Shown here: one piece after another, positions 1-52,258 of the stretch | Position numbering within the stretch: position 1 is the first letter of the stretch | Layout of the letters: the number at the start of each line of letters is the position of its first letter | DNA from: Elusimicrobia bacterium GWF2_62_30 | GTDB taxonomy: Bacteria; Elusimicrobiota; Elusimicrobia; Elusimicrobiales; UBA9959 | Direction of reading: 5' to 3' | Assembly (NCBI GenBank): GCA_001799995.1 | Contig: MGUK01000031.1 | Location: 1 to 52,258, forward strand | DNA length: 52,258 nucleotides | Program-made: the position numbers and the translations under genes | The notes under the pieces: model-generated | Databases searched by the model: none | Seen by the model: only the letters and a program-made list of their open reading frames with translations | Told to the model about the DNA's origin: nothing

Positions 1-130
1 CACTACAGACTTGGTAACAGCATAATCAACAGAAAGGAGGCCTGGCCTGCGGGCTACTGCTTGGGTAACATTCTTAATTGATTTGACAGGGGGAACGTAA
101 CAATTGTAACAGCCCGTGCCGGCCTTAAAT
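1..130. other. Left-edge intergenic stretch, no gene seen
   Basis: I see no coding region, tRNA or known RNA here. The hexamer GTAACA occurs four times (14-19, 65-70, 97-102, 106-111), the last two around an 8-base palindrome ACAATTGT. A TTGACA lies at 83-88 but no good -10 hexamer follows at the proper distance. The stretch could be the 3' flank or leader of something outside the window. Confidence 0.4.
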
Positions 131-158
131 AAAAACCCCGGCAGCTGCCGGGGTTTTT
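131..158 (-). terminator. Rho-independent terminator, symmetric
   Basis: A perfect 28-base palindrome has an A5 tract on the left, a GC-rich stem and a T5 tract on the right. Because it is symmetric it can work on both strands. It lies 20 bases past the stop codon of the minus-strand gene at 178-789, so it most likely ends that transcript. It could also stop transcription arriving from the left. Confidence 0.85.
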
Positions 159-177
159 GAATAGCGGGGGGCGCGGT

Positions 178-789
178 TCAGTTGCTGCCGTAGTTGTAGG
201 CCGCTTTGTTCCCGGAGCGGTCCGCTACCGCCCAATAGGAGTTGGAATAATTGTTGAGCCGCAGGTTGAAGATCCAGTTAACGCTGACCTTTTCGCCGCG
301 GGAGGGCTGGTGCGGGCCGTTGTCCCTGACCAGGTACAGGTGGGCGCCGGGCATGTTCATCTGCTGCATGAGCTTCTTCGAGGCCTGCTTGAGTTCCGAC
401 TTGGTGGGCTTTGCTATGCCCATGCCGGAAAGTATGGAGGCCAGCGGGCCGGTGCTGTCGGAGTAGTCCGTGAGAAAGCTGTTGAGCGCCGAGCGCAGCG
501 CCTGTTCGAAGCAAAGGCCGGCGGGGCTCTGCTGCATCTGCGATCCCACCTGCGCTTCCGGTATGTCCAGGCTTATGCCGGTCATGCCGAATTCCTTGAT
601 GAGGATCTCTTCGGCGGCGGAATAGTTTACGCCGTCCTTCGGAAGCGCTCTTACCGGGTTCCCGGGCGCCGGGACCGCGATGGCGCCGAGGGTCTCAGGC
701 GTGACCAGGGGCGGCCAGGCCGAAGTCTGCGCCGCGCGGGCCGGCATCGCCGCCGCGAACGCCGCTAAAAGTATCGCTGAAAATTTCAT
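178..789 (-). CDS. Secreted hypothetical protein
   Basis: This encodes a 203-residue protein with a clear signal peptide: MKFSAILLAAFAAAMPARA, with a likely cut after ARA at residue 19. I recognise no domain in the mature part. It is Ser/Asn-rich near the C terminus, with an aromatic- and Asn-rich tail (NLRLNNYSNSYW), and has a single Cys near residue 93 and no membrane span. A GGAGGGA ribosome-binding site six bases before the ATG supports the start. It is a single gene divergent from hrcA and ends at the terminator at 131-158. A periplasmic or surface location is inferred from the signal peptide alone; function is unknown. Confidence 0.75.
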   Translation of the reverse strand: MKFSAILLAAFAAAMPARAAQTSAWPPLVTPETLGAIAVPAPGNPVRALPKDGVNYSAAEEILIKEFGMTGISLDIPEAQVGSQMQQSPAGLCFEQALRSALNSFLTDYSDSTGPLASILSGMGIAKPTKSELKQASKKLMQQMNMPGAHLYLVRDNGPHQPSRGEKVSVNWIFNLRLNNYSNSYWAVADRSGNKAAYNYGSN

Positions 790-901
790 TTATCTATCCC
801 TCCGCTCTAACCGTCAAACCTTAAAGATAGTATATGAAATGCCCCCGGCACGCGCTTTGATTTGCGTCAGCCCGGCTATTTTTAGCACTCGGACACGGGT
901 A

Positions 902-930
902 TTGACAATTAAGCGCGCAACGTGTATAAT
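902..930 (+). promoter_or_regulatory. Sigma-70-type promoter of the hrcA operon
   Basis: A perfect TTGACA (902-907) and a perfect TATAAT (925-930) are separated by exactly 17 bases. Transcription should start near 937, inside the CIRCE-like operator that follows. This is the strongest promoter match in the window and fits a gene set kept in check by a repressor rather than by a weak promoter. Confidence 0.9.
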
Positions 931-934
931 ATTT

Positions 935-961
935 TTAGCAGTCATGGGTTATGATTGCTAT
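935..961 (+). promoter_or_regulatory. CIRCE-like HrcA operator
   Basis: TTAGCAGTC (935-943), a nine-base spacer and GATTGCTAT (953-961) match the CIRCE layout TTAGCACTC-N9-GAGTGCTAA, with seven of nine positions symmetric and the exact N9 spacer. It overlaps the predicted transcription start, the usual place for HrcA repression. A perfect isolated left half-site, TTAGCACTC, lies at 882-890 just upstream of the -35, and an 8-of-9 right half-site GAGTGCTCA lies at 1007-1015 in the first codons of hrcA. The degenerate central site is the best operator candidate. HrcA autoregulation is inferred from the family. Confidence 0.75.
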
Positions 962-1002
962 TAAAGCAAAACCATAGTGCTCACGTCGGAGCCGTGATAT
1001 AT

Positions 1003-2112
1003 ATGAGAGTGCTCAAACCGGAAGTAGCGCAGGACAGGAAAGACAAGATCCTTAACTGGGTGGTCTATAACTATGTCAGCACGGGCCGCCCGGTCAGTTC
1101 CGAGCTTATCGCGGAAGAGGGCCGCTTCAACGTTTCCAGCGCTACTATAAGGAATATACTGAAGGAGCTGGAAGAGACCGGCTACCTTTACCAGGCGCAC
1201 ACTTCGGGGGGCCGCATCCCTTCCGACAAGGGCTACCGCGCCTACGTGGACAATATCCAGCGCCTGCAGCGCCTGGCCGCCGTGGAGAAGGAGCACCTGG
1301 AGGGGGAATACGACCGCCGCATCGAGCAGCTCGACGGCTTCCTTAAGCACACTTCCAGGATGCTGGCCGATATGTCCAAGTGGGCCGGGTTCGTGATGAG
1401 CGCGGATACGGACCTGGACAGCATCAAGCGCTTTGACCTCATAAGCATGGGCCCCAGGAACGTGCTTTCCGTGATGTTCTCCCATTCGGGCCTCATCAAG
1501 CACGCGCCCTTCGCGCTGGAACACCCGGCGGACAAGGCCTCGGTGAAGGCGCTGGCGCTTAAGCTCAACAAGCGCCTTAAGGATATGCCGGTTTCCGACG
1601 TGCCCGGGATCATTTTCAGCGAGTTCGTCTCCAAAGGCAGGGACAAGGGCCTGGAGGAGCTGCTGCGCAAGCTCGTGGAATATTTCAAGGGCCTTTCAAA
1701 GAACGACGACGCGCTGTACCTGGAGGGGCTCAGCCGCATCTACGCCAACCTCGAGGACGGCAACATAGAGGATTTCCGCAATATAGCCGCGGTGCTCGAG
1801 CAGAAAGAGCGCTTCTTCGGCCTGCTGCGCGAGCGCCTGCACGATTGCGCCGGCAAGACGAAGGCCCTGGCCCAGCCGGGCAAGCGCCATATCGTGGACG
1901 TGACCATTGGCTCGGAGAACAGCATCAAGGAATTCAAGAATTTCAGCCTGGTGTCCAGTTCCTACTGCATCAACGACAAGGCGGTGGGGCTGGTGGGGAT
2001 ACTGGGCTACAAGCGCATGGAGTACCCGCGCATGATCTCGCTGGTGGACACGGTCAGTTCCATGATGGAGGACATGCTGGGGGAATGGGACAAGATAGAC
2101 TTTGACGAATAA
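1003..2112 (+). CDS. hrcA: Heat-inducible transcription repressor HrcA
   Basis: This 369-residue protein has the family's usual length. An N-terminal winged-helix DNA-binding domain (about 1-100) contains the motifs STGRPVSS and SSATIRNILKELEE, followed by the signature HTSGGRIPSDKGYRAYVD. The GAF-like and dimerisation part carries GSEN and the late motif VGILGYKRMEYPRM. HrcA binds CIRCE operators and represses groE/dnaK genes, with activity tied to chaperonin availability. I chose ATG 1003 because family members start just before the first helix and GGAG lies 11 bases upstream; an open frame back to TTG 955 would run through the operator. It is first in the operon, five bases before grpE. 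Confidence 0.95.
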   Translation: MRVLKPEVAQDRKDKILNWVVYNYVSTGRPVSSELIAEEGRFNVSSATIRNILKELEETGYLYQAHTSGGRIPSDKGYRAYVDNIQRLQRLAAVEKEHLEGEYDRRIEQLDGFLKHTSRMLADMSKWAGFVMSADTDLDSIKRFDLISMGPRNVLSVMFSHSGLIKHAPFALEHPADKASVKALALKLNKRLKDMPVSDVPGIIFSEFVSKGRDKGLEELLRKLVEYFKGLSKNDDALYLEGLSRIYANLEDGNIEDFRNIAAVLEQKERFFGLLRERLHDCAGKTKALAQPGKRHIVDVTIGSENSIKEFKNFSLVSSSYCINDKAVGLVGILGYKRMEYPRMISLVDTVSSMMEDMLGEWDKIDFDE

Positions 2113-2117
2113 GGCAT

Positions 2118-2726
2118 ATGAAAAACCATAAGGCTGAAGAGAAAAAAACGAAGGCTCCCGCGGAAGAGATAGAGTGCGTCTGCGGGGAAGCGGCCAAGCC
2201 GGCGGCGGCGCCGGCGGCGGAGCCGGAGAAGCCGGGCAAGCGGGCCGAGGACTATTACGACCAACTGCTGCGCCTGCAGGCCGACTTCGAGAATTACCGC
2301 AAGCGGGTGGAGAAGGAGAAACCGGAGTTGATAAAATGGGGCAAGGCCGAGATGCTGCTGAAGCTGCTGCCGCTGTACGACCTGCTGCTGGCGGCGCACC
2401 TTCACCTCAACGCGGCCGCGGACGACGGGGCCAACGGCGACGTGCTCAAGGGCCTGGAGATGATCTTCAAGGAGTTCACCAAGCTGTTCGAGGCCGAAGG
2501 CATCAGACCCATGGAGACTACGGGCAAACCCTATGACCCCATGGCCTGCGACATCCTCGGGGTGGTAGAGGGGACCGACGAGAACGACGGGCTGGTGGTG
2601 GAGGAGCTGCAGAAAGGTTTTTACCTGGGCGACAAGATCCTGCGGCCGGCCAGGGTGAAGATAGCGAAAAAGAAAGCCGCGGAGCGGCCGCCGGTACAGG
2701 AACCGCCGGCTGAGGAAGGAAAGTAA
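2118..2726 (+). CDS. grpE: Nucleotide exchange factor GrpE
   Basis: This 202-residue protein is the nucleotide exchange factor that releases ADP from DnaK. An acidic, Ala/Pro-rich disordered N terminus (1-45) leads to the long coiled-coil helix with the family core YDQLLRLQADFENYRKR. The C-terminal beta domain has the recognisable end GFYLGDKILRPARVKIAK. A 20-residue Pro/Glu-rich tail follows, longer than in E. coli GrpE. It starts five bases after hrcA with only a weak AAGG before it, so translational coupling to hrcA is likely. It is cytoplasmic and the partner of the next gene. Confidence 0.95.
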   Translation: MKNHKAEEKKTKAPAEEIECVCGEAAKPAAAPAAEPEKPGKRAEDYYDQLLRLQADFENYRKRVEKEKPELIKWGKAEMLLKLLPLYDLLLAAHLHLNAAADDGANGDVLKGLEMIFKEFTKLFEAEGIRPMETTGKPYDPMACDILGVVEGTDENDGLVVEELQKGFYLGDKILRPARVKIAKKKAAERPPVQEPPAEEGK

Positions 2727-2759
2727 AATTTCAGCAAGTATTTTCTGGAGGATACTAAT

Positions 2760-4625
2760 ATGGCAAAGATAATAGGCATAGACCTCGGTACATCTAACAC
2801 CGCCGCGGCGGTGATGGAAGGCGGCAAAGTCACCATCATCCCGTCGGCCGAAGGCACGAGCCTGGGCGGGAAGGCTTTCCCGTCCTACGTGGCTTTCGCC
2901 AAGGACGGGCAGATGCTCGTCGGCGAGCCGGCCCGCAGGCAGGCCGTCGCCAACCCGGAAGGCACCGTCTCGGCGTTCAAGCGCAAGATGGGCACCGACC
3001 ACAAATACCAGATAGCGGGCAAGGAGTTCACCCCGCCGCAGCTGGCCGCCTTCCTGCTGCAGAAAGTGAAGCGCGACGCCGAGGCCTTCCTGGGCGAGAA
3101 AGTGGAGAAAGCCGTCATCACCGTGCCGGCCTACTTCAACGACAATCAGCGCCAGGCCACAAAGGACGCGGGCACCATAGCCGGCCTGGAAGTGGTGCGC
3201 CTCGTCAACGAGCCCACCGCGGCCGCGCTGGCCTACGGCATTGATAAGGAAGGCAAGGACCAGAAGATCATGGTCTTCGACCTGGGCGGCGGCACGCTCG
3301 ACGTGACCATCATGGAACTGGGCAAGGAAGGCACGTTCGACGTGATCTCCACCTCCGGCGACACCCAGCTGGGCGGCACCGACATGGACAAGGCCCTGGT
3401 GGACTTCATAGCCGGCGAGTTCCGCAAGGACACAGGCATCGACCTGATGAAGGACGCCACCGCCACGCAGCGCATCAAGGAAGCGGCCGAGAAGGCCAAG
3501 ATCGAGCTCTCCACCACCATGGAGACCGAGATCAACCTGCCGTTCATCTCCGCCGACGCTTCCGGCCCCAAGCACATGGCCCTCAAGCTGTCCCGCGCGC
3601 GCCTGGAATCGCTGGTGGAGGCCATCGTAAAGCGCTGCCAGAAGTCCATCGACACCGCGCTGGCCGACGCCAAGCTCAAAAGCGGCGACATCAGCCGCAT
3701 CATCCTGGTGGGCGGCCCCACCCGCATGCCCATCGTGCAGAAGTTCATGGAAGAAGCCGTGGGTAAGAAAATAGAGCACGGCGTGGACCCGATGGAATGC
3801 GTGGCCTCCGGCGCCGCCGTGCAGGCCGCCGTCCTCACCGGCGACGTGAAGGACGTGCTGCTCCTCGACGTCACCCCGCTGTCCCTGGGCATCGAGACCC
3901 TGGGCTCCGTGATGACCCGGCTGATAGACAAGAACACCACCATCCCGGCCAAGAAGTCGCAGGTGTTCTCCACCGCGGCGGATTCCCAGCCCGCGGTGAC
4001 CATCCACGTGCTGCAGGGCGAGCGCGCCATGGCCGGCGACAACGTGTCGCTGGGCAAGTTCGACCTCGACGGGATACCCCCGGCGCCGCGCGGCACGCCG
4101 CAGATCGAAGTGACCTTCGACATCGACGCCAACGGCATCCTGCAGGTGCACGCCAAGGACCTGGGCACCGGCAAGGCGCAGCACATCACCATCAGCGCGC
4201 CCAACAAGCTGTCCAAAGAGGACATCGACAAGTTCATGAAGCAGGCCGAGCAGTTCTCCGACGCCGACAAGAAGTACAAGGAGAAGGTGGAGGCCAAGAA
4301 CGAGGCCGACGCCATCCTCTACAGCACCGAGAAGGCGCTGAAGGAGCACGGCGACAAGATCAGCCAGGACGAGCGCCTGGCCGTGGACCGCTCCATCGGC
4401 GAGCTCAAGGAAGCGCTGAAAGGCGACGACCTGGACAAGCTCAAGAAAGCCAAGGACAACCTGATACAGGTTTCGCAGAAGCTGGGCGAAGCCGTGTACA
4501 AGGCGGCCCAGGCCAAAGCCGGCCCCGGCGCCGGCGGCCCCCAGGCCCAGGAAGGCGCCAAGGCTTCCGCGGGCGGCAAGGACGACGTGGTGGACGCGGA
4601 AGTGGTCGACGACAAAAAGAAGTAA
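2760..4625 (+). CDS. dnaK: Chaperone DnaK (Hsp70), archaeal-like sequence type
   Basis: This 621-residue Hsp70 has every ATPase motif: phosphate-1 [15 protein letters not shown], connect-1 [20 protein letters not shown], phosphate-2 [13 protein letters not shown] and the adenosine loop [12 protein letters not shown]. The interdomain linker precedes [13 protein letters not shown], and the tail ends in the acidic DAEVV segment typical of bacterial DnaK. It binds exposed hydrophobic peptides in an ATP cycle driven by DnaJ and GrpE. A good ribosome-binding site (GGAGG, about 2747-2751) precedes the ATG. Several segments, such as [26 protein letters not shown] and GGPTR, recall the DnaK of Thermoplasma and relatives rather than the E. 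coli or B. subtilis form. Function is certain; ancestry is discussed in the findings. Confidence 0.97.
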
Positions 4626-4639
4626 GCAACGGTATTGAC

Positions 4640-4699
4640 GGGGACGGCGTATAGCGGGCCAGTGCGGGCCTCCATACGCCGTACCCCGCTCACTTTTTT
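4640..4699 (+). terminator. Hairpin plus T-run between dnaK and dnaJ
   Basis: GGGG-ACGGCGTAT (4640-4652) pairs with ATACGCCGT-A-CCCC (4674-4687): a 13-bp stem with one bulged A. The loop contains GCGGGCC twice. Six T follow at 4694-4699, directly before the dnaJ start at 4703. The six-base gap between stem and T-run makes it a weak terminator, so it could be an attenuator lowering dnaJ relative to dnaK, or a processing or stability hairpin. Confidence 0.55.
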
Positions 4700-4702
4700 A
4701 TT

Positions 4703-5821
4703 ATGGCTTCAAACGATTATTACCGCCTGCTGGGCGTCGCCCGCAATGCCGGCGACGACGAGATAAAGAGCGCCTATCGCAAGATGGCGCTTAAATACCA
4801 CCCGGACCGCAACCCCGGCAACGACGAGGCCGAGGCGAATTTCAAGGAGATCAACGAGGCCTACGAGGTGCTCTCCAACTCCGATAAGCGCAAGATCTAC
4901 GACCAGTTCGGGGCCGAGGGGCTCAAGAACGGCGGTGGCGGGCGCGGCGGTTTCGGGGGCTTTCCCGGGGCGGACATGGGCGACGTCTTCGGCGACCTGT
5001 TCGAGAACCTTTTCGCGCAGGGCGGCGGCCAGCGGGGCCAGCCGCGCTCCAGGCGCGGCGCGGACCTGAAATACGAGGCCCAGATAACCCTTGAGGAAGC
5101 TTTTAACGGGGTGAAGATCCCCGTCAGTTTCGACCGCACCGAGCTCTGCGCGGAATGCGACGGCACCGGCGCGCGCGGCAAGACCGGCGTGAAGAAATGT
5201 CCCACCTGCCGCGGCGCGGGCCGGGTGCAGTATTCGCAGGGCTTCTTCGCTTTCAGCCAGGCCTGCCCCGAATGCGGCGGCCAGGGCGAGGTGATAACGT
5301 CGCCCTGCAAGGCCTGCGGCGGCCAGGGCCGCAGCAAGAAGGGCGTTTCCATCAACGTCAAGATCCCGGCCGGCGTGGAAGAGGGGGCGGTGCTGCGCGT
5401 TTCCGGGGGCGGGGACGCCGGCGCTAAAGGCGGGGCCTCCGGCGACCTTTATATAGAGGTCCGCCTGAAGCACCATTCTCATTTCGAACGCAACAAGCGG
5501 GACCTGGTCTACGAATGCCCGGTGGCCGTCTGGCAGGCCGCGCTCGGCGGCGAGGTGGACGTGCCGCTGATAGAGGGCGGCCGCACCAAGATAAAGATCC
5601 CGTCCGGCACCCAGCACGGCAAAACTTTCCGCGTAAGCGAGAAGGGGATGCCCGGCCCGGGCGGCAGGCCCCGCGGCGACCTGATGGTCAAGGTGAAGCT
5701 GGAGATCCCGCACGACCTGACCCCGCGCCAGCGCGAGCTGTTCTCGGAGCTGGCGGGCCTCGCCGGCCACGAGGTACCGGAAGAAGAAAAGGGTTTTTTT
5801 AAGAAAATACTGGGGCAGTGA
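4703..5821 (+). CDS. dnaJ: Co-chaperone DnaJ (Hsp40, type I)
   Basis: This 372-residue type I Hsp40 stimulates the DnaK ATPase. The J domain (1-70) has the HPD tripeptide in [12 protein letters not shown] Gly/Phe-rich linker (about 75-110) follows, then four zinc-finger repeats ([32 protein letters not shown]) and the two C-terminal beta domains. The length is normal. The region before the ATG is a T-run with no Shine-Dalgarno, so initiation may depend on coupling or on an unstructured AT-rich leader. It lies between dnaK and rsmE on the same strand. Confidence 0.96.
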
Positions 5822-5828
5822 CCGGCTT

Positions 5829-6539
5829 ATGGCGCAATATCTTATCCCTGCCGAAAATATACGCAACGGGCAGTTCTTTTCCGGCCCCGACGAAGCCGAC
5901 CACATAATAAAGGTGGCCCGCGCCAGGGTCGGCGACGAGATCTTGATCTTCGACGGGAAGGGGAACCGCTACCTGTGCGTGATCAAGGCCGCCGAGCCCG
6001 GCTCGGTGACCGGCCTGCTGCAGGAGAAACTGCCTAATCCGGAGTACAACACCAGGCTGTCCTTGTGCTTCGGGGTGGCGGCGCGCCCGGCCTTCGAGAG
6101 CATCCTCGAGCACTGCACCGAGGCCGGCGTGGAGACTTTCCAGCCGGTGATGAGCTCGCGCGTGCAGTTCGATCTTTTCAGCGCCTGGGAGCGCCGGCAG
6201 CCCCGGCTGGAGCAGATCACCGTGGCCGCCTGCAAGCAAAGCGGGCGCGGGCGCCTCCCGGCCATACTTAAGCCGGAAAAACTCGACGACCTCATAGCCG
6301 CGGGGGGGACCTGCGTGTTCGCCTCCCCGGACGGGGCCACGCCGGAGGAAACGGCGAAAGCCCTTGCCGGGAAGACCGATATCAAGCTTTTTGTGGGGCC
6401 CGAAGGCGGTTTTACCAAGGGCGAATTGGAATTTGTGCGCTCAAAGGGAGCGCTGTTCATGAGCCTCGGCCTGTATACCCTCAGGGCCGAGACCGCCTGC
6501 CTGGCCGCCGTTTCAGGGCTGCTTACCAGGCTGGGATAG
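5829..6539 (+). CDS. rsmE: 16S rRNA m3U1498 methyltransferase RsmE
   Basis: This 236-residue SPOUT-class methyltransferase methylates N3 of U1498 in 16S rRNA using S-adenosylmethionine. An N-terminal PUA-like domain (1-75) precedes the knotted SPOUT fold. The SAM-binding motifs are clear: LFVGPEGGFTKGELEF and, at the knot, SLGLYTLRAETA. The length is typical. It starts seven bases after dnaJ, an order seen in many bacteria. Its last nine codons overlap the 3' end of the convergent response regulator gene by 27 bases. Confidence 0.95.
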   Translation: MAQYLIPAENIRNGQFFSGPDEADHIIKVARARVGDEILIFDGKGNRYLCVIKAAEPGSVTGLLQEKLPNPEYNTRLSLCFGVAARPAFESILEHCTEAGVETFQPVMSSRVQFDLFSAWERRQPRLEQITVAACKQSGRGRLPAILKPEKLDDLIAAGGTCVFASPDGATPEETAKALAGKTDIKLFVGPEGGFTKGELEFVRSKGALFMSLGLYTLRAETACLAAVSGLLTRLG

Positions 6540-6962
6540 CCGCCCGTCCAGGCGGAACTTTATAGAAGTCCTTAAAAGCCGCTTTTCCCTTTCCGATTTC
6601 TCGAACATCTTGCTTACGGCCTTGCGCAGGTCGCCGGCGTCTATGGGCTTGTTCAGGAAAAGGTTGGCGTTGGCGACGAGGCGGCTTTCGATCCTGGCCT
6701 CGTTGGAGCTGTTGCCGGTAAGGATTATCACCGGCGTCGCCCGCGTGCGCGGATTATCTTTTATCGTCCTGCAGACTTCCATCCCGTTCATGTCCGGCAG
6801 GCCCAGGTCTATAATGGCCAGGTCTATATTCCCCTCTTTCACCCAGTTAAGCGCGGTTTTGCCGTTTTCCGCGGAAATGATCATATAGCCCTGCGATTCA
6901 AGGCAATACTTCAGCATTTCCATGATAGACGGATCGTCTTCGACGACCAATATTTTATTCAT
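6513..6962 (-). CDS. Single-domain response regulator
   Basis: This 149-residue protein consists of one receiver domain and a short basic tail, with no output domain. The acidic pair E8/D9-D10 lies in KILVVEDDPS, the phosphoacceptor is D52 in IIDLGLPDMNG, and the switch residues are T82 (ILTGN) and K105 (NKPID). It should pass phosphate or bind a partner, as CheY- or DivK-like proteins do. I start it at ATG 6962 (MNKILVVEDD), preceded by GGGGAG; an ATG at 6974 would swallow that site. It is monocistronic, and no partner kinase adjoins it, the nearest being the orphan kinase at 12508. Its 3' end overlaps rsmE by 27 bases. Confidence 0.9.
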   Translation of the reverse strand: MNKILVVEDDPSIMEMLKYCLESQGYMIISAENGKTALNWVKEGNIDLAIIDLGLPDMNGMEVCRTIKDNPRTRATPVIILTGNSSNEARIESRLVANANLFLNKPIDAGDLRKAVSKMFEKSEREKRLLRTSIKFRLDGRLSQPGKQP

Positions 6963-6990
6963 AACGCTCCCCATGACTAACCCGACTAAT

Positions 6991-6999
6991 ATAATAGCA
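6991..6999 (-). promoter_or_regulatory. Extended -10 promoter of the response regulator
   Basis: Read on the minus strand, TGCTATTAT is an extended -10 element lying 29 bases upstream of the chosen start. The -35 region is poor, which the TG extension could offset. The surrounding 7000-7110 stretch is AT-rich and divergent, also serving ftcD. Confidence 0.5.
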
Positions 7000-7102
7000 T
7001 ATCATACGGAAAATGGTGTTTGATTTTTGTTACACCCGTATTTCGCTATTGTGCCGGCCTTTATTGAGTATTATCTTGCCGCTCTCTTTTTGCTATCATT
7101 TC

Positions 7103-7108
7103 TATAAT
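7103..7108 (+). promoter_or_regulatory. -10 element of the ftcD operon
   Basis: A perfect TATAAT lies 47 bases before the ftcD start. The -35 is unclear: TTGCCG at 7076-7081 is 21 bases away, too far for standard spacing. Activation by an unseen regulator would fit this, but that is inference. Confidence 0.5.
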
Positions 7109-7155
7109 TATAAATGGGGCTTTTGGCGCATAGGCCGGCCCTTCCCGGAGGATTT

Positions 7156-8646
7156 ATGGGTAAATTTGTGGAATGCGTACCGAATTTCAGCGAAGGCAGG
7201 GACCAAGACAAGATAAACAAGATAGTGGACGCGGCCCGGGCCGTGCCCGGGGTGCTGGTGCTGGACGTGGAGAAGGACGCCGACCATAACCGCACCGTGC
7301 TCACTTTTATAGCTCCCGTGGAAACCGCTTCCGAAGCCATGTTCGCGGTCACGAAGAAAGCGGCTTCCCTGATAGACCTCAACCATCATAAAGGCGAGCA
7401 TCCCCGCATGGGCGCCACCGATGTCGCTCCCTTCATCCCGATAATGGATTCCACCATCGAGGACTGCATAAAGCTGGCCGAAGTCACGGCCGAGCGCATA
7501 GGCCGTGAGCTCAATATCCCGGTCTACCTCTATGACCGCGCCGCCAAATTCGAACACCGCAAGGACCTGGCCAAGGTCAGGAAGGGCCAGTTCGAGGGCC
7601 TGAAAGAAGTCATCGGCAAGGATCCCGAGCGCGTGCCGGATTTCGGGCCCAACCACATCCACCCCACCGCCGGCGCCATGGCCGTGGGCGCCCGCAACCA
7701 GATCGTCAATTTCAACGTCAACCTCAACACCACCGATATGGAGTTCGCCAAGATACTCGCCAAGAAGATCCGCACCTCCGGCGGCGGCCTGCCGGCGCTG
7801 CGCGCCAAGGAGATCTTCCTGGAGAGCAAGGGCCAGGTGCAGATGTCCACCGTGCTGACCGATTACCGCACCACCTCGATAAAGCGCGTGATGGACGAGC
7901 TGCAGAAGGACCTCGGCCCGAAGAACATCGCCGTGACCGGTACGGAACTGATCGGCCTGACCACGCAGGAAGCCCTGACCGACTACGCGGTGGAAAACCT
8001 GCAGGTGAAGGATTTCAACAAGGACGCGCAGGTGCTGGAGACCAAGCTCCTGAAGCTGCTCAGCTCCTGGCAGAACGGCGCGAACCTGTTCGTGGACGCG
8101 CTGGCCAACACGGACCCCACCCCCGGCGGCGGCTCGGCCGCGGCCATCAGCGGGGCCATGGGCTGCGCCCTCGGCCAGATGGCCATAGGCATAACCCTGC
8201 GCGGCAAGAAACTGGACGAGGCCAAAAAGCCAGCCCTCAACACCCTGCGCGACCGCCTGGGCGAGCACAAAGTGGAACTGCAGAACTGCGTCAGCGAAGA
8301 TTCCTCCTCCTTCGACGTCTTCATGACGGCGATGAAGCTGCCCAAAGAGGACCCGGAGCGGAAGGTGAAGATGCAGGCCGCGCTGAAGTACGCGGCCGAG
8401 GTGCCGCTGAAGACCGCGCGCCTGGCCTCCGAAGCCATGAACGGCCTCAAGGTCTGCGAGGTCTCGATCTCGAAGTCCGTCATGTCGGACTACAAGAGCG
8501 CGGCGTACCTGCTGCGCGCGGCCATCCTTTGCGCGGTAGAGAACGTCTTCATAAACGCGGAGTCCCTGGAGGACAGGGCCTGCGCCGAAAAGCTGGCGGC
8601 CGAGGCGAAGGAATACGCGGCCCTGTGCGAGACAGCTAAAGTTTAA
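7156..8646 (+). CDS. ftcD: Bifunctional glutamate formiminotransferase / cyclodeaminase
   Basis: This 496-residue enzyme catalyses the last two histidine-degradation steps. It moves the formimino group of N-formiminoglutamate to tetrahydrofolate, releasing glutamate, then cyclises 5-formimino-THF to 5,10-methenyl-THF and ammonia. The transferase half (1 to about 325) starts with KFVECVPNFSEGRD and has His82 in GEHPRMGATD, the same number as the catalytic His of mammalian FTCD. The cyclodeaminase half (about 330-496) has the loop NTDPTPGGGSAAA. Both activities sit in one chain, as in animals; many bacteria use separate proteins. ATG 7156 has GGAGG before it, while the upstream ATG 7114 overlaps the promoter. 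It leads an operon with acyl-CoA dehydrogenase and Etf. Confidence 0.95.
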   Translation: MGKFVECVPNFSEGRDQDKINKIVDAARAVPGVLVLDVEKDADHNRTVLTFIAPVETASEAMFAVTKKAASLIDLNHHKGEHPRMGATDVAPFIPIMDSTIEDCIKLAEVTAERIGRELNIPVYLYDRAAKFEHRKDLAKVRKGQFEGLKEVIGKDPERVPDFGPNHIHPTAGAMAVGARNQIVNFNVNLNTTDMEFAKILAKKIRTSGGGLPALRAKEIFLESKGQVQMSTVLTDYRTTSIKRVMDELQKDLGPKNIAVTGTELIGLTTQEALTDYAVENLQVKDFNKDAQVLETKLLKLLSSWQNGANLFVDALANTDPTPGGGSAAAISGAMGCALGQMAIGITLRGKKLDEAKKPALNTLRDRLGEHKVELQNCVSEDSSSFDVFMTAMKLPKEDPERKVKMQAALKYAAEVPLKTARLASEAMNGLKVCEVSISKSVMSDYKSAAYLLRAAILCAVENVFINAESLEDRACAEKLAAEAKEYAALCETAKV

Positions 8647-8675
8647 CGGAAAAGATCTTTTCAAGGAGTTACTGA

Positions 8676-10316
8676 ATGGCAAGTATCGATACCATATCCA
8701 GGAACCTGATGCTGGACAGCCTCAGGGAATACGCGAAGCGCCGCATCCCCTACGACCTGATCCGCGAGCTGGACGAAAAGAACGAGTTTCCCGCCGATAT
8801 CCTGAAGGAAATGTACGAGCACGACGTGCTGGGGCTGCACCTGCTGATGGTGCCGGCCGAGTACGGCGGCGTTTCCGGCGGCACATTCGATATCTACCGC
8901 GTCTGCGAGATGCTGGCCCGCATAGACCTGGGCATAGCCACCGGCGTGTTCGCCACCTTCCTCGGCACCGACCCGCTCAACGTGGGCGGCACCTCTGAAC
9001 AGAAAGAGAAGTGGCTGCGCCGCATAGCCAGCGAGAACCTGCTGGTGGCCTACGGCGCCACCGAAGCCGACGCCGGCTCCGACCTGATCAACCTGCGCAC
9101 CCGCGCCGAGCAGGTGGTAAAGAACGGCAAGATCGCGGGCTACAACATCACCGGCAACAAGCAGTGGATCTCCAACGGCGGCGTGGCCGACCTTTATACC
9201 ATCCTCGCCATGGCCCCCGGCGGCCCGTCGTGGTTCCTGGTGGAGCGCAACATGGAGGGCTTCAGCCCCAACAAGCACGAGGACAAGCACGGCATCCGCC
9301 TTTCCAACACCGCCGGGCTGTCGCTCGACAACGTTTTTGTGCCGGCGGAGAACCTGATAGGCATGGAGGAAGGCAAAGGCCTCCTGCAGGCCCAGGCCGT
9401 GTTCGGCTATACCCGCGTGATGGTGGCCGCCTTCGGCCTCGGCGCCGGGATGGAGGCGCTGGAGCAGGCCATCCGCTACAGCCAGCAGCGCATCCAGGCC
9501 GGCACCCCGCTTTCCGACAAGCAGGGCTACACGCATAAGCTGATAGTGCCCAACTACGTCAAATTGGAAGGCGCCAAGACCTATATCGAGGACGTGGCCA
9601 ACCGGCTGGACTCCGGCGAACACGGCCTGCAGACCGAGGGCGCCATCGCCAAGTACGGCGCCTCCGAGTGGGGCAACAAGGCCGCCGACGACGCCATCCA
9701 GGCGCTGGGCGGCTATGGCTACACCAAGGATTTCCCCGTCGAGAAGATAAAACGGGACATCAAGATCACCTGCATCTACGAGGGCACCAGCGAGGTGCTG
9801 CAAATGACCATCTACCGCGGGCGCTGGCAGGAGCATTTGAAGTCCCGCGGGCGCTATTACCTGGATATGGCGGACAAGCTGGACCAGGTGCACGCCGGGG
9901 AGCCGGGCGCCGGGGCGCATGCCGCCGCGCTGGCCCTGAGGGCGCTGGCCGCCGTCCTGGAGGAGTGCCGCGTGCATAAGCTCACCCGGCACCAGCACGT
10001 CACCTTCAAGCTGGGCGCGCTTATCTGCGCCGCCGAGACCGCCGCCGTGTTCGCCACGGCCTGCGCCGCGCAGAAGTACGGCGAGACCGTCCGTTTCGAC
10101 AGGCCGACCTGGCAGGCGATGTCCCGGGTGTTCGCGCGCGAGGCCGCGCTGGGCGTGGCCATGGAGGGCCTGGCGCTGGTGCTGGGAGCCTCCGAGAACG
10201 GCGGGGACCTGGCCGAGGCCGTGAATATGACGGCCGTGCAGGCCGAGCAGAAAGGCATGATAGCCGACATGGACCTGGTGGCCGCCAAACTGAAGCAGAC
10301 GTTCAAGGCGAAGTGA
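8676..10316 (+). CDS. Acyl-CoA dehydrogenase with C-terminal extension
   Basis: This 546-residue FAD enzyme oxidises, or in fermenters reduces, the alpha-beta bond of an acyl-CoA. Visible motifs are VAYGATEADAGSDL (the FAD/substrate loop), NKQWISNGG, and ALGGYGYTKDFP followed by CIYEGTSEVLQ, in which E369 is the likely catalytic base. The core ends near residue 400. The last 145 residues form an extra Ala-rich helical domain, so it is longer than the ordinary 380-residue short-chain enzyme. AAGGAG lies seven bases before the ATG. It sits directly before etfB and etfA, its electron partners. The substrate cannot be read from the sequence; a butyryl-CoA-dehydrogenase-like role is inferred from context. 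Confidence 0.9.
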   Translation: MASIDTISRNLMLDSLREYAKRRIPYDLIRELDEKNEFPADILKEMYEHDVLGLHLLMVPAEYGGVSGGTFDIYRVCEMLARIDLGIATGVFATFLGTDPLNVGGTSEQKEKWLRRIASENLLVAYGATEADAGSDLINLRTRAEQVVKNGKIAGYNITGNKQWISNGGVADLYTILAMAPGGPSWFLVERNMEGFSPNKHEDKHGIRLSNTAGLSLDNVFVPAENLIGMEEGKGLLQAQAVFGYTRVMVAAFGLGAGMEALEQAIRYSQQRIQAGTPLSDKQGYTHKLIVPNYVKLEGAKTYIEDVANRLDSGEHGLQTEGAIAKYGASEWGNKAADDAIQALGGYGYTKDFPVEKIKRDIKITCIYEGTSEVLQMTIYRGRWQEHLKSRGRYYLDMADKLDQVHAGEPGAGAHAAALALRALAAVLEECRVHKLTRHQHVTFKLGALICAAETAAVFATACAAQKYGETVRFDRPTWQAMSRVFAREAALGVAMEGLALVLGASENGGDLAEAVNMTAVQAEQKGMIADMDLVAAKLKQTFKAK

Positions 10317-10384
10317 ATCGAGAATCGGGAATCAGGAATCAAGAATTCTGCGATCCCCGATTCACGATCCCAGATTCCCGATTG
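10317..10384. repeat. Intergenic inverted 7-bp repeat element, copy A
   Basis: Starting right after the acyl-CoA dehydrogenase stop codon, the left arm is four head-to-tail heptamers of consensus RRGAATC (10320-10347). The right arm (10352-10383) is four and a half heptamers of the reverse complement, GATYCNN. The arms can fold into a long imperfect hairpin. The etfB ribosome-binding site (AAGGAG) follows at once. A related copy follows hutU at 21387-21455. Confidence 0.85.
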
Positions 10385-10399
10385 TTTTAAGGAGTTCAC

Positions 10400-11188
10400 A
10401 TGAATATCGTAGTATGCGTAAAACAGGTGCCTGACACCACCGAAGTGAAGATAAACCCGGAGACCGGGACGCTGATAAGGAACGGGGTGCCCAGCATCAT
10501 AAATCCTTACGACCATTTCGCCCTGCAGACGGCGCTGGAGCTCAAGAAAAAACACGGTTTCAGGGTCACCGTCGTTTCCATGGGCCCGCCGCAGGCCAAG
10601 AGCGTGGTGCAGATGGGCCTGGCGCTGGGCGCCGACGAGGGCGTGCTGCTCTCCGACATGGCCTTCGCCGGTTCCGATACCTGGGCCACTTCTTACGCGC
10701 TGGCCAAAGCCGTGAAGAAGATCGGCAAGACCGACATGATCTTCTGCGGCATGCAGGCTATCGACGGGGACACAGCGCAGACGGGCCCGGCCATAGCGCA
10801 GCACCTGGGCATGGCGCAGGTAACTTTCTGCGAGCACGTGGAAGTGGACGGGCGCAGGATAATAGCGCGCAAACAGATAGACGGCGGGTACGAGACCGTG
10901 GAGTGCCGCCCGCCGGCGCTGTTCACGATGATAATGCACAAGGACTACGTCCCGAAGTACCCGTCCTTCCTGGCCGTGCACGCTTCGCTGGCCAAGCCCT
11001 ACCACGTCTGGAGCGCGGAAGACATCGGCGCCGAGGCGCAGTATCTCGGCCTCAAGGGTTCCCCGACGCAGGTGAGCAAGATCTACCCGCCGCCGCAGAA
11101 GGAAAAGGCCGAGATGTTCGCCGGTTCCGGGCAGGCCGCCGCCGAGCGCATCCTGGAGATAATGCGCAAGGAACACTTTACGCAATAG
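10400..11188 (+). CDS. etfB: Electron transfer flavoprotein beta subunit
   Basis: This 262-residue Etf small subunit starts with the characteristic MNIVVCVKQVPDT and has the nucleotide-binding loop QAIDGDTAQTGP, which grips AMP or, in bifurcating Etfs, a second FAD. With EtfA it carries electrons between the acyl-CoA dehydrogenase and another carrier. The length is normal. An AAGGAG site precedes the ATG, just beyond the heptamer repeat. The order acyl-CoA dehydrogenase, etfB, etfA is the standard one in anaerobes with Bcd-Etf complexes. The protein is cytoplasmic. Confidence 0.95.
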   Translation: MNIVVCVKQVPDTTEVKINPETGTLIRNGVPSIINPYDHFALQTALELKKKHGFRVTVVSMGPPQAKSVVQMGLALGADEGVLLSDMAFAGSDTWATSYALAKAVKKIGKTDMIFCGMQAIDGDTAQTGPAIAQHLGMAQVTFCEHVEVDGRRIIARKQIDGGYETVECRPPALFTMIMHKDYVPKYPSFLAVHASLAKPYHVWSAEDIGAEAQYLGLKGSPTQVSKIYPPPQKEKAEMFAGSGQAAAERILEIMRKEHFTQ

Positions 11189-11232
11189 ACCCGCGGTTTT
11201 CCCGGTACAGATTTTTAAGGAGAAAGATCCAC

Positions 11233-12429
11233 ATGATAGAAGTTTCAAAGAAATGCATAGGCTGCGGTAAATGCGTGCCGGTCTGCCCTTTCGCGGCGAT
11301 CAACATGATAGACAAGAAGGCGGTGATGAACGAGGCCTGCACGCTGTGCGGCGTCTGCGTCCAGATCTGCCCGGTGCAGGCCATCGCGATCACCCGCGAA
11401 GAAGCCTCCCGGCGGGACCATTCCGGCTTCAAGGGCGTCTGGGTCTACGTGGAACTGACCGAGACCGGCGATAAAACGCATCCCAAAAAGATAAAACCCG
11501 TGACCTTCGAACTGCTCGGCGCCGGCCGCAAGCTGGCCGACGAGCTTAAAGAAGACCTCTGCGCCGTGCTGCTCACCGACAAGGACCACGGCTACGAAAA
11601 AGAACTCGGCTCCTACGGCGCGGACAAGGTCTACATGGTGGAGCACGACGAGCTGTTCGAATACAACACGGACATCTTCTCCACCGTGGTGGTTTCCCTG
11701 GTCAACAGGCACAAGCCGTCCGTGATGCTGTACGGCGCCACGATCCAGGGCCGGGACCTGGCCCCGCGCGTGGCTTCGGCGCTTTACGTCGGGCTTACCG
11801 CCGACTGCACCGCGCTGGCCATCAAGGACGGCCTGCTCTTGCAGTCCCGCCCGGCCTTCGGCGGCAATATCATGGCCGACATCCTCAGCCCCAATTCCCG
11901 GCCGCAGATGGCCACCGTGCGGCCCAACGTGATGAAGATGAACGAGCCCGTGCACGGGCGCACGGCCATGACCGTGCGCGAGTCCGCCAAGCTCGACAAG
12001 AGCCTGCGGCGCGTGAAGGTGCTGGAGCGCAAGCTCAGCCACGACGGCGGCGGGGTCAGGATAGAGAACGCGAAGATAATAGTTTCCGGCGGGCGCGGCA
12101 TGAAGACCAAAGACAAGTTTAAGCTGCTCGACGAGCTTTCGAAGCTGCTCGGCGGCGTGGTGGGGGCTTCGCGGGCGGCCGTGGACCTGGGGTTCAAGGA
12201 AAAGACGCACCAGGTGGGCCAGAGCGGCACTACCGTTTCGCCCAAGCTATACCTGTCGTTCGGGATCTCGGGCGCGGTGCAGCACATCGTCGGCATGAAG
12301 TCCTCGGACGTGATCGTGGCCGTCAACAAGGACCCTAACGCGCCCATCTTCAACGTGGCCAAGTACGGGATAGTGGGCGACGCGCACGAGATAGCTCCGA
12401 AACTTATAGAAGCGCTGAAGAAGAAATAG
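11233..12429 (+). CDS. etfA: EtfA with N-terminal two-cluster ferredoxin domain
   Basis: This 398-residue Etf large subunit begins with a bacterial-type ferredoxin (1-55) holding two 4Fe-4S motifs, CIGCGKCVPVCP and CTLCGVCVQICP. The Etf alpha fold and FAD domain follow, with the motifs VVGASRAAVDLGF, HQVGQSGTTVSPKLY, GISGAVQH and NKDPNAPIFNVAKYGIVGD. The same fusion occurs in CarE of the Acetobacterium caffeyl-CoA reductase, which bifurcates electrons from NADH to ferredoxin and an enoyl-CoA. A similar role with the adjacent acyl-CoA dehydrogenase is likely but inferred. ATG 11233 follows AAGGAG and puts the first cluster eight residues in; a longer open frame upstream lies inside etfB. Confidence 0.95.
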   Translation: MIEVSKKCIGCGKCVPVCPFAAINMIDKKAVMNEACTLCGVCVQICPVQAIAITREEASRRDHSGFKGVWVYVELTETGDKTHPKKIKPVTFELLGAGRKLADELKEDLCAVLLTDKDHGYEKELGSYGADKVYMVEHDELFEYNTDIFSTVVVSLVNRHKPSVMLYGATIQGRDLAPRVASALYVGLTADCTALAIKDGLLLQSRPAFGGNIMADILSPNSRPQMATVRPNVMKMNEPVHGRTAMTVRESAKLDKSLRRVKVLERKLSHDGGGVRIENAKIIVSGGRGMKTKDKFKLLDELSKLLGGVVGASRAAVDLGFKEKTHQVGQSGTTVSPKLYLSFGISGAVQHIVGMKSSDVIVAVNKDPNAPIFNVAKYGIVGDAHEIAPKLIEALKKK

Positions 12430-12507
12430 CCGCCGCCCGTCCGGCGCGGCCGGCGGCCCGCAGCGTTGCGGCCGCGTTCCGCCGGGAAACCGTCAGTTCA
12501 AGATAAC

Positions 12508-14529
12508 GTGACCTTACTTAACCGCCTCCTTCTGGTGCTTTTCAGCGCCGGGCTCATCCCCATAGTCCCCGCGGGCTTCTTCCTGTATTATTACCAGGCG
12601 CAGGCCAAGAAGAACATCGTCGCCTTCGAGCAGAACGTTTCCCAGATGGGCGCGCTTATCGTCGAGCGCGAGACGCAGGATATCTCGCGCCGCCTGGAGC
12701 GGATGTGGGACCCGGGGGCCCGGTACGTGACGCAGGAGGGCCTGGAACGGGCCCTTAAGAACAACCCCGAATTCCTTTATATGGCCTTCACCGGCGCCGA
12801 CGGCCGGGAGCTGTTCAGCCGCGGCGAGCCCGAGCTGCAGCGCTTCTTCGGCTACATCGACATAGCCAATACCCCGCTTTTCCGCAGCGCCGCCGCCAGC
12901 GGCCGGCCCGCCATGGGGCAGTTCGAAGTAATTTTCGACATGCCCATCTGCCGCATGGTCTACCCCCTGGGCGGCGGCTACTACGCTTTCGTGGCCGTCA
13001 ACCTGCGCGACCTCGTGGAGAAACTCGGCTCGCAGCGCCTCGGGCTCTCCGGCGGGCTGCTGCTGACGGATTCGGAGGGGAATTCCCTGGTCTTTTCCCG
13101 GGCGCTCGAGAAATTCAGCAGGCAGGACCTGGCGCATATGGCCGGGCTGGGGCCTGTTTTCGAGTTCGAGGGCGGGAAGGGGGTCTATATCGGCGCCGCC
13201 ACGCAGGTCCGGGGTTTCGAACTTTATTCGATGGCCCTGGAGGACCGGGGCGAGGCTTTTTCGGGGATAAACCGCATTACCTGGCTGATGGCGTTCCTGC
13301 TGCTTGCGGTGGCTACTACTTTCTATTTCTCGGCCCTGCTGTTCACCCGCGGCCTGCTGGGGCCTTTCGGCGCGCTCCTGGCGGCGGCCGGCAGGGTCTC
13401 CGCCGGGGATTTCAAGACGCCGGTGCCGGAGAGTACCGATTTCTCCGAACTGAACGAGCTGCTGGCCGCCTTCAACTCCATGATGCGCGAGGTGGACCGC
13501 TATCACGGCATCCAGGTGGAAAAGCTGTTCGAGGAAAAGCAGAAGCTCGAACTGCTGATAAGCCTTATCCACGACGCCATCCTGCTGTTCGACCTCAAAG
13601 GCGAACTGCTTTACGCCAATTCTACCGCGAAAGCCATGCTGGGGATCGGCGGGCCGGCCGGTCCCGGCGCGGAGGAGCTGCGCAGGAAGGTCTCGGGGCT
13701 GGTCTACAGCAAGGCCGCCTCCCGCGACGGCGTCATCGAGGTGGAGTTCCCGGAAGGCCGGAAGTACTGCCGGGTCAGCCTCGAAACCCTTTCTTCGAAG
13801 GTCCAGAGCCCGGCGGTCTTCATGGTGCTGCGCGATATTACGCTGGAGCGGGAGATCCAGAAGGTCAAGGAGGAATTCTTCCACTCCGTGGCGCACGACC
13901 TGCGCGCGCCCCTGCTCACCATGCAGGGCTACATCAAGCTGCTGGAACGGGAGTTCCCGCCCGAGGCCAAACAGGCGGGCTACGTAAAAAGCGTAAAGGA
14001 AGCCAGCGACAGGCTTTTCAAGATGCTGGAGAACATCCTCGATATTTCGCGCATGGAAGCGGGGCAGCTCAAGCCGGACAAGGAAAAGATCAAAGCCGGG
14101 GAGTTCCTGTCCTCCGCCGCCGAAAGTTTCAGGCCCCTGTTCGAGGAGAAAGGCGTGGAATTCCTGGTGGACGTCGCCAGCGCGGGCGACGCGGAATTCT
14201 CCGCCGATTCCGCGCTGCTCAGGCGCGTGATAGAGAACCTGGTCTCCAACGCCTGGAAGTTCACCCCGGCCGGGGGGAAAGTGACCGCTTCCGTGGCCAA
14301 ATACGGCCCGGGGCTGCTTTTTTCGGTAGCCGACAACGGCCCGGGCATCCCGCCGGACCAGATGGACACCATCTTCGAGAAGTATAAGAGGCTGGACCAG
14401 GCCCACGGCGAGGCCGGCTTCGGCCTGGGACTGGCGATCGCGCGCAAGATAGTGGAACTGCACGGCGGCAAGATCTGGGCCGGGGCCGCCCCCGCGGGCG
14501 GCAGCGTTTTCTTCGTGAGGCTGGGCTGA
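12508..14529 (+). CDS. Membrane sensor histidine kinase (HAMP-PAS-HisKA-HATPase)
   Basis: This protein has about 673 residues. A first membrane segment (about 4-26) and a second (about 255-280) flank a 230-residue extracytoplasmic sensor, possibly Cache-like. HAMP and PAS regions follow, the latter including LLFDLKGELLYANSTAKAML. The phosphoaccepting H463 is in FFHSVAHDLRAPLL. The ATPase domain has an N box (ENLVSNAWKFTP) and G boxes (VADNGPGIP, GFGLGLAIA). The start is uncertain: GTG 12508 puts the membrane helix at the N terminus, but TTG 12466 is also open and neither has a good ribosome-binding site. No response regulator adjoins it; the receiver-only protein at 6513 is a conceivable partner. 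Confidence 0.88.
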   Translation: MTLLNRLLLVLFSAGLIPIVPAGFFLYYYQAQAKKNIVAFEQNVSQMGALIVERETQDISRRLERMWDPGARYVTQEGLERALKNNPEFLYMAFTGADGRELFSRGEPELQRFFGYIDIANTPLFRSAAASGRPAMGQFEVIFDMPICRMVYPLGGGYYAFVAVNLRDLVEKLGSQRLGLSGGLLLTDSEGNSLVFSRALEKFSRQDLAHMAGLGPVFEFEGGKGVYIGAATQVRGFELYSMALEDRGEAFSGINRITWLMAFLLLAVATTFYFSALLFTRGLLGPFGALLAAAGRVSAGDFKTPVPESTDFSELNELLAAFNSMMREVDRYHGIQVEKLFEEKQKLELLISLIHDAILLFDLKGELLYANSTAKAMLGIGGPAGPGAEELRRKVSGLVYSKAASRDGVIEVEFPEGRKYCRVSLETLSSKVQSPAVFMVLRDITLEREIQKVKEEFFHSVAHDLRAPLLTMQGYIKLLEREFPPEAKQAGYVKSVKEASDRLFKMLENILDISRMEAGQLKPDKEKIKAGEFLSSAAESFRPLFEEKGVEFLVDVASAGDAEFSADSALLRRVIENLVSNAWKFTPAGGKVTASVAKYGPGLLFSVADNGPGIPPDQMDTIFEKYKRLDQAHGEAGFGLGLAIARKIVELHGGKIWAGAAPAGGSVFFVRLG

Positions 14530-14544
14530 GGTGCCCGTCCAAAG

Positions 14545-14577
14545 TGTTATAATTTAAGCCGGCGGGCAACCGGCTTA
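14545..14577 (+). promoter_or_regulatory. Extended -10 promoter with palindrome, before the cyclase gene
   Basis: TGTTATAAT (14545-14553) is an extended -10 with a perfect TATAAT. Immediately after it, TAAGCCGG (14555-14562) and CCGGCTTA (14570-14577) form a perfect 8-bp inverted repeat with a 7-base spacer across the expected transcription start. It could be an operator or a 5' hairpin; no regulator is assigned. Confidence 0.65.
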
Positions 14578-14592
14578 TCCAAGGGGCTTAAT

Positions 14593-16773
14593 ATGGCTGA
14601 AAAAAAAGAAAAATCCGGGAAAAGAGCGCTTTATACCTTCGCTGTCGTGTTCAGCCTGGTCTGGCTGATCCTGGCGCAGGTGATGGACGCGGTGAAATCG
14701 TTCGACAACAAGTGGAGCGACGCCCGGAAGATCTTCCCCATGTACCTCTCCGTCCCGTTCACCAAGGACGGCAGCTATTCCTTCCTGTTCGGCAAATACA
14801 TCAACCGGCCCGCCAGCGAAAAGATAACTATAACGGCCATCGACGATTACACGGTTGACAAGTACGGCTACCCGTTCAAGCGGAAATATTACGGCCAGCT
14901 CATCGACAACCTGAAGAAGCTGGGCGTAAAGGCCATAGGCATGGATGTGATGTTCTTCGAGCCCGACAGGGATTTCCCGGAGAACGATAAAAAATTCCTC
15001 TCTTCATCGGATAAGGCCGGCAACGTGGTGAACCTGCTGGCCATAGAGCGCGACCGCTTCACGGTAAAGAAGCCCATGAAAGGCGTGGCCGCGGCCAGTA
15101 CCTACGTGGCCTACCCCAATTCCGACATCAGCCTGGACAACGACGGCCACGCCAGGAAGTTCTTCCTTTTCTTCCCGGCGGAAGACGCCGATATGGACGG
15201 CGTGGAGGAAAAGGCGCTCCTCTACGGGAACGTGGGCCTCGGCAAGCTTAAGTGCAGCCCGGACTGCGACAGCATACGGCTGGCCTCGCTCGGCATGGCT
15301 ACCTACGCCATTTATACCGGCAAGCCGCTGCTCGAATACGAGATGCGCTACGGCGGCGAGCCGATGAAGCTCAATTACCGGTACCCGGTCTTCAGGAAAT
15401 CACACCCGGGCTGGGACAAAGATCCGAAGAACATGACGGATTCGACGTTCCGCCATATTTCCGTGGCCGACATCATCGAGGGGAAGATCAGCCCGGAGGA
15501 AAAGGAAGCGCTCAAGGACGGGATGACGCTCGTCGGGTCCACGGCGCTGGGGACCTACGACCATTTCCCGTCGCCTTTCTCCACCCTGTTCCCCGGCGTG
15601 GAGATACACGCCACCTGCATAGATAACCTGATGTTCAGCGACTCGCTCAAGAGCATAAGCCCAGGTTACCTGGCGCTTTTAATGCTGCTGCTGCCCTGGA
15701 TCCCCGTGCTCCTGGCCAGGTATTCCCTGCTGATGCTGGTCTCGGTCTCCGCGGCGCTGATGGGCTCCATGCTGTTCCTGGACTATCTGCTGCTCTGCAA
15801 CCTGTATTCCACCCCGTTCATCTCCGTGATGCTGTCCTTCTTCCTTCCCTTCGTCTATGTTACCGTGGACAAGGGCATGTCGGAGGTCAGGGAGAAGAAG
15901 TGGATAAAGAACACGTTCGGGCAGTACCTGTCCCCGAAGGTGGTCGATATCATCACCAAGGACCCCTCCAAGCTCTCCCTGGGCGGCGAGAAGCGCGACA
16001 TGACGGCCTTCTTCCTGGACCTGGCCGGCTTCACCACGATGTCGGAAAAGCTGTCCCCCGAAGAGCTGACCGCGATGCTGGTGGAATACCTGTCGGCCTT
16101 TACCGACGTGGTCCTCAAGCACGACGGCACCGTGGATAAATATATCGGCGACTGCGTCGTGGCTTTCTGGAACGCGCCGCTGGACCAGGCGGACCACCGC
16201 AAGCTCGGCGTAATGGCGGCGATAGACTGCCAGAGCGCGATGACGCGCCTGAACAGGGACCTTACGCAGTTCACCATAAAGCCCAAGTGCCGCGTGGGCG
16301 TGAACTCCGGGTACATGGTAGTAGGCAACATGGGTTCGAGGTCGCGCCTCTCCTATACGGTGATGGGCGACTCGGTGAACATGGCCTCCCGCATGGAGGG
16401 CGCCAACAAGTTCTTCGGCTCCAAGATCATGACCAGCGAGGCGACCTTCAAGGACCTGAAGGACCTCTTCGATTACCGCTACCTGGGCAGCATCCGTGTG
16501 GTGGGCAAGGCCATCCCGACCAAGGTCTACGAGCCTTTCGCCCTGAAGGGGGAAGCCCCGCCGGAAGTGAAGGCCATGCTCAAGCACTACGAAGCCGGCA
16601 TGGAGAAGTTCTATAAGGGCGATTACGCCGGTTCGCTGCCCGACTTCAAGGCCGCGCTGGCGGCCAGGCCGGACGACGGCCCTGCGCAGTACTACATCGA
16701 GACGGCGGAGCAATACAGCAAGGAACCGCCGAAAGACTGGGACGGGTCGTTCAACCTGACTTCAAAGGGCTAA
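14593..16773 (+). CDS. CHASE2-domain class III adenylate cyclase with C-terminal TPR
   Basis: In this 726-residue protein a membrane segment (about 12-30) precedes an extracytoplasmic CHASE2 sensor domain (about 40-350). Three membrane helices follow (about 355-425), then a class III nucleotide cyclase domain (about 465-640). The metal-binding aspartates are D476 (FFLDLAGFTT) and D520 (KYIGDCV), with K516 nearby and N596/R600 in GDSVNMASRMEG, so the site looks intact. Adenylate rather than guanylate cyclase is the usual call for this architecture. A TPR-like tail (about 655-710) may bind partners. It has its own promoter, AAGGGG precedes the ATG, and the stop abuts the next start, so the DUF3307 gene is probably co-expressed. 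Confidence 0.92.
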   Translation: MAEKKEKSGKRALYTFAVVFSLVWLILAQVMDAVKSFDNKWSDARKIFPMYLSVPFTKDGSYSFLFGKYINRPASEKITITAIDDYTVDKYGYPFKRKYYGQLIDNLKKLGVKAIGMDVMFFEPDRDFPENDKKFLSSSDKAGNVVNLLAIERDRFTVKKPMKGVAAASTYVAYPNSDISLDNDGHARKFFLFFPAEDADMDGVEEKALLYGNVGLGKLKCSPDCDSIRLASLGMATYAIYTGKPLLEYEMRYGGEPMKLNYRYPVFRKSHPGWDKDPKNMTDSTFRHISVADIIEGKISPEEKEALKDGMTLVGSTALGTYDHFPSPFSTLFPGVEIHATCIDNLMFSDSLKSISPGYLALLMLLLPWIPVLLARYSLLMLVSVSAALMGSMLFLDYLLLCNLYSTPFISVMLSFFLPFVYVTVDKGMSEVREKKWIKNTFGQYLSPKVVDIITKDPSKLSLGGEKRDMTAFFLDLAGFTTMSEKLSPEELTAMLVEYLSAFTDVVLKHDGTVDKYIGDCVVAFWNAPLDQADHRKLGVMAAIDCQSAMTRLNRDLTQFTIKPKCRVGVNSGYMVVGNMGSRSRLSYTVMGDSVNMASRMEGANKFFGSKIMTSEATFKDLKDLFDYRYLGSIRVVGKAIPTKVYEPFALKGEAPPEVKAMLKHYEAGMEKFYKGDYAGSLPDFKAALAARPDDGPAQYYIETAEQYSKEPPKDWDGSFNLTSKG

Positions 16774-17493
16774 ATGATCATCTTCTGGCGAATGTTCCTG
16801 GCGCACCTGCTGGCGGATTTCACGCTTCAGTTCGACGTGGTGAACAGGATGAAGCGCAAGAACGTGTGGGGCATGCTGCTGCACTGCTTCACGCACGTCT
16901 TCGTCTCCGTGGTGCTCACCTGGCCGTACCTGACGCAGACGTGGGTCCACATAGGCCCCGTCCCCGTCAACGGCTGGGGGGCGATAGCGCTGACGCTGGT
17001 CTTCCATTTCGTCATCGACCAGCTGCGCGTCTACAGCATGAAGCAGATGCGCTTCAAGGACGGCACGGTCAGCTTCCTCGTGGACCAGCTGCTGCATATC
17101 TACGTGCTGTTCATGATCTGCCCTATAGCCATGGAAGACCGCGGCTTTTTCCTCGCCGAGAAATGGATAGGGATCGCCAGCATGTTCGTGCTGGTCTCCC
17201 ACGTCTCCACCGTGCTCATCTACTTCCTCGAAAAAGAGTTCTTCGGCAAGGCTTTCCCCGGCTTCGACGAGAAGTACTTCCTGATCTTCGAGCGCCTGGT
17301 TCTGTGGTCCTTCTTCTTCGTGGACGGCTACTGGTGGGTGCCGTTCGCCGCGGCCTGGGTAGTCCAGATACTTTACGTGCGCAAGAAGCGCATCATAGAC
17401 CTTTCAAAGCTGAACGTGGCGCTGAGCATAGCGCTGACATGCGGGCTCGGGCTTTGGACGAGATATATTTACTACGGTTCCCTGCGCCTGTAG
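16774..17493 (+). CDS. DUF3307 family integral membrane protein
   Basis: This 239-residue polytopic membrane protein has about six hydrophobic segments. It begins FWRMFLAHLLADFTLQFD, the characteristic opening of DUF3307 proteins, and keeps HFVIDQLR and SFLVDQLLHI, whose His/Asp residues lie in membrane helices and could bind a metal or proton. The biochemical role of the family is not known to me. The ATG follows the stop of the cyclase gene without a gap, implying translational coupling and perhaps a link to cAMP signalling, though that is only inferred from position. Confidence 0.8.
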   Translation: MIIFWRMFLAHLLADFTLQFDVVNRMKRKNVWGMLLHCFTHVFVSVVLTWPYLTQTWVHIGPVPVNGWGAIALTLVFHFVIDQLRVYSMKQMRFKDGTVSFLVDQLLHIYVLFMICPIAMEDRGFFLAEKWIGIASMFVLVSHVSTVLIYFLEKEFFGKAFPGFDEKYFLIFERLVLWSFFFVDGYWWVPFAAAWVVQILYVRKKRIIDLSKLNVALSIALTCGLGLWTRYIYYGSLRL

Positions 17494-17515
17494 CCGCCCG
17501 GCGGCCCGGTCTTTA

Positions 17516-18133
17516 ATGAACGACAACATCGAAAAACTCAGGATAGAGGACGCCATCTTCACCTTTATCGACGTAGAGACGACCGGGCTTTCTTCGCGCC
17601 GGGCGCGCGTCTGCGAGGTGGCGGCGGTAAGCTTCCGCGGCGCCGAAAGGCTGGGCGAGCTTTCCGAACTGGTGGACCCCGGCTGCCCCATCCCGCCGGA
17701 GTGCACCCAGGTGCACGGCATAACGGACGCGATGGTGAAGGGCCGCCCGGCCTTCGGGGCCATAACCCCGAGGCTCCTGGACCTGCTGGAGGGGTCCGTG
17801 CTGGTGGCACATAACGCCGAATTCGACCTGGGCTTCCTCTGCATGGAATTCTCGAAGGCGGGCCTCAAATTCCCGGAGAGGCCGGTGCTGGACACGCTTT
17901 CGCTGGCCAGGAAGAACTGGAAGTTCCAGAGCAACCGCCTGGGCAACATCGCGGCGGAACTCAGGATCCCGAACGACAACTGGCACCGCGCGCTGGCCGA
18001 CGTGGAAATGACACGGAAGATCTTCGAGCGCTTCGCGGCGGAGCTGAGCGCGGCCGGCGCCATGACCGTCGCCGACCTGATTTTGAAAAGCGGGGCCGCC
18101 CCCAGGGTCCCGCAGAAGCAGGATACTTTTTAA
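17516..18133 (+). CDS. DnaQ-like 3'-5' exonuclease (DEDDh)
   Basis: This 205-residue RNase T/DnaQ-fold exonuclease has all DEDDh residues visible: D19 and E21 in FIDVETTGLS, the Exo II aspartate in VAHNAEFDLGFL, and the Exo III His/Asp in HRALADVEMT. It has the size of a stand-alone proofreading-type exonuclease and lacks the extra domains of PolC or DinG, so it could be a polymerase III epsilon subunit or a general nuclease. It lies 13 bases before hutH; the shared spacing suggests co-transcription without an obvious functional tie. Confidence 0.85.
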   Translation: MNDNIEKLRIEDAIFTFIDVETTGLSSRRARVCEVAAVSFRGAERLGELSELVDPGCPIPPECTQVHGITDAMVKGRPAFGAITPRLLDLLEGSVLVAHNAEFDLGFLCMEFSKAGLKFPERPVLDTLSLARKNWKFQSNRLGNIAAELRIPNDNWHRALADVEMTRKIFERFAAELSAAGAMTVADLILKSGAAPRVPQKQDTF

Positions 18134-18146
18134 GGAGGAGTACACA

Positions 18147-19679
18147 ATGGCTATAAAAGTCGGAGCTGGTCCTTTAACGATAGAAGACGTGGTCAAGGTG
18201 GCCCGTCACGGCGAGAAAGTTGAGCTTGCCCCGGAGGCGGTCGAGCGTATCAAGAAGTGCCGGGCCATGCTCGAGAGAAAAATAGCGGCCCATGAAATAA
18301 TGTACGGGGTCAATACCGGCATAGGCGAATTTTCCGAAGTGGTGCTTAACGACGAGCAGGTGCAGCAGTTCCAGCGCTACCTGATCTACAACCATGCCGC
18401 CGGCATAGGCGGGCCCTGCCCGATAGAGCACGTGCGCGCGGCCATGCTGAGCCGCATAGCGGTGCACACGCGCGGCCATTCCGGCTGCCGCCCCGAGATA
18501 ACGCAGACCTACGTGGACATGCTCAACAAGGGCGTTACCCCGGTGGTATGCGAGAAGGGCAGCGTCGGCGCCTGCGGCGACCTTTCCCCGATGAGCCAGG
18601 TGGCTCTTTCCCTGATGGGCGAAGGCGAAAGCTTTTACGACGGCCAGCGGATGCCGACCAAGGCCGCCATGGAAAAGGCGGGCATCCCGATACCCGGGCT
18701 GCAGGCCCGCGACGGCCTGGCCGCGATAAACGGCTCCAACCTGATCACCGGCATGGGCTGCCTCGAGCTGTACGACTCCGAGCGCTGGCTGAAGCAGGCG
18801 GAGATAACCGCCGCCATGACGCTGGAAGCGCTGATGGCCAACATGAAGCCTTACGATTCCCGGCTGCACGAGCTGCGCGGCTTCAAGGGCGCCGTCACTT
18901 CCGCGGCCAATATCCGCGCCGTGGTGGACGGCTCCGACCTGATCACCGGCAAGCTCAAGGTCAAGGTGCAGGACGCTTACTCGATGCGCTCCACCCCGCA
19001 GGTGATAGGCGCGATGCGCGACCACCTGGCCTACGCGCGCAAGCAGTTCGAGATCGAGCTCAACGGCGTGGCCGATAATCCCATCTTCCTGCCGGACAGC
19101 AACACCGTGCTGACCGGCGCCAATTTCCAGGGCACCCCGATAAGCATGCCGCTGGATATGGTGGGCACCGGCATAACGATGGTGAGCGTCCTCTCCGAGC
19201 GGCGCCTCAACCGCCTGCTCAACCCCGCCCTGAGCGTGGGGCTTCCCGCTTTCCTGACCAAGGGCGCGGGGATGTTCTCGGGCCATATGCTGAGCCAGTA
19301 TACGGCCGACATGCTCATCGTCGAGCAGCGCATTCTCAGCACCCCGTCCTGCATCCAGTCCATCCCGGCCGCCGCCGACCAGGAGGACTTCGTCAGCATG
19401 GGCATGAACGCCGCGCTCAAGACCCGCCAGATCCTCAACAACGCCAACGGCGTGCTGGCCATAGAGATGATAGCCGCCGCGCAGGGCCTCGACTTCCGAG
19501 ACTTCTCCTTCGGCAAGGGCACCAAGGCCGCGCACGGGGCGGTCCGCAAGGTGGTGGAGCACCTGGACATCGACAGACCCCTCTTCAAGGACCACAACGC
19601 CATGTCCGACGCCGTAAAGCGCTGCGACGTGCTGGAAGCGGTGGAGAAGGAAATAGGCGAGCTGAAGAGCTCCTGGTAG
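18147..19679 (+). CDS. hutH: Histidine ammonia-lyase with Ala-Cys-Gly cofactor triad
   Basis: This 510-residue enzyme converts L-histidine to urocanate and ammonia, the first step of histidine degradation. Active-site positions match Pseudomonas putida HutH in number and context: Y53 in MYGVNTGIGE, H83 in YNHAAG (the residue typical of His- rather than Phe/Tyr-lyases), NGSNLITG, and QDAYSMRSTPQVIG. The MIO cofactor normally forms from Ala142-Ser143-Gly144. Here codon 143 is TGC, giving GSVGACGDLSPMSQ, so Cys replaces the usual Ser. AAGGAGGAG precedes the ATG. It is first of the hutH-hutU-yajQ-hutI run, and no hut regulator is visible nearby. Confidence 0.93.
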   Translation: MAIKVGAGPLTIEDVVKVARHGEKVELAPEAVERIKKCRAMLERKIAAHEIMYGVNTGIGEFSEVVLNDEQVQQFQRYLIYNHAAGIGGPCPIEHVRAAMLSRIAVHTRGHSGCRPEITQTYVDMLNKGVTPVVCEKGSVGACGDLSPMSQVALSLMGEGESFYDGQRMPTKAAMEKAGIPIPGLQARDGLAAINGSNLITGMGCLELYDSERWLKQAEITAAMTLEALMANMKPYDSRLHELRGFKGAVTSAANIRAVVDGSDLITGKLKVKVQDAYSMRSTPQVIGAMRDHLAYARKQFEIELNGVADNPIFLPDSNTVLTGANFQGTPISMPLDMVGTGITMVSVLSERRLNRLLNPALSVGLPAFLTKGAGMFSGHMLSQYTADMLIVEQRILSTPSCIQSIPAAADQEDFVSMGMNAALKTRQILNNANGVLAIEMIAAAQGLDFRDFSFGKGTKAAHGAVRKVVEHLDIDRPLFKDHNAMSDAVKRCDVLEAVEKEIGELKSSW

Positions 19680-19695
19680 AACTTCCCAAGGAGGA

Positions 19696-19736
19696 ATGGT
19701 CCCGGGGCCGCGTGTCCCGGGACCGGATTTGACGCT

Positions 19737-19740
<4 letters not shown>
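19696..19740 (+). promoter_or_regulatory. hutU leader: hairpin and overlapping 14-codon ORF
   Basis: Between hutH and hutU an AAGGAGG (19688-19694) lies 42 bases before the hutU ATG. The gap holds a perfect 9-bp hairpin, GGTCCCGGG (19698-19706) with CCCGGGACC (19716-19724). One base after AAGGAGG an ATG opens a 14-codon frame, [14 protein letters not shown], whose TGA overlaps the hutU ATG as ATGA. Either the hairpin brings the ribosome-binding site near the hutU start, or the mini-ORF couples translation into hutU. The one-base spacing is tight for the mini-ORF, so I cannot decide between them. Confidence 0.55.
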
Positions 19741-21386
<1,646 letters not shown>

Positions 21387-21455
21387 ATCGGGAATCGAGA
21401 ATCATGGATCGAGAATCATTGATTCCCGACTCCCGATTCTTGATTCACGATTAAC
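21387..21455. repeat. Intergenic inverted 7-bp repeat element, copy B
   Basis: This starts immediately after the hutU stop. The left arm is four heptamers close to RRGAATC (21390-21417), with ATT at the turn (21418-21420). The right arm is five heptamers close to GATTCNN (21421-21455). Layout and units match copy A at 10317-10384, and again the element sits between a stop codon and the next gene's ribosome-binding site. Arms of period 7 that also pair are unusual for REP-type elements. Confidence 0.85.
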
Positions 21456-21483
21456 GATGTTAATGTTTAGGAGGATATAAAAT

Positions 21484-21981
21484 ATGGCTTCTGATTTTAG
21501 TTTTGACGTGGTTTCGAAGGTGGAGTATACCGTAGTGGACGAGGCTATCTCCATCGCGATGAAGGAAGTGATCAACCGCTACGATTTCAAGGATTCCAAG
21601 TCAGAAATAAATTTCGACAAGAAAGCCAATACCATCATGCTGCAGTCTTCCGACGTGTATAAGGTGAAAGCCCTTTACGAGGTGCTGCAGACCAAGCTGT
21701 CCAAGCGCGGGCTGCCGCTGAAGAACTTCGAGCCGCAGAAGATAGACAGCGCCCTGGGCGGCACCGCCAAGCAGGCCATAAAGGTGCAGCAGGGCATCCC
21801 GCAGGAGAAGGCCAAGGAAATAGTGAAGGCCATCAAGGAGCAAAAGCTCAAGGCCAACGTCTCGATACAGGGCGACACCCTGCGCGTCACTTCCAAATCC
21901 AAGGACGAACTGCAGAACGTGATGACCCTGCTGCGCGGCGAGGACTACGGCATTGCCCTGCAGTTCGACAACTTCAGATAA
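21484..21981 (+). CDS. yajQ: YajQ family nucleotide-binding protein
   Basis: This 165-residue protein of the YajQ (DUF520) family begins SDFSFDVVSKVEY and carries EVINRYDFKDSKSEI, KANTIMLQSSDVYK and the ending YGIALQFDNFR. The fold has two ferredoxin-like domains. Family members bind nucleotides and RNA, and some in Xanthomonas and Pseudomonas bind cyclic di-GMP. The size is normal. AGGAGG lies nine bases before the ATG, after the heptamer repeat. It interrupts the hut genes between hutU and hutI; I know of no role for YajQ in histidine degradation, so this is probably simple co-transcription. Confidence 0.93.
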   Translation: MASDFSFDVVSKVEYTVVDEAISIAMKEVINRYDFKDSKSEINFDKKANTIMLQSSDVYKVKALYEVLQTKLSKRGLPLKNFEPQKIDSALGGTAKQAIKVQQGIPQEKAKEIVKAIKEQKLKANVSIQGDTLRVTSKSKDELQNVMTLLRGEDYGIALQFDNFR

Positions 21982-22011
21982 CGGACCGCCCGGCGCCGTA
22001 AATTTTACACG

Positions 22012-23265
22012 ATGGCAATTCTTTTTACAGGCATAAAGCAGCTCCTCACTTTCGCCGGTGACGCGGCTCCGCGCGCGGGCGCGGCCATGCGCGAGACCGG
22101 GCTGGTGAAGAACGCCGCCGTGCTCGTAGAGAACGGCCTTATAGAGGCCGCGGGACCGCGCGCCGCGGTACTCCGTCACCGCCTGGCAAAGAAAGCCAGG
22201 GTGGTGGAAGTGAACGGCGTCTGCCTGCCCGGCTTTGCCGACAGCCATACGCACGCCGTGTTCGCGGAGCCGCGCCTGAAGGATTTTTCGATGCGTACCG
22301 CCGGGGCGTCCTACCAGGACATCAAGGCTGCCGGCGGGGGGATAATTTCCAGCGTGGGCGCGGTGCGCGCCCAGCCGCTGAAGGCGATGACGGCGCAGCT
22401 TGCGGCGCGGGCCGCGCGCTTCCTGGAGTGCGGTACCACCACCGCCGAAGTGAAAAGCGGCTACGGCCTGAGCCTGGACTCCGAGCTTAAGATGCTGCGC
22501 GCGGTGCGCGAGGCCGCCAAGCTCACCCCGCTGGAGCTGCTGCCGACGCTGCTGGCCGCCCACAGCGTGCCGCCGGAATTCGGCGGCGACGCGCAGAAAT
22601 ACCTGGACTACGTTACGGCCGAGATCCTGCCCAAAGCCGCGGCGGAAAAACTGGCGGTGTTCGCCGACATCTTCTGCGAGAAGGGCTATTTCACTCCGGA
22701 ACAAACCACCGCTTATCTGAAGGAAGCCGCGCGGTTGGGGCTGCGGCCCAAAGTGCATTCCGAACAGCTTTCTAATTACGGCGGCACCCGCGCCGGCGCG
22801 GCCGCGGGCGCGGTGAGCGCCGACCACGCCGACCATGTCTATGCCGAGGATATCGCCGCCATGCGCGACGCGGGGACCATCGCCACCCTGCTGCCGGCTT
22901 CCAATTTCTACCTGGGGCTCGCCAAGTATCCGCCCGCCAGGGAGCTGATCTCCGAGGGCGTGCCCGTAGCGCTGGCCACGGACTTCAACCCCGGCACCTG
23001 CCCGTGCTGGAACATGCAGTTCGTACTGGCGGCGGCCTGCACCCATTGCGCGATGACCCCCGAAGAGGCCCTCTGCGCCGCCACCGTCAACGGCGCCTGG
23101 GCGCTGGACCTGGGCGACAGGCTCGGGGCCGTCACGCCGGGCATGCAGGCGGACCTGGCCTTTTTCGACGCCGGGGATTACCGCGAGCTTTGCTATTATT
23201 TCGGCGCCAACCAGTGCGTGATGACCGTAAAAAAAGGGAAGATCGTGCACGGGAAGGGCCGTTAG
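22012..23265 (+). CDS. hutI: Imidazolonepropionase
   Basis: This 417-residue metal-dependent amidohydrolase opens the imidazolone ring of imidazolonepropionate to give N-formimino-L-glutamate, the third step of histidine degradation. The metal site is visible as HxH in GFADSHTHAVF, a His in KVHSEQLSNYGGT, a His in ADHADHVY and the Asp in ALATDFNPGTCPCWN, a stretch close to the HutI signature. The length is normal. No strong ribosome-binding site precedes ATG 22012, 30 bases after yajQ. Its product would feed FtcD, encoded 15 kb upstream, so the set yields glutamate without HutG or HutF. Confidence 0.96.
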   Translation: MAILFTGIKQLLTFAGDAAPRAGAAMRETGLVKNAAVLVENGLIEAAGPRAAVLRHRLAKKARVVEVNGVCLPGFADSHTHAVFAEPRLKDFSMRTAGASYQDIKAAGGGIISSVGAVRAQPLKAMTAQLAARAARFLECGTTTAEVKSGYGLSLDSELKMLRAVREAAKLTPLELLPTLLAAHSVPPEFGGDAQKYLDYVTAEILPKAAAEKLAVFADIFCEKGYFTPEQTTAYLKEAARLGLRPKVHSEQLSNYGGTRAGAAAGAVSADHADHVYAEDIAAMRDAGTIATLLPASNFYLGLAKYPPARELISEGVPVALATDFNPGTCPCWNMQFVLAAACTHCAMTPEEALCAATVNGAWALDLGDRLGAVTPGMQADLAFFDAGDYRELCYYFGANQCVMTVKKGKIVHGKGR

Positions 23266-23314
23266 CGGCGCCGGCGGAACGGCGGTATCCTGAGCTTTTA
23301 GCCGGAGACAAATC

Positions 23315-24160
23315 GTGAAAGTAGTCCTATTCGACATCGACGGTACGCTGGTAAAAGCCGGCGGCGCGGGCGCCCGGGCGCTGAACCACGCGGTGCACGC
23401 GCTGACGGGGCACCCGGAGGCCTGCAAGTCCTGCCAGCTGCAGGGCGGCACCGATAAGGCCAATTTCGAGAACGCTTTTGTGGCCGGCGCCGGGCGCAAA
23501 CCCACCCGGAAGGAAATGTCCGCGCTGACGGAAAAATACGTGGCGCGCCTGCCCCTGGAGGTAACGGCCTCCGTGAAGGCGGGGAATTATTCCAAGGTAA
23601 AAGGCGTGGAGAAATTCCTGGCCAGGCTGTCGGGGAAAAAGGAAGTGCTGGTCGGACTCGGCACGGGCAACCTCAGGGAAGGGGCCTTCATAAAGCTGGA
23701 ACCCTCGGGCCTGATGAAGCATTTCGCCTTCGGCGGCTACGGCTGCGATTCCCACCAGAGAAGCGAGATGCTGAAAAAAGCCGTCGGGCGGGCCGCTAAG
23801 ATCGCGAAGACCGCCATAAAACCGGTGGAGGTCTTCGTGATCGGCGACACGCACCTGGACGTACAGGCGGCCCGCGAGGCCGGCTATCATTCCGCGGCCG
23901 TGCTGGACGGTTTCGGCGATGAGCGCCTTATCATGCGGTCCAACCCGGAGCTGGTGACGAAGGATTTCCGCGCGCTGAAGCCCTGGCTGATCTGGCTGGG
24001 CCTTGAAAAGGACCCGCGCGGGGTGCGGCGGGGCACGTATATCTGCCCGGATTCGCCCATAGAGCACGCGCAGCATGGCCGGACGGGCCTGGACCAGAAG
24101 GACCTGGACGAGGGCATCAAGCGACTCCGGGCGCTGAAGAAAAGGACGGCGGGCCGCTAG
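23315..24160 (+). CDS. HAD-family phosphatase (phosphoglycolate-phosphatase-like)
   Basis: This 281-residue haloacid-dehalogenase hydrolase has nucleophile D7 and acid D9 in VVLFDIDGTLVKAGG. Motif II is GLGTGN and motif IV is VIGDTHLDVQAAREAG, with an alpha-helical cap between motifs I and II (subclass I). It probably hydrolyses a small phosphate ester. A C-terminal extension of about 55 residues (from KDPRGVRRGTYICPDSP) is not part of the HAD fold and is unfamiliar to me. The start is GTG with CGGAGA upstream. It lies 49 bases after hutI and 17 before the SIS gene. Confidence 0.85.
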   Translation: MKVVLFDIDGTLVKAGGAGARALNHAVHALTGHPEACKSCQLQGGTDKANFENAFVAGAGRKPTRKEMSALTEKYVARLPLEVTASVKAGNYSKVKGVEKFLARLSGKKEVLVGLGTGNLREGAFIKLEPSGLMKHFAFGGYGCDSHQRSEMLKKAVGRAAKIAKTAIKPVEVFVIGDTHLDVQAAREAGYHSAAVLDGFGDERLIMRSNPELVTKDFRALKPWLIWLGLEKDPRGVRRGTYICPDSPIEHAQHGRTGLDQKDLDEGIKRLRALKKRTAGR

Positions 24161-24177
24161 CCGCCGGTAGAACTTTT

Positions 24178-25179
24178 ATGGACATTAAAAACACGCTTAC
24201 CTACAGGGATATAGCCGAAATCCCGGACCTCCTCGAGGATTTTTCCGCCCGGGCCGGGGAACTTAAAAAGACCGCGCTGCGCTCGGAAAGAACCGTCTAC
24301 CTGGTGGGCCGCGGCAGTTCCGGCAACGCCACGCTGTTCGCCAAGTATATATGGGAGACCTTCGCGGGCACTATAACGAATTTCATCCACCCGCATTCCA
24401 TCTTCGAAGCCGCCAGGCCGCTGAATTTTTCGGGGCAGTCCGTCTGGGCTTTCTCTCAGTCGGGAAAAAGCCCGGACATAGTCGCCTGCCTGGAAAAGCT
24501 GCTGCGCTGGGGGGCGCGCGGGGTCGCCGTCACCAACGAGGCCGACCTGGAAAAGAACCCCCTGGCCCGGCGCGCCGGCCGCCACATACTCCTTTCCTCT
24601 TCGCCGGAACTGCCCGTAGCCGCTACCAAAAGCTTCATACTTCAGCTCTGGGCCGTGCTTTGGACCGCCCAGGTGTGGAGCGGGTGTTTTTCTAAGAAGG
24701 ATTTTCCCGATACGATAGCCCAGGCAAGGCGGCTGGTCGCGGGCGCCGCCGGCCGCTCCGGGCAGGTCTTCTTCAAGAAGGTGAAAGCGGCGCAGATGAT
24801 AGGCTTCGTGGGCCGGGGCCCGTATAACGCGGTGGCCGACGACTCCGCCCTGAAATTCCGGGAAATGGCCAAAGCCCACGCGCTGGGCTATTCGGCCGCG
24901 GAGTTCCTGCACGGGCCGGTGGGCGCTTACACGCGGAAGGATTTCGTTTTCCTGCTCAGCCCGGGCGAAAAACTCCCCGAAGACCTCCTGAAGGTCAAGA
25001 AAGCGCTGGACGAGCGGGGCACGCCTTACCACGCGGTTTTCCAGAAAAAGGGGAAATTCCCTTTCAACTGTCTGCTGGCGGATATCGAAATGAAGCTGCT
25101 GGCCCTAAACCTGGCGCTTGCCAGGGGCCTTAACCCGGACAACCCGAAAGGCCTGAAAAAAGTTACCCACACCTTCTGA
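24178..25179 (+). CDS. Double SIS-domain sugar-phosphate isomerase/deaminase
   Basis: This 333-residue protein has two SIS domains, resembling the isomerase half of GlmS without its glutaminase domain. Substrate-loop motifs are VGRGSSGNATLFAKY, AFSQSGKSPDIVA and AATKSF in the first domain, then FVGRGPYNAVADDSALKFREM and AEFLHGP in the second. The last residues, LNPDNPKGLKKVT, match the conserved GlmS-type tail. Such stand-alone proteins act as glucosamine-6-phosphate deaminases, AgaS-like enzymes or fructosamine-6-phosphate enzymes. A role in amino-sugar use is likely, with substrate unknown. The neighbouring HAD phosphatase may act on the same sugar phosphates. Confidence 0.87.
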   Translation: MDIKNTLTYRDIAEIPDLLEDFSARAGELKKTALRSERTVYLVGRGSSGNATLFAKYIWETFAGTITNFIHPHSIFEAARPLNFSGQSVWAFSQSGKSPDIVACLEKLLRWGARGVAVTNEADLEKNPLARRAGRHILLSSSPELPVAATKSFILQLWAVLWTAQVWSGCFSKKDFPDTIAQARRLVAGAAGRSGQVFFKKVKAAQMIGFVGRGPYNAVADDSALKFREMAKAHALGYSAAEFLHGPVGAYTRKDFVFLLSPGEKLPEDLLKVKKALDERGTPYHAVFQKKGKFPFNCLLADIEMKLLALNLALARGLNPDNPKGLKKVTHTF

Positions 25180-25272
25180 AAAGCCCGCGCCGCGCCGCCA
25201 GAGCGCCGGTTTCGGCCTCGCGTGCGCGCGCGCGACTAATATTTTTGTCGTTAATCTGTAACAGCGTGCTAC

Positions 25273-25300
25273 TTGACTTATAGCCAATAGGCCCTATAAT
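25273..25300 (+). promoter_or_regulatory. Promoter of the giant gene
   Basis: TTGACT (25273-25278), 16 bases, then a perfect TATAAT (25295-25300). Transcription should start near 25307, leaving a leader of about 178 bases before the GTG start. The stretch 25180-25272 has no gene and no clear terminator for the SIS gene. Confidence 0.8.
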
Positions 25301-25316
25301 ATAAGTACGGAAAGTC

Positions 25317-25408
25317 GCGGGACCCACGCAACAGCGGTGGGCGCCGCGAAAGCGCTTTTTTTGAGGGTAGCCGCCAGTCCGCTTTATTATTGCGGGGAAG
25401 CCGGCGGT
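25317..25408 (+). promoter_or_regulatory. Structured leader with possible terminator/antiterminator switch
   Basis: Three hairpins can be drawn. The first pairs GCGG (25317-25320) with CCGC (25344-25347) and, inside, CCCAC (25323-25327) with GTGGG (25337-25341). The second pairs GCGC (25341-25344) with GCGC (25352-25355) and is followed by seven T (25356-25362), terminator-like. It uses bases needed by the first, so the two exclude each other. The third pairs GCCGCC (25370-25375) with GGCGGT (25403-25408) and TCCGC with GCGGG inside it. This resembles an attenuator or riboswitch. I could not match it to c-di-GMP, fluoride, THF or other riboswitch cores that I know. Confidence 0.5.
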
Positions 25409-25431
25409 GTCGTTAGCGGTTTCTGTAGAAC

Positions 25432-25441
25432 GGGGGGGGGG
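25432..25441 (+). repeat. Run of ten G in the giant gene's leader
   Basis: Ten consecutive G lie between promoter and start codon, 43 bases before the GTG. Homopolymer runs of this length change length by slipped-strand mispairing, and in leaders they can vary expression of surface proteins. It could also be a site of sequencing error. Confidence 0.6.
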
Positions 25442-25484
25442 AACGAACGGTGTACGGTGAAGTTAACTTTATACGGGAGGTATT

Positions 25485-28400
25485 GTGCCGCAAAGGAAGG
25501 ATCCCGCTTCTTCCCCCGAACCTGGCCTCGCGCCCGGTGACGGGAGAACGAACGCCCCTGACGGGGCGGTCGGTCCTTTGCGCAGGTTCAGGGATCGCCT
25601 GCGCCGTTTCGGTTTCTGGCGCGTCCTGTGCGTCCTCCTCGTAAGCGTTCTCGTCCTGTCTTCCCTGCCGTCTTTCCTTTCCTCCGCCGGCCTCCATTTC
25701 GGGCTGGTTTCCGCCGTTAAAAGCAAGGTCAAAGAGCTGGCCGTAAAGGTCCGGGCCCACACGGCGCCCGGAACTCTTAACGCCATGACCGTATCCACCA
25801 CCGCCATCAGCCTTACCTGGAAGGACAATGCCAAAGATGAAACGGCCATAGCGATAGAGAGACGGGACCTTACCAATCAGAGAGCCTACAGGCAGGTGGC
25901 CGTGGCCCCCCCGGATACCATAAGCTACCTCGATACCGGCCTGGACCCGGGCGCTACTTATTTTTACCGCCTCAGGGCCCATACCGCCGCGGGCTGGTCG
26001 GATTATTCCAACGAAGCCTCCACCATGACCCGGCCCGTGCCGGGCCCCGGGGGGGAGACGCCCGGCGGCGACGGGGAGGACCCGGGCCCGATAGACCCGG
26101 ATTCCCCGGTGATCAGTTCCATCACGGTCATCCCGCTCGCCATCTCTACCGGCGGCGTTACCACCATAACCTGCTGGGCCTATTCCCCGGTAGGGCTGCA
26201 GCCCCTCACTTATAGCTGGACCGCCGTGGACGGAGGGGTAATAGCGGGGACCGGCAATTCCGTCACCTGGACCGCCCCGGCTTCGTCGGGTACTTACAGG
26301 GTGAGGCTCAAGGTGGGCGACGGCGGAGTGCATACCCCGGTAAAGCGCGACATCCTGGTCTACGTAGGCAACGATCCCGTGATCGTTTCCCTCGACGCGG
26401 AACCTTCTAAAATTTCCACCGGGACGGTCACCGAAGTGGTCTGTATTGCGACCACTTCCACGGGGGCCATGCTTTCCTATGCCTGGACCGCGGCCAGCGG
26501 GACTATCTCCGGCGTCGGCGCTTCCGTGAACTGGGCCGCCCCGGAATCCACGGGCACGTACATGATAAGCTGCGAGGTGACGGACTCCTTCGGCAGGAGC
26601 GCCTCCAGCACCACGCTCGTCCTGGTCAATAACCTGGAGATACTCTCGCTGACGGCCGCGCCGGTAGTCGTTTCCACCGGCGGGACTTCGGCCGTGAGCT
26701 GCGTTATCTTCGATCCGGGTACCGGGCCTATCACCTATACCTGGGACGTGGACGGCGGCACCATAACCGGCGCCGGCGCGTCCGTCACCTGGGAAGCCCC
26801 GCTTTCCACCGGCAGCTTTAAGATAAGCTGCGAGGTCACCGACGGGGTCGCAACGCTGATACGCGAGTTGGAGGTCTGGTCCGCCACGGGGCCGGTGATC
26901 ATGGAACTGACGGCCACCCCGACAAAAGTATCCACCGGGGCCGTCTCCGCCATAGTCTGCCTGGCTTCCTCCCCCGCCCAGGGCGAGCTTACTTACGTCT
27001 GGACGGCCGCGAGCGGCACTATAACGCAGACCGGCACCGCCGGCCTCGTGACCTGGGCGGCCCCGCTGTCCACCGGCATCTACCTGGTGAACATCGAAGT
27101 GACGGACTCGCGCGGCGTAAGCACGTCCAGTTCCGTGCCTGTGATGGTAAGCAACCTGCAGATAACCTCGCTGACGGCCATGCCGGCCGTGATCTCTACC
27201 GGGGCGGTTTCCGGCCTGGTCTGCACCGTCGCGGGCCCGGCCAACCCCGACCTGACCTATAAATGGACGTCGCTGGACGGGTTGATCAGCGGCACCGGCG
27301 CGTCCGTCACTTGGACGGCGCCCTTGACCGTCGGCAAGTACTCCGTAAAATGCGAAGTATCGGACGGGCTTGATATCGTGGAACGGGAAGTCGACGTCTG
27401 GGCGGCCACCGGGCCGGTCATAACCGTGATGCTGTCGGACGTAGTAAAGGTAGCCACCGGCGCGGTCGCGAACGTTATCTGCATCGCCTCGGCGCCCAGC
27501 GCCGGGCCGCTGGTGTATACCTGGACGGCCGCCAGCGGCACTTTAAGCGGCACCGGCTACACCGTTGCCTGGACGGCGCCGCTGACCACCGGCACTTATG
27601 TCCTGAACGTCCTGGTGGCCGATGAATACGGCGTAACGGCCTCCAGCTCCATTGCCCTGCTGGTCAACAACCTTTCTATAACTTCTCTCACGGCCCGGCC
27701 CGCCGTGGTTTCCACCGGCGCGGTTTCGGGCGTGGTCTGCCTGATCTCCGGCCCGGCCGACCCGAACCTGACCTACACCTGGACCCCTACGGGCGGGGAG
27801 ATAACCGGCACCGGGGCGTCGGTTACCTGGACCGCTCCGGAAGAGATCGGCAGGTACGCGATAAGGTGCGAAGTTACCGACGGCCAGGCGACGGTGGCGA
27901 AGGACGTGGATCTCTGGGCGGCCACGGGCCCGGTCATCATCTCCCTGACGGCCGGGGACGTGAAGCTGTCCACAGGCGCGGACACGGAGATAGTCTGTCT
28001 GGCCTCGGCGCCCAGCGCCGGGCCGCTAGTATATACCTGGACGGCCGCCAGCGGCACTATAACCGGCACCGGGGATACTATCAGCTGGACCGCGCCGCTG
28101 ACCACCGGCACTTATATCGTGAATATCCTGGTGGCGGACGAATTCGGCATAACGGTTTCCAGCGCCCTGGCCATGCTGGTCAACAACCTCTCCATCGCTT
28201 CGCTTACGGCCATGCCGGCCGTGGTGTACACCAGCAGCGAGGCGCAGGTGCTCTGTACCGTTACAGGTCCGGCCGGCCCGGACCTGGTCTATACGTGGAT
28301 GCCCTCGGGCGGGGAAATAACGGGCACCGGGGCGGCGGTGACCTGGACCGCGCCGGCGGAGATCGGCGCCTACGTTATAAAGTGCGAGGTCACCGACGGC

Positions 28401-31400
28401 ATAGCCACGGTGCAGCAGGACGTGAACGTCTGGTCGGCCACCGGCCCGGTGATAATTTCCCTCAGGCCCGACGAGGTGAAGCTCTCCACCGGCGCGGCCA
28501 CGGATATCGTCTGCCTGGCCTCCGCCCCCAGCTCCGGCCCGCTCACGTACGTGTGGACCGCCGCCAGCGGCACCATAAACGGCTCCGGCTCCGACGTGGA
28601 CTGGACGGCGCCGCTGTCCACCGGCGTTTACGTGATAAACGTAGATGTGACGGACATGTACGGGATAACGGTCTCCAGCTCGCTGTATATGCTGGTGAAC
28701 AACCTCTCGATAACCTCGCTTACGGCCATGCCGGCCGTGGTTTCCACCGGCGGGGTTTCCGGAGTGGTCTGCCTGGTCTCCGGGCCTACCAACCCGGACC
28801 TGACCTATACGTGGACGACGACGGACGGCGTGATAAACGGCACCGGCGCGTCGGTTACCTGGACCGCGCCGCTGGAGCCCGGCGCCCACTCGATAACGTG
28901 CGAGGTCACCGACGGCATCGCCACGGTGCAGGAAGAAGTGGACGTCTGGGCGGCCACCGGCCCGGTCATCATTTCCCTGCGCGCCGAATCCCTCAAGATC
29001 TCGACCGGGGCGGCTACGGACATAATCTGCCTGGCCTCCGCCCCCAGCTCCGGCCCGCTTTCGTACGTGTGGACGGCCGCGAGCGGCACTATAACGGGCA
29101 CCGGCAGTTCCGCGAGCTGGACGGCGCCGCTGTCCACCGGCATTTACTTCATAAGCGTTGAGGTGGAAGACCAATACAACGTCAAAGCGTCCAGCCAGCT
29201 GGCCATAGTCGTCAGCAACCTCGTTATAACGTCGCTTACGGCCATGCCCGCCGTGGTTTCCACGGGCGCGGCCTCCGGCGTGACCTGCCTGGTCTCGCCC
29301 GCCGGCCCCGGGCTTACCTATACCTGGACCACTACGGGGGGAGCCATCGCCGGCACCGGGGCGGAGGTCACCTGGACGGCGCCGCTGGAGATCGGCGGCT
29401 ACACGATAAAGTGCGATGTTTCCGACGGTCTCGCTACCCTGTCGCGCGAAGTGGACGTCTGGGCGGCCACCGGCCCGGTCATCATCTCCATACTGCCTGA
29501 AGAAGTGAAAATATCCACCGGCGCGGACACGGGCATAGTCTGCGTAGCCTCCGCGCCCAGCGCCGGGCCCCTCGTATATACCTGGACGTCGGCGAGCGGC
29601 ACCATAACCGGCACCCTCGGGGCCGCGAACTGGACGGCGCCGCTGTCCACCGGCATTTACATGATAACCTGCCAGGTGGAGGACGAGTTCCACGTGACGG
29701 CGTCCACCACTATCTCCATTGTGGTCAGCAACCTGGCCATAACGTCCCTTACGGCCATGCCGGGCGTGGTTTCCACCGGCGGGGTTTCCGGGGTGGTCTG
29801 TACCGTCCCGGTCACGGAAGGGGTTACCTATATCTGGACGCCTACCGGCGGCGTTATAACCGGCACCGGGGCGTCGGTCACCTGGACCGCGCCGCCGGAG
29901 ATAGGCACCTACACCATCAGGTGCGAAGTCACCGACGGCCTCGCCACGCTGCAGCAGCAGGTGGCCGTCTGGGCGGCCACCGGCCCGGTCATCATCTCCC
30001 TGACGGCCGATAACGTGATCCTGTCCACCGGGTCGGACACGGGCATCGTCTGCGTAGCCTCGGCGCCCGGCCCCGGCCCGCTTACTTACACCTGGACGGC
30101 CGCGAGCGGGACCGTGACCAGCACCCTGGGAAGTGCGAACTGGGCGGCGCCGCTGACCACCGGGACCTACCTGATAAGCCTCGATATCGAGGATGAATTC
30201 CATGTCGTAAAATCCACCACGCTCTCTATCGTGGTCAGCAACCTCGCCATGGCGCTTACCGCCTCGCCGACCGTGATCTCCACGAGCGAGGTTTCGGCCA
30301 TCACCTGCTCCGTCTCCGGCCAGAGCGCGACCGTTACCTATGACTGGACGGCCGCCAGCGGCACGATAACGGGGACCGGCGCGGTGGTGGACTGGACAGC
30401 GCCCGAGTCGAGCGGGACCTACATCGTGAACTGCGCGGTTTCCGACGGCGACGCCACGGTGCAGGCCCAGGTGAGCATTTTGGTGGCGACCGGCCCGGTG
30501 ATAATCTCGCTGACGGCGGACCGCCCGCAGCTCTCCACCGGCACCACCACCGAAGTGGTCTGCCTGGCAACGGCCCCCGGTTCCGGGAACCTTACCTACG
30601 TGTGGACGGCCGATAGCGGCACGATAAACGGCAGCGGGGAAGCCGTTGACTGGACCGCCCCCGACTCGACCGGCACTTACCAGATATCCTGCGAGGTGAC
30701 CGGCTCCCGCCCGGGCAGCGCGATACGCTCCATCAGCGTGCTGGTCAACAATCCGCCGGTCATCTCTTCTATCTCCGTGGTCCCGTCCGTAGTCGCGCCC
30801 GACGCCGCTTCCGTGCTGACCTGTTTCGCCCACGATCCGGACAACCCGGTGCTGGCTTATGAGTGGAATCCCGCGAGCGGCACGATAACGGGGACCGGCG
30901 CGGCGGTCAACTGGACGGCGCCGGCGGCCACCGGGACGTACACGGTCTCCTGCGTCGTTGCGGACGGGGAGGGCGGCACCGACAGCGAAACCGTGAGCAT
31001 CATCGTCAGCAGCCTTCCCATTATCCTCTCGCTGAACGCCGAGCCCAATACTATTTCCACCAGCGCCACCTCGGCCCTCCGCTGCGAAGCTTTGGCCGCG
31101 GCCGGCGGCGCCCTGACCTATAACTGGGCGGCGGGCAGCGGCACTATAACCGGCACCGGTTCCCAGGTGACCTGGTCGCCGCCGGTCTCCACGGGCGCCT
31201 ATACTATCTCCTGCGAGGTCGTGGAAACCGGGATCGGCAGCGTCACACGCTCGCTGAACGTGACGGTGAACAACCCGCCGGTGATCTCTTCCGTAACCGC
31301 GTCCCCGACGGTGGTGTCCACGGCCGCCGTCTCGGTCATAACGTGCCATGTCACCGACCCGGACAACCCGGTGCTGTTCTATACCTGGACCCCGTCGAGC

Positions 31401-34400
31401 GGCAGCATCAGCGGTACCGGCGCGGCGGTGAACTGGACGGCGCCCCTGTCCAGCGGCATCTATACGGTTACCTGCGAGGTTTCGGACGGGGAGGGCGGCG
31501 TCGACACCGGGTTCGTCACCGTTATCGTGAGCAGCATGCCGGTGATAGTCTCGCTGGACGCCTCTCCCGCAGAGATCTCCACCGGTACCTCTTCTGACTT
31601 AAGCTGCGACGCTTACGCCCCCGGCGACGTCCCCCTGGCCTATAACTGGATAGCAGGCAGCGGCACGATAACCGGCACCGGTTCCAACGTGACCTGGACT
31701 GCGCCGGTGTCCGTCGGCACGTTCACGATCACCTGCGAGGTGTCCGCTGACGGCAAATCCGCCAGCCGGAGCGTCAATATCGTGGTGAACAATCCTCCGA
31801 CGATACTGTCGCTTACCTCCGACCCGGCGATGGTCTCGATGGGGCATATTTCCACGGTCACCTGCGTCACCGCGGACCCCGGCAACCCCGCCTACATCTA
31901 TACCTGGGACAAGTCGTCCGGTACGCTGACGGGCAGCGGCACGGAAGTGTATTGGACGGCGCCCGATTCGAGCGGGACCTACATGATCTCCTGCGAGGTT
32001 TCGGACGGCGCCGGCGGGGACGCGCAGAAAACCCTCTTTATCACCGTCAGCAGCGTCCCGGTGATAGATTCCCTGGCGATCAGTCCCGTAGAAGTTTCCA
32101 CGGGTTCCCAGGCGAACCTGATCTGCACGGCAAGGGCGCCGGATAACGGGGCCCTGGCCTATAACTGGACCCCCGGCAGCGGCACCATCACCGGCACGGG
32201 TTCCCAGGTTTCCTGGACGGCGCCGGAGTCGACCGGCACCTATATGATCTCCTGCGCGGTTTCGGCGTGGGGCGAGACGGCGTCCCAGAGCGTTAACGTG
32301 CTGGTGAACAACCCGCCGTTCATCTCCTCCATGACCGCGGACCCGGAGACCGTCTTCCCGCTCAATATCTCCACCGTCTCCTGCTGGGCGCATGACCCCG
32401 ATAACCCGGTGCTGACCTACGTGTGGACGGTTTCTTCGGGCGCCTACACGGAGTTCGCCCCCGGGCGGATAGAATGGACGGCCCCGGCCTCGACCGGCAC
32501 GTATAACATCTCCTGCCAGGCGTCCGACGGAGAGGGCGGCAGCGCGGAGCAGGACGTCGATATCGAGGTGAGCAGCCTGCCGGTGATAATGAACATTTCG
32601 GCCTTCCCGGACGAGGTCTCGACCGGGACGGCGACCGCGCTGCAATGCGACGCCTATTCTCCCGGGAACACCGCTTTGTCCTACGACTGGCAGGCCGGCA
32701 GCGGCACCTTGAGCGGGAGCGGCGCGGCCGTGAGCTGGATGGCGCCGGTTTCTACCGGGACCTATACGATAAACTGCCGCGTTACCGACGCCCAGGGAAG
32801 CATTACCGGCAGCGTGAACGTGCTCGTCAACAATCCGCCGGTGATAAGTTCCGTCACCGCGGCCCCCGCCGTTGTTTCGCCGCTGGCCGTCTCCACCGTG
32901 ACCTGCGCGGCGCAGGACCCGGACAATGCCGTGCTGTTCTATTCCTGGACGCTGGACGGCGGAACTTACGGCACGCTGGCCCCCGGGCAGATCCGGTGGA
33001 CGGCCCCGCTGTCCACCGGGGCGTATAACCTCCTTTGCACCGCCGCGGACGGGGAAGGCGGCGAAGACCAGGGCAGCGTAGAGGTCATCGTCAGCAGCCT
33101 GCCCATCATAAGGTCCCTGACCAGCGAGCCGAACTCCGTATCTACCGGCGGCGCCGCCAGCCTGCACTGCGTAGCCCTCGCGCCGGACGACGAGGAGCTT
33201 TCCTATAACTGGGTAGTGGGCAGCGGCACTATCACCGGCACCGGCGCCGACGTGACCTGGACCGCCCCCGAATCCACCGGCACATACGTCATCCGCTGCG
33301 AAGTTTCCGCGGGCGGCCAGATGGTGGCCGGCGGAGTCCCCGTGCTGGTGAACAATCCGCCGGTCATCGACGGCATGTTCGCCGATCCGGCGAGTCTCAG
33401 GCCTTCCGGGATTTCCACGGTCACCTGCTCCGCGCATGACCCCGACAATTTCGTGCTGACGTACGGCTGGCAGGTTAGCGGCGGCACTTATTTCGACCTG
33501 GGCGGCGGTCAGGCGAGATGGGAAGCCCCCGCAGCGACCGGCAGCTATACGGTGAGCTGCGAAGTGACCGACGGCGAAGGCGGCCGGGACACCGACAGCA
33601 TGGTTGTCCCGGTGAGCAACCTGCCGGTCATCAGCGCCCTCGTGGCCGACCCGGCCGAGGTCTCCACCGGGGCGACGGCCGCGCTCTCCTGCACGGCCTC
33701 CGATCCCGACAGCGACCCGCTGACTTATACCTGGACGCCGGGCAGCGGCACAATAACCGGTACCGGCTCGGACGTGGTCTGGACCGCGCCCCTTTCTACG
33801 GGCACCTACATGATCTACTGTCAGGTCAGCGACGGGAACGGCGGTTCCGCCCAGGAGAGCGTGAACGTGCTGGTGAACAACCCGCCGGTGATAAGTTCGC
33901 TGGTCGCGCTTCCGCCGGTGATCTCCAGCGGCGAGGTTTCCAACATCACCTGCTCCGCGGACGATCCGGATAACACGGTGCTGAACTATGAGTGGGCCGC
34001 CGGCAGCGGCTCTATAACCGGCACCGGGGCGACGATCGCCTGGACCGCCCCCGAATCCTCCGGCACGTACATGGTAGGGTGTACCGTTTCCGACGGCGAG
34101 GGCGGGGAGGACCAGCAGAGCGTGCAGGTCATCGTCAGCAGCCTACCCGTGATAGTTTCCCTGACGGCCGACCCGGAGCAGGTGTCTACCGGGACCGCGG
34201 CCGACTTGAACTGCGAGGCTTATGACCCGGCGGGGGGCACCCCGGTTTACAACTGGTCGGCGGCCAGCGGCACGGTGAACGGCACCGGCTCCGCCGCGAT
34301 CTGGACGGCGCCCCTGACCACCGGCACATACCATATTACCTGCCAGGTGGTCGGAGGGAACGGCGGCAGCGTGCAGCAGGACGTCGTCATCCTGGTGAAC

Positions 34401-37400
34401 AACCCGCCGGTCATCTCCTCGCTTATCGCGGTCCCCGCGGTACTGCTGCCGCTGGAGATCTCCACCTTGACCTGTACGGCCACCGATCCGGACAACCCGG
34501 TCATCTATACCTGGACCGCGGGCAGCGGCACCATAAGCGGCCTCGGCGCCGAGGTCTACTGGCGGGCGCCGGCCTCTACCGGGACCTATACGATAGGGTG
34601 CGAGGTTTCCGACGGCGAGGGCGGGACCGACTACCGGCCCGTGAACGTAGCTGTCCGAAATAACGCGCCGCCTCAGGTCTCGCTCATTAGCGCCTCGCCG
34701 CAGGAGATCAGCGCTTTCACCAACTCCCTGATCACGTGCCTGGCTTCCGACCCGGACAGCGACCCGCTGAGCTATACCTGGACGGCGGCCAGCGGCACCC
34801 TGGCCGGTACCGGTTCGGACGTGGTCTGGACCGCCCCCGTTTCCACCGGTCTCTACACGATAAACTGCGTGGTCTCGGACGCGTTCAGCGGGGTATCCAC
34901 CAGCGTCGTCGTGAACGTCAACAACCCGCCGGTGATAAATTCGCTCACGGCGGACCCGGATTTCATCTCGCCGCTGGCCATTTCCACCCTGACCTGTTCC
35001 GCTTCGGACCCGGACACTCCCGTGCTGTTTTATCTCTGGACCGCTTCGAGCGGCACGGTGATCGGCACCGGGTATCAAGTGCGCTGGCAGGCGCCCGTGT
35101 CCAGCGGGGCTTATGTCGTGAACTGCGAAGTCTCCGACGGCGGCTCCGGCAGCGTGGACCAGAACGTCAATCTTTCGGTCAGCAGCGTGCCGGTGATAAA
35201 TCTGCTGTCCGTAGCTCCGCCCCAGGTCTCCACCGGGGCGCAGGCGGCCCTGATCTGCCAGGCCATCGCCCCGGACGACCTGGTCCCGGACTATACCTGG
35301 CTGCCGGCGAGCGGGACGATAACCGGCACCGGCACGAACGTCAGCTGGACCGCCCCCGACTCCACCGGCACGTATTTCATAACCTGCCAGGCCAGCGCCG
35401 GAGGCGGGTCGGTGAGCGCCAGCACCAGCGTGCTGGTCAACAATCCCCCGGTCATAGCTTCCCTGACCACCGACCCGGCGCGCGTTTCGCCGCTGCGTGT
35501 TTCCACGGTGACCTGCTCGGCCCATGACCCGGACAACCCCGTGCTTGACTACGCGTGGAACTTCACGGGCGGGACCTACGAGGAGACCGGCACCGTCGGC
35601 CAGGTGCGGTGGACTGCGCCGGACTCTACCGGTTCTTACACTGCAGGCTGCACGGTCTCGGACGGCGAGGGCGGCACGGCTCAGCAGAATACCGGGATCA
35701 TCGTGGCCAGCATGCCCGTCATCCTATCCCTGATCGCGTCGCCGGAGATGGTGTCCACCGGGGCGGCCGCGGGCCTGAACTGCGCGGCCCTCGTTTCCGA
35801 CAACGTGGAACCGCTCTATACCTGGACGCCCGGCAGCGGGACCATAACCGGTACCGGGGCCAGCGTTTCCTGGACCGCGCCTGTTTCGACCGGGACCTAC
35901 ATGATATTCTGCGAGGTTTCCGCCGACGGTAAAACGGTGAGCGCCAGCGTGAACGTGCTCGTCAATAACCCGCCGGTGATCGCGTCCCTGGAGGCCGCAC
36001 CGCCCAACGTGCAGCCGACGAACATCTCCACCGTGACCTGCACGGCCCACGACCCGGACAACTCGGTGATCTCCTACGTCTGGAGCGTCAGCACGGGCGC
36101 TTATGCGGACCTGGGCGGCGGCCAGATAAGGTGGACGGCCCCGGCCTCCACCGGGTCCTGCAATGTTACCTGCCGGGTGTCCGACGGCGAGGGCGGAGAA
36201 GCGCAGCAAAGCATTTCCATCACCATCAACAGCGTGCCCGACATCCAGTCCCTGACCGCCGCTCCGCCCACCGTCACCTCGGGCGGGACCTCGGTGCTGA
36301 CCTGCACCGCCGTAGACCCCGAAGGCGGCCTGCTCGCGTATTCCTGGCTGGCCGCCAGCGGGACGATAAACGGCAACACTTTCGAGGAAGACTGGACGGC
36401 GCCGGCCGCTACCGGGGCGTATATCGTGGCCTGCCAGGTCACGGACGGCTACAATGTCGTCACCGCCAGCGTGGTGGTGAGCGTCAACAATCCGCCGGTG
36501 ATAACCAGCACGGGCGTGGCCCCGGGAATGGTCTCTCCCCTGCACGTCTCCACGCTTACCTGCTCGGCCACGGACCCCGACGACCCCGTGCTGACCTACA
36601 CCTGGACCCCCGCCGCCGGGACCATAGACGGCACCGGCACGGAGGTTTACTGGACCGCCCCGGCTTCCACCGGCAGCTACACGATCCTCCTTGAAGTCTC
36701 CGACGGGGAGAATATCGACGAGGCCACCCTGACGGTTACCGTGAGCAGCCTGCCGTCCATAACGTCCCTGACCGCCGCCCCGGGCACCGTTTCCACCGGC
36801 ACCAGCGCCGGCCTCAGCTGCGCAGCCGTCGCGCCGGATGACGCCGCGCTGGACTACCTGTGGATCCCCGGCAGCGGCACGGTCACGGGGACCGGCGCGA
36901 ACGTCCAGTGGACGGCCCCGGAGTCGACCGGCACCTATATGATCACCTGCCGGGTCACCTCCGGGGGGGAGAGCGTGGAACAGAGCGTTAACGTGTTCGT
37001 GAACAATCCGCCTGTAATTGATTCGCTTACCGGGGCGCCGCCGGCTCTCGCGCCGCTGGAGATCTCCACCATTACCTGCGCGGCCCACGACCCGGACAAT
37101 CCCGTGCTTATCTATAACTGGTCGGCCGCCAGCGGCACCATCAGCGGTACGGGCTCCGAGATCTACTGGACCGCGCCCGCGTCCACCGCGGTCTACGTAA
37201 TCAGCTGCACGGTCTCCGACGGCGAGGGCGGGGAGGCCTCCTCCAGCGTCAATATCACGGTAAGGCTCAATGAACCCCCGGCGATAGGCTCCCTGACGGC
37301 GTTCCCCGTCAACATCAGTACGAACGCCGCTTCCGCCATCACCTGCCTCGCCACGGACCCGGACAACGATCCCCTGGCCTATGTCTGGAGCGCCGGCAGC

Positions 37401-40400
37401 GGGACCATAACGGGCACCGGCAATGTCGTTACCTGGACCCCGCCGGACACGGTCGGGCTCTATATGATAACCTGCGACGTTTCGGACGGTTTCGGCGGAG
37501 CTGCTTCCAGCACCACGGTGGTCGCGGTCAACAATCCGCCGCTGATCACCTCTATGCTCCCGGACCCCGACCTGGTCTCGCCGCTCGCCATCTCTTCCCT
37601 GACCTGCTCGGCCACCGACCCGGACGGGGACCCGATGACCTTTGACTGGACCGCCACCAGCGGCACGATAACCGGTACGGCGGGGGCGGCGGACTGGACC
37701 GCGCCGGACGCGACCGGGACCTATTCTATCACCTGCACGGTGTCCGACGACCAGGGCGGCAGCGCGCAGGCGAGCCGGCAGATAATCGTGAGCAGCCTGC
37801 CGCTCATAACCGAGTTGCGCGCGATGCCGGTGACCATCTCCAGCGGCGGCACGGTCGACCTGACCTGCGAGGCGAGGGCTCCCGACAAACTCGTCCCCGT
37901 GTACGTCTGGACGCCGAGCGGCGGCACGATAATCGGCACCGGCGCCAGCGTGGACTGGACCGCGCCCGTTGCCACCGGAGTTTACCTGATAACCTGCGAG
38001 GTGCAGGCGGGCGCCGTTTCCGCCAGCTCCAGTACCAGCGTGCAGGTGAACAACGTCCCCGTCCTGGATTCCCTCACCGCGGAGCCGGACATGGTCTCGC
38101 CGCTGGCCGTTTCCACGGTGACCTGCGCCGCCCATGACCCGGACGGCGGCGAACTGACCTACGACTGGTCCTCCAGCAGCGGCAGCTACGGCACCATAGC
38201 CGCGGGGCAGCTGAGGTGGGCCGCCCCGGCCGCTACCGGCACCTATATGGTCGGCTGCACCGTCTCCGACGGGGCGGGAGGGGAGGACGCCGACAGCCTG
38301 CAGATCCGGGTCAGCAGCCTGCCCATTATCAATTCCCTGACCGTCAGCTCCGCTGCGGTTTCCACCGGCGTGCCGGTGAACCTGGAATGTTCCGCCCTCG
38401 CGCCGGATAACGAGGCGATAACCTATAACTGGCTGGCCGGCAGCGGCACTGTGACGGGCACCGGCGCCGCCGTAGTCTGGACCTCGCCGCTGACCACCGG
38501 CACTTACACGCTCGGCTGCGAGGTCTCCGCGGGCGGTCAGACCGTGGTCAGGAGCACTAATATCCTCGTCAATAACCCGCCGGTCATAACCACCATGACC
38601 GCGGTCCCGGAACTTGTGGACCTGCTGGGCGTTTCCACCATAACCTGCACCGCCCAGGACCCGGACGGCGTCCCTCTCACTTACGGCTGGGCCGTTACGA
38701 CCGGCACCTATTCCGACCTCGGCGGGGGCCAGATAAGATGGACGGCCCCGGCCTCGACCGTCACCTGCACCGTGACCTGTACCGTTTCCGACGGCGGCGG
38801 CGGGACCGACCAGGAGACCGTGACGGTGTCCGCGAGAGGCAACGAGGCTCCCGTGATAGCGTCCATCTCGGCCGCCCCCGCCACGGTCCCGTCGGGAGGG
38901 GCCGCGAGCATAACCTGCACGGCTTCCGACTCCGACGGGGACCCGCTGACCTATTCCTGGTCGGCCGGCAGCGGGACTATCACGGGCACCGGGCTGAATA
39001 TCAGCTGGGCTTCTCCGGCCTCGACCGGGACGTATACGATAAACTGCGAGGTGAACGACGGCCGGGGCGGCGTCGTATCGGGCAGCGTAGCGGTGCCGGT
39101 CAACAACCCGCCCTCCATTTCGGCGCTGACCGCGGCGCCGGACTTCGTCTCGCCGCTGCGGGTCTCCACGATAACCTGCACGGCTACCGATCCCGATACG
39201 CCGGTGCTCAATTATACGTGGGACGCCGCGAGCGGCACGATAAGCGGTACCGGGGCCGAGGCCTACTGGACCGCGCCCGCGGCCACCGGCTCTTACACGA
39301 TAAGCTGCGAGGTCTCCGACGGTGACGGCGGGTCGGCGCAGCTCAGCGAGACGGTGCTTGTCAGCAGCGTCCCGAGGGTGGACTGGATAATAGCGGCGCC
39401 CACAAAGATCTCTTCGGCGTCCGTCGCCACGCTTGAGATCCAGGCGCAGGGGCCGGATGAGGGCGGGCTCTCGTACACCTGGTCCGCCGCCAGCGGGACC
39501 GTTTCCGGCACCGGGGAGCAGGCCGCCTGGACCGCGCCGGACTCCACCGGCACCTATATGATCTCCTGCCAGGTCACCGCCCTGCCCGGAGGAGGGGTGG
39601 TGACGGTCAGCACCACCGTGCTGGTGAACAATCCCCCCGTGGTGCAGTCCCTGTCCGGCAACCCGGAGCGGGTCTCGCCGCTGCGTGTTTCCACGTTGAC
39701 CTGCACGGCTTCGGACCCGGACAACAGCCTGCTTTATTACAGCTGGTCGGCCCTTTACGGTACCATTGCGGGCACCGGGGCCCAGGTCGACTGGACCGCG
39801 CCGGACTCCACCGGGGTCTATACCGTGAACTGCGAAGTTTCCGACGGGGAAGGCGGCAGCAGCTCCGCCAACCTGCCCCTGACGGTCAGCAGCATTCCGT
39901 ATATCACTTCCGTTACGCCGTCGCCCACGAAGACCTCCACCGGCACCTCCGTGAACCTGGCCTGCGTGGCCGGCGCGTCCGACAACGATACGCTGTCCTA
40001 TGACTGGATAATCGGCAGCGGCACCATAACCGGTACCGGGGCGACGGTAAGCTGGCTGGCGCCCGCTTCCACAGGGACCTATCCGATAGCCTGCGCGGTC
40101 ACGGCGGTGCCCGGCGGCGGCCGCGCCCAGGCGGCCACCAGCGTGCTGGTTAACAACCCGCCCGTAATAGAGTCCCTGGCGGCCGTTCCCTCCATTCTTT
40201 CCACCGGGGCGGTTTCCGTCGTGACCTGCACCGCCGACGATCCCGACAACGAGGTGCTGGATTACAGCTGGACCGCCGCCAGCGGCACCATAACCGGCAC
40301 CGGGTCCGTCATCAGCTGGACGGCGCCGTCGTCGAGCGGCTCATTCAGCATCGGCTGCTCGGTTTCGGACGGCGAAGGCGGCCTGGCGCAGCAGTACACG

Positions 40401-42926
40401 CAGGTAACGGTCAACGTCAACGGCGAGCCGGTCATCTCTTCGCTCACGCCGGACGACACGTATGTCCCTACCAGCGGGCAGACGGGTATCACCTGCGCGG
40501 CTGCCGACCCGGACGACCCCATATTGGCCTACACCTGGACGCCCGGCAGCGGCACGATAACCGGCACCGGGGCGTACGTGACCTGGGACGCGCCCGCCTC
40601 CACCGGCACCTATATGATCCGCTGCGAGGTCACGGACGGGCACAGCGGGTATGACACGGAGACCGTAAATATCCTGGTCAACAACCCGCCGGCCATAACC
40701 TATATGGACACCCAGCCGTCCCTGCTGCTGCCTTCCGCCGTTTCCACCGTCACCTGCACGGCCTCGGACCCGGACAACCCCGTCATCTACGGCTGGTCGG
40801 CCACGGGCGGCAGCACGGAAACTATTTCGGCGACCCAGATCCGCTGGAGAGCCCCGTCCTCCACCGGGACCTACTCCGTCACCTGCACCGCTTCCGACGG
40901 GGAAGGCGGCAGCGACCAGCGCACTCTGCCGGTCACGGTGAGCAGCATGCCCGTTATCCTCGGGCTCGACGCCAGCCCGGCCACGGTCTCCACCGGCGCG
41001 CTTTCGGCCATCAGCTGCGACGCGGAGATGCCGGGCGGCGGCGCGCTGACCTATGACTGGACCGCCGCGAGCGGCACCATTACCGGTACCGGGGCCGGCG
41101 TTACCTGGGCCGCCCCGAACGCCACCGGCACGTACGTGGTCGGCTGCGCGGTCTCGGCCGGCGCCGGCACCGTCTCGCGCAACGTCCTGTTGTACGTCAA
41201 CAACCAGCCGGTCATAACCGCCCTGACGGCGGTCCCGACGGCCGTTTCGCCCTCGGCCATTTCCACGATAACCTGCACCGCAAACGACCCGGATAACGGG
41301 GCGCTGACCTATAACTGGTCTTATACCGGCGGGAGTTTCGGCACTATCGCCGCCGGGCAGATACGCTGGACCGCGCCCGCCTCCACCGGCGCCTACAGCA
41401 TAACCTGCCAGGTGACCGACCCCAACAACGGCAGCGCGCAGAACAGCGTCGGCGTGACGGTCAGCAGCACGCCGGTCATACTATCGCTCAGCGCCTCTCC
41501 CGCCAGCGTCCTGGCCGGCGGGCAGTCGGCGGTGACCTGCTCCGCCCTGGACCCGGACGATGACGACACTCTGTCCTACGGCTGGTCGGCGGCCAGCGGC
41601 ACCATAACGGGCACCGGCGCAGCCGTGACCTGGACCTCGCCGGCCTCCAGCGGCACCTATACGGTCGGCTGCACCGTCTCCGACGGGCACGGCGGCGTTT
41701 CCGTGCGCAGCGTCCCTATCTTCGTGGGCGGCGTCATCCTGTGGACCAAGCAGCTGGGCACTACCTCCGCGGAGGAAGGCACGGCCGTGGGGCTCGACAG
41801 TTCCGGCGACATCTATATCGCGGGCATGACGGCGGGGTCGCTGCAGGGTACGAACAAAGGCGCCAACGACCTGTTCCTGACCAAGTACGGTACGGACGGC
41901 ACCAACCCGTGGACCGTGCAGCTGGGCACTACCACCAACGACGTGGCCCGCGGCCTGGCGGTCTACCATTCCAGCCACGTTTTCGTCGTGGGTGAGGCCG
42001 CTGGCCCGCTGGATGATAACACCCATTTCGGCGATCTGGATTTCTTCCTGGTGAAATACAGCACGGCCGGCGTGAAGGCTTGGAGCAGGCAGTTCGGCAC
42101 CTCCGTGAACGAGGTCGCCTACGGCGTGGCGGTGGACACTTCAGGCAGCGTCTATATAGCCGGGTATACCCTCGGGGACCTGGACGGGAACGGCAACCAG
42201 GGACAGGAGGACGCTTTCCTGGCCAAGTATAACGCCTCCGGCACCCAGGTGTGGATGAAGCAGCTCGGCACCACGGGCAAGGATTACGCGCGCGGCGTGG
42301 CGGTGGACCCTTCCGGCAATATCGTGATCGCCGGGTACACCGACGCCGCCCTCGAGGGGTCCAGCCTCGGCGAAGACGATATCTTCATCGCCAAGTATAA
42401 CCAGGCCGGCGACAATATCTGGCTTGAGCAGTACGGGACCGGCTCCGGCGAGCAGGCTTACGGCGTGGCCGTGGACACTTCCGGGAACGTTTACGTGACC
42501 GGCTACACCTACGGCGATTTCGGCGCCGCCAACCTCGGGCAGCAGGACGCTTTCCTGGCCAAATACAACAGCAGCGGCGCTTCCGTCTGGGTTAGACAGC
42601 TGGGAAGCACTATCTACGATTATGGCCGGGCTATAGCGGTCGATGTCACCGGCAACGTTTTCTACACGGGTAATACTTACGGCAGCTTCGACGGCAACAC
42701 CCCCGCGGGCGACTGGGACGTCATACTGGTCAAGTACGATTCTTCCGGGACCAAGATCTGGTCGAAACAGTTCGGTACCGTCACCTTTGCGGAGTCAGGC
42801 CAGGGCGTGGCGGTGGACCCCACAGGCAATGTGTTCACCACCGGCTACACGATGGGCAGTCTCGAAGGGAATACGAACCCCAATCCCGGCTCGGCGGATA
42901 TCTTCCTGACCAAGCACGTGCAATAG
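25485..42926 (+). CDS. Giant exported Ig-repeat protein with FnIII and SBBP propeller
   Basis: This encodes 5,813 residues, roughly 0.6 MDa. The N terminus is 42 polar, Arg/Pro-rich residues, then one hydrophobic segment (about 43-61, FWRVLCVLLVSVLVLSSL), either a long signal peptide or an anchor. A fibronectin type III domain (about 94-182) has TLTWKD-like and GLDPGATYFYRLRAHT motifs. Sixty Ig/PKD-like repeats fill 208-5416. The C terminus (5417-5813) has seven repeats of the SBBP type, such as DTSGNVYVTGYT and FLAKYNSSG, enough for one seven-bladed propeller. I see no LPXTG, RTX repeat or sorting domain. GTG 25485 follows GGGAGG by four bases. Surface adhesion or a stalk-like structure is inferred. 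The frame is open throughout; repeat copy number depends on assembly. Confidence 0.9.
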   Translation: MPQRKDPASSPEPGLAPGDGRTNAPDGAVGPLRRFRDRLRRFGFWRVLCVLLVSVLVLSSLPSFLSSAGLHFGLVSAVKSKVKELAVKVRAHTAPGTLNAMTVSTTAISLTWKDNAKDETAIAIERRDLTNQRAYRQVAVAPPDTISYLDTGLDPGATYFYRLRAHTAAGWSDYSNEASTMTRPVPGPGGETPGGDGEDPGPIDPDSPVISSITVIPLAISTGGVTTITCWAYSPVGLQPLTYSWTAVDGGVIAGTGNSVTWTAPASSGTYRVRLKVGDGGVHTPVKRDILVYVGNDPVIVSLDAEPSKISTGTVTEVVCIATTSTGAMLSYAWTAASGTISGVGASVNWAAPESTGTYMISCEVTDSFGRSASSTTLVLVNNLEILSLTAAPVVVSTGGTSAVSCVIFDPGTGPITYTWDVDGGTITGAGASVTWEAPLSTGSFKISCEVTDGVATLIRELEVWSATGPVIMELTATPTKVSTGAVSAIVCLASSPAQGELTYVWTAASGTITQTGTAGLVTWAAPLSTGIYLVNIEVTDSRGVSTSSSVPVMVSNLQITSLTAMPAVISTGAVSGLVCTVAGPANPDLTYKWTSLDGLISGTGASVTWTAPLTVGKYSVKCEVSDGLDIVEREVDVWAATGPVITVMLSDVVKVATGAVANVICIASAPSAGPLVYTWTAASGTLSGTGYTVAWTAPLTTGTYVLNVLVADEYGVTASSSIALLVNNLSITSLTARPAVVSTGAVSGVVCLISGPADPNLTYTWTPTGGEITGTGASVTWTAPEEIGRYAIRCEVTDGQATVAKDVDLWAATGPVIISLTAGDVKLSTGADTEIVCLASAPSAGPLVYTWTAASGTITGTGDTISWTAPLTTGTYIVNILVADEFGITVSSALAMLVNNLSIASLTAMPAVVYTSSEAQVLCTVTGPAGPDLVYTWMPSGGEITGTGAAVTWTAPAEIGAYVIKCEVTDGIATVQQDVNVWSATGPVIISLRPDEVKLSTGAATDIVCLASAPSSGPLTYVWTAASGTINGSGSDVDWTAPLSTGVYVINVDVTDMYGITVSSSLYMLVNNLSITSLTAMPAVVSTGGVSGVVCLVSGPTNPDLTYTWTTTDGVINGTGASVTWTAPLEPGAHSITCEVTDGIATVQEEVDVWAATGPVIISLRAESLKISTGAATDIICLASAPSSGPLSYVWTAASGTITGTGSSASWTAPLSTGIYFISVEVEDQYNVKASSQLAIVVSNLVITSLTAMPAVVSTGAASGVTCLVSPAGPGLTYTWTTTGGAIAGTGAEVTWTAPLEIGGYTIKCDVSDGLATLSREVDVWAATGPVIISILPEEVKISTGADTGIVCVASAPSAGPLVYTWTSASGTITGTLGAANWTAPLSTGIYMITCQVEDEFHVTASTTISIVVSNLAITSLTAMPGVVSTGGVSGVVCTVPVTEGVTYIWTPTGGVITGTGASVTWTAPPEIGTYTIRCEVTDGLATLQQQVAVWAATGPVIISLTADNVILSTGSDTGIVCVASAPGPGPLTYTWTAASGTVTSTLGSANWAAPLTTGTYLISLDIEDEFHVVKSTTLSIVVSNLAMALTASPTVISTSEVSAITCSVSGQSATVTYDWTAASGTITGTGAVVDWTAPESSGTYIVNCAVSDGDATVQAQVSILVATGPVIISLTADRPQLSTGTTTEVVCLATAPGSGNLTYVWTADSGTINGSGEAVDWTAPDSTGTYQISCEVTGSRPGSAIRSISVLVNNPPVISSISVVPSVVAPDAASVLTCFAHDPDNPVLAYEWNPASGTITGTGAAVNWTAPAATGTYTVSCVVADGEGGTDSETVSIIVSSLPIILSLNAEPNTISTSATSALRCEALAAAGGALTYNWAAGSGTITGTGSQVTWSPPVSTGAYTISCEVVETGIGSVTRSLNVTVNNPPVISSVTASPTVVSTAAVSVITCHVTDPDNPVLFYTWTPSSGSISGTGAAVNWTAPLSSGIYTVTCEVSDGEGGVDTGFVTVIVSSMPVIVSLDASPAEISTGTSSDLSCDAYAPGDVPLAYNWIAGSGTITGTGSNVTWTAPVSVGTFTITCEVSADGKSASRSVNIVVNNPPTILSLTSDPAMVSMGHISTVTCVTADPGNPAYIYTWDKSSGTLTGSGTEVYWTAPDSSGTYMISCEVSDGAGGDAQKTLFITVSSVPVIDSLAISPVEVSTGSQANLICTARAPDNGALAYNWTPGSGTITGTGSQVSWTAPESTGTYMISCAVSAWGETASQSVNVLVNNPPFISSMTADPETVFPLNISTVSCWAHDPDNPVLTYVWTVSSGAYTEFAPGRIEWTAPASTGTYNISCQASDGEGGSAEQDVDIEVSSLPVIMNISAFPDEVSTGTATALQCDAYSPGNTALSYDWQAGSGTLSGSGAAVSWMAPVSTGTYTINCRVTDAQGSITGSVNVLVNNPPVISSVTAAPAVVSPLAVSTVTCAAQDPDNAVLFYSWTLDGGTYGTLAPGQIRWTAPLSTGAYNLLCTAADGEGGEDQGSVEVIVSSLPIIRSLTSEPNSVSTGGAASLHCVALAPDDEELSYNWVVGSGTITGTGADVTWTAPESTGTYVIRCEVSAGGQMVAGGVPVLVNNPPVIDGMFADPASLRPSGISTVTCSAHDPDNFVLTYGWQVSGGTYFDLGGGQARWEAPAATGSYTVSCEVTDGEGGRDTDSMVVPVSNLPVISALVADPAEVSTGATAALSCTASDPDSDPLTYTWTPGSGTITGTGSDVVWTAPLSTGTYMIYCQVSDGNGGSAQESVNVLVNNPPVISSLVALPPVISSGEVSNITCSADDPDNTVLNYEWAAGSGSITGTGATIAWTAPESSGTYMVGCTVSDGEGGEDQQSVQVIVSSLPVIVSLTADPEQVSTGTAADLNCEAYDPAGGTPVYNWSAASGTVNGTGSAAIWTAPLTTGTYHITCQVVGGNGGSVQQDVVILVNNPPVISSLIAVPAVLLPLEISTLTCTATDPDNPVIYTWTAGSGTISGLGAEVYWRAPASTGTYTIGCEVSDGEGGTDYRPVNVAVRNNAPPQVSLISASPQEISAFTNSLITCLASDPDSDPLSYTWTAASGTLAGTGSDVVWTAPVSTGLYTINCVVSDAFSGVSTSVVVNVNNPPVINSLTADPDFISPLAISTLTCSASDPDTPVLFYLWTASSGTVIGTGYQVRWQAPVSSGAYVVNCEVSDGGSGSVDQNVNLSVSSVPVINLLSVAPPQVSTGAQAALICQAIAPDDLVPDYTWLPASGTITGTGTNVSWTAPDSTGTYFITCQASAGGGSVSASTSVLVNNPPVIASLTTDPARVSPLRVSTVTCSAHDPDNPVLDYAWNFTGGTYEETGTVGQVRWTAPDSTGSYTAGCTVSDGEGGTAQQNTGIIVASMPVILSLIASPEMVSTGAAAGLNCAALVSDNVEPLYTWTPGSGTITGTGASVSWTAPVSTGTYMIFCEVSADGKTVSASVNVLVNNPPVIASLEAAPPNVQPTNISTVTCTAHDPDNSVISYVWSVSTGAYADLGGGQIRWTAPASTGSCNVTCRVSDGEGGEAQQSISITINSVPDIQSLTAAPPTVTSGGTSVLTCTAVDPEGGLLAYSWLAASGTINGNTFEEDWTAPAATGAYIVACQVTDGYNVVTASVVVSVNNPPVITSTGVAPGMVSPLHVSTLTCSATDPDDPVLTYTWTPAAGTIDGTGTEVYWTAPASTGSYTILLEVSDGENIDEATLTVTVSSLPSITSLTAAPGTVSTGTSAGLSCAAVAPDDAALDYLWIPGSGTVTGTGANVQWTAPESTGTYMITCRVTSGGESVEQSVNVFVNNPPVIDSLTGAPPALAPLEISTITCAAHDPDNPVLIYNWSAASGTISGTGSEIYWTAPASTAVYVISCTVSDGEGGEASSSVNITVRLNEPPAIGSLTAFPVNISTNAASAITCLATDPDNDPLAYVWSAGSGTITGTGNVVTWTPPDTVGLYMITCDVSDGFGGAASSTTVVAVNNPPLITSMLPDPDLVSPLAISSLTCSATDPDGDPMTFDWTATSGTITGTAGAADWTAPDATGTYSITCTVSDDQGGSAQASRQIIVSSLPLITELRAMPVTISSGGTVDLTCEARAPDKLVPVYVWTPSGGTIIGTGASVDWTAPVATGVYLITCEVQAGAVSASSSTSVQVNNVPVLDSLTAEPDMVSPLAVSTVTCAAHDPDGGELTYDWSSSSGSYGTIAAGQLRWAAPAATGTYMVGCTVSDGAGGEDADSLQIRVSSLPIINSLTVSSAAVSTGVPVNLECSALAPDNEAITYNWLAGSGTVTGTGAAVVWTSPLTTGTYTLGCEVSAGGQTVVRSTNILVNNPPVITTMTAVPELVDLLGVSTITCTAQDPDGVPLTYGWAVTTGTYSDLGGGQIRWTAPASTVTCTVTCTVSDGGGGTDQETVTVSARGNEAPVIASISAAPATVPSGGAASITCTASDSDGDPLTYSWSAGSGTITGTGLNISWASPASTGTYTINCEVNDGRGGVVSGSVAVPVNNPPSISALTAAPDFVSPLRVSTITCTATDPDTPVLNYTWDAASGTISGTGAEAYWTAPAATGSYTISCEVSDGDGGSAQLSETVLVSSVPRVDWIIAAPTKISSASVATLEIQAQGPDEGGLSYTWSAASGTVSGTGEQAAWTAPDSTGTYMISCQVTALPGGGVVTVSTTVLVNNPPVVQSLSGNPERVSPLRVSTLTCTASDPDNSLLYYSWSALYGTIAGTGAQVDWTAPDSTGVYTVNCEVSDGEGGSSSANLPLTVSSIPYITSVTPSPTKTSTGTSVNLACVAGASDNDTLSYDWIIGSGTITGTGATVSWLAPASTGTYPIACAVTAVPGGGRAQAATSVLVNNPPVIESLAAVPSILSTGAVSVVTCTADDPDNEVLDYSWTAASGTITGTGSVISWTAPSSSGSFSIGCSVSDGEGGLAQQYTQVTVNVNGEPVISSLTPDDTYVPTSGQTGITCAAADPDDPILAYTWTPGSGTITGTGAYVTWDAPASTGTYMIRCEVTDGHSGYDTETVNILVNNPPAITYMDTQPSLLLPSAVSTVTCTASDPDNPVIYGWSATGGSTETISATQIRWRAPSSTGTYSVTCTASDGEGGSDQRTLPVTVSSMPVILGLDASPATVSTGALSAISCDAEMPGGGALTYDWTAASGTITGTGAGVTWAAPNATGTYVVGCAVSAGAGTVSRNVLLYVNNQPVITALTAVPTAVSPSAISTITCTANDPDNGALTYNWSYTGGSFGTIAAGQIRWTAPASTGAYSITCQVTDPNNGSAQNSVGVTVSSTPVILSLSASPASVLAGGQSAVTCSALDPDDDDTLSYGWSAASGTITGTGAAVTWTSPASSGTYTVGCTVSDGHGGVSVRSVPIFVGGVILWTKQLGTTSAEEGTAVGLDSSGDIYIAGMTAGSLQGTNKGANDLFLTKYGTDGTNPWTVQLGTTTNDVARGLAVYHSSHVFVVGEAAGPLDDNTHFGDLDFFLVKYSTAGVKAWSRQFGTSVNEVAYGVAVDTSGSVYIAGYTLGDLDGNGNQGQEDAFLAKYNASGTQVWMKQLGTTGKDYARGVAVDPSGNIVIAGYTDAALEGSSLGEDDIFIAKYNQAGDNIWLEQYGTGSGEQAYGVAVDTSGNVYVTGYTYGDFGAANLGQQDAFLAKYNSSGASVWVRQLGSTIYDYGRAIAVDVTGNVFYTGNTYGSFDGNTPAGDWDVILVKYDSSGTKIWSKQFGTVTFAESGQGVAVDPTGNVFTTGYTMGSLEGNTNPNPGSADIFLTKHVQ
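26106..41732 (+). repeat. Sixty tandem Ig/PKD-like repeats of about 87 residues
   Basis: Within the giant gene, 60 units average about 260 bases. A typical unit reads PVISSLTA, then VSTG, a Cys, DPDNPVLTYTW, GTITGTG, WTAP, STGTY, a second Cys, EVSDG and a linker. Two linkers alternate. In units 1-17 they are VNN/VSN and WAATG; from unit 18 they are VNNP and VSSL. The module is therefore a pair of domains (about 175 residues) repeated some 30 times. Variant linkers (RNNAP, RLNEP, RGNEA, NVNGE) end units 33, 43, 49 and 55. GTITGTG is coded by near-identical DNA in most units. Confidence 0.9.
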
Positions 42927-42934
42927 GCGTTTTG

Positions 42935-42962
42935 CGGAGAGTGAGTTACGGAGAGCGGAGAA
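42935..42962 (+). repeat. Short 7-bp-period purine-rich spacer
   Basis: Between the giant gene and the next start, CGGAGAG occurs at 42935-42941 and 42949-42955, with TGAGTTA between them and CGGAGAA after. This gives four units of period 7, ending at the ATG. The period matches the two larger heptamer elements, but the sequence differs and there is no inverted arm. The last unit also supplies the ribosome-binding site. Confidence 0.5.
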
Positions 42963-43985
42963 ATGAAACGGACGGCATATCTTATCCTGGCTTTGCTGAC
43001 GCTGCCCGCGGCGCTTACCGCGGGCAACCTGAGCGTCGGCCTGGGGTACCCCTATGTCTCCGCGAAATACGACGGCGGGAAGCTCTCCGCCGAGGCCAGG
43101 ATGGTGACCGGCGGCGGCGTGCAGGTCTACGCCGGGCGCGGGTACTGGAACTTTCACCGCTCGTCCAAGCTCAAGGGCTTCACCGGCCTGGAGGCCGGCT
43201 ATATCCGCTTCGACACGCTCAGCATGAAAGGCACCGGCTACGAAGCCTCGCTGTTCATCGGCGGGGAATATCCCGTGGCAGACAACTTCTACGTGCTGAT
43301 GGATTTCGCCCCTACGCTGATAGTGCTCAGGCACGACCTCTACACCGACGTGCGGGTGGGGGGCATGGAGTACGTGGTCAACCTGGGTTTCTATTACCGC
43401 TTCGGCAAGGTGCAGGGCAAGGCCGCGCCGGAGCCGGATAAAAAGACTCCTGAGCAACAAGCGCCTGAGAGTAAGGCGGCCGCGGAGGCCCTGCCTGCGG
43501 CGCCGGTCGAGGTAAGCACGGCGGCGGCGCCCGCCGCGGCTCCGCCGCAGGTCAGTACCGCCGCCGCGCCGTCGCCGGAAGCCGTTATCGACGAGCTGAT
43601 CAAACAGCTGGATTCCAAGAACTGGAAGGAGCGCAGGAAGGCCGCCTTTGAACTTGGCAAGCTGAAGTCTCCCCGGGCCGCGGAGCCCCTTATCGGGCTC
43701 CTCGACGACAAGAACGAAAGGGTGCGCGGCGTGGCCGCGCTGGCTCTGGGCAGGCTGGACGATCCCCGCGCCCTGCTCCCCCTTATGCTCACTCTCGCCG
43801 ACCCGTCCTCCTATGTGCGCGCTTCCGTGGCGAAGAGCCTCGGGCAGCTCAAGGACAAGCGCGCCCTGATGGACCTGGAGGACGCGGCCAAGGACCCCTC
43901 CGAAGAGGTGCGCAAGGCCGCGGAAGAAGCGATCAAGAAAGTAAAGGCGGCGCCCCAGGCGAAGCCTGGGGGCAAGAAGAATTAG
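42963..43985 (+). CDS. Beta-barrel/HEAT-repeat fusion protein, exported
   Basis: This 340-residue protein has a signal peptide (1 to about 20, MKRTAYLILALLTLPAALTA). Residues 21-150 are rich in alternating Gly/aromatic strands and end in VVNLGFYYRFGK, which looks like a small outer-membrane beta-barrel. An Ala/Pro-rich linker (about 151-205) carries two near-identical VSTAAAP segments. Four HEAT repeats follow (about 206-325), such as KERRKAAFELGKLKSPRAAEPL and NERVRGVAALALGRLDDPRALLPL, then a basic tail. If the barrel sits in the outer membrane, the HEAT part would be periplasmic. It starts 36 bases after the giant gene, so joint expression and a role in its display are plausible but inferred. 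Confidence 0.8.
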   Translation: MKRTAYLILALLTLPAALTAGNLSVGLGYPYVSAKYDGGKLSAEARMVTGGGVQVYAGRGYWNFHRSSKLKGFTGLEAGYIRFDTLSMKGTGYEASLFIGGEYPVADNFYVLMDFAPTLIVLRHDLYTDVRVGGMEYVVNLGFYYRFGKVQGKAAPEPDKKTPEQQAPESKAAAEALPAAPVEVSTAAAPAAAPPQVSTAAAPSPEAVIDELIKQLDSKNWKERRKAAFELGKLKSPRAAEPLIGLLDDKNERVRGVAALALGRLDDPRALLPLMLTLADPSSYVRASVAKSLGQLKDKRALMDLEDAAKDPSEEVRKAAEEAIKKVKAAPQAKPGGKKN

Positions 43986-44000
43986 GCCGTCAGCGGGCCG

Positions 44001-45323
44001 TCAGAACCTGCTCCAGAGTTTTTTCGCCAGCTCCGCGGATTTCCGCGATACTTCCTCTTCGTCCAGGTCCAGCTTGAGGAGCTTGCCTTCCATCAGCACC
44101 TTCCCGGCCGCTATCGTGGTGTCCACGGCGCTCTGGGAGATGCCGAAGATCAGGTGGCCGTAGAAGTTGGAGGCGTCCATCGGCGTGGGGGGCAGGTAAT
44201 CGATTATCGCCAGGTCGGCGGCGAGGCCGGCCTTAAGCTCGCCCAGGCCCTTGAAGTAGCGGTTGGCGATCCTGGCGTTGTTGACCAGCAGCGTCTGCGC
44301 GGTTTCCACGAAGCCCTGCGACGGGTCGCGCTTGAGATGCTGCAGCCAGAGCGCCACGCGCACCTCTTCCAGCATATTCACCGTCATGGCGTCCGTGCCC
44401 AGGCCCACCAGCACGCCCTTGCCCGTCATGCCCGTGATATCGGCGATGCCGACGGAGTTGTTGGCGTTGGACTGCGGGTTGTGGACCACCGCGGTCTCGG
44501 TCTCTTTCAGGATCTCTATTTCCCTGTCGTTGACGTGCACGCAGTGCGCCGCTATGGACTTGCGGCCCAGGATGCCGAAGTCGCGCAGGCGCTCCACCAC
44601 GCGCAGCTTGTGGTGCGACTCGCACTGCAGCTGGTCCGCCTGCGATTCCGCGGTGTGCACGTGGAAGCCGGTCCCGAGCTTATGCCCGCGGTAGGCCGCC
44701 TCCTCAAGGGTCTCGTCGGAAATGGTGAACGAGGCGTGCAGGCCGAACAGGCCCGCTATCATATTGTCGTTCCTGGCCGCGGCCGCGGCTATGAAGGCGG
44801 AATTCTCGTCCAGGCCTTCCTTCGCCTTCTCCTTGCCGTCCCGGTCGGAAACCTCGTAGCACAGGCAGGAGCGGACTCCGGTCTCGCGCGCCGCCTTTTC
44901 CACCGCCGCCAGCGAGCCCGTTATGGCGAAGGGGCTGGCGTGGTGGTCGATGATCGTGGTAGTGCCTTTCCTTACCGCGTTGATCAGCGGGATCACGGCG
45001 CTGTAGTAGGAATCGGCGTTGGTCAGCTGCTTGTCCAGCCGCCACCACAGGTTGTTGAGTATCTCTACGAAGTTGCGGGACGGTTCCGCCTTGCCCAGCC
45101 CTCGCGCGAAGGTGCTGTAGAAATGCATATGCGCGTTGATGAAGCCGGGCATCACCAGCTTGCCGGCGGCGTCTATCACTTTGGAATACTTGCCCTTGAA
45201 GGTTTTTTGCGGCGCGATCTTCTTGATCAGCCCGCCCTCTATGAGCAGGGCGTGGCCGGTCAGTACCTTGTTCTTCTCGCCGAGGGTGACTATGATGCCG
45301 TTCTTTATCAGGATGGTTTTCAT
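44001..45323 (-). CDS. ssnA: SsnA-like aminohydrolase
   Basis: This 440-residue metal-dependent amidohydrolase is of the cytosine-deaminase/atrazine-chlorohydrolase branch. Metal ligands are visible in GFINAHMHFYSTFARG, FHVHTAESQAD, IAAHCVHVND and VGLGTDAMTVNML. It resembles SsnA, which in E. coli lies in a cluster with ygfK and a molybdenum hydroxylase (xdhD) and is annotated as a selenium-linked putative aminohydrolase; the substrate is unproven and probably a purine or related heterocycle. AAGGAA lies five bases before the ATG. It is second in a minus-strand operon, ten bases after the PreT-PreA fusion. It is convergent with the HEAT gene, with 15 bases between stops. Confidence 0.85.
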   Translation of the reverse strand: MKTILIKNGIIVTLGEKNKVLTGHALLIEGGLIKKIAPQKTFKGKYSKVIDAAGKLVMPGFINAHMHFYSTFARGLGKAEPSRNFVEILNNLWWRLDKQLTNADSYYSAVIPLINAVRKGTTTIIDHHASPFAITGSLAAVEKAARETGVRSCLCYEVSDRDGKEKAKEGLDENSAFIAAAAARNDNMIAGLFGLHASFTISDETLEEAAYRGHKLGTGFHVHTAESQADQLQCESHHKLRVVERLRDFGILGRKSIAAHCVHVNDREIEILKETETAVVHNPQSNANNSVGIADITGMTGKGVLVGLGTDAMTVNMLEEVRVALWLQHLKRDPSQGFVETAQTLLVNNARIANRYFKGLGELKAGLAADLAIIDYLPPTPMDASNFYGHLIFGISQSAVDTTIAAGKVLMEGKLLKLDLDEEEVSRKSAELAKKLWSRF

Positions 45324-45332
45324 GTTGGTTCC

Positions 45333-47783
45333 TTACTCGGGGCAGACCGCCAGTTCCTTGGCGGTGCGCTTCCTCATCGACAGCGCGCCCGAGAAGCATT
45401 TCTTGGTGCAGAGCGAGCAGCCCACGCACTTGGCGGCGTCGAACTGGGGGACTTTCTGCGCGTCGAGCTTTACGGCCAGGTAGCCGCAGCGCTCGCAGTT
45501 GCCGCAGTGGCGGCACAGGTCCGCGTCCACGGTGGGAATTCCCGTTACCGGGGTCAGTTCCATAAAGCCGGTGACGGGGTTCGGCAGGGCGCAGCCTATG
45601 AATTCGCCTACCGACTTATAGCCCTTCTCCTCCAGCAGGTGGCTGAGGCCTGAGTTCAGCTCGTCGATGATGCCGTAGCCGTATTTCATCACCACGGTGC
45701 AGAACTGCACGGACCTGGCGCCCAGCGCCAGGAAATGCGCCGCGGCCTTGTAGTCCATCGGCCCGCCGTTGCCGGAGATAGGCACGCCCAGACCCACGGC
45801 CTTGGAGATGGTCAGGTTGCTGATCGGGGCCACGCCTTCGCCGCTCATCCCGACTATCATCCCTTCCTCCCAGTCGCCCTTGCCGGAGAGGCGCTCGCGG
45901 AAGGCCAGCGCGGGGAAGGAGTTGGCCAGCGTAATGCCGGCCTTCTTGTTCGGGTACTGCGCGTAGACCTGCTTTATCGCGTTGACCACCTGCCAGATGG
46001 CGGTCACCGCGCCGGTCAGTTTGAACAGCTTAGGGATCTCCGGGTTGGAGACTTCCATCACCCAGCCGATGATCTTCGCCGAGAGTTCCGGGTCCTGCGA
46101 GACGATGTCGCCCTTGGTGCCGTCGCCGCCCTGCGGGCAGGACAGGGAATATTCTATGGCCATCGCGCCGGCTTTTTCCAGCTTGAGGGTATTGGACTGC
46201 CAGGCTTTCCTGTCGGCCTCGTCGTTGCCGGTCACCGGGCCGCCGGTAGAGGCCGCGGTCAGGCGGTCGGGATATTCCTTCACGAGCCTGGCCACTTCCC
46301 TGCAGACGCGGTCGAGGGGGTGCCCCGAGACGTTATCGGAGTTGCCGTAGGTATTCTGGTCGAAGGTCACCATGTATTCTGCCGGGATGTGGATGTCCAG
46401 CCCGTCGAAGGCGGTCTTCATCACCACGCCGGGCCAGCCCGCCTCGTAGGCGGCCTTCACCTGTTCGTAGCCGTCGGAGTGGGGGGAAGCGGAAATGATG
46501 AAGGGGGAGCGGAGCTTGCGGCCGAAGAAGTCCGTCTCCAGCGAGACCGGCTCCAGGTCGCGGCCGGCCAGGATGACGGTGCTCTTCTTATTGTCCTTTA
46601 CGACAGGGGCCTTGCCGCCGCTTATGAAAGCGTGCGCTTCCATGGCCGCGTTCTTGCCCGAGGCCGCGCCTTCCACCACGGAGGCGGCGCCGTTCTTGCA
46701 GTCGCCGGCCAGGAAGACGCCTTTCTGCTTCTTGTCCTCGAAAACAGGGAGGTTCTTGATGGCCAGCACCGTGAAGTCCACGTCGGAGCGCACCTGCTCC
46801 GTGCCGGGGACGTCCTTTGACCTGTCATCAAGACGGATGATCCTAATGCCTTTTTTAAGTATCGCGGTTATGCGGCTGCGGCCGTTTATGTTTATGCCGG
46901 CCTTGAGCAGGTCCTTTAGTTCGTGCTCAGGGAGCTGGATATCGCCTATGTTCTTGCGGGTGAAGATCTCCGCGCGCGCGGCGCCGTTCTTCAGCGCTAT
47001 CATGGCGCAGTCGGCCGCCACCGCCCCGCCGCCCACCACGGCGACGTTCTTGCCCTTTACCTTGTATTTGGCGGCGTGGCGCAGGTATTCCAGCCCTTCC
47101 ACGCCGGCTTTCTCGTTGTCGATGTTGAGCTTAAGCTGCTCCTCCACGCCGGCGGTGACTATGACCGCGTCGTATTTCTTTAGCAGCGCGGCCGGGTCCT
47201 TCTGGGCGCAGCCGGTCTTTATGGAGATATCTCCCAGGGTTTTGATGAAAGCTATTTCCGTCGCCAATACTTCCTTGGGCAGGCGCTTGTCCGGGATAAG
47301 GTTGCAGGCGCCGCCGGCCTTCTTGTCCTTCTCGAAGAGCTCCACCTTGTAGCCGAGCTGGGCCAGCGTCCCCGCGGCGGCGAAGCCCGCCGGGCCCGCG
47401 CCCACCACGGCGACTTTCTTGCCGTTGGGTTTCGCTTTTTTGAACCGCGGCATCACGCCCAGTTCTTTGGCTTTCTGGACCACGGCGGCCTGCGCGGCCG
47501 GGATGTTGATGGGATTGTCGAAGAGCTTGCGGGAGCAGGCCTTCACGCAGAACCAGTCGGGACAGACGGCGCCGCAGACCCCGCCGAAGGTGTTGTGGCC
47601 CATGATCAGGGCGGCGGAACGCTTGATATCGGACTTGCCCATCCGCCGCGCGGCCATCAGGAAGTCGGCGGGAGAGCAGTCGGCCGGGCAGGCCGTCTTG
47701 CAGGGCTTCTCCTCGCAGTAGAGGCAGCGGTCGGCTTCGGCCTTAAGCTGCGCGTCGGACAGGAACGATATCTTGTTCTTCAT
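45333..47783 (-). CDS. PreT-PreA fusion, dihydropyrimidine-dehydrogenase-like oxidoreductase
   Basis: This 816-residue protein joins what are two subunits in E. coli (PreT and PreA, each about 411 residues). The N-terminal half has the iron-sulfur Cys set (CLYCEEKPCKTACP, then CGAVCPDWFCVKAC), an FAD loop (VAVVGAGPAGFAAAG) and an NAD(P) loop (VAVVGGGAVAADCAM). The C-terminal half (from about 410) is a dihydroorotate-dehydrogenase-like FMN barrel with SLSCPQ, and ends in two ferredoxin motifs (CRHCGNCERC, CVGCSLCTKKC). The class reduces uracil/thymine or oxidises dihydropyrimidines. Where pig enzyme has its catalytic Cys (ACGQDPE) this reads IVSQDPE, so the substrate may differ. ATG 47783 follows GGAGAG; a TTG at 47795 would overlap that site. 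Confidence 0.85.
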   Translation of the reverse strand: MKNKISFLSDAQLKAEADRCLYCEEKPCKTACPADCSPADFLMAARRMGKSDIKRSAALIMGHNTFGGVCGAVCPDWFCVKACSRKLFDNPINIPAAQAAVVQKAKELGVMPRFKKAKPNGKKVAVVGAGPAGFAAAGTLAQLGYKVELFEKDKKAGGACNLIPDKRLPKEVLATEIAFIKTLGDISIKTGCAQKDPAALLKKYDAVIVTAGVEEQLKLNIDNEKAGVEGLEYLRHAAKYKVKGKNVAVVGGGAVAADCAMIALKNGAARAEIFTRKNIGDIQLPEHELKDLLKAGININGRSRITAILKKGIRIIRLDDRSKDVPGTEQVRSDVDFTVLAIKNLPVFEDKKQKGVFLAGDCKNGAASVVEGAASGKNAAMEAHAFISGGKAPVVKDNKKSTVILAGRDLEPVSLETDFFGRKLRSPFIISASPHSDGYEQVKAAYEAGWPGVVMKTAFDGLDIHIPAEYMVTFDQNTYGNSDNVSGHPLDRVCREVARLVKEYPDRLTAASTGGPVTGNDEADRKAWQSNTLKLEKAGAMAIEYSLSCPQGGDGTKGDIVSQDPELSAKIIGWVMEVSNPEIPKLFKLTGAVTAIWQVVNAIKQVYAQYPNKKAGITLANSFPALAFRERLSGKGDWEEGMIVGMSGEGVAPISNLTISKAVGLGVPISGNGGPMDYKAAAHFLALGARSVQFCTVVMKYGYGIIDELNSGLSHLLEEKGYKSVGEFIGCALPNPVTGFMELTPVTGIPTVDADLCRHCGNCERCGYLAVKLDAQKVPQFDAAKCVGCSLCTKKCFSGALSMRKRTAKELAVCPE

Positions 47784-47828
47784 AGATCTCTCCAAAGTCG
47801 TACCGGGGTTTACTAAATTTAATTTTAC

Positions 47829-47834
47829 TATAAT
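47829..47834 (+). promoter_or_regulatory. -10 element of the 8-oxoguanine-deaminase-like gene
   Basis: A perfect TATAAT lies 38 bases before the start codon. The whole 47800-47840 stretch is AT-rich in otherwise GC-rich DNA and sits between divergent genes, so it probably holds promoters for both. No convincing -35 is visible: TTTACT at 47809-47814 is only 14 bases away. Confidence 0.5.
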
Positions 47835-47872
47835 ATTTTTGCTTGAAGAACCTCTATTGGCACGGAGACACT

Positions 47873-49249
47873 ATGAAGAGCCGGACCCTTTTAATAAAGA
47901 ACGCGCTGGTGCTCGCTACTATGGACGACCAGGGCCGCGAGCTAAGCGGCGGAGACGTCTACGTGGAGGGCCCGGAGATAAAAAAGGTCGGCAAAGGGCT
48001 TAAGGTCAAGGCCGACACCGTGATAGACGCCAAAGGCTGCGTGGTCCTTCCCGGTTTCGTAAACACCCACCACCACCTTTACCAGACGCTGACCCGCAAC
48101 CTGCCCAAGGTGCAGGACGCCGAACTCTTCGACTGGCTGGTTTATCTCTACGACATCTGGAAACATGTCAACCCCGAGGCTATTTACGCCAGCACCCAGG
48201 CCGGCCTGGGCGAACTGCTGCTGACCGGCTGCACCACCAGCTCCGACCACCTTTATCTTTTCCCCAGGAAGGACAGCGGCTTTTTCATCGATACGCAGAT
48301 AGAGGCCGCGCGCGAGATAGGCATGCGCTTCACCGCTACGCGCGGCTCCATGTCGCGCGGCCGCTCCAAGGGCGGCCTGCCGCCGGACAGCGTGGTGCAG
48401 AGCGAAGATTTCATCATGAAGGACTGCGAGCGGCTGATAAAGAAATTCCACAGCCCCGACCGTTTTGCCATGACCAACGTGGCCATGGCGCCGTGCTCGC
48501 CTTTCTCGGTCACGACCGAACTGCTCAAGATCACCGCCGAGATGGCCCGGAAATGGGGCGTGCGCATGCACACCCACCTGGCCGAGACCAAAGACGAGGA
48601 AGCCTTCTGCAAGAAGCTCTTCAAGATGCGCCCGCTCGAGTATATGGAATCCGTCGGCTGGGTGGACCAGGGCAACGCCTGGTTCGCCCACTGCGTCTAC
48701 ATCAACGAGGCCGAGGCGAAGAAGATGGGCCGGACGCAGACCGGCGTGGCGCATTGCCCGTGCTCCAACCTGCGGCTGGGCTCGGGCATAGCCCCGGTGC
48801 CGATGTTCCTCAGGCACAAGGTCCCCGTCGGGCTGGGCGTGGACGGCTCGGCCTCCAACGATTCCTGCGACATGCTGGGCGAAGTGCGCCAGTGCATGCT
48901 GGTGCACCGCGTGGGCACCGGCGTAAAGGCCATGCCGGCCCGCGAGGCCTTCAAGCTGGCTACGCGCGGCGGCGCCGCCGTCCTGGGGCGCAAAGACATC
49001 GGGTCCATCGAGCCGGGGAAAGCGGCGGACCTGGCCATCTTCGACGTGAGCGGCCTGGATTTCGCGGGCTCGCAGTCCGACCCGCTGGCTTCGCTCTTGT
49101 TCTGCGGCGCCTCGCACCGCACCAAATACACCATAGTCAACGGCCAGGTGGTGGTGAAGAACGGCCGCCTGACCAAGGTGGACGAATTCGAGCTGACCGC
49201 GCGCGCCAACAAAGCCGCCGCCGGCCTGTACCGCAAAGCGGGGGTTTAA
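47873..49249 (+). CDS. 8-oxoguanine deaminase-like amidohydrolase
   Basis: This 458-residue enzyme belongs to the atrazine-chlorohydrolase-like amidohydrolases. The metal-site and substrate motifs GFVNTHHHLYQTLTRN, RMHTHLAET, WFAHCVYI and LGVDGSASNDSCDM, with AELFDWLVYLYDIW and GLPPDSVVQ, match the group that includes Pseudomonas 8-oxoguanine deaminase (Pa0142), which converts 8-oxoguanine to urate. These are often misnamed hydroxyatrazine ethylaminohydrolase. I start it at ATG 47873 with GGAG before it; a TTG 30 bases upstream has none. It is divergent from PreT-PreA and 11 bases before the phosphofructokinase gene. Confidence 0.87.
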   Translation: MKSRTLLIKNALVLATMDDQGRELSGGDVYVEGPEIKKVGKGLKVKADTVIDAKGCVVLPGFVNTHHHLYQTLTRNLPKVQDAELFDWLVYLYDIWKHVNPEAIYASTQAGLGELLLTGCTTSSDHLYLFPRKDSGFFIDTQIEAAREIGMRFTATRGSMSRGRSKGGLPPDSVVQSEDFIMKDCERLIKKFHSPDRFAMTNVAMAPCSPFSVTTELLKITAEMARKWGVRMHTHLAETKDEEAFCKKLFKMRPLEYMESVGWVDQGNAWFAHCVYINEAEAKKMGRTQTGVAHCPCSNLRLGSGIAPVPMFLRHKVPVGLGVDGSASNDSCDMLGEVRQCMLVHRVGTGVKAMPAREAFKLATRGGAAVLGRKDIGSIEPGKAADLAIFDVSGLDFAGSQSDPLASLLFCGASHRTKYTIVNGQVVVKNGRLTKVDEFELTARANKAAAGLYRKAGV

Positions 49250-49260
49250 AAGGGGGAAGC

Positions 49261-50370
49261 ATGGCAAATGGAAAGATAAAAAAGATCGCTATCAATACCG
49301 GCGGCGGGGACGCGCCGGGGCTTAACGCGGTCATCAGGGCCGTGACCATCTCCGCCCTGAACAAGGGCTGGGAAGTGGTGGGCATCCGCGACGGGTATAA
49401 TGGCCTGCTTATGCCGGAGGACTACCATGAGGGCGGGCTTATCCCGATGACCCGCAGGACAGTGCGCGGCATTACGCACCTGGGCGGCACCATCCTGGGC
49501 ACCACCAATAAAGGCAACCCGACCAGGTACCCTACCATGGGCAAGGACGGGAAGATGTTCGAGAAGGACCGCAGCTCGGAGCTGGTGGCCGCTTTCAGGA
49601 AGAACAAGATAGACGCCCTGGTGGCGCTGGGCGGTGACGGTTCGCTGGGCATAGCCAACGTGCTGGCGGAAAAGGGCCTGCGCGTTATCGGGGTTCCCAA
49701 GACCATCGACAATGACCTGGAAAAAACGGTGGCCACCTTCGGTTTCGACACGGCGGTCTCGTTCGCCACGGAATGCCTTGACCGGCTCCACTCCACGGCG
49801 GAAGCCCACCGGCGCATCATGGTGGTGGAACTGATGGGCCGCTATGCCGGCTGGATCACCCTCAACGCCGGCGTTTCCGGAACGGCGGACGCCATCCTCA
49901 TCCCGGAGATCCCTTACGATATTAAAAAGGTCGCGGCGGCCATGAAGGCGCTGGAGAACCGGAAAAAATATTTCGCCATAATCGCCGTGGCGGAGGGCGC
50001 GGCGCCCAAAGGCGGCGGCTACTCCGTGGTCAGCAAAGAACTGGGCCGGGCCGATAAGCTGGGCGGCGCGGGAGAGCGGCTGGCTAAAGAGCTGCAGGCC
50101 CTGACCGGGCGGGAATGCCGCACGGTGGTGCTGGGGCATTTGCTGCGCGGCGGCAGCCCGACCACTTTCGACAGGCTGCTTTCGCTGCGCTTCGGCTCGG
50201 CGGCGGTGCGGGCGCTGGAGGAGGGCTACAGCGGGGTGATGGTGGCCCTGGACCCGCCCACGGTGCGCTATGTGCCGCTCAAAGAAGTGACCAGCCGCAT
50301 GAAGACGGTGCCTTTGAACTGCGACACGATACTTACGGCCCGCAGCCTCGGCATCTGTTTCGGGGATTGA
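49261..50370 (+). CDS. pfkA: 6-phosphofructokinase, Gly/Lys (group III) type
   Basis: This 369-residue enzyme phosphorylates fructose 6-phosphate to the 1,6-bisphosphate. Motifs are NTGGGDAPGLNAVIRA, ALGGDGSLGIAN, PKTIDNDL (catalytic TIDND) and MGRYAGWITL. Donor choice depends on two positions: Gly127 in GGDGS (E. coli 104; Asp there means pyrophosphate) and Lys147 in PKTIDND (E. coli 124; Gly in classic ATP enzymes). The Gly/Lys pair is the group III pattern and predicts ATP use. Its place in a purine cluster is unexpected; the 11-base gap suggests co-transcription. GGGGAAG precedes the ATG closely. The frame is open far upstream, inside the preceding gene, so the start rests on the family N terminus. 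Confidence 0.93.
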   Translation: MANGKIKKIAINTGGGDAPGLNAVIRAVTISALNKGWEVVGIRDGYNGLLMPEDYHEGGLIPMTRRTVRGITHLGGTILGTTNKGNPTRYPTMGKDGKMFEKDRSSELVAAFRKNKIDALVALGGDGSLGIANVLAEKGLRVIGVPKTIDNDLEKTVATFGFDTAVSFATECLDRLHSTAEAHRRIMVVELMGRYAGWITLNAGVSGTADAILIPEIPYDIKKVAAAMKALENRKKYFAIIAVAEGAAPKGGGYSVVSKELGRADKLGGAGERLAKELQALTGRECRTVVLGHLLRGGSPTTFDRLLSLRFGSAAVRALEEGYSGVMVALDPPTVRYVPLKEVTSRMKTVPLNCDTILTARSLGICFGD

Positions 50371-50423
50371 AGCCGGCGGCGTGACCCCGGCTTGCTGACT
50401 ACGGTCTTTTAAAGGAGAATAAA

Positions 50424-51200
50424 ATGAAAAAACTATCTGTTATTTTTATGGCGCTGGCCCTGGCCGCGCCTGTCCTGTGCCGCGCCGGAGCCGAAGACAC
50501 GGCCCTTACGCGCGACGAGTCCGCCGCGTTCAAGAAAGCGCTGGTGGCCGTGCTGGGCGCCATGGGCCTGCCGCCGCAGGGGTTCGTAAAAGAGAAGGAC
50601 GACTTCAACCTCCCCACCGACTTCTATACCGAGGGGGGGAAACTAAGGGCCGTTACGGCTTCGGTTCACCGCCGCCTGGCCATTAAGGGCGTTAAGGACG
50701 CTGAAGCCGGCAACAAGAAGCATGGGGCGGATTACAAGAAAAAGATCCTGGAAGCCCAGTCCAAGGGCGATTACCAGGAAGTGATGCGCCTTTCGCAGGA
50801 GATGCAGAAGGATGTCAGTTCGACCGCTCTTTCCGGCGCGAAAGCCGAGGAGGAGAAAAAACTCCCGATAAGGGTTAGCGTCGAGATCAACGACAGCCAG
50901 TACCAGGCCATAGACCCTGACCTGGTCGTTTTCGAAAAGCCCGGGGTGCTGGCGCTGAAGATGCCGCAGGACGAAGAAGGCGACCCGAAAGGCAGCGTCG
51001 CGGTCTATTTCCAGCCGTCCGCCCTCAAGGACACCAAGAAATTGTCGAAGGTGCAGATAGACGTAAAGACGGTTCCCGTAAAAACTTCCATAGTTGCCAT
51101 CGCCATCAAGCTGGAGGGCCCCGTGGAAGAGGTGGAGACCTGGGCCAAAAGGATAGATACCAAGACCGTCCTGGCGCAGATAAACGCGGCTCTTAAGTGA
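50424..51200 (+). CDS. Secreted hypothetical protein
   Basis: This 258-residue protein has a signal peptide (about 1-22, MKKLSVIFMALALAAPVLCRAG); a Cys at 19 is not in a convincing lipobox. Residues 75-130 are charged and probably helical (KKILEAQSKGDYQEVMRLSQEMQKD). The remainder is a beta-rich domain with PIRVSVEINDSQYQAI and KLSKVQIDVKTVPVKT. I recognise no family. AAAGGAGAATAAA gives a strong start. An 8-bp hairpin (51185-51192 with 51199-51206) spans the stop codon with no T-run after it, so read-through into the next gene is likely. Confidence 0.75.
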   Translation: MKKLSVIFMALALAAPVLCRAGAEDTALTRDESAAFKKALVAVLGAMGLPPQGFVKEKDDFNLPTDFYTEGGKLRAVTASVHRRLAIKGVKDAEAGNKKHGADYKKKILEAQSKGDYQEVMRLSQEMQKDVSSTALSGAKAEEEKKLPIRVSVEINDSQYQAIDPDLVVFEKPGVLALKMPQDEEGDPKGSVAVYFQPSALKDTKKLSKVQIDVKTVPVKTSIVAIAIKLEGPVEEVETWAKRIDTKTVLAQINAALK

Positions 51201-51258
51201 GCCGCGCCGGAGGTTGAAGACTTTTCCCGCCGCCTGCGGGAACAATAGCTTTAAAACT

Positions 51259-51858
51259 ATGCTGTCCGCGATAATACTTGCCGCCGGAGAATCTTCCCGG
51301 ATGGGAAAGCCCAAAGCCCTGCTGCAATGGCGGGGCCTGCCGTTCATCGAACACGTCTGTTCCGCGCTGCGTAAAGCCGGCGTAGAGGACCGGGTGGCGG
51401 TTTTCGGGCGCGACTCCAGCGAGATCCTGGCGGCCTGGGTCCCGGCCGGGGAAAAGGTAACGGTCAACCCGAAACCTGAGAACGGCCAGCTCTCGTCGCT
51501 GCGCGCCGGGCTCTCCATGGCGGCGGAGTTCTCCGAGGGCTTTCTTGTCTGCCTGGCCGACCAGCCGACGGTGGCGCCGGAGACCTACAAGAGAATAATC
51601 GAATTCTGGCGGGCCAGTAAAGATTCCATAGTGCTGCCCAGGACCCTGAGCGCCGCGGACGCGCGCATGAAGCGCGGCCACCCGATCCTCCTCCCGGCGG
51701 CGCACAGGCAGCTCTGCTTCGAGGGCCCGCTGGACAAGGGCCTGCACTGGGTCACGCATCACCCGTCGGTAAAAACAGCCGACCTGGACGTTAAGGACCC
51801 GGAGATCATACGCGATTTCGACACCCCCGAAGATTATAACGCGCTGGCCAACCACTGA
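51259..51858 (+). CDS. MocA/MobA-like nucleotidyltransferase
   Basis: This 199-residue NTP transferase has the opening signature AIILAAGESSRMGKPKALLQW and a metal-binding LVCLADQPTV, both typical of MocA (YgfJ) and MobA relatives. MocA makes molybdopterin cytosine dinucleotide for molybdenum hydroxylases, while other members act on different cofactors. Beside SsnA- and 8-oxoguanine-deaminase-like genes, the MocA role is attractive, since E. coli ygfJ lies near ssnA, but no molybdenum enzyme is inside the window. ATG 51259 begins the fold directly; the upstream TTG 51214 would add residues across a small hairpin (CCCGC/GCGGG, 51226-51240). No strong ribosome-binding site is visible. Confidence 0.82.
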   Translation: MLSAIILAAGESSRMGKPKALLQWRGLPFIEHVCSALRKAGVEDRVAVFGRDSSEILAAWVPAGEKVTVNPKPENGQLSSLRAGLSMAAEFSEGFLVCLADQPTVAPETYKRIIEFWRASKDSIVLPRTLSAADARMKRGHPILLPAAHRQLCFEGPLDKGLHWVTHHPSVKTADLDVKDPEIIRDFDTPEDYNALANH

Positions 51859-52258
51859 TGTTCCCGCTAATAGTCCTTTCCGCCGTGTTCCTGTTCATCG
51901 CGGTGCGGCAGGTGGGGGGCCTGCGCCTGCAGATCTGGCAGGTGATGTGCGCGGGCGCGGCGGCCGTGCTGCTGTCCGGGGACATAAAGCCCGCGTCCGC
52001 CCTGGAAGCCGTCGACTGGGATGTAATGGCTTTCCTCTTCGGCATGTTCGCCGCCGGGCAGACGCTGGAACTCAGCGGCTGGCTGGCCCACGCCAAATAC
52101 GAGATCTTCAAGCGCGCGCGCACCGAGGAAGGGCTGCTCCTAGTTCTTATCTTCTTCATGGGCACGGCGTCGGCTTTCCTGATGAACGACACGCTGGCCA
52201 TAATCGGGACGCCGGTGGCCCTGCTGCTGGCGCGCAAGCACGGGATAGCGCCCAAGGC
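51858..52258 (+). CDS. Ion permease, ArsB/NhaD/SLC13-like, cut by window edge
   Basis: An open frame starts at ATG 51858, sharing its A with the preceding TGA stop, and runs off the window after 133 full codons. The visible part has four hydrophobic segments. It contains VDWDVMAFLFGMFAAGQTLELSGWLA and FLMNDTLAIIGTPVALLLAR, the layout of the ion transporter superfamily (ArsB, NhaD, DASS), in which the helix-breaking Asn-Asp pair lines the transport path. The substrate may be an anion or Na+/H+. The overlap implies coupling to the MocA-like gene. Confidence 0.8.
   Translation, partial: MFPLIVLSAVFLFIAVRQVGGLRLQIWQVMCAGAAAVLLSGDIKPASALEAVDWDVMAFLFGMFAAGQTLELSGWLAHAKYEIFKRARTEEGLLLVLIFFMGTASAFLMNDTLAIIGTPVALLLARKHGIAPK

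Follow-up and report, generated by a model that had tools for sequence, protein, structure and literature searches.

The window, a stretch of 52,258 nucleotides, is one entire contig (C31) of the draft genome of Elusimicrobia bacterium GWF2_62_30 (G000; 2.91 Mb, 99 contigs, 84% complete). It encodes a giant exoprotein and, starting 36 nt past the giant's stop codon, a small partner protein (Table 1). The sequence-only reading had described a frame open for 17.4 kb, and the ORF list bears this out, with a strong codon-position bias (GC of 0.55, 0.58 and 0.85 at positions 1, 2 and 3). A consensus scan of the region returned four promoter-like sites against a shuffle mean of 0.1. A riboswitch or structured leader 5' of the giant gene was considered and rejected, with no Rfam match at the gathering score, a best sub-threshold E of 0.2 and a folding z of -0.36 against shuffles. 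Residues 69-5813 would form a strongly acidic protein of about 580 kDa, with a computed pI of 4.05, which is the program's lower limit. Elsewhere in the window (955-23265) lie histidine degradation genes (formiminotransferase-cyclodeaminase, aromatic amino acid lyase, urocanase and an imidazolonepropionase-type amidohydrolase), near hrcA-grpE-dnaK-dnaJ.

Table 1. Features of the giant exoprotein gene and its partner in the window
Feature	Positions	Strand	Basis
Sigma-70-type promoter-like site, TTGACT-16-TATAAT	25273..25300	+	Consensus scan, 11/12 positions
Shine-Dalgarno-like GGGAGG, 4 nt 5' of the GTG start	25475..25480	+	Direct sequence reading
Giant exoprotein gene, 5,813 aa	25485..42926	+	ORF list; GTG start
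Predicted signal peptide with long basic n-region, residues 1-68	25485..25688	+	By eye: hydrophobic run, then SSA followed by GLHFG; similar in G008 and G010
N-terminal motif GLHFGLVSAVKSKVKELAVKV, residues 69-89, presumed amphipathic helix	25689..25751	+	Alignment of 14 exoproteins; profile searches
Fibronectin type III (FnIII) domain, residues 94-179	25764..26021	+	Pfam fn3, E 6e-8
60 Ig/PKD-like units, residues 210-5417, A and B types alternating	26112..41735	+	Pfam matches, W-x-x-P motifs
Seven-blade SBBP beta-propeller, residues 5418-5813	41736..42923	+	SBBP matches, structure model
Partner gene, 340 aa: predicted signal peptide, barrel-like domain, Pro/Ala linker, HEAT repeats	42963..43985	+	
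Small (~130 aa) outer-membrane-type beta-barrel-like domain of the partner	43020..43409	+	Family alignments A6/A8
HEAT-repeat domain of the partner, residues 205-329	43575..43949	+	Pfam HEAT_2, E 3e-25

The architecture proposed for the giant from the letters alone (FnIII, 60 Ig-like domains and a terminal seven-blade propeller) was borne out, with FN3, PKD/Ig and SBBP profiles all matched in the translation. W-x-x-P motifs number 60, recurring every 84-89 residues without a gap over residues 262-5383, and PKD, Big_9, PKD_4 and Ig_2 score above the Pfam cut-off in each half of the protein, which by sequence places the giant among bacterial Ig/PKD repeat proteins. Two cysteines are present in 49 of the 60 units, and these pairs suggest disulphides. 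At the C terminus, six stretches pass the SBBP profile (PF06739) individually, with E 2e-43 for the half protein, and a model of residues 5331-5813 contains 28 propeller strands, that is, seven four-strand blades (pLDDT 92.0, pTM 0.86). By these repeats and this model, the giant is an SBBP beta-propeller protein. The propeller matches CylK, in which the SBBP seven-blade fold has been solved (7fh6/7ron); CylK is a Friedel-Crafts alkylating enzyme according to the entry titles, whereas the propeller of the giant caps a stalk of 60 Ig units and is given no catalytic role here.

Given that the longest exact direct repeat within the giant gene is 38 bp, that the highest pairwise DNA identity between Ig units is 79% and that TRF found no tandem array of Ig-unit length in the gene, short-read collapse of the array is unlikely, and the count of 60 units is independent of long identical repeats. 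When the window's units were compared with those of the relatives G008, G010 and G002 and of locus L241, 57 of the 60 had their best match inside their own array. Among G008 units, the closest to window units 58, 59 and 60 were units 11, 12 and 13, in order, the last three of its C-terminal contig. Because most units are closest to their own array and the final three correspond to those of G008, growth or homogenisation of the array within lineages is probable, the head-adjacent end being conserved.

At the N terminus, the sequence-only reading had placed a membrane segment. This needs correction: the sequence directly behind the hydrophobic run is well conserved in relatives, and the segment is therefore read as a signal peptide with a long n-region, possibly cleaved, as judged by eye, between SSA and GLHFG. 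The conserved sequence, with the consensus G[LF]xxG[LMR]xxAVKxxVxKLDxKV, directly follows the predicted signal peptide in 14 aligned exoproteins, three of which are giant N termini. Its hydrophobic positions are spaced 4-3-4, so it probably forms an amphipathic helix. Apart from the motif, the carriers, which are predicted exported proteins within the phylum, show little resemblance to one another; most adjoin a small barrel-like gene, and the regions C-terminal to the motif include FnIII, PQQ propellers, RCC1, SBBP propellers and metallophosphatase-like domains. The window giant matches the motif profile, of which it is itself a member, at E 2.8e-19. The loci fetched for motif discovery had been found mostly by the partner protein and in two cases by the N terminus of the giant. 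As the motif was first recognised at barrel loci, these initial cases say nothing on linkage, and only the distant and reciprocal searches described below are independent. Three proteins sitting directly before a barrel gene (L220, L223 and L224; G089:C13, C41 and C33) carry a motif look-alike, e.g. LHFGAANAVRKKINELKEKI, at their extreme C terminus; these forms and the weaker ones seen by eye at L199, L225, L229, L230, L231 and L232 were left uncounted.

In the partner protein, AlphaFold2 (AF2) predicted the HEAT block (residues 201-330) with pLDDT 82-97 and the barrel part, from an alignment of five sequences, with pLDDT below 50. NCBIfam matches of the partner fall within the HEAT region (residues 205-326). 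The ~130-aa domain has the alternating strands and aromatic end of a small barrel. No Pfam family matched the window barrel; across the barrel family, OMP_b-brl matched 25 of the 85 members at E<=0.01, the window member not being among them. The beta-type alternation of the family exceeded that of all 500 column permutations, a result that fits any beta protein and not membrane barrels specifically. Against solved structures the family gave no significant match (best E 0.48); the two PDB matches, at E ~0.5, were to the autotransporter EstA and to OmpW, both outer-membrane proteins. We therefore call the domain barrel-like and regard an outer-membrane location as presumptive. The window partner scores E 1.8e-47 against the barrel profile, to which it contributes. 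Among eight other partners scanned, three carry CsgG/TolB_N-like domains, two TPR and one HEAT, while two have nothing named; such domains would be compatible with a periplasmic side. Omp85 matches in the window's own genome, on contigs other than that of the window, agree with an outer-membrane-bearing bacterium.

The association of motif and barrel was followed at three distances. In the genus (32 genomes), which itself contributes sequences to both profiles, there were 28 matches to the barrel profile. Of these, 23 were strong (E<1e-40) and came from 16 genomes, and five were weak paralogs (E 1e-23 to 1e-27), for which no motif neighbour was found. With the motif profile, 22 matches were strong (E<2e-11), all within 15 of the 16 strong-barrel genomes, and two were weak. 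A motif gene lies 0-107 nt downstream, on the same strand, of 18 of the 23 strong barrels; four of the others are barrel-HEAT genes behind a giant or propeller exoprotein, and the last, in G006, borders a contig end. Together, the 18 barrel-adjacent genes and four giant N termini make up the 22 strong motif matches. Outside the genus, 57 of 79 barrel matches, mostly the stronger ones, were searched with a motif profile made from genus sequences alone (60 loci were fetched and three genus paralogs set aside). An adjacent motif ORF was found at 25 of the 57 loci at E<=0.01 and at 35 at E<=1, against a single non-adjacent match and no match at all in reversed ORFs or in 19 control stretches around other giant or SBBP proteins; an iterated profile reached 33 of the 57. 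In 22 of the 57, four of them at the end of the stretch, no motif neighbour was detected even at E<=1.

The reciprocal search started from the motif in the sample of 294 phylum genomes that had supplied the barrel matches. The sample is drawn from a larger group and only part of the first-look candidates were scored, so that the counts are lower bounds. There were at least 60 motif matches, 43 with a barrel match ending no more than 600 nt upstream and five with one up to 3.2 kb downstream, giving 48 of 60 with an adjacent barrel (35 of 43 outside the genus). Twelve of the 60 have no barrel in either range: four are giant N termini, including that of the window, whose barrel lies past the array or on another contig, and eight, all among the 43 non-genus matches, have no barrel match nearby and are unexplained. 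At the level of genomes, a barrel was present in 29 of the 30 with the motif (the exception is G035) and in 15 of the 264 others (Fisher p 6e-28, kinship ignored). The motif is thus linked to a barrel gene across Elusimicrobiota. As read from its sequence, the window carries such a cassette, with a motif behind the predicted signal peptide and an adjacent gene of the barrel family.

Cassettes of a motif exoprotein and a barrel occur with 0, 1, 2, 6 and 60 Ig units. Besides the order with the motif gene downstream of the barrel, there is a second one, with the exoprotein before the barrel as in the window (L240, L241, L242, L244, L245, L246 and L251). In this group, L246 combines the motif with an RCC1 propeller and no Ig unit; in L242 and L251 the motif comes with a single Ig unit and a repeat head not named a propeller by Pfam; L244 likewise joins the motif to one Ig unit, with no Pfam match in its C-terminal part; L240 has one Ig unit and L245 two, in both cases late in the chain, the latter with a repeat head like that of L242; and L241 has six Ig units and an RCC1 propeller. 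The window, with 60 units and an SBBP head, stands at the far end. In gene order these small cassettes come nearest to the giant; their motif scores are weak (E 0.003-0.87). Judging from these sequences, the giant appears to be a lengthened-stalk member of the motif-barrel cassette family. The earlier proposal of a filament-like stalk carrying a head is supported to the extent that relatives have a similar cassette with far fewer Ig units; surface location and binding are what we infer beyond that.

Homologues of the giant in the closest genomes are 48-52% identical to it at the C terminus and 49-56% at the N terminus (G008 and G010), with 36% in G002 over an interrupted frame. The partner gene adjoins the homologous propeller in G008, G002 and G010, propeller first. 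The Ig arrays of these three genomes reach contig ends, and their lengths are therefore lower bounds. The N-terminal homologue of G002 (L076; G002:C212, 11845-14766) is broken by a stop or frame change, which may be real or sequencing-derived. G010 also has, on contig C58, a lone SBBP propeller that lacks Ig units and has a signal peptide of its own, followed by a barrel-HEAT gene; a motif-like stretch can be seen in it by eye only and is absent from the profile matches. At the equivalent site of G004 (L077; G004:C98, 2237-3091), the giant and most of the barrel are absent, and the promoter side and the HEAT part are kept. Sequence homologous to the window extends from the SIS gene through 25067-25303, breaks off just past the promoter-like site and picks up again at 43325, within the barrel. 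In sequence, it looks like the giant and the barrel were lost together, leaving a HEAT remnant.

No known sorting signal had been visible in the letters, and the scans agree: NCBIfam models named no sorting domain in residues 1-305 or 5331-5813, and in the latter the sole matches at E<=0.01 were to an SBBP lipoprotein model and the delta-60 repeat, with none to a type B C-terminal domain (CTD). A type A (Por_Secre_tail-type) CTD was not found on the giant either, and of the 16 T9SS-type CTD matches in its own genome (E<=0.001) none lies in the window contig. Neither the giant nor the partner has two-partner secretion or autotransporter domains (TPS, translocator barrel and POTRA-Omp85; Pfam, E<=0.001), and the RTX repeats of LapA-kind T1SS adhesins gave no Pfam match in the giant at E<=0.001. 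On contig C95 of the same genome (114565-117696), a 2,241-aa frame has three collinear matches to the SprA model TIGR04189 (E 1.8e-25, below the curated cut-off); this model was used because PF14349 (SprA_N) had no match in this genome and was silent in control genomes too. Taken with the 16 CTD matches, this SprA-like frame makes a divergent T9SS-like system in Elusimicrobiota possible. At another locus (L250; G033:C77, 639-5277), a 1,180-aa protein with a T9SS-like C-terminal match adjoins a PorV/PorQ family protein (NF033709) and lies upstream of a motif-family barrel.

We lean towards a reading in which the giant is a stalked binding protein of the cell surface, kept at the outer membrane through its cognate barrel. 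Counting against this are the low-confidence barrel model, the distant barrels for which no motif neighbour was detected, and the HEAT part that G004 retains where giant and intact barrel are missing. A predicted Sec-type signal peptide would take it out of the cytoplasm, after which the ~21-residue motif at the mature N terminus would dock on the small outer-membrane barrel encoded next door, the HEAT domain of the partner lying on the periplasmic side. At ~4 nm per Ig domain, the FnIII domain and the 60 Ig units, most with a Cys pair, may form a stalk of ~200-250 nm, with the SBBP propeller as a head that would bind a target. We infer the docking, the surface exposure and the ligand binding from this arrangement. 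The sequence-only reading had left both export and anchoring open; for anchoring, the motif together with the barrel gene, which lies beyond the coordinates of that reading, is now a candidate. A barrel of eight-strand size could hardly be the exporter of a 580 kDa protein, and for translocation across the outer membrane the remote SprA-like protein may be considered. In broader terms, Elusimicrobiota may possess a surface-display system made of a cleavage-exposed tag of ~21 residues and a dedicated small outer-membrane barrel, with exchangeable cargo, such as propellers and phosphatase-like enzymes, on stalks of 0-60 Ig units and the giant as the longest cargo here, a proposal for and against which we regard the case as evenly balanced.

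The closest known counterpart lies in the T9SS of Bacteroidota, where, according to PMC9143113, SprB, a repetitive protein of 669 kDa, is anchored by the adjacent barrel SprF, and SprB-SprF and PG1035-PorP are pairs of a type B CTD cargo and a PorP-like barrel. Common to both are a very large repetitive surface protein with its own adjacent outer-membrane barrel gene, here predicted, and, in some species, the presence of multiple cargo-barrel pairs in one genome. The cargo tag in the window, in contrast, is N-terminal, behind the signal peptide, and not a C-terminal domain, and the barrel domain of ~130 aa matches no PorP family of Pfam, none being among the six Pfam families that match any of the 85 barrel members (E<=0.01). 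Lacking a C-terminal sorting domain in the scans and a PorP-family barrel, the giant and its partner seem, by sequence, to fall outside the SprB-SprF type. T9SS-like export through the remote SprA homologue, with the barrel acting as shuttle or anchor as SprF and PorP do, would overlap with the barrel-held stalk and add the missing export step. The SprA-like frame, the 16 CTD matches and the precedent of a protein as large as SprB speak for it, the absence of either CTD type in the scans, the missing PorP match and the N-terminal place of the motif against it, and we treat it as a tentative possibility, somewhat on the doubtful side.

The main rival to a barrel-held surface protein is that motif proteins associate with barrels on the periplasmic side, at the inner face of the outer membrane, so that the exoproteins, the giant included, would never be displayed. 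The periplasm-typical domains on some partner barrels (HEAT, CsgG/TolB_N-like and TPR) suit this, as does a giant for which the scans gave no known outer-membrane translocation signal; we nevertheless find it unlikely, since the periplasm is far narrower than an extended 60-Ig chain is long and heads and stalk lengths vary in the manner of adhesins. An anchor in the inner membrane, formed by an uncleaved hydrophobic segment and making the barrel gene a mere neighbour, could explain the long basic n-region and a hydrophobic run without a classical AXA site. It is quite improbable, however, given that the conserved sequence behind that run also stands behind the short, ordinary-looking signal peptides of small exoproteins and that the barrel linkage holds phylum-wide. 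As for a broken, unexpressed or misassembled repeat locus, the empty G004 site, the arrays that run to contig ends in G008, G010 and G002 and the interrupted G002 frame would be expected of one, but a reading frame free of stops over its whole length, with biased codon positions and promoter- and SD-like sites, Ig units too diverged for collapse and relatives conserved at both termini make it very improbable.

Reports describe huge proteins as common in Elusimicrobiota and in phyla near it, PMC11573180 and PMC12057145 calling Elusimicrobiota rich in them; a giant gene is in itself nothing new there. The giant shares its phylum and a size above 5,000 aa with the proteins of PMC11573180; that source, as far as accessible, treats their prevalence, and the window adds a candidate anchoring cassette. 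In the literature searched, which covered few subscription journals and preprints, the motif-barrel cassette has no description and appears to be undescribed, and in the portions of the sources available we met no account of how the giant proteins of the phylum are anchored. A tag with a cognate barrel gene makes such anchoring testable, allows many surface proteins of a largely uncultured phylum to be predicted from sequence alone, and offers, as a natural series, stalks of graded length on a single type of anchor.

Other giant frames, of 3,000-8,000 aa, exist in the genus, in G000:C84 (from 91026; L078), G008:C31 (L084), G010:C43 (a frame of 8,028 aa), G024:C48 (L090) and G028:C54 (L091). 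In the stretches fetched, the N-terminal motif was not found in other genus giants, and several of those whose C terminus lies within the stretch have, by eye, an FlgD/T9SS-like tail (...ASGVYFLLTY...KLAVIK). Such giants, e.g. that of G008:C31 (5,701 aa), are also predicted exported giants, encoded in the same organisms; they differ from the window giant in having this tail, for which profile matches come from the window's own genome only, and no detected motif.
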